A DNA stretch of 21,397 nucleotides from a virus, in IMG/VR virus record IMGVR_UViG_3300031758_000673, positions 1-21,397 of that record; one strand, written 5' to 3'. The stretch's first letter is position 1. Every line of letters begins with the position of its first letter. The notes beneath the pieces are model-generated. The model saw only the letters and a program-made list of their open reading frames with translations, did no database searches and was not told the origin of the DNA. The position numbers and the translations under genes are program-made. Shown here piece after piece: positions 1 to 21,397 of the stretch.

Positions 1-877
1 CTGCTTGAGTAGAATCCGTCAGATCGCTTGTCGAGCTTAAATGAATCGCTGATGCCCCACCTGTACCGTTAGGCATAACATTGAGAGCTGTGGTGGCGTT
101 AGTCGTGCTGTTTTGAAAAATTGTTGAGTTGTTACTGTAAGTAGCAAAAGCCCCCTGAATACGCCGTGCGTTACCACTAAAGATTAAATTAGCTGCAACA
201 GTCTGGTTAGCGTTATATGTCTGTGCTGCTGTAAACGTCTGAGCTTCTTCAAGGAACGCAAAGGTTCTATTGCCTGACACGGCAGGTATGGTTATCGTAC
301 GTGCGGCATCCGTGGTGTAGCTGATAGTGGCCTTGTTGGTCTGCGTACCGACGAGGAGCGTGTCGATAGTACCCGTTGTAAAGACACCAGTAGAAGGCGT
401 TGCAGCGCCAATAGGCGTGTCGTCAATAGAACCGCCATTAATATCTACGTAATCATCCGCAAATCTTACGTTAGTACCATCACAAAATACATGCGCCTTT
501 TTACCATTAGGTATTGTTACGCCCGTGCCAGCAGCGGTTTTAATAACGATACTTTGCCCTGATGGTGTACCGGTAGTGTTGTTTTCAACAATGTATTGTT
601 TTTGACGGTTGGGTATAACTACATTGCTAGTCCCTGTTAAATTGCCAGAAGACTGAATATTTAGCACTAAGTTACGCACCGCCTGAGGTGAGTTGCTATC
701 GATATACTCTAGATTAAGAGGCCCAGTTGGCGCATTAATACTTGCTGAAGCTCGTCCCGTAATTGCTTCCGGCAATGTGTCGGCTATATTGGTGTTGGTG
801 GTTGTACCCCAGGTACCCGCCTGCTCACCGGTACCTATCTCTTCGATGTTTAGAAGGTTGTTGTATGAACTTGCCAT
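1..877 (-). CDS. Tail fibre / virion surface protein, C-terminus cut by window edge
   Basis: I translated this directly: an ATG at 875-877 opens a frame with no stop for 292 codons to the left edge, so the C-terminal part lies outside the window. A good ribosome site (TTGGAG, 7 nt upstream) supports the start. The first residues contain GEQAGTWGTTTNTN, an N-terminal signature I recall from many uncultured-phage fibre proteins. Further on, around residues 140-170, is a VDINGGSIDDTPIGAATPST segment, which is common where fibre proteins link repeated beta modules. The chain is rich in Thr, Asn, Gly and Ala with almost no Cys, as expected for a trimeric beta fibre. It is the last gene of the receptor-binding module visible here, 20 nt after the assembly-chaperone-like gene. 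The role as a fibre is an inference from family resemblance; the receptor is unknown. Confidence 0.8.
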   Translation of the reverse strand, partial: MASSYNNLLNIEEIGTGEQAGTWGTTTNTNIADTLPEAITGRASASINAPTGPLNLEYIDSNSPQAVRNLVLNIQSSGNLTGTSNVVIPNRQKQYIVENNTTGTPSGQSIVIKTAAGTGVTIPNGKKAHVFCDGTNVRFADDYVDINGGSIDDTPIGAATPSTGVFTTGTIDTLLVGTQTNKATISYTTDAARTITIPAVSGNRTFAFLEEAQTFTAAQTYNANQTVAANLIFSGNARRIQGAFATYSNNSTIFQNSTTNATTALNVMPNGTGGASAIHLSSTSDLTDSTQA

Positions 878-897
878 GATTTACTCCAATAAGTTTG

Positions 898-1326
898 TTA
901 CATTGTAGGCCACTGCACAGAATACGGGAAGCTCTCTTGCTGCGGTAGGTCACGCAATGCCTGCCGATAAGTCTCCCACGCAGTACGATCTACAGGCGCA
1001 TCTAATACCTGGGTCCAATCACTGTCTGTAAGAAGCTGGTTCCTCTTAGCCCTTACGTTGGCTGCGGCCTTGTCTTCAGATAACTGAATGACCTGCCATA
1101 CCTGAGTCCACTTGTCATCTACCCGCACCGGCGTGGTCTGCTCATGTCTTTGGGTAAGAGGATCAACTACTGGCGGCGTGACCTCAACAATAGGATAGAC
1201 GCTGTAGTTTGCAAGAATGCCTTCTGTAATGTAGGCAGGGAAACTTGTGTTGGGATTGTCTTTGCGGAGTTGCCCTATCGTGTAAGGAAACTGCACAGAA
1301 CCATTAGATACTTTTACATAAAGCAT
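898..1326 (-). CDS. Phage tail assembly chaperone-like protein (Phage_tail_APC type)
   Basis: This is a 142-residue protein. The C-terminal third (about residues 93-140) has the typical pattern of the small tail assembly chaperone family, Pfam Phage_tail_APC: R-x-x-L-L-x-x-S-D-W-T-Q, then D-A-P-V-D, then a W-x-x-Y-R-Q-A-L-R-D-L segment and a final P-x-x-x-x-W-P. The N-terminal half (about residues 1-60) is a small beta-like domain ending in a Pro/Val-rich linker. Proteins of this type sit beside fibre genes and are thought to help fold or attach the fibre, and this one lies between two adhesin genes. The start follows AAAGGAAAG. The family assignment is from memory of the motif; which fibre it serves is not shown. 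Confidence 0.75.
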   Translation of the reverse strand: MLYVKVSNGSVQFPYTIGQLRKDNPNTSFPAYITEGILANYSVYPIVEVTPPVVDPLTQRHEQTTPVRVDDKWTQVWQVIQLSEDKAAANVRAKRNQLLTDSDWTQVLDAPVDRTAWETYRQALRDLPQQESFPYSVQWPTM

Positions 1327-1338
1327 GATCTTTCCTTT

Positions 1339-3588
1339 CTAGGAAATTGTGAACTGCCATACAACATCGTTGGCCGACCCAACAACATAAAAACTTAAAC
1401 CATCGTCTTTGAACCATACCGCACTTGGGTTAGTTTCATAAACACCTACTGCAAAACTTTTAGTTGCATAAGATGCGGTAGAAACATCCCACGGTGTTGC
1501 TAATGTGTATTGATAAACCGTGTCGTTAGCAAATCCAACAATGTACATTGCTGAACCGTTGTTACCTATAAAAACTGCATATGGAGATGTTTCTTGCGTT
1601 GCAACACTAAAAGACTTGCTTGCATACGAAGCAGTAGATAAATCCCATGCAGAAGATAAAGTGTATTGGTAAACAGTATTGTTTGTTGTTCCTACTACAT
1701 ATAGTTTCGTTCCAGCATCACCAAAAAACATACCTCTAGGTAATGATTCTTGTGATGTAACACTAAAACTTACGGTGTCATATGTAGCAGTAGATATATT
1801 CCAAGCAGTTGAAAGACTGTATTGGTAGATTGCATCATTAGTGTTGGATAGCACATACATCTTAGTACCGTCATCTTTGAACTGTACTTGTGCTGGTGCT
1901 GCTCCTGTCTGAGTGCCAACACCAAACACACGCACATAAGATGCTGTCTGTACTTGCCATGCAGTAGATATGGAATACTGATTGACATCATCGCCTGTTT
2001 CACCAAGAACGTACATTTCTGTGCCGTCTGGTTTAAAAGTAACAGATCTTGGGCCATTCTCCTCCGCCGCCACACTTCTATAGTAAGAATTAGTAGTCGC
2101 AAGGTTCCATGCAGTACCTAGTGCAAAGCCCCATACACGGTCTGTAACTGAGCCGATTATATACATCTTAGTACCTGAGTCAGCAAAAGCGAGGCCAGAA
2201 CTATTGTTTTCTCCATTAATCGCTGCAAATGCATAAGACACAGAATCGTAAGATGCTGTACTTACATCCCATGCTGAAGATAAGGTGTATTGAAAAACTG
2301 TGTTATTAGAATTAGACAGAACATACATCTTAGTTCCATCATCTTTAAACTCAACTTTTGCTGGAGTTGTTCCAGTTTGTGCAAATACAGAAAACACTTG
2401 CACAAAAGAAGCCGTAGATACATTCCATGCAGTTGAAAGATTGTACTCATTTACATCATCACCAGATGACCCAATAATGTACATCTTAGTGCCGTCAGTT
2501 TTAAATGTAATTCCATTTGGCGTGATCTCTTGTGTCGCAACGCTAAAACTTACAGAGTCATAGGTCGCTGTTAGTACATCCCAAGCAGTCGCTAAAGAGT
2601 ATTGGTAAACGGTGTCATTAGAAGTTCCAACGATGTACATCTTCGTACCATCGTTCTTAAACGCTAATCCTTGCGGTGCTGACTCTTGTGCGTTTACATA
2701 CAACCCAGGGATAAGTGTCGCAACATCCCAAGCAGATGACATAGATTGCTGCCATACGGAGTCTGTTGTTGAACCTACAACATAGAGTTGAGTTCCGTCA
2801 GGTTTTATATAAACGCCATTAGGATTTATTTCACCAAACCAAGTATTAAAACTTGGTAAGGAAACTTTTGTAAATGATGCAGTGCTTACATTCCAAGCAG
2901 ACGAAAGAGCATATTGGTTTACATCATCACCAAGTGTCCCAATAACATACATTATTGTTCCGTCTGATTTGAAAAACACATCAGTTGGCAGAGTTTCTTG
3001 AGATGTAACACTAAAAGATAAACTGGCGTAAGAAGCCGTTGATAAATCCCAACCACTTGTGAGTGTGTATTGATAGACGGTATCGTTTACCTCCCCAACG
3101 ATATACATCTTCGTCCCTGAGTCACCAAAAAATAGCCCTCTAGGAGTTGCTTCTTGGCTGGTAACACTTAGGCTTACAGAATCATAAGATGCTGTGCTGA
3201 CATTCCATGCGGTAGATAAAGAATACTGATAAACCTCGTCATTACTACTAGATAGAACATACATTTTTGTTCCATCATCTTTGAACCTAACTTTTGCTGG
3301 ACTTGTTCCTGCTTGCGCCGATACAGAAAAGTTTTGAACATAAGATGCTGTGGTTACATCCCATGCTGTAGATAAATCATATTCATTTACGTCATCACCT
3401 GTTGATCCAATAACATACATCTTTGTACCGTCTGGCTTAAACTCCACTCCAGTTGGATTTATTTCCTCCGCACTCACATTTTTTCTAGGAAACACCGCCG
3501 TACTTGGTTGATACGGTGTGGATAAGTTGTATTGCAGGACGGCATCTCTTTGATCACCAAGGACATACATCTTCGTGCCATCAGAACT
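1339..3588 (-). repeat. Fifteen degenerate ~156-nt coding repeats
   Basis: These are tandem in-frame repeats of about 52 codons (49-55) inside the 800-residue adhesin. Individual copies differ at many silent and replacement sites. A higher order is visible: units 2, 5, 8 and 11 share G-D-D-V-N-(E/Q)-Y, and units 3, 9 and 12 share K-D-D-G-T-K-M-Y-V-L-S, which suggests growth by duplication of three-unit blocks. The repeats are protein-coding, with no spacer structure. Confidence 0.85.
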
Positions 3589-3741
3589 AAACTTTACATC
3601 TGTAGCGTTAATTTCATATCCAGAAATAGAAGCATTTGGCGCTATTCCTTCAAAGGTAGCAAAGGCTAAGTCCCAGGCGTTAGATACGGGAGGAGCTCCT
3701 CCTACCCCTGCTGCTGCTTGAAGAATATCTCTAACGCTCAT
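1339..3741 (-). CDS. Large repeat adhesin, 15 propeller-like units (tail fibre/receptor-binding candidate)
   Basis: This is an 800-residue protein built almost wholly of about 52-residue repeats. Each repeat has the pattern F-K-x-D-G-T-K-M-Y-V-x-G, then D-x-V-x-Q-Y-x-L-S-T-A-W-D-V-S-T-A-S-Y, then S-V-x-x-Q-E-x-x-P. I count 15 D-G-T-K-M-Y-type starts from residue 52 to 780. The last repeat stops after its first half (WQFTIS at the C-terminus), and the missing half is present at the N-terminus (NAWDLAFATF, residues 21-30), as in beta-propellers closed by a 'velcro' blade. The first 20 residues (MSVRDILQAAAGVGG) look like a short virion-attachment segment. The start overlaps the stop of the preceding fibre gene (TAATG), so translation is probably coupled. 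The likely role is a virion surface adhesin; no enzymatic motif is seen. Whether the units form two rings or one open array cannot be told here. Confidence 0.8.
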   Translation of the reverse strand: MSVRDILQAAAGVGGAPPVSNAWDLAFATFEGIAPNASISGYEINATDVKFSSDGTKMYVLGDQRDAVLQYNLSTPYQPSTAVFPRKNVSAEEINPTGVEFKPDGTKMYVIGSTGDDVNEYDLSTAWDVTTASYVQNFSVSAQAGTSPAKVRFKDDGTKMYVLSSSNDEVYQYSLSTAWNVSTASYDSVSLSVTSQEATPRGLFFGDSGTKMYIVGEVNDTVYQYTLTSGWDLSTASYASLSFSVTSQETLPTDVFFKSDGTIMYVIGTLGDDVNQYALSSAWNVSTASFTKVSLPSFNTWFGEINPNGVYIKPDGTQLYVVGSTTDSVWQQSMSSAWDVATLIPGLYVNAQESAPQGLAFKNDGTKMYIVGTSNDTVYQYSLATAWDVLTATYDSVSFSVATQEITPNGITFKTDGTKMYIIGSSGDDVNEYNLSTAWNVSTASFVQVFSVFAQTGTTPAKVEFKDDGTKMYVLSNSNNTVFQYTLSSAWDVSTASYDSVSYAFAAINGENNSSGLAFADSGTKMYIIGSVTDRVWGFALGTAWNLATTNSYYRSVAAEENGPRSVTFKPDGTEMYVLGETGDDVNQYSISTAWQVQTASYVRVFGVGTQTGAAPAQVQFKDDGTKMYVLSNTNDAIYQYSLSTAWNISTATYDTVSFSVTSQESLPRGMFFGDAGTKLYVVGTTNNTVYQYTLSSAWDLSTASYASKSFSVATQETSPYAVFIGNNGSAMYIVGFANDTVYQYTLATPWDVSTASYATKSFAVGVYETNPSAVWFKDDGLSFYVVGSANDVVWQFTIS

Positions 3742-5087
3742 TATTTAATATCCTTAGCAAGTAATAATCCACGCCAAGTAGTGCCAGCATTGATGGTGAA
3801 AAACCCAATAATGTCTACACCAGAAGTGGTGAGTGTTGGCGGCGTTCCTCCCGCCCACGTGACACCAGAGAACCAGTTTACGGTCGCAGAACCACCATTA
3901 GTAAGCACCAATACAAACGCCCCAACGTCACCGCTGGTCGCTACGTTCGATACCGTAAACGTGGTCGTTCCAGAAATGGTTTTGGTAAAGTAGTTGCCCG
4001 CCGCTAGATCAATATCTGAAGCAGATACGGCGGTGCTTTTTTCTCGTAGACCAGTAATGACTGGCGTGGTAGCAAAAACCAACAAACCAGAACCTGTCTC
4101 ATCCGTAACAGCGGTAGCAAGGTTTGCAGACGAAGGAGTTCCTAGCCATGTGGCTACGCCGGCTCCAAGAGACGTAATCCCAGTACCACCGTTGCCAGCA
4201 GCAAGAGTTCCCGTGACCGCTCCAGATTGAGCAAGGTTAATAGCGCCAAAACCTATCGTTGTACCTGATCTACGCAGAACATTGTGGTCTGCTGCCGCTG
4301 TAATTGCAGCTAAGTCGCCTGTGCTATTTGCTGACCTACCTGCAACAGATAGGCCGGCTATCTGTGCAATGTTTGTAAATGGTAGATCGCCTGTAACCGC
4401 ATCAGTTGAAGCAAGGTTTATCGCGCCAAAAGCAAGCGCTGTTCCTGACCTACGAAGCACTTGATTATCAGTGCCTGCCGCAATGCTCGCATTGTCTGCC
4501 GTAGCATTACCTGTAACACCAAGAACTGAAAGGGCAGAACCTTGGGCAAGATTAGAGAATGGAAGATCTCCAGTGACAGCATCTGTTGACGCAAGGTTGA
4601 CTGCACCAAACGCTACTGATGTACCAGACCTACGAAGAACTTGGTTGTCTGTACCAGCAGCTATGCTTGCGTTGTCCGCTGTAGCGTTACCGGTGACCCC
4701 TAAAACAGAAAGAGCAGAACCTTGGGCCAAGTTAGTAAACCCAAGCCTGGCTGATATAGCTGGCGTAATCGTCGTGCCATCCACATACATCGACCGTTCG
4801 GCTGGATACGTACAGAAAATGTCCTTGGTGCCAGCGCTCCAGTTAACGGCGTTTCCAGAATTGGATGACTCTAAAATTGTGTCCCGGCTGAGTGTCGTAC
4901 CAGAGGATGTATAGGTTCCAATGCCTACCTCCCAGTCTGTCCCATTTGTCACTGCGTAGTAGGTTGTATTGCCGTCCCCAATAACGGAAAACGCCTGGTA
5001 ACCTGTTACGGCCCCGGCAAGCGTGTATGTGCCGGTGCTCGTTGTGGTCGTAGTCTCTTTGACTCTGTCTTTTAGTACAAGTGGCAT
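3741..5087 (-). CDS. Tail fibre-like virion protein with three 60-residue repeats
   Basis: This 448-residue protein begins with MPLVLKDRVKETTTTT. The domain over about residues 1-105 contains Y-x-A-F-S-V-I-G-D-G-N-T-T-Y-Y and W-E-V-G-I-G-T-Y-T-S-S-G-T-T-L-S-R-D-T, a recurrent N-terminal attachment domain of phage fibres that I recognise. Residues 117-176, 177-236 and 237-296 are three 60-residue repeats ending in A-V-T-G-D-L-P or a variant. Then come the G-N-G-G-T-G-I-T-S-L-G linker common in fibre proteins (about 299-309) and a C-terminal beta domain (about 345-448) ending WRGLLLAKDIK. It is preceded by AGAGGATAG and sits upstream of, and overlapping, the propeller-like adhesin. The two probably act together in the adsorption apparatus; that pairing is inferred from order alone. 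Confidence 0.8.
   Translation of the reverse strand: MPLVLKDRVKETTTTTSTGTYTLAGAVTGYQAFSVIGDGNTTYYAVTNGTDWEVGIGTYTSSGTTLSRDTILESSNSGNAVNWSAGTKDIFCTYPAERSMYVDGTTITPAISARLGFTNLAQGSALSVLGVTGNATADNASIAAGTDNQVLRRSGTSVAFGAVNLASTDAVTGDLPFSNLAQGSALSVLGVTGNATADNASIAAGTDNQVLRRSGTALAFGAINLASTDAVTGDLPFTNIAQIAGLSVAGRSANSTGDLAAITAAADHNVLRRSGTTIGFGAINLAQSGAVTGTLAAGNGGTGITSLGAGVATWLGTPSSANLATAVTDETGSGLLVFATTPVITGLREKSTAVSASDIDLAAGNYFTKTISGTTTFTVSNVATSGDVGAFVLVLTNGGSATVNWFSGVTWAGGTPPTLTTSGVDIIGFFTINAGTTWRGLLLAKDIK
4200..4739 (-). repeat. Three 180-nt coding repeats
   Basis: There are three consecutive 60-codon units, at 4560-4739, 4380-4559 and 4200-4379 in reading order. Units 1 and 2 differ at only four of 60 residues yet at many third-codon positions, while unit 3 is more diverged in protein sequence. 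Each unit contains V-L-R-R-S-G-T and F-G-A-x-N-L-A. The pattern fits an old duplication kept under protein-level selection. Confidence 0.85.
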
Positions 5088-5097
5088 GATCTATCCT

Positions 5098-5895
5098 CTA
5101 TGCTGCAACCGGTATCCAATTTGGATTCTGAGCATCGTTTATTACAACCCAATTTGGATTCTGAGCATCGTTTATTACGACCCAATTTGGGCTTTGCCGT
5201 TTGGGAGCAAAAGTCACTATCACTAAGTTTGCTGTTCCCGGTGTTATAATTGCGTTTTGAATTACGCTTGGTGCGTTTGTAGCAATTACTACTGCTCCAG
5301 CTTGAGGGAACACTGGTTGCCCAGGAACAACCTGTGGAGCTGATCCTGCAAATGTCGCAGACCCAACTAATGTAGTAATTGGGTTGTCAATCCCTGGCAA
5401 ACTTCCCTGCGCCAAAAGAGCGCCTGTTGCGGGAACAATGCCTAATTGAATAACTGGTGCTGCACCATTTAAAACGACCGCCCTTGTTGCTGGGCTAATA
5501 ATTCTTTGTGTTAAAACAATGCTTGGAGCAGACCCAATAATAAGGGTTGATCCAGTTGGAGCAATAAAGGTTTGCCTAAATAAACTTGGGGCGTGTCCCT
5601 GTAAATTAATTGCACCAGACGCCGGTTGCCTAACACTTCCAATTGCAGTGCCTGGAATATTTCCCTGTGTAACTATTGAACCCGTAACTGTGGATACAAA
5701 ACTTCCAACAGAAACTATGGGTTGCAACCCTTGCAACGAAACCGCACCTACAACTGTTGTAACCGTAAACGTGCGCTGTAAATTTGGAGCCGCACCAGCA
5801 ACAACAATTGCGCCAGTAGCTGGCGTTATCGCAAACTGTTCTATCCCCTCTTCTGCTGCAAAAGGGGCACCCGAAAACGGGGCTTGAGCAAACAT
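5098..5895 (-). CDS. Repeat-rich putative virion protein with P-N-W C-terminal repeats
   Basis: This 265-residue protein has no Cys and very few charged residues. From about residue 26 to 225 it consists of about nine or ten degenerate units of 20-24 residues with the core T-G-A-(I/V)-x-L-x-G-x-A-P-x-(V/I), a simple beta-strand/turn repeat. The last 30 residues switch to a tandem of PNWVVINDAQN-type units ending in PNWIPVAA. Similar P-N-W or P-G-W tails occur at the ends of other phage structural proteins I recall, but I know no assigned function. It starts after TAAGGAAG and lies between a small beta-rich virion gene and the fibre gene, so it is probably a minor tail or fibre-associated protein. 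No homologue with a known structure comes to mind. Confidence 0.65.
   Translation of the reverse strand: MFAQAPFSGAPFAAEEGIEQFAITPATGAIVVAGAAPNLQRTFTVTTVVGAVSLQGLQPIVSVGSFVSTVTGSIVTQGNIPGTAIGSVRQPASGAINLQGHAPSLFRQTFIAPTGSTLIIGSAPSIVLTQRIISPATRAVVLNGAAPVIQLGIVPATGALLAQGSLPGIDNPITTLVGSATFAGSAPQVVPGQPVFPQAGAVVIATNAPSVIQNAIITPGTANLVIVTFAPKRQSPNWVVINDAQNPNWVVINDAQNPNWIPVAA
5117..5190 (-). repeat. Near-identical 33-nt tandem repeat in the 3' end of a coding gene
   Basis: Units 5117-5149 and 5150-5182 differ at a single base, and a third partial copy begins at 5183 with CAATTTGG. They encode eleven-residue units of the N-P-N-W-V-V-I-N-D-A-Q type. The near identity contrasts with the strongly diverged short repeats in the rest of the same gene. 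Confidence 0.9.
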
Positions 5896-5911
5896 TTTGC
5901 TTCCTTACTGT

Positions 5912-6370
5912 TTAGGTAAGGGTAAATACGCCAGTAGCAGCAGGAAGAATCGTCAGGGTGTTGGGCGAAGTCACCGTAAATTGCGAGGAAGACAATTGGC
6001 ACCAGCAAAGAAGTCGCCCTGCACCAGCACCGGTTGAGTTACGAATCACAGCAAACTTCACATTGGTTAGCGAAGCGCCAGAAGCCGTAAACGTCAAACC
6101 TATAGTGGAGTAAGTAAACTTGTACTGTTTTGCCGAAGCACCGACCGTCCACTGTCCAGTTGCCGGAACAATATTTTTTCCGCCAGCTACATATCCGCCA
6201 GTAGCAGAAATTTCATTAGTTAACTGTGAATATGCTGTTAGAGTGAAAGTTGATGCGTTACTAGCAGAACGAGCCAAAACCATTTTAAATACGCCAGCAC
6301 CAAGAGTAATAGTACCGTTACCAATGTACTGTTTAGCCTTGTTGTAAAGTTGCCATGCAGATGCAGCCAT
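5912..6370 (-). CDS. Small beta-rich putative virion protein
   Basis: This 152-residue protein starts MAASAWQLYNKAKQYIGNGT, has a central F-K-M-V-L-A-R-S-A-S-N segment and a Thr/Ser/Ala-rich, strand-forming remainder. The layout (a short helix, then K-M-x-L-x-x-S-A-x-x, then a Y-S-x-x-x-N-E-(I/V)-x-A-x-G-G-Y-x-A-G-G-type segment) resembles the protein at 8891-9304, so the two may be distant paralogues of a minor tail or decoration family. It is preceded by an excellent ribosome site (AAAGGAG). It directly follows the methyltransferase-DUF115 gene and opens the fibre block. The exact function is unknown. Confidence 0.65.
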   Translation of the reverse strand: MAASAWQLYNKAKQYIGNGTITLGAGVFKMVLARSASNASTFTLTAYSQLTNEISATGGYVAGGKNIVPATGQWTVGASAKQYKFTYSTIGLTFTASGASLTNVKFAVIRNSTGAGAGRLLCWCQLSSSQFTVTSPNTLTILPAATGVFTLT

Positions 6371-6371
6371 T

Positions 6372-7799
6372 TTAAATCTCCTTTAAGTCAGCACAAGAAG
6401 CGCCGGTTTCCAAAATATGACGGAGTAATCCACCCCGAATGTCTAACTCAATTTCATCACCTAGCATCTTAATTAAATCAATAAACTCTTGAGCCTGAGA
6501 AATCATCCATGGGTTGCAATAAAATATTTTGCCGCCCACATTGACCGGAACTACGGGTTGACCGTCGTTTTCTTTTTGTTCGTAAGCATGATGTTTATCG
6601 CCATCAAGACATGAATCACAACCGAACACATGAAATCTCTTAAAGCCCAACATCCTAAACAAAGGTATTGTTCTTAACAACACAGTAGAACCACCAGGAA
6701 CAGGGTACCAACGTTCATACTGACTTGCCAAGATTTCATTTAGGATTTCGGTGCTGGTGTGCCAGATGTATGTCTGTTCTTTAGGCATCTTGGCAAACAC
6801 ACTTGGGTGGCATTGAGAGGCAATAAAATACTTACAGTCAGGAACTATTGGATCTACAAAACGATTGTTGTGCTCTTGAGCATCAACCATAACCATCGCA
6901 GATGGTGTAATACCATTATCAATACAATATCTGTAAGCATTGTTAATGGTGATTAATTTGACCCCATCTTCCCGAAGTTTGCGAATTTCTTCGATACTAT
7001 TAGCTAAAGATGGACCACCACCCACAATCATAACTTCTACATTATTGGTTGGATATGGTTGAACTTGTTGAAATCCTAAAGATATGTTGTGTTTTACTTG
7101 CTCTTTAATTTTTTCTTCTGAAGTATTTAATACACCACAATCAACAATCTCATTACCAGACGCCCATGCAGAAACATAAAAGTAAGCATAGCCAGACTCT
7201 TCTTTTGACCAGTGGATCAAACAATTTCTATCATTAAATTTTTTAAGCCACCAATCATAAGAATGAACACTTAGATGCAGTTTATGCCCTAACAACTTAC
7301 CCATCTGATCATCTTCCGTAGAAATCTGAAAAAAAACATGATGGCAAGCTGCTAAACAATTATCTAAAACCCGATCCACATGATGCGGTCGAATGTGTTC
7401 CATAACATCTGTACAAAATCCATATGCCGCTTTAATTTCTAACGGCTGAGATAAATCATGCTCTTTGAAACGCATTACATGGCTTTGGGTTTCTAGCATT
7501 GGGCGAATGTCAGGATCTAAGCAGTTGTCTGCAAAATCCACCATCGTTACATCCAACCCACCAAAGAAGGCTAAGTTCAAAGCCCCCCTGCCAGTACCAC
7601 ATCCTAGATCAATAACAGACGCACCACGAGGGGGTTTAGCTTGGGCTAAAAATTCAAACGCCGCCCCTTCGCCTGGAGCTACTTTTCTGTACTCAGGACG
7701 TTCCCACATCATTCTATAAAGATCTTTTTCTAGTGGTCGATCACTAGAAATTCTAACTTGTGGAGCCTTGCCTATAATTCCGTTAAATGAAGTAGACAT
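6372..7799 (-). CDS. SAM methyltransferase fused to DUF115/Maf-like domain
   Basis: This is a 475-residue two-domain protein. Residues about 45-215 form a class I SAM-dependent methyltransferase: motif I V-I-D-L-G-C-G-T-G-R-G at 62-72, the acidic strand end T-M-V-D-F-A at 85-90, and D-V-M-E-H at 131-135. Residues about 253-455 match the DUF115 (MptE/Maf-like) fold: V-M-I-V-G-G-G-P-S-L at 256-265, M-V-D-A-Q-E-H at 304-310, P-G-G-S-T-V at 368-373 and F-G-C-D-S-C at 392-397. DUF115 proteins include flagellin-glycosylating Maf enzymes, so sugar transfer or glycan handling is plausible, but the substrate is unknown. A 78-nt AT-rich gap precedes it and its ribosome site is weak (AAAGAA), unlike its tightly packed neighbours. 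It may be an acquired accessory gene that modifies the virion or host surface. Confidence 0.85.
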   Translation of the reverse strand: MSTSFNGIIGKAPQVRISSDRPLEKDLYRMMWERPEYRKVAPGEGAAFEFLAQAKPPRGASVIDLGCGTGRGALNLAFFGGLDVTMVDFADNCLDPDIRPMLETQSHVMRFKEHDLSQPLEIKAAYGFCTDVMEHIRPHHVDRVLDNCLAACHHVFFQISTEDDQMGKLLGHKLHLSVHSYDWWLKKFNDRNCLIHWSKEESGYAYFYVSAWASGNEIVDCGVLNTSEEKIKEQVKHNISLGFQQVQPYPTNNVEVMIVGGGPSLANSIEEIRKLREDGVKLITINNAYRYCIDNGITPSAMVMVDAQEHNNRFVDPIVPDCKYFIASQCHPSVFAKMPKEQTYIWHTSTEILNEILASQYERWYPVPGGSTVLLRTIPLFRMLGFKRFHVFGCDSCLDGDKHHAYEQKENDGQPVVPVNVGGKIFYCNPWMISQAQEFIDLIKMLGDEIELDIRGGLLRHILETGASCADLKEI

Positions 7800-7877
7800 A
7801 ATATTCTTTAAAAAGAGGAATTAAATTGTTCGTTTTGGATGTTGTTAGAGACAAGTAAAGTTTCCAGTAAAGGCTAT

Positions 7878-8555
7878 TTAGTTCACCGACATTCTTATCT
7901 GACCAGACCGATAAGCGTCACGACGCTCCATGCCATCACCCAGACGTTTAGCCAGGATCATTGCCTCTTCATAGCGTTTGTTATACCCAGCAATAACATC
8001 AGCCTCACCCTTCATGTAGGTGTACGCCTCAATTAATGAGCCATAGAGCAACGCAGAATCAAAGTTATCACCAAGCCACGTAGTACCAGCCGTAACAATT
8101 GATTCTGGGTAGTAGAAATAGTGCAACTCTATTAAATAGTTTAGGTTTGGTGTTGGCCCTAAGATAAACGTGTTGTCATCAAATATAGCGTAATACTTTG
8201 GTATGCCTGTAGTATTTGGATTTGGAAATGCAGCTCTAATAAAATTTACATCTTTGTTTAACAAATACTCATAGTTACCGTCGCTATCAATAACTGCCAT
8301 GGAATACACAGCTAAAAAATCTACGGGTGTTCCAAGATATTGATTGCTTGAAGTTGCGTTGCCAGTTTGATTTTTGCGAAAATTTGGAAACTGAACGCTG
8401 TTATAAATCCGCTGCTCAGCCTGCTGAATGAACGTGTCAATCTGTTCTTTAGACGTGAGGTTTACTAGGTTTCCAGAGGAATCCGTGTACTGAGTACTCG
8501 GAAAGTCATTTTCCGTGAACCCCTTGATCGTCTCAAACAGAGTTGCGTAGTTCAT
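7878..8555 (-). CDS. Head-tail adaptor / tail tubular A-like protein
   Basis: This 225-residue protein has features of the podovirus-type adaptor family (P22 gp4, T7 gp11 and SU10-like adaptors). It has an N-terminal helical stretch with I-x-x-F-I-Q-Q-A-E-Q-R-I-Y-N (about 39-52), then S-V-Q-F-P-N-F-R-K-N, Y-L-G-T-P-V-D-F-L-A, L-L-N-K-D-V-N-F-I-R, and a C-terminal helix around A-L-L-Y-G-S-L-I-E-A-Y-T-Y-M-K-G-E-A-D. I recall closely similar sequences annotated as phage adaptor proteins. In such phages the adaptor binds below the portal and connects to the tail. The start codon directly abuts the stop of the 46-residue microprotein gene (TAA-ATG), suggesting coupled translation. The adaptor call is a family inference. 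Confidence 0.72.
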   Translation of the reverse strand: MNYATLFETIKGFTENDFPSTQYTDSSGNLVNLTSKEQIDTFIQQAEQRIYNSVQFPNFRKNQTGNATSSNQYLGTPVDFLAVYSMAVIDSDGNYEYLLNKDVNFIRAAFPNPNTTGIPKYYAIFDDNTFILGPTPNLNYLIELHYFYYPESIVTAGTTWLGDNFDSALLYGSLIEAYTYMKGEADVIAGYNKRYEEAMILAKRLGDGMERRDAYRSGQIRMSVN

Positions 8556-8696
8556 TTAGCCTAGCTTCTTCGACGAGTTAGTGCCCTTAGTAGCCGCTCC
8601 TGTGCCACGCGTTTTAACAGTCTGCGTATTAGGGACATTATTTGGGTAACCATTCTTAGTATCCTTTACAGGTACTGGGGTAGGCATCTTGTTCAT
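8556..8696 (-). CDS. 46-residue basic microprotein
   Basis: This was read directly from the minus strand: 46 codons starting MNKMPTPVPVKDTKNG and ending in K-T-R-G-T-G-A-A-T-K-G-T-N-S-S-K-K-L-G. It starts by sharing bases with the stop of the upstream microprotein gene (TAATG) and its own stop abuts the next ATG, so it sits in a perfect translational relay. The R-G-T-G-A-A-T-K-G segment is vaguely like the R-x-D-G-x-A-x-K-G-K motif of the larger microprotein island and is a sequence I recall from other aquatic phages. No enzymatic feature is present. It is probably a small virion or nucleic-acid-associated protein, function unknown. Confidence 0.72.
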   Translation of the reverse strand: MNKMPTPVPVKDTKNGYPNNVPNTQTVKTRGTGAATKGTNSSKKLG

Positions 8697-8872
8697 TATC
8701 GCCCCCGCCCAGCTTTTTTCTGCATCATGACCTTAGGCATACCCTTGCCCATCTTTTTCTCCGTCATGGACTCTTTGGGCGGCTTAAGCATACCACCTTT
8801 TTTCAGGCCCATGCGATGCATTTTTGAACTGCCCTCGTGTTTCTTAATAGCCTCGGCAATTTTGTTAGCCAT
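8696..8872 (-). CDS. 58-residue Lys/Met-rich microprotein
   Basis: This was read directly from the minus strand: MANKIAEAIKKHEGSSKMHR and on for 58 codons, ending A-G-R-G-R. It is extremely rich in Lys, Met and Gly with no Cys, Trp, Phe or Tyr, so it is probably flexible and nucleic-acid binding or virion-internal. A strong ribosome site (AGGAGA) precedes the ATG, and the stop overlaps the next start (TAATG). It lies between two structural genes. I know no defined domain for it. Confidence 0.75.
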   Translation of the reverse strand: MANKIAEAIKKHEGSSKMHRMGLKKGGMLKPPKESMTEKKMGKGMPKVMMQKKAGRGR

Positions 8873-8890
8873 TTTGTTCTCCTATTAAAA

Positions 8891-9304
8891 TTAAGGCGCT
8901 GTTAATCGAATTAAAGCAGAGTCTACTGTTGCCGGAGGAAACACAACTCTAAATGATGTAGTGGAAGTGCGATCAGCCCCAAAATCTAAGACACAAATAG
9001 ATGGTCCACTTACTGTATATACCAAAGCTCCTCGTGCGGTAAGAGAAGACACCCAAGAAGGGTCTGTAAATGTTAAAAAAAATATACCATTTTCTGTGTC
9101 ATAAGTAGGAGATACGAGCTGTCCTGTAGCGATATATCCTGATGCCACGACTTCATCAGAAGATGTATATGCGGCTGTCGTGTTATTTAAAGTTGCTGCA
9201 CTGGTATAAAGAGCTACCTTAAAATAACTACTTGAAAAATCTAAAGTTCCAGCTGCAATGGCGGCTTTAAAAGCGTCTGTTAAATAATTTCCAGTAAACG
9301 CCAT
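8891..9304 (-). CDS. Small beta-rich putative virion protein
   Basis: This 137-residue protein starts MAFTGNYLTDAFKAAIAAGT. It has Y-F-K-V-A-L-Y-T-S-A-A-T-L-N at about 27-40, V-V-A-S-G-Y-I-A-T-G-Q at about 52-62, and a C-terminal F-R-V-V-F-P-P-A-T-V-D-S-A-L-I-R-L segment. I recognise this as a common small structural protein of aquatic phages (K-x-A-L-Y-T-S-x-A-T-L motif), usually annotated hypothetical. It resembles the protein at 5912-6370 in layout. Placement between the neck-type genes suggests a decoration or tail role. The ribosome site is only moderate. Confidence 0.68.
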   Translation of the reverse strand: MAFTGNYLTDAFKAAIAAGTLDFSSSYFKVALYTSAATLNNTTAAYTSSDEVVASGYIATGQLVSPTYDTENGIFFLTFTDPSWVSSLTARGALVYTVSGPSICVLDFGADRTSTTSFRVVFPPATVDSALIRLTAP

Positions 9305-9312
9305 TTTTGTCT

Positions 9313-10035
9313 CTAAGAATTAGTTAAATATGGAGAATAAGTGCTTGAGTTTGCCAGCATATAAGGAAACATTGTTTGAGTGATGTACGTAATTTCTAAT
9401 GGTGTAAGAGATGAAGAAAGAGATCCTGTAACAAAACGCAACATATCTAAAGCATCAGAAGAACTAACTATACCGTCTCCATTAATATCACCAAGTCTTC
9501 TATCATTAACAAATGTATTTCTAAACAATGCTGTTGGTATTGGTTGCGATTGAACGGCTGCTTGCAATAAAGCATTTGGTAACAATGATTGTGTCACCAC
9601 CATTCCATCTAAAACCACACCAACCGGAAACAATACTGCAAATGGAGCCACAATTGCTAAATTATTTGGTGTAAGCCCATCAGCATTAGCTCTAGCACCA
9701 CCAACCGGTGCCCATCCCCATTGCACAATTCTACTACCGCCAGATGGGTCGCCGCTACCTAATGGGCCAGCATTAGACTCAATTTGCAAGCCTGTGTAGC
9801 CAGCTTGTCGATAAGTAGTATCTGGGCGTGGATTACGAATAGCCTGCGGGTCATTTACCGGATACATGCCCAACTGCAACTGTGGCTGATCTGGTTCCCA
9901 ACATGTAGGGCAGACAAGAAGATTTACGTTCTTTGTCTTAATAACGATGCTTTTAAGCTGTTTTAGCTTATAGCGAAAGCCACACCTATCGCACTGCGAT
10001 ATAGCCCATTTACCAGAGGCAAACTTGGTAGGCAT
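9313..10035 (-). CDS. Zinc-ribbon plus dockerin-loop virion-associated protein
   Basis: This 240-residue protein has two recognisable modules. Residues 15-45 form a four-cysteine zinc ribbon (C-D-R-C at 15-18 and C-P-T-C at 42-45) inside a conserved start (MPTKFASGKWAI and later W-E-P-D-Q-P-Q-L-Q-L-G-M-Y-P-V) that I recall from other uncultured aquatic phages. Residues 183-194 form a perfect dockerin/EF-hand-type calcium loop, D-I-N-G-D-G-I-V-S-S-S-D, followed by A-L-D-M-L-R-F-V-T-G, as in one type I dockerin repeat. The middle (about 85-165) is low in charge and hydrophobic. The start overlaps the stop of the adaptor-like gene (TAATG). Zinc and calcium binding are inferred from ligand spacing; the role in the particle is unknown. 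Confidence 0.75.
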   Translation of the reverse strand: MPTKFASGKWAISQCDRCGFRYKLKQLKSIVIKTKNVNLLVCPTCWEPDQPQLQLGMYPVNDPQAIRNPRPDTTYRQAGYTGLQIESNAGPLGSGDPSGGSRIVQWGWAPVGGARANADGLTPNNLAIVAPFAVLFPVGVVLDGMVVTQSLLPNALLQAAVQSQPIPTALFRNTFVNDRRLGDINGDGIVSSSDALDMLRFVTGSLSSSLTPLEITYITQTMFPYMLANSSTYSPYLTNS

Positions 10036-10778
10036 TAATAGAACATCTCACGCGGCGCTAACCGCAGAGAAGCCTTCTCACGATCTTCAGACGATGCCAA
10101 CGCCCACTGCTCTTCATACGACATCTTGAGCATTTCTAACCGTGGGAGCGCCTCAGGAATCTTCATGGACAAGTAATATGCCAGCCCAGCCACTAAGCAA
10201 GGCAACAGACGGAATGGAATGTCTTGTGTGTCTACCCCGTTACCCGCGTCCTGTAAGCGACGCAGTCTCCAGTAGACATAGGTGTAAAAGTTACTCTGGT
10301 CTGGCGCAGGCCAGACATTAATATTTGGCGGGTTTACCCCAGTAGAAGTGTTAGTCGTATTAGGCTGGTTACCGTTTATGGGGTATGTAGCACCCGACTG
10401 CCGGTTAATCCAGACCTGAATGGGTCGGCCTTGTGCGTTCTTATTCGGTATCGTGGCATAAGTAGAAACGCTAATGCGGCTGATGTTGATGTCAGTCTGC
10501 TCAGCGCCTGTCTGAGTCCGTATCACACTATCCAGAAGGTCAATCGTATCTACAGGCAGAGCGTAGGTAATCTGCCCCTGCACCATTGGAATCGACCCCT
10601 GCTCAATAGTCCAGAGGTTAATACCACGGTTAGCCCACTCAATAGTCAGCAGGTTCAGAGATCTACGCGCTGTACGGAACTCATAACCCGTGCGTACCTC
10701 TAAGCCACAACGCTCAAAAGCTTCTTCAAGAAGCTCATTGAAGTCTAGATTAAAGCTAGTGGTGCCTGAAGTGGTCAT
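10035..10778 (-). CDS. Phage adaptor / head-completion-like protein
   Basis: This 247-residue protein contains F-N-E-L-L-E-E-A-F-E-R-C-G-L-E and R-T-A-R-R-S-L-N-L-L-T-I-E-W-A-N-R-G-I-N-L-W-T in the first 60 residues, W-P-A-P-D near 155-160, and a C-terminal helix around L-P-C-L-V-A-G-L-A-Y-Y-L. This helical N-terminus, beta middle and helical C-terminus match P22 gp4/SU10-type adaptor proteins. The gene overlaps both neighbours by single bases (TAATG), joining the microprotein island to the tail genes. With the protein at 7878-8555 there are two adaptor-like genes, so one may be a tail-tube or nozzle-side component. The assignment is moderately secure. Confidence 0.65.
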   Translation of the reverse strand: MTTSGTTSFNLDFNELLEEAFERCGLEVRTGYEFRTARRSLNLLTIEWANRGINLWTIEQGSIPMVQGQITYALPVDTIDLLDSVIRTQTGAEQTDINISRISVSTYATIPNKNAQGRPIQVWINRQSGATYPINGNQPNTTNTSTGVNPPNINVWPAPDQSNFYTYVYWRLRRLQDAGNGVDTQDIPFRLLPCLVAGLAYYLSMKIPEALPRLEMLKMSYEEQWALASSEDREKASLRLAPREMFY

Positions 10779-11122
10779 TAAACCATCCGTCCTTTGGTTT
10801 TGCCTTTACGAGCGCAGCCATCTGCTCTTTTAGACGCGGAAACCGTACCGCCTTTTTTAAATCTTTTGGTGACTTTAATCCCGCCGCCTGTTAATTCTCT
10901 GTTTGTTTTACCTTCTCTAGGCTTGAACGCCTGTCCTTCAAGATACGCTTCAACATCCAAATCATCATTAACCTGTTTTCTGCCAGACAATCTGCCGCCC
11001 AAAAAAGAACCGTATTGATTTGAAGCGCCAGACCCACGCGCTAGTACGTTTTTCATACCAGACTTAGCCATGAGTTCGGCGTCCCTCATTTCACGCTCTA
11101 ATTCTTTATCAGTGATTGTCAC
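10778..11122 (-). CDS. 114-residue basic protein with K-R-A-D-G-C-A / K-G-K-T-K-G C-terminus
   Basis: Its N-terminal 25 residues are acidic and helical (MTITDKELEREMRDAELMAK), the middle is Gly/Ser-rich, and the last 30 residues are strongly basic: K-R-F-K-K-G-G-T-V, then S-A-S-K-R-A-D-G-C-A-R-K-G-K-T-K-G-R-M-V at the very end. The same terminal signature ends the protein at 12164-12718 and occurs inside the one at 12003-12167. It starts with an ATGA overlap to the dockerin-like gene and its stop overlaps the adaptor start (TAATG). I recall this C-terminus in other aquatic phage small proteins but no function for it. Nucleic-acid binding or packaging into the virion is a hypothesis. Confidence 0.72.
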   Translation of the reverse strand: MTITDKELEREMRDAELMAKSGMKNVLARGSGASNQYGSFLGGRLSGRKQVNDDLDVEAYLEGQAFKPREGKTNRELTGGGIKVTKRFKKGGTVSASKRADGCARKGKTKGRMV

Positions 11123-11376
11123 TTCATTCCCCTCAAGGTCTTAGCCAGACGCGCTCTCTGTCCTAGCTTACCCGGTGCTTTTGTAGCCCGATCTAGCATC
11201 TTAGCGGGAATCTTTTTCTTACCCTTGATGCCAAGCTGCTCACGCAACGCACCCGGCTTCTTGATGGCTTCTTTTATAAAACCACCCTTCTTTTTACCTA
11301 CAACACCACGGCCCATAAGCACGTCGGCTTTGGTTACTTCACCGTCTTTGTTTAGGTCTGGGAACGATTTAGCCAT
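11119..11376 (-). CDS. 85-residue protein: dockerin-like calcium loop plus basic module
   Basis: Residues 7-18 read D-L-N-K-D-G-E-V-T-K-A-D, a textbook 12-residue calcium loop of the dockerin/EF-hand type (ligand positions 1, 3, 5 and 12 all acidic or Asn). The rest (about 30-85) is a basic module with F-I-K-E-A-I-K-K-P-G-A-L-R and K-A-P-G-K-L-G-Q-R-A-R-L-A-K-T-L, a block I recall from other aquatic phage proteins. So it appears to be a small fusion of two modules. The start overlaps the upstream stop (TAATG) and the end overlaps the next gene (ATGA). Calcium binding is inferred from the loop alone. Confidence 0.75.
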   Translation of the reverse strand: MAKSFPDLNKDGEVTKADVLMGRGVVGKKKGGFIKEAIKKPGALREQLGIKGKKKIPAKMLDRATKAPGKLGQRARLAKTLRGMK

Positions 11377-11615
11377 TATCGGAACCTCGCTGTCTTTGCT
11401 GCAATAGATTTTGGTTGTTTAACGAACTGCTTTCCAGAAGCTTTACCAGCTCTTTTCGCTCTAGTCGTCGCTGCATACTCAGCTGGAGATAGTGACTTGA
11501 TCGCCTTCTCTGGGAGGTAACGTTCGCCAGTATCGGAAGACGGTTTCCCACTCTTAGTTCTCCACTTTTGTGCTGTCCAGTCTTTCAAGCTCTGCTGCGG
11601 CTTCTTTAGCGGCAT
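11376..11615 (-). CDS. 79-residue basic conserved protein (K-P-Q-Q-S-L-K-D-W-T family)
   Basis: It begins MPLKKPQQSLKDWTAQKWRT, then has S-G-K-P-S-S, T-G-E-R-Y-L-P, S-L-S-P-A-E-Y-A-A-T-T-R-A-K-R and K-Q-F-V-K-Q-P. I recognise this conserved block from marine viruses, including a domain of large DNA viruses of eukaryotes that I believe is catalogued as DUF5872, where it follows a Q-W-S-A-R-K-A-Q-like block. Here the Q-W-S-A-R-K block is in the separate gene at 11715-12002. The function is unknown. Its first 62 nt overlap the putative gene at 11554-11718 in another frame. The family number is from memory and should be verified. Confidence 0.78.
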   Translation of the reverse strand: MPLKKPQQSLKDWTAQKWRTKSGKPSSDTGERYLPEKAIKSLSPAEYAATTRAKRAGKASGKQFVKQPKSIAAKTARFR

Positions 11616-11718
11616 CTCGCTCAGTCCTTTTTCTCTTCCGGTACACTTCCGCAGCTTTTAAAACCCACGAAAACACATTTCCGTCTCTCTTCGGGTCGTA
11701 CACCGGCGCCCGAATCAC
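11554..11718 (-). CDS. Putative 54-residue basic helical protein, GTG start, overlapping two genes
   Basis: A GTG at 11716-11718 overlaps the TGA of the upstream gene (GTGA) and opens 54 codons to a TAA at 11554-11556. The product starts (M)IRAPVYDPKRDG and continues N-V-F-S-W-V-L-K-A-A-E-V-Y-R-K-R-K-R-T-E-R, then an Ala/Glu/Lys helix. Its composition (aromatic core followed by an amphipathic, charged helix) looks protein-like, and it fills what would otherwise be a gap of about 100 nt in a region with no other gaps. The GGGGGG and GGA bases just upstream could serve as a ribosome site. Against it are the rare start codon and a 62-nt overlap with the next gene. No family is recognised. Confidence 0.5.
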   Translation of the reverse strand: MIRAPVYDPKRDGNVFSWVLKAAEVYRKRKRTERDAAKEAAAELERLDSTKVEN

Positions 11719-12002
11719 TTATATCCACCCCCCTTAGCTTTGTACTGCTTAGCCAAGAGTTGTGCTTTTCTTGCTGACCACTGACCCGCAGCAGTCCCTT
11801 GAGTCGCGGAGCCTTTAATCTTTTCAAAAAGACTCTTACGCATTCCCGGCTTCGTATAAGTGCCTGCTTCATTGACACGAGATTTAACCTTTCCGCCTTC
11901 AGCATACTGCGTGAAGTTATTAGGGTTATCCCTACGAGTGGCTTTTTTAGCCTTGGGCATTTTAGATGGGCGAATATCACCCATCCCGCGTGAAGGTCTC
12001 AT
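11715..12002 (-). CDS. 95-residue basic conserved protein (Q-W-S-A-R-K-A-Q-L motif)
   Basis: It starts MRPSRGMGDIRPSKMPKAKK. The conserved part has Y-A-E-G-G-K-V-K-S-R-V-N-E-A-G-T-Y-T-K-P-G-M-R-K (about 33-56), then G-Q-W-S-A-R-K-A-Q-L-L-A-K-Q-Y-K-A-K-G-G-G-Y at the C-terminus. I recall this block in many aquatic phages and, with the K-P-Q-Q-S-L-K-D-W-T block, in proteins of giant viruses. The start directly follows the stop of the 54-residue gene at 12003 and its TGA overlaps the GTG of the next putative gene. It is strongly basic and probably binds nucleic acid or forms part of the virion interior, but no function is established to my knowledge. Confidence 0.78.
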   Translation of the reverse strand: MRPSRGMGDIRPSKMPKAKKATRRDNPNNFTQYAEGGKVKSRVNEAGTYTKPGMRKSLFEKIKGSATQGTAAGQWSARKAQLLAKQYKAKGGGYK

Positions 12003-12167
12003 TTAGCACTTCCCGCCGCCACGCATTTTGGTCTTCGGCATACCGCCGTTCATCATCTTGACCATCTTGCCTTTGGTCTTGCCCTTAGAAGCCACACCGT
12101 CACGGCTAGGAGCAGCGGTCTTAACAGCGCCCATCTTGGAAGCGCCCATGCCAGTCATCTTTTTCAT
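12003..12167 (-). CDS. 54-residue Lys/Met/Gly-rich microprotein with K-G-K-T-K-G-K-M-V motif
   Basis: This was read directly from the minus strand: MKKMTGMGASKMGAVKTAAP, then S-R-D-G-V-A-S-K-G-K-T-K-G-K-M-V, then K-M-M-N-G-G-M-P-K-T-K-M-R-G-G-G-K-C and stop. The start overlaps the previous stop as ATGA and the stop abuts the next ATG. The internal motif is the same as the C-terminal signature of the two neighbours at 12164-12718 and 10778-11122. It has no acidic residue except one Asp, and a single Cys as its last residue. Its net charge is extremely positive. Function unknown. Confidence 0.78.
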   Translation of the reverse strand: MKKMTGMGASKMGAVKTAAPSRDGVASKGKTKGKMVKMMNGGMPKTKMRGGGKC

Positions 12168-12718
12168 ACCATTTTCCCTTTCGTTTTACCCTTCGTTGCA
12201 CAGCCATCGGCACGCTTGGAAGCGGAAGACTTGACCATGCCACCAGACTTATAGCTAGTACGCTCTGGAACTCTCAAACCACGTACAAGACGACGCGCCT
12301 TATCCAAAGGGGACCCTTTTTCTGGGGCAGCATCAGGTTTGATATCAGCCCTTTTCTGTTCAGGTAGGCTTGCCCGTAAGTTACGTAGTTTCTCTGCAGG
12401 GGTCATACGCTTAGGCGTAGCATCAGCTGCTTTAGAAGCCGTACCACGCTTAGCCAGACGTGATGTTTCATCGCCTGTATCAGTTACTTTAGGTGCGGCT
12501 GCTTTAGGCTTAGCCTTAGGCGCAGTGGCCTTAGGGGTAGCTTTCTCAGCCGGTTTACTAGTACGGGCTACAAAATCTTTGATACTTTCAGTAGTACCAG
12601 GCTCATCGCTCATCTGACTACGCTCATACTCTTTCTTTTCGCGCTCTTCAGCGGCTAAAAGATTTTTGGCGTCATCAGAGTCTGCGTATCCGCCTTCAGA
12701 AAATTTACGCTTTTTCAT
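12164..12718 (-). CDS. 184-residue Lys/Ala/Pro-rich basic protein with K-R-A-D-G-C-A C-terminus
   Basis: It begins MKKRKFSEGGYADSDDAKNL, has a charged helix (about 10-45), then a long Ala/Pro/Lys stretch with repeated A-(T/P)-K-A and P-K-A-K-P-K-A-A-A-P-K (about 57-80) resembling histone H1-like or linker sequences. A second basic region holds T-P-A-E-K-L-R-N-L-R-A-S-L. It ends G-G-M-V-K-S-S, then A-S-K-R-A-D-G-C-A-T-K-G-K-T-K-G-K-M-V. It is probably disordered and DNA-binding or scaffold-like. The start has a good ribosome site (GAGGAAAG) and overlaps the upstream gene by ATGA. Homology to histone-like proteins is compositional only, not shown. Confidence 0.75.
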   Translation of the reverse strand: MKKRKFSEGGYADSDDAKNLLAAEEREKKEYERSQMSDEPGTTESIKDFVARTSKPAEKATPKATAPKAKPKAAAPKVTDTGDETSRLAKRGTASKAADATPKRMTPAEKLRNLRASLPEQKRADIKPDAAPEKGSPLDKARRLVRGLRVPERTSYKSGGMVKSSASKRADGCATKGKTKGKMV

Positions 12719-12963
12719 ACTTTCCTCTGCCCTAAGGCGTCAATTTTGTCCTCTAACCGTTTAAACCCGCTGTCAAAATGTTCACGGATTTTCTCTAGGT
12801 CTGCCCTTACTTCTGCACGTGTGATGTGATCCCGCGCAACTTCTTCACGCGTTCTGTTAAGCAGAATGCTGATGCGTTGAAGCTCATCGAACTTGCCCTT
12901 AAGCAACATTCCCATCACCGCCACTATCGCGCTCAGCGCGATATTCCAAAGCATCATTTCCAT
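12715..12963 (-). CDS. 82-residue membrane-anchored coiled-coil protein (holin-like candidate)
   Basis: Residues about 4-22 form one hydrophobic segment (L-W-N-I-A-L-S-A-I-V-A-V-M-G-M-L-L). This is followed by a charged helix, about 25-78, with heptad-like spacing and T-R-E-E-V-A-R-D-H-I-T-R-A-E-V-R-A-D-L. Small phage proteins with this layout are common and some are called holins, but a single membrane segment with a long cytoplasmic coiled coil could equally be a membrane-anchoring or virion protein. It starts directly after the TAG of the preceding gene without a clear ribosome site, so translation is probably coupled. It is the only clear membrane protein in the window. Confidence 0.68.
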   Translation of the reverse strand: MEMMLWNIALSAIVAVMGMLLKGKFDELQRISILLNRTREEVARDHITRAEVRADLEKIREHFDSGFKRLEDKIDALGQRKV

Positions 12964-13218
12964 CTAACATTTCCATGCGCGCAAAGATTTATTGATGCGG
13001 CTGTTCGGATCATTGGCAGTCTTAGCAGAGGTAAGCTTCTTCTTCATGCCTTTCATCCTGGCGCAGAACGAGTCACGCCTTTTACCGCCTTCTGGCTGCG
13101 GGGCTTTTAATCCCGGCTTACCTGGATTGGCAGCGTTATAGGAAGCACGCCCCTTGGCGTTGAGACCACCTTTGGGGTTTTTGCCTTCTTTGCGCTGCCA
13201 AGCAGGTGTCTTAGCCAT
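12964..13218 (-). CDS. 84-residue basic conserved protein (K-N-P-K-G-G-L-N-A-K-G-R family)
   Basis: It begins MAKTPAWQRKEGKNPKGGLN, continues A-K-G-R-A-S-Y-N, then P-G-L-K-A-P-Q-P, R-R-D-S-F-C-A-R-M-K-G-M-K, and ends L-R-A-W-K-C. This conserved set is one I recall from many marine and freshwater phages, I believe as the DUF6321 family, with unknown function. Two Cys remain, in F-C-A-R-M and at the C-terminus. It overlaps the previous gene by 8 nt and abuts the next. It opens the basic microprotein island, so it is likely to act with its members. The family number is from memory. Confidence 0.8.
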   Translation of the reverse strand: MAKTPAWQRKEGKNPKGGLNAKGRASYNAANPGKPGLKAPQPEGGKRRDSFCARMKGMKKKLTSAKTANDPNSRINKSLRAWKC

Positions 13219-13522
13219 AGATCAATGTCATAGAAGTGGTGTTGGTCACAGTCCCATGCAGGCCAGACTGACAAAGGATTCCTTCGCCTGGCATGGGGAT
13301 GATCGTATAACCAGCCGTAGTACTAGCCGCCGTGTTGATAGTGGCTAAAATCTTGCCACTACCACCACCTTCACGGATAACAACAGAACCAGCACTACCA
13401 CCATTAATAGCGTAAATAGTCTTAATTCGCGCTCGGTCAATGGCGTTGTTGTTCTGGTCCAGAAAGTTACCCGTGGACTCTAGCGGCTTAGTCGCTAGTA
13501 CGTCATATTGCATAGTAGGCAT
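13211..13522 (-). CDS. 103-residue beta-rich putative virion protein
   Basis: This small Gly/Thr/Ser-rich protein starts MPTMQYDVLATKPLESTGNF, with I-K-T-I-Y-A-I-N-G-G-S-A-G-S-V-V-I-R-E-G-G (about 34-54) and a C-terminal strand pattern T-V-T-N-T-T-S-M-T-L-I-Y-G. Alternating strands suggest a beta sandwich or decoration protein. A near-consensus ribosome site (AGGAGG) precedes the ATG, which fits an abundant structural product. It lies two genes after the capsid gene, and its end overlaps the basic-protein gene by 8 nt. No named family is recognised. Confidence 0.7.
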   Translation of the reverse strand: MPTMQYDVLATKPLESTGNFLDQNNNAIDRARIKTIYAINGGSAGSVVIREGGGSGKILATINTAASTTAGYTIIPMPGEGILCQSGLHGTVTNTTSMTLIYG

Positions 13523-13534
13523 TTGAGCCTCCTA

Positions 13535-14023
13535 TTAGACGGACTGTTGACCGACCAGCGGATCAGTGACGTAGTAAATGATATAGCCAGAGGCCGTACC
13601 AGCACCGGAAGATCCGTCAGTTACAGTGATGTAGACATTCTCGTCTGCATCCATAACCAAACCAAGATCATTACCAGCAGTGGTCGCCGTGCCAACAGTC
13701 ACAGTACCAATAGCATTGGTGTAACCATCGACAAGACCGTCGGTATCAGACGCACTGTTAGAAACAGTAGCCCAACCAAGGTCAAAAGAACCAGAAGCTC
13801 CGCTAACAGCGCTGACAACCACAGACATAACCACAGCGCCAGCAGGCAGGATTAGGTCAGGGGCACCAGAAACCGAAGAAATTTTGGCATTAGTGGTAGT
13901 AGCAGGACCAACATCGTCAATATAAAACTGGGCGGTCATAACCATGGAACCGCAGTAAGCTTGCCGTGTGGAATCGGCACCCGAGCGCCAAATGGACTGG
14001 GTGGTAGACGGACGTACACTCAT
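13535..14023 (-). CDS. 162-residue beta-rich putative capsid-associated/decoration protein
   Basis: This protein starts MSVRPSTTQSIWRSGADSTR and then has a long Ala/Gly/Val/Thr-rich beta region with D-L-I-L-P-A-G-A-V-V-M-S-V-V-V (about 56-70), F-D-L-G-W and D-A-D-E-N-V-Y-I-T-V-T-D-G. The composition and position right after the capsid gene and its terminator suggest a decoration or minor head protein. The start has GAGGA at the right distance, after a leader of about 100 nt carrying an inverted repeat, so this gene probably begins a separately controlled part of the transcript. No specific family is recognised. Confidence 0.68.
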   Translation of the reverse strand: MSVRPSTTQSIWRSGADSTRQAYCGSMVMTAQFYIDDVGPATTTNAKISSVSGAPDLILPAGAVVMSVVVSAVSGASGSFDLGWATVSNSASDTDGLVDGYTNAIGTVTVGTATTAGNDLGLVMDADENVYITVTDGSSGAGTASGYIIYYVTDPLVGQQSV

Positions 14024-14049
14024 TTTATCCTCGCGTGTAGTAGCACATC

Positions 14050-14092
14050 CTCATATCGTCTCTACTAAGTCTGCTAGGCCAGTCGATATGAG
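14050..14092 (-). promoter_or_regulatory. Inverted repeat in leader upstream of the 162-residue gene
   Basis: Perfect 9-bp arms CTCATATCG (14050-14058) and CGATATGAG (14084-14092) are separated by 25 nt. The element lies between the post-capsid terminator and the next ATG, so it would be in the leader of a downstream transcript. It could be an RNA stem-loop, a processing site or an operator; no convincing -35/-10 pair was found around it. Confidence 0.5.
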
Positions 14093-14122
14093 TGAAAATC
14101 CTAGACTGCAACAACAGTACAG

Positions 14123-14154
14123 CAAAAAGAAAGGGGGTGCAAGACCCCCTTTCT
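14123..14154 (-). terminator. Rho-independent terminator after the major capsid gene
   Basis: A perfect 11-bp stem (AGAAAGGGGGT / ACCCCCTTTCT, 14128-14138 and 14144-14154) with a 5-nt loop is followed on the minus strand by a T-rich tract ending near 14124. It begins only a few bases after the capsid stop codon. It likely boosts capsid mRNA stability and attenuates read-through into the downstream genes. Confidence 0.88.
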
Positions 14155-14161
14155 ACCCAGA

Positions 14162-15070
14162 TTAAGCGCCGGGCGAGCCGAACATACCCAAGGGGTCCGA
14201 GAACCCAAATGAGTAACGCTCACGAGCCTTGTAACGTACGTTGCCTGTATCGAAGTCCCCGTCCATGGACTGAGACAGCGGAGTACGAACAAAGTGCTTC
14301 ATACCGTTAGGCACGTCTGTGCAGAGGAACCATGCGTCGGTGTCCGTCAGCCAGTGATTAACGGAATACCCGTCAGGAATCGAGCCGTTATTACGCAGCG
14401 CATTGATGTCGTTATCAGCCGTACCTACACGCTTTTCAGTCTCAAGCAGGCGGGTTGCAACGAACTGCAATGACGGAGGAATAATCAGCTTGCGGGGTTT
14501 AGCCGCAATCAGCAGACCACGCTCATCGGTCCATGCAGCGATCTGAATAACGGCGGCTTCAAGCGAAGTCTCGTTAAGATCAGCAGGAGTAGCAGGCTCG
14601 TTAGAGTTGACGCCACCAGAGACAAGGGGGTGATCCGTTGCAAACAAGGCTTTACCGTCACCACCAGCATAGGCAGAGTCAAACCCGTTGTTTAGCACGG
14701 CTGCAGCCTTAACTTGCTTGGTATAAGCCATAGCGCGAGCCAAAGACTTGGTGTAACGCGAAGACAGGGAGTCATAGAGGTTGTCCTCAATAGCCTCTTC
14801 CGTCAGCGAAAAACCAAGAGCAATAGTCTCGTGCGTATAGCGTGCCGTCCAAGCCTCTTGCGCGTTATCGTAGGCAATCGCACTGCCTTCGTTCTTCACC
14901 GGTGCGGCGGAGAAGCCAGACAGTTTGGTTTCCTCTTCAAACGAACGCTCGGAGGTCTCGGTCTCGTAAATCTCCTTATGCTCTTCGCCGTAGCGTGCAT
15001 ATTCCATACCGAACAGAGCGTTCAGACCAGGAAGGAGTTCTTTAAGTAGTTGTGCGCGTGAAATAGCCAT
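14162..15070 (-). CDS. Major capsid protein (HK97 fold, Mu gpT-like)
   Basis: This 302-residue protein has the pattern of the Mu-like major head subunit (gpT) group of HK97-fold capsid proteins: E-T-I-A-L-G-F-S-L-T-E-E-A-I-E-D-N-L-Y (about 81-99), A-L-F-A-T-D-H-P-L-V-S-G-G (141-153), L-E-A-A-V-I-Q-I-A-A-W-T-D-E-R-G (P-domain region), I-I-P-P-S-L-Q-F-V-A-T-R-L-L (about 196-209) and a C-terminal F-G-F-S-D-P-L-G. The length fits a mature-type capsid protein without a long cleaved delta domain. It has the strong ribosome site TAAGGAG and a terminator right after it, both fitting high expression. A scaffold-like gene lies three genes upstream; no prohead protease gene is seen. The gpT resemblance is from motif memory. 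Confidence 0.88.
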   Translation of the reverse strand: MAISRAQLLKELLPGLNALFGMEYARYGEEHKEIYETETSERSFEEETKLSGFSAAPVKNEGSAIAYDNAQEAWTARYTHETIALGFSLTEEAIEDNLYDSLSSRYTKSLARAMAYTKQVKAAAVLNNGFDSAYAGGDGKALFATDHPLVSGGVNSNEPATPADLNETSLEAAVIQIAAWTDERGLLIAAKPRKLIIPPSLQFVATRLLETEKRVGTADNDINALRNNGSIPDGYSVNHWLTDTDAWFLCTDVPNGMKHFVRTPLSQSMDGDFDTGNVRYKARERYSFGFSDPLGMFGSPGA

Positions 15071-15082
15071 TTAAGTTTCTCC

Positions 15083-15760
15083 TTAGACGCCAACGGGGTT
15101 GAGGTATTGGTGTCCACCGGTCACTGTACTGGTAGTCGTAGTAGCAAAAGTACCAGGGGTCGGCTCAGTAGTTGTAGACGCAGAGACTACGTACGGAGCG
15201 TTCCACTTAACAATAGCTTCTTGATACACGACGTTACCACCAGACACGTACGAAGTCTCAGGAACGAGATCAATAATACGAATCGGGAGGGTAGCCGTAG
15301 TAGCAATATTGTCGATAGCTACAGCGGAGTTACCAGTAGTCGTGTTACCGGAGTTCTGCACCAACTCGGCGTTGTTACCAACAGCCGTACGCTGAACAGT
15401 ACCGATAGTCGTACCGGAAGAAACAATAGCTACTTTAAACAGCGCGTCAGGGTCGTCCTGAACGTACGCCATAATGTCAGAAGCCACGGTGTTAATTGGG
15501 TAATTCTGACGAAACACCTTACCGTAAGTCGGATCAGTGTAAGAGCAGCCAAGGAAAACACCAACAGGAGTAGCGGTGGTAGTACCGGTCTCTTTCACCA
15601 GAATGCCATCACTAGACAACTTAACTACATCGCCGAAGAAAATTCCGACGCCATAGTTAGATGCGATGGGGATCTGACGAGTAGCACCAGCAAACACCTG
15701 ACCGCCGATCAAGTTGATCGGGATTAGCCCATAAGGGCCATTAACAGTAGGATAAGCCAT
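15083..15760 (-). CDS. 225-residue capsid decoration-like protein
   Basis: It starts MAYPTVNGPYGLIPINLIGG and has T-R-Q-I-P-I-A-S-N-Y, F-G-D-V-V-K-L-S-S-D-G, G-V-F-L-G-C-S-Y-T-D-P (about 67-77), Y-V-Q-D-D-P-D-A-L-F-K-V, and a Thr-rich C-terminal tail (T-T-T-S-T-V-T-G-G). I recall the Y-G-L-I-P-(I/V)-N-L-I-G-G-Q-V start from other uncultured aquatic phages, always beside the capsid gene and without known function. Beta-strand-rich content and the position directly upstream of the capsid gene suggest a decoration or head-stabilising protein. The ribosome site is GAGGT. The role is inferred from position. Confidence 0.68.
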   Translation of the reverse strand: MAYPTVNGPYGLIPINLIGGQVFAGATRQIPIASNYGVGIFFGDVVKLSSDGILVKETGTTTATPVGVFLGCSYTDPTYGKVFRQNYPINTVASDIMAYVQDDPDALFKVAIVSSGTTIGTVQRTAVGNNAELVQNSGNTTTGNSAVAIDNIATTATLPIRIIDLVPETSYVSGGNVVYQEAIVKWNAPYVVSASTTTEPTPGTFATTTTSTVTGGHQYLNPVGV

Positions 15761-15778
15761 AGTTGACCTCGTTAAAAG

Positions 15779-16228
15779 TTAAATGCCTTTGCCAAACGAT
15801 GTCGTGGATCTGCGCTCTTTAAATAGCGGCATCCTCGGATCGTTATCTTTCATAAAGCTGCTGTCTACAGCGTCCATATTGTCCTTGGTCGCTTTGGCGA
15901 AATGCGCCGCACGTTGTTCCACGAACTCTTCTGGCATTTTGCAGAGTAACAGCCCAGCGACTTCGATGTTGTCTTTGAACCTGCTGTTAGAGTCTACGAG
16001 AAACTTAAACTGGGGTTGCTCCTCAATACGCACTGGCTCCCAGCCTTCTCTAAACTTAGCAGAGACGTTTTTAGCGTCTAACTGCCCACCTGTAGCTACA
16101 CGAATCCAACGATACGCATAACCAGATTGTTTAACGGGCTGCGGTAGCGTTTCTGGGCGCTGCCACTGCTTAGGTCTCTCAGATTTTTCTCTACTCTCAA
16201 GTTCGCGTGCAAGTCTATTTTCAGCCAT
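15779..16228 (-). CDS. 149-residue conserved phage head-region protein, function unknown
   Basis: Its N-terminus is charged (MAENRLARELESREKSERPK) and Trp/Pro-containing. The conserved core is G-Y-A-Y-R-W-I-R-V (about 36-44), F-R-E-G-W-E-P-V, G-L-L-L-C-K-M-P-E-E-F-V-E-Q-R (about 92-106) and a C-terminal M-D-A-V-D-S-S-F with F-K-E-R-R-S-T-T-S-F-G-K-G. I recognise this as a recurrent gene between scaffold and capsid in aquatic phages, with no assigned function. It overlaps the end of the scaffold-like gene by 8 nt and carries GGAGAAAC before its start. It may take part in head assembly. Confidence 0.75.
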   Translation of the reverse strand: MAENRLARELESREKSERPKQWQRPETLPQPVKQSGYAYRWIRVATGGQLDAKNVSAKFREGWEPVRIEEQPQFKFLVDSNSRFKDNIEVAGLLLCKMPEEFVEQRAAHFAKATKDNMDAVDSSFMKDNDPRMPLFKERRSTTSFGKGI

Positions 16229-17174
16229 TTTGTTTCTCCAGTCGTATCATTTCTTTCGCATACTGCTCAGGCGTTAACCCAAGCCTCTTCGCAATTGCTA
16301 ACTGCGATTGCTTTAGCACTATCCTCTTGGCAGAAGTGCTTCTTGATACCGGAGCCACAACATTAGCCGGTTTCATCTCAGTGCGCTGAGCAGGCTTGCC
16401 GCCCCTGTCAGACGTTTCTACTTCTTCATCTTCCCCGAAGTAATCAGAGAAGCGTTTTCGCATGGTCTTATCGACCGTATTCCAATATTCGTCAGTACCA
16501 ACGTAACCTGCGCCGTACTGTTTTTCTAATTTCTGATGCAACCCTAGCGCTGTTGCAGTCATCTCTTCGTCCTGCCCGAACCACGTATTTTTGCTACGCC
16601 ATTCAGAGGTCTTACGATCTAACTGCGGGGGCTGAGGTTGCGCCCTTTGTTCATTTATATCAGGAGTTTGCTGGGTTTGTAAAGGGGGTCTGTATCCTTT
16701 TAGACTCTCCAGCTTAAAATTCACAGAGTTAAGCTTAGCCTGAGCATCTACTAACTTGTCGGAATCTCCAGCCTCATAAGCCTCTTTATAGGCTCGTTTA
16801 GCCATCTCCAACTCAATTTCTGCAGCGCTAGTAGCCGTCATTACCAGGGATTTCTCCCCTTCACTCAGCCTATTTCTGAGAGCTTTATTCTCTTCTAGGG
16901 CTTTTTGAGCCATAGCTAGGGCTTCTTGCTGCTCCCTCAGTGCCCGTTCTTTCTCCCGCCGCTCGTCATGCCAGACCTTTTTCATCTGCTTCAGACGAGT
17001 TTTTACCTTGTCAGAGTAGTCTTCTAGCTCATCTTGCTCTAGCTCTTCAACCACTTCTTTTGGTAACGGCTGACGCCCACGATCCTCTGCAGGTGTGTCG
17101 TCTTCAATCTCTAACTCAAAATCCTTCTCTTCTGCTACTGGTTCCTGCTCTTTGATGTTTTCAGTATCTGCCAT
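16221..17174 (-). CDS. Scaffolding-like protein
   Basis: This 317-residue protein has the architecture of phage scaffolds. The N-terminus is strongly acidic (about 1-50, with E-E-K-D-F-E-L-E-I-E-D-D). A long charged coiled-coil follows (about 55-155), then a Pro/Gln-rich hinge (P-P-L-Q-T-Q-Q-T-P, about 162-180). A W-x-x-x-N-x-W-F-G segment comes next, and then a basic C-terminal helix containing K-R-I-V-L-K-Q-S-Q-L-A-I-A-K-R-L-G-L-T-P-E-Q-Y-A, typical for binding the capsid subunit. It has the ribosome site AAGGAG. Position between portal and capsid genes supports the role. It has no protease motif, so it is probably removed intact rather than as a self-cleaving scaffold. Confidence 0.8.
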   Translation of the reverse strand: MADTENIKEQEPVAEEKDFELEIEDDTPAEDRGRQPLPKEVVEELEQDELEDYSDKVKTRLKQMKKVWHDERREKERALREQQEALAMAQKALEENKALRNRLSEGEKSLVMTATSAAEIELEMAKRAYKEAYEAGDSDKLVDAQAKLNSVNFKLESLKGYRPPLQTQQTPDINEQRAQPQPPQLDRKTSEWRSKNTWFGQDEEMTATALGLHQKLEKQYGAGYVGTDEYWNTVDKTMRKRFSDYFGEDEEVETSDRGGKPAQRTEMKPANVVAPVSRSTSAKRIVLKQSQLAIAKRLGLTPEQYAKEMIRLEKQNG

Positions 17175-17184
17175 TTGTTACTCC

Positions 17185-17592
17185 TTATTTGCGACTGATG
17201 CCGCGAGGATCTTCTACTACACCCTCAACAGAATCATCGTTAATAATCCGAAACTCGCGCCCGTGAATCTTTAGACGAGTGCCAGCATGAGGACGAACTA
17301 ATACAAAATCACCCTCTTTGCACCATGGGCCTGACGGAAACCTAGCTAAGTCTTTATAACAATCTGGACCCATTTTCATAACAAACAGAACCGTAGTCAG
17401 CAATTCTTCATGCTGCATGGTTATGTCTGCCTTGACTAGACCACTGTCAAACTTGTCCTCAATCTCTGGAATCCCACACAGGATGCGGTATCCAGACGGG
17501 TCTGGTACTTGCCTAGCCTTATCTTCTGCGCTTGCTGGTAATACTGTTGCTTCGTTCGGGTCGCTTGTAGAACCGATTAAGATTTCACTCAT
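17185..17592 (-). CDS. GroES-like co-chaperonin (Cpn10 fold candidate)
   Basis: From the ATG at 17592 this is 135 residues; a longer start at 17625 would overlap the previous gene by 41 nt and looks less likely than the 8-nt overlap chosen. After an unstructured 30-residue N-terminus, P-S-G-Y-R-I-L (32-38) begins a GroES-type barrel. D-S-G-L-V-K (49-54) is placed like the GroES mobile loop. C-K-E-G-D-F-V-L-V-R-P-H-A-G-T (91-105) and I-H-G-R-E-F-R-I-I-N-D-D-S-V-E-G-V-V follow the GroES pattern of V-K-V-G-D-x-V, then a glycine turn, then a basic patch, then the x-D-I-L-A-I-V end. Phage co-chaperonins such as T4 gp31 help GroEL fold the capsid protein, and its place between portal and scaffold genes fits. 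The call is from pattern comparison by eye. Confidence 0.7.
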   Translation of the reverse strand: MSEILIGSTSDPNEATVLPASAEDKARQVPDPSGYRILCGIPEIEDKFDSGLVKADITMQHEELLTTVLFVMKMGPDCYKDLARFPSGPWCKEGDFVLVRPHAGTRLKIHGREFRIINDDSVEGVVEDPRGISRK

Positions 17593-17779
17593 CTGAGGTT
17601 TCCAACCTTTCTGCTGTTTCAGCAATTAAGTTATTAGCCATTAATAGGCCACGCACTACACCAGCGGAGTATTTGTATTCCGCCAGATCTTTTGCCTTTC
17701 CATCTCCTAAATCTTCAATAATACGAAGACGTTCCTTCTGGAGTTGTTCAGACAAATACTTCAATACATCTTTGCTCAT
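17585..17779 (-). CDS. 64-residue helical protein of unknown function
   Basis: This small, charged, mainly helical protein starts MSKDVLKYLSEQLQKERLRI and has A-K-D-L-A-E-Y-K-Y-S-A-G-V-V-R-G-L (about 29-45), a pattern I recall from small genes next to portal genes in other aquatic phages (K-D-x-A-E-Y-K then G-x-x-R-G-L). No function is established. It begins right after the portal stop (adjacent positions) and its own end overlaps the GroES-like gene by 8 nt, so translation is probably coupled. Confidence 0.72.
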   Translation of the reverse strand: MSKDVLKYLSEQLQKERLRIIEDLGDGKAKDLAEYKYSAGVVRGLLMANNLIAETAERLETSDE

Positions 17780-20257
17780 TTACACTCCTTGTTCAGGTTT
17801 CTGATTTTGTTGCTGAGATAACTGTTGAGCCATCTGCACGCCTAGGCGTGTTCCTTCTATTTCCTGCTTTACTGCCTCAACACTTTCTTGGAACTGCTGT
17901 TGAGTCTGATCTTTGGCGATCTGTGCGCCTAACCGTGCGCCATCAACCTCGGCCTGGGTCTGAATCCGCATCTGCTCAGTCTGTATTTGTGCGGCCTTAA
18001 GCTGTGCGTCCATCTGATCTTTCTGTGCCTTGCGCTGAACTTCTGCCTGTTTAATCTGCAACTCTTGTTGTTGCATTTGTACAAGCGGGTCTTGCGCCTG
18101 TTGTTGGGCTTGCTGCTGCGCCATCATTGCCTGATTAGCCTGTAAAAGCTTCTGTGCGCCTGCGGCTGCAAGGCGAGAAATCTCAACTTCCATGTCTTCA
18201 GGCATCTCTTCGTTCGGCCCTGGGTAAGGAACGCCAATCTTTTCTTCAACATTCTTGCGGTATTGGAAAGCAAAGTGCTCCATGATGTGCGCCATAAATG
18301 CCGCGCCTACCTGCTGAGCTTGAGGGTTCTGGCCCAAAATCTGTGACGTTATCGGATCTTGCAGAGCCGTCATGTGGACTGTGATGTGGGCTGCGTGGTC
18401 CTGATAGATAAACGCTTTTACGGGTTTACCCGTAAACATATCCATGTTCTCAGACACAGGATCTGTGGGCTTCTGGTCATCTTCCGTCGGTACGAGCTTA
18501 GCTGCATTCTTGATACCCAATACTTCTAGCATCTGGCGGTGCAACAACGGTAAGTCATACAACTGCGGTGCCTGCTGCGCTAACTGCAACACCGCCTGAT
18601 ACTGCACGACTTTTTGCGACATTGTTGCTGCGTTGGGGTCAGAGACAGGTATGACCTCCACCATGTCGTAGTCAGAGCGCTTAGCAGGTGGTAGCGCATC
18701 GGTCGGCTCGTAGGCGTACTCTTCAGGCGTGTAGTCACGGATGATGTTCTTAAGGAGCTTAAACTCCTGCTTCATCGCGTAGTGGATGCGAGCCTGAACT
18801 GCTGACATAACCTTCAGCGTGCGCTCTAATATGGCAAGCGTTGTGCCTACCGGAGACTGAGCGCTCATATCTGAGACTTTAAGGTCGGCTGCACTAGCAA
18901 ACCTACGGCCCTCGTCGATGATCTTATCCATCAACCCAGCCAACACCTGTGACGGCTCTTTGTAGGGCAGTGCCATGATGTTGTCTTTTATGGTGCCAGA
19001 GGCTACGTCCACATCTCGCCACTCTGCCGGTGCAATCGGCGTGTCGTCGCCCTTAACTCGCAGACCCTTGGTTTTAAAGCCACCGGGCAAGTTAGACAGC
19101 GTGCCAGCATCTACTAACTGACGCAGTATCGACGTACCAGACTTGGCAAATGCGCCAATCAAGTGGATTAGACCAAACGCATAGAAGCCAAACCCAGGTA
19201 TGTACGGGTAATGTACGAAGTGCTGACGCTTCTGCTTTAGCTCATCTTCTGGGTGCCAATTACGGCGTATGGCTAGGATCTCTTGCGTATGCTTGTCGAT
19301 AGTAACGACGTAAGGTAGTGCAATGCCTGTCGGCTTACCTTTCTTGTCTTTGTCCTCGTAGCCAGGGAGGTCGAGGTCCACGTGCATCTCAAGGATCTTG
19401 TATCGGTCATCTGAAGATGCCTTAAATCCCATCTTCTCAGCAATTTTCTTCTCGACATCGTCAAACGTATCTACAGGGTCACCAAGCTCTACATCCCTAT
19501 AAAAACCGGCGACTTGAAGCTTTCTCATCTCGTTAGGTGTCTTACGCATCACATGCGTGACGCGCTCGGCTGTCTCTAGACTTGAAGCGCCGTATGGCAC
19601 CACGACATCTTCTGCCGGTACATAGATCGAAGCCTGTCGATCCAAGTTAGGGTCAAAGTAGACCTTCTTAAACGCATTACCCGACAGCCCCAGACCCCAG
19701 AGCATCCGCTCATGCTCAGGCCGGTACTCAACCATCACTTCAGTCAACTCATAGTTCATGTCATCCTTGACACGCTGAGCTGCTTCTTCTTTCTCTCTAG
19801 TCTCAACCCCAATGATCTGAGTCTTTACAGGCCCAGCTGCAGGGAACGTTTCCATCATTGTCTCTGCTTGGAACCGCACTAATGATTCTGAGAGAAGTGG
19901 ATGGTACACACCACACGCACCGGGCCAAGGCTCTGTGCGTTCTTCGATCTTTAGCCCAAGAAGTTCTAGACCATCTACATACGTCTGCATCCAGTCTTTG
20001 CGGCTGGAGATGTCATCGTCAAAGTCACCAATAAGGTCAGAGGCAAGCTGTGTTAGCTCATCAGCCTCAATATACTCGGCAAGGTTAGCGTCAAAGTCAT
20101 CATCTGTCTCCTTACCTGGCTCTAGAATAATCTCTAGCCCACCGATCCCAATCTCTACGCGCTCAGGATCTTCGATCTCAATCTCTATCGGCGGCTCTTG
20201 TTCTACTTCATCAGTTAACCCAAGAGGGGCCGGGTTTAGGGCTTTCTCGATTGCCAT
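17780..20257 (-). CDS. Portal protein
   Basis: This 825-residue protein has an acidic N-terminus (about 1-70). Its core contains S-S-R-K-D-W-M-Q-T-Y (around 85-95), R-T-E-P-W-P-G-A-C-G-V-Y-H-P-L-L-S-E (about 111-128) and M-M-E-T-F-P-A-A-G-P, marks I recall from portals of large-portal podovirus-like phages. Further on are G-L-S-G-N-A-F-K-K-V-Y-F-D-P and V-P-A-E-D-V-V-V-P. A stem/wing region follows with R-R-F-A-S-A-A-D-L-K-V-S and G-T-T-L-A-I-L-E-R. From about residue 700 the tail is extremely Gln-rich, helical and coiled-coil-like, as expected for an extended crown or barrel. It lies between terminase and scaffold, with ribosome site AAGGA. It would form the dodecameric ring for DNA entry and exit at the capsid vertex. 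Confidence 0.88.
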   Translation of the reverse strand: MAIEKALNPAPLGLTDEVEQEPPIEIEIEDPERVEIGIGGLEIILEPGKETDDDFDANLAEYIEADELTQLASDLIGDFDDDISSRKDWMQTYVDGLELLGLKIEERTEPWPGACGVYHPLLSESLVRFQAETMMETFPAAGPVKTQIIGVETREKEEAAQRVKDDMNYELTEVMVEYRPEHERMLWGLGLSGNAFKKVYFDPNLDRQASIYVPAEDVVVPYGASSLETAERVTHVMRKTPNEMRKLQVAGFYRDVELGDPVDTFDDVEKKIAEKMGFKASSDDRYKILEMHVDLDLPGYEDKDKKGKPTGIALPYVVTIDKHTQEILAIRRNWHPEDELKQKRQHFVHYPYIPGFGFYAFGLIHLIGAFAKSGTSILRQLVDAGTLSNLPGGFKTKGLRVKGDDTPIAPAEWRDVDVASGTIKDNIMALPYKEPSQVLAGLMDKIIDEGRRFASAADLKVSDMSAQSPVGTTLAILERTLKVMSAVQARIHYAMKQEFKLLKNIIRDYTPEEYAYEPTDALPPAKRSDYDMVEVIPVSDPNAATMSQKVVQYQAVLQLAQQAPQLYDLPLLHRQMLEVLGIKNAAKLVPTEDDQKPTDPVSENMDMFTGKPVKAFIYQDHAAHITVHMTALQDPITSQILGQNPQAQQVGAAFMAHIMEHFAFQYRKNVEEKIGVPYPGPNEEMPEDMEVEISRLAAAGAQKLLQANQAMMAQQQAQQQAQDPLVQMQQQELQIKQAEVQRKAQKDQMDAQLKAAQIQTEQMRIQTQAEVDGARLGAQIAKDQTQQQFQESVEAVKQEIEGTRLGVQMAQQLSQQQNQKPEQGV

Positions 20258-20266
20258 GATTTATCC

Positions 20267-21397
20267 TTAATAGAATCCAACCGCTCTGCGGCTCTTAAAA
20301 TATCTTTCTTCTTCGGGTTCATCGCTTGGCAGTCTGATAAACCCACCTTGTCTAAACCTTAATAGGGCTTGTGTTGTTGAGTCAACCAGGTCATCGTTTG
20401 ACCCACTGGGGAAGTCGTTGCATTCCTCTATAACCTCCTTAGCCCATCTCTTGTCTGGTGCCCACACTATACCGGAGGAAAATAAATCTGACACTGCATT
20501 TACTCGCGCAATCTTGTCCTGGCCCTTGCTGGGTGTGAACTCTCCCACGGGGACTCCCATGCGGCGTAACTCCTGATATAGGGCCGCACCGTTGGATTTC
20601 TTTTCGACGATGAACGAGTCCGGCTCCCATTCCTTATATTCTTCAATGACAAGCTTCTTAAGCTCAGGGAACTCAAGCCTCTTCTTAATTGAGTTAAGAA
20701 GGATAATGTTGTAGTTATTAGTTTCTTCATTAAAAAATACACCCCATGTAGTTAGCGCGTTGTAATCAGCACGAGTATTGGTTTCTTGTGCGGCGTCTAA
20801 AGACATAATCACGTATTCGCAATGTGGTGGATCTTCTTTATCCCAAATCTGCCACCACTCCCTCTTTATTAGCGCCCCTTCTTCAGCCGTGGGGTCCTGC
20901 ATATACTGGGCTTGCCAGTATCTTGGGTCCATGCCAACCCGCTTAGACTCTAGCTCTTCATACGACCAAAAATCAGGCCATAATGGTTTGCCAGAAGGCA
21001 GAATCGCTGGAAATTCGACCACTTCCCACTGATCTGCGTCTTCATTCTGGGTCATGTGGTTAACAATCTGTCCGGTTAGGTCTAATTTACTCCACCGGGT
21101 CATGACAACAACGATAGCACCGCCAGGCATAAGACGCTGAATAGGGCCAGACTGAAACCACTCCCAAGCAGGCAGAAAAACATCAGGTCTTCCTTGTTTA
21201 GCCTCTTGTTCAGAGTGCGGGTCATCAATAATGAACAAATCAGCACCCCGACCAGCAAGAGCACCACCAACCCCAATTGCGAAATACTCTCCATTGAAGT
21301 TCGTACCCCAGCGAGACGCTGACTTAGAGTCCTGCTGAAGCTCAATTTGGGGAAAAATGTCCCTATACGAGTCCATATTGACAAGATTTCGCACCCT
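20267..21397 (-). CDS. Terminase large subunit (ATPase/nuclease), N-terminus cut by window edge
   Basis: The frame is open to the right edge; the GTG at 21394 is probably internal, since the Walker A region is missing and must lie outside. Numbering from that GTG, the Walker B strand with D-D is D-L-F-I-I-D-D-P-H (52-60), followed by the coupling motif V-V-M-T-R-W (96-101). The nuclease domain follows (about 190-345), with acidic residues at M-S-L-D-A-A (D200), F-I-V-E-K-K (E264) and N-D-D-L-V-D-S (D334, D335, D338), matching the RNase H-like terminase nuclease. It drives ATP-dependent packaging through the portal encoded directly after it. The ribosome site and true start are not visible. 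Confidence 0.92.
   Translation of the reverse strand, partial: RVRNLVNMDSYRDIFPQIELQQDSKSASRWGTNFNGEYFAIGVGGALAGRGADLFIIDDPHSEQEAKQGRPDVFLPAWEWFQSGPIQRLMPGGAIVVVMTRWSKLDLTGQIVNHMTQNEDADQWEVVEFPAILPSGKPLWPDFWSYEELESKRVGMDPRYWQAQYMQDPTAEEGALIKREWWQIWDKEDPPHCEYVIMSLDAAQETNTRADYNALTTWGVFFNEETNNYNIILLNSIKKRLEFPELKKLVIEEYKEWEPDSFIVEKKSNGAALYQELRRMGVPVGEFTPSKGQDKIARVNAVSDLFSSGIVWAPDKRWAKEVIEECNDFPSGSNDDLVDSTTQALLRFRQGGFIRLPSDEPEEERYFKSRRAVGFY

Follow-up and report, generated by a model that had tools for sequence, protein, structure and literature searches.

A conserved C-terminal peptide on small basic proteins of one tailed-phage lineage, a putative head-loading tag

Small, mostly basic proteins encoded between the head and neck genes of one lineage of tailed phages carry a common C-terminal peptide of roughly 18 residues. 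We consider it, with a probability of about 0.5, to be a linear tag by which these proteins are loaded into or anchored in the head, in the manner of the T4 capsid targeting sequence (CTS). The DNA analysed, here called the window, is a 21,397-nucleotide viral stretch (IMG/VR record IMGVR_UViG_3300031758_000673). Its ORF list places an island at 10778-13218 on the minus strand, between the capsid and decoration genes and an adaptor-like neck gene (Table 1). The first-pass annotation had described eight or nine tiny, mostly highly basic genes at this location between head and neck genes, and both the placement and the conservation of the cluster are supported. Nine genes were counted and, by charge calculation, eight encode proteins with a pI of 9.5-11.0. 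The product of 12715-12963 is the exception (pI 8.1), and 11554-11718 is the least certain of the gene calls.

Table 1. Features of the island and of neighbouring genes in the window
Feature	Position	Strand	Remarks
Major capsid protein	14162..15070	-	Defines tagged lineage; upstream border of island region
DUF6321 protein	12964..13218	-	No tag in window; 71.3 bits versus cut-off of 28.5
82-aa non-basic gene	12715..12963	-	Hydrophobic N-terminus, then charged segment; 41/126 tagged loci
184-aa disordered basic protein	12164..12718	-	pI 10.0; starts MKKRKFSEGG; tag at C-terminus
C-terminal tag 1	12167..12226	-	SASKRADGCATKGKTKGKMV; end of 12164-12718
54-aa protein with internal motif	12003..12167	-	MGAVKTAAPSRDGVASKGKTKGKMVKM...GGGKC
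Internal motif copy	12060..12116	-	RDGVASKGKTKGKMV; within 12003-12167
95-aa basic protein	11715..12002	-	phrog_17747; WSARKAQLLAKQYKAKGGGYK; 94/126 tagged loci
Possible 54-aa gene	11554..11718	-	Overlaps its neighbour; weakly conserved, 3/126 loci
79-aa basic protein	11376..11615	-	phrog_14910
85-aa basic protein	11119..11376	-	No tag in window
114-aa basic protein	10778..11122	-	GTG start; pI 10.1; tag at C-terminus
C-terminal tag 2	10781..10840	-	SASKRADGCARKGKTKGRMV; end of 10778-11122
Adaptor-like neck protein	10035..10778	-	Downstream border of island
58-aa basic protein	8696..8872	-	
46-aa protein	8556..8696	-	C-terminal RGTGAATKG motif family; just before second neck gene

The translations confirm that the signature ends two island proteins and lies inside a third. 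Both window tags fit SASKRADGCAxKGKTKGxMV, and a stop codon directly follows SASKRADGCATKGKTKGKMV in 12164-12718 and SASKRADGCARKGKTKGRMV in 10778-11122; the third protein, 12003-12167, has the core internally. Tags 1 and 2 are identical at 18 of 20 residues, with only 6 of 18 codons and 41 of 60 bases the same, and as they agree in residues and differ in codons, selection has acted at the level of the peptide. The tag is predicted to be disordered, with AlphaFold2 pLDDT values of 51-57 across the tag 1 region of 12164-12718.

The motif is present in at least 120 IMG/VR stretches, compared with one match for a scrambled control pattern with the same content. A held-out profile applied to capsid-selected loci recognised 46 of the 759 ORF tails in islands, none of 3,029 ORFs from elsewhere and none of 3,795 shuffled sequences. 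The motif is not a product of chance, and the earlier view of a transferable module rather than chance composition is supported. Searches of Pfam, NCBIfam and PDB returned no family match for the tag. A tblastn search of phage records with the short motif also gave no match, probably an effect of the low-complexity filter, and text searches of the literature for the motif string, for DUF6321 and for Pag-Yong1 yielded no papers. The tag has the consensus [ST]ASxR[AG]DG[IC]Ax[RK]GKT[RK]G[KR]-hydrophobic-[VIC]-COOH. In the held-out, capsid-selected logo, G, K, T and G occupy positions -7, -6, -5 and -3 in 43 of 43 tags, only K or R is found at -8, -4 and -2, position -1 is hydrophobic and the C-terminal residue is mostly V, I or C. 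Among the matches listed, the stop lies exactly three residues past the last motif glycine in 137 of 212 in-frame copies, and the motif is therefore mainly a C-terminal tag. Use of a free carboxyl end is not universal, as shown by internal copies that are followed by 10-13 or more residues. The tag is also not strictly essential, since 13 of 44 capsid-selected islands (about 30%) have no C-terminal copy detected by the profile.

Almost all motif copies (72 of 73) lie between the capsid and adaptor genes, and their strand is always the same; each of the 16 records searched whole has a single island, no longer than about 1.6 kb. The motif and the cluster are conserved in related phages. These phages make up a single large group, tailed, uncultured and mostly aquatic, and the earlier remark that the signature occurs in other aquatic phages was correct as to its presence there, but the tag is restricted to one capsid lineage and is not a feature of aquatic phages in general. 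A sister lineage retains the basic island and has no tag. A scan of GTDB gave 55 pattern matches, with convincing tag ORFs only in six loci, all on MAG contigs (L133, L141, L157, L167, L169 and L187); most of the others were chance matches. A 308-aa protein of Planktothrix phage Pag-Yong1, a cultured tagged phage, ends in GGMIGRDGCAKRGRTKGRFI, and the capsid protein in the window is 71% identical to that of Pag-Yong1. This homology and the portal-GroES-scaffold-capsid-cement-adaptor gene order identify the head module as that of a Pag-Yong1/DSL-LC04-type podovirus. Tag presence tracks the similarity of capsid, scaffold and portal proteins (AUC 0.86-0.89) and, to a lesser extent, that of island genes 11715 and 11376 (AUC 0.57 and 0.61, respectively); no single partner stood out when genes were ranked by co-occurrence with the tag. 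The phrog_14910 protein is also present in HMO-2011-type phages. Searches of PDB with the capsid, adaptor, neck, DUF6321 and tag profiles gave no credible match.

The tag is found on about 90 clusters of otherwise unrelated N-terminal bodies. These are basic, with a median charge of +6 (9% are not positive), and the capsid protein is acidic (pI 4.8); no known domains were found in the hypervariable tagged bodies. Some bodies exist both with and without the tag, including DUF6321 and the 11119-11376 type, for which the untagged window protein and a tagged relative in locus L027 are 70% identical over 56 C-terminal residues; the tag has been gained and lost by the same body. DUF6321 (PF19846) carries the tag in 11 of 101 proteins, after an ...RINKSLRAWNC end; HTVC115P, considered as a further carrier, was ruled out by reading the frame. 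The protein encoded by 12964-13218 is a member of this family of cyanophages and pelagiphages, which in PHROGs frequently forms the C-terminal part of longer proteins. Distinct from the tag, it is modelled as a folded-looking 84-aa domain (pLDDT 80), for which Foldseek gave no match (best E 7.9). S-CREM2 gp137, which has been detected in purified virions of a cyanophage, has DUF6321 as its C-terminal domain (PMC10665884). The 54-aa protein encoded by 12003-12167 is a short form of a class that, in relatives, comes after an N-terminal SKKQHNLM domain, and this domain, often N-terminal to the internal motif, has matches in PHROGs that carry a head virion structural protein annotation.

In T4, the CTS is a short peptide on the variable basic proteins IPI, IPII and IPIII that recruits them to the prohead (PMC9026906). 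Here too, small basic proteins of a single phage group differ from one another but have one short peptide in common. The T4 CTS is, however, N-terminal, 10-19 residues long and cleaved by the gp21 prohead protease, whereas the tag described here is C-terminal, unrelated in sequence, not homologous and with no protease seen nearby, and its targeting role is putative. No prohead protease was recognised in the 21-kb window, an incomplete genome, which gives no indication of a cleaved signal like that of T4. Encapsulin cargo-loading peptides, carried by different cargoes that are loaded into HK97-fold shells (PMC8346489), are likewise short, linear and C-terminal, but that cargo consists of folded enzymes in bacterial compartments rather than disordered phage proteins, and the peptide sequences are unrelated. 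The tag also conforms to the Walker A (P-loop) pattern, GxxxxGK[ST], but 5-13 residues from the C-terminus, in a region predicted to be disordered and with no NTPase fold or family match.

By analogy with T4, the tag would be a short linear signal at the C-terminus of a changing set of small, basic, disordered proteins, recruiting them to a single common partner in the assembling head, for which the capsid inner face, the scaffold and the portal are candidates. The tagged proteins would then be packaged or anchored within the virion, and possibly ejected with the DNA, and could serve as basic filler, as DNA-contact proteins or as hypervariable ejected effectors. As no virion proteome was found for any tagged phage, we infer, rather than observe, the virion location, as also the binding to a structural partner and the roles in the virion. 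The occurrence of DUF6321 in a virion-detected protein and the SKKQHNLM matches provide indirect support, and the virion-internal, DNA-condensing or ejected role proposed for the island proteins in the first-pass annotation is plausible. Tags differ at 3.4 of 17 residues within a contig and at 5.3 between contigs (0 of 2000 shuffles), as expected if tags match a genome-specific partner, although common descent alone may account for this likeness and for the co-segregation with structural genes.

DNA binding could be due to basic residues alone. In the main rival to head loading, which we regard as unlikely, the tag serves as a tail that binds nucleic acid (phosphate), and the packaged genome is directly condensed or coated by the proteins without the help of a protein receptor. 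Tags and bodies are highly basic, K and R replace one another freely at -8, -4 and -2, and GxxxxGKT is present in 180 of 182 copies versus 1.2% of shuffles, a frequency partly forced by the search pattern. None of the 43 capsid-selected copies departs from G at -12 or from GKT, and a phosphate-binding nest is conceivable. Charge-based DNA binding would, however, need neither the conserved D/G pair nor the hydrophobic V/I/C end, the tag position is fixed at the C-terminus and, with predicted disorder and no Pfam or PDB match, there is no P-loop fold. An improbable alternative has the proteins acting in the infected cell, as late regulators or inhibitors of host factors, where the tag would signal localisation or stability. 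The bodies, hypervariable and lacking known domains, do look like arms-race proteins, but the tagged genes belong to a same-strand structural run from capsid to neck, tag presence tracks virion genes and a DUF6321 relative was detected in virions.

Slightly less probable again is anchoring on the capsid exterior or neck, as decoration or plug. The island does directly follow decoration-like genes and precede the adaptor gene; strongly basic, disordered bodies would nevertheless be better suited to a DNA-filled interior, and cement or minor capsid proteins are annotated as separate genes in DSL-LC04 and Pag-Yong1. That the motif is a functionless by-product of DNA-level recombination or duplication, or of low-complexity drift, is very improbable. 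Codon sharing among tag copies within a contig does exceed expectation (0.53 versus 0.39), but synonymous codons have diverged (53% the same over 912 columns), and DNA-level duplication as the origin of the repeated tags was rejected on this divergence. The window copies repeat this contrast between conserved residues and changed bases, and the motif is kept across many unrelated contigs, with no matches in the 3,029 ORFs elsewhere.

Phage microproteins often have no known role, being too short and too variable for homology searches. The tag provides a handle that brings about 90 body clusters under one testable hypothesis and can be found by a simple pattern in uncultured phages. If it loads heads, it would correspond to the T4 CTS, but at the C-terminus, would point to protein sets delivered at infection and could be used for packaging reporters. 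More tentatively, head loading might extend to a lineage-wide C-terminal virion-loading code, in which one 18-residue, phosphate-loop-like peptide loads basic proteins, whose set is open-ended and quickly exchanged, for delivery to the host; any protein fused to the tag would then be packaged.

A weaker related segment had also been reported in 8556-8696. It is real and conserved, but it is a separate motif that has only an R-x-x-G-x-A-x-[KR]-G core in common with the tag. In most of 80 loci, relatives of 8556-8696 immediately precede the second neck gene, and they end in ...RG[TN]G[AC]A[TI]KGxMARGPMA or ...RGTGAATKGTNSSKKLG, followed by the stop. In many relatives, the position of 8696-8872 is occupied by a protein with ...GGKTNxDMxKxGRNxAKxxNQ and, in a few, by one with an N-terminal copy of the motif core.

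All nine genes of the microprotein island were confirmed as first described and eight, as the first-pass annotation had implied in calling the island mostly basic, encode proteins with a pI of 9.5-11.0, the exception being 12715-12963, which is not basic. The shared motif is, as reported, at the C-terminal end of two window proteins and internal in a third. The view that it is not chance composition is borne out by IMG/VR, in which a degenerate DNA pattern for DGxAxxGKTxG matches at least 120 stretches, versus a single match in the whole collection for a scrambled pattern of equal content. Among the matches listed, the fetched loci, often fragments, contain 212 in-frame motif copies, 137 of which stop exactly three residues past the last glycine. 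As the DNA pattern itself forces several residues, a position matrix trained on these C-terminal peptides (tags) was tested on loci picked by capsid gene alone. In the window's own lineage, with capsids at least 85% identical to that of the window, 46 of 759 tails of island ORFs exceeded the threshold, as did 0 of 3,029 other ORFs and 0 of 3,795 shuffles of the tails; the weakest match reached 23 bits, against -20 for the best of the outside ORFs. The logo of the profile matches is [S/T]-x-R-[AG]-[DG]-G-[CI]-[AE]-x-[RK]-G-K-T-[RK]-G-[KR]-[MIFLY]-[VIC].

All likely genes of the window, a viral fragment of 21.4 kb from IMG/VR, are on the minus strand, in the same order as in Planktothrix phage Pag-Yong1 and DSL-LC04, the annotations of which supply the capsid, cement/minor capsid and adaptor roles. 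The window's capsid shares 71% identity with the Pag-Yong1 capsid; for phage 023Pt_psg01, DSL-LC04 and Pelagibacter phages HTVC023P and HTVC027P the figure is 63-67%. The label 'mostly aquatic' is taken from the hosts and sources of such annotated relatives.

Head and neck genes flanking the microprotein island in the window
Feature	Coordinates	Strand	Position
Terminase		-	first in gene order, before portal
Portal	17780-20257	-	
GroES-like co-chaperonin	17185-17625	-	between portal and scaffold genes; conserved across the lineage
Scaffold-like gene	16221-17174	-	
Capsid	14162-15070	-	
Small decoration-like genes	13211-14023	-	
Microprotein island	13218-10778	-	between decoration-like genes and adaptor-like gene
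Adaptor-like gene	10035-10778	-	followed by further neck genes and fibres

The proposed conservation of the cluster between head and neck genes is upheld: among the matches listed, loci that include the capsid gene as well as the adaptor gene have 72 of their 73 copies between the two, and every copy is on the strand of these genes. In 16 records searched whole, copies are confined to one island of at most ~1.6 kb. Core genes of this phage lineage, one or more per locus, are present in 122 of the 126 tagged loci among the matches listed; of the other four, three are short stretches and the fourth is a contig, probably a chimera. Among the GTDB matches listed, six are real; all are MAG contigs, and most of these have the same phage genes. 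Near the end of one Patulibacter MAG contig (L169, 165-2132) the tag is in frame with an apparent bacterial membrane protein, probably an assembly chimera. By profile, a C-terminal tag is present in 31 of 44 own-lineage islands, 12 of 47 Pag-Yong1-like islands and 1 of 51 DSL-LC04-like islands. The DSL-LC04 lineage, a sister lineage, retains a basic island, with other signatures in place of the tag: after the capsid gene, 36 of 40 loci of this type (L268-L347) have the N-terminal MAGRGMGAATRGGG family, MAGRGMG[AC]ATRGGG, and 13 have a C-terminal KGRAMKKGK (KTADAKGRAMKKGK motif).

Among the matches listed, BLAST groups the N-terminal bodies into 91 clusters, a figure somewhat inflated by low complexity, with 72 singletons. 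Searches of Pfam, PHROG and NCBIfam returned no credible family for the tagged proteins except DUF6321 and SKKQHNLM bodies. The same bodies occur with and without the tag, as expected of the transferable module first suggested. Among DUF6321 proteins, 11 of 101 are tagged and the window's copy is not; the window protein at 11119-11376 has a tagged relative, 70% identical, in locus L027; and a body tagged in locus L025 has a different basic tail (SKGQGRVIRSKKTRIC) in DSL-LC04. Internal copies form a class, MGxVKTAAPSRDGVAxKGKTKG[TK]MV, that typically follows an N-terminal SKKQHNLM domain (L125:847-1248 and L110:357-830 in two comparison loci) also found in gp165.1 of phiKZ, in the phiKZ-like jumbo phages. 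This domain matches the N-termini of PHROG families whose annotation is head virion structural protein, and in Klebsiella jumbo phage Eowyn a homologue carries a structural-protein annotation. The domain may be a virion-targeting module in its own right. The window's 54-residue protein belongs to the class as a short member, without this domain.

The window's two C-terminal tags are alike at 18 of 20 residues, with the same codon at only 6 of those 18, and 41 of 60 bases are identical. Across 72 within-contig tag pairs, 53% of identical-residue columns have the same codon versus 39% expected, a rough expectation from contig codon use with ORFs in all frames counted. Given this codon divergence despite residue identity, the copies are either of old origin or maintained independently of one another, and it is the protein that is conserved.

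The tag is predicted to be disordered (pLDDT 51-57). Being also short, fixed at the carboxyl terminus and present on many unrelated small proteins per genome, it is built like a linear targeting or docking signal. The island sits within the structural gene run, and tag presence tracks how similar the capsid, scaffold and portal are. In S-CREM2 gp137 (L427:15050-16522; 108049-109521 of the record), the C-terminal domain is the island family DUF6321, above the Pfam cut-off, and gp137 was detected, with only four unique peptides, in CsCl-purified cyanophage virions (PMC10665884, Table 3); no virion proteome of a tagged phage was found. T4 serves as our working model: there, a short peptide common to variable, basic internal proteins recruits them to the prohead, and they are later ejected into the host (PMC9026906). 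On the strength of this anatomy, structural-gene setting, virion protein and model, we favour, with a probability of roughly 0.5, a role for the tag in loading or anchoring proteins in the head. Tagged proteins would then be carried inside virions, the tag binding a partner, and might be ejected. Tags are more alike within a contig than between contigs, which a genome-specific partner would require but common descent predicts too.

In the main alternative, the tag is possibly a phosphate-binding nest that grips packaged DNA. It fits the Walker A pattern (GxxxxGKT) almost without exception and is carried on basic bodies, but it has no P-loop fold. Conservation of a hydrophobic carboxyl end and of non-charged positions favours, although not conclusively, a protein partner.

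Many tagged proteins, including 12164-12718, start with a recurring MKxKxKRFxxGG element, and [FYM]xxGG elements are repeated within them. A GG lies at most 13 residues ahead of the tag in 181 of 182 tagged proteins. Such elements may be spacers, docking sites or cleavage sites. The weaker related segment noted in 8556-8696 shares with the tag only the core R-x-x-G-x-A-x-[KR]-G and might be a variation on one theme. The gene belongs to a family whose conserved C-terminus is distinct (RG[TN]G[AC]A[TI]KGxMARGPMA* or ...TNSSKKLG*); in most of 80 loci, a member immediately precedes the second neck gene. The neck-region protein at 9313-10035 is cysteine-rich (zinc-ribbon-like) at its N-terminus and contains a dockerin-like segment (GDINGDGIVSSSDALDMLRFVTG), and the 475-aa product of 6372-7799, inside the neck/tail gene run, looks like a SAM methyltransferase fused to a second domain. 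The 800-aa protein at 1339-3741, with DGTKMYVxGxxxDxVxQYxLSTAWDVSTAS repeats that appear propeller-like by eye, is probably a tail fibre or host-binding protein.
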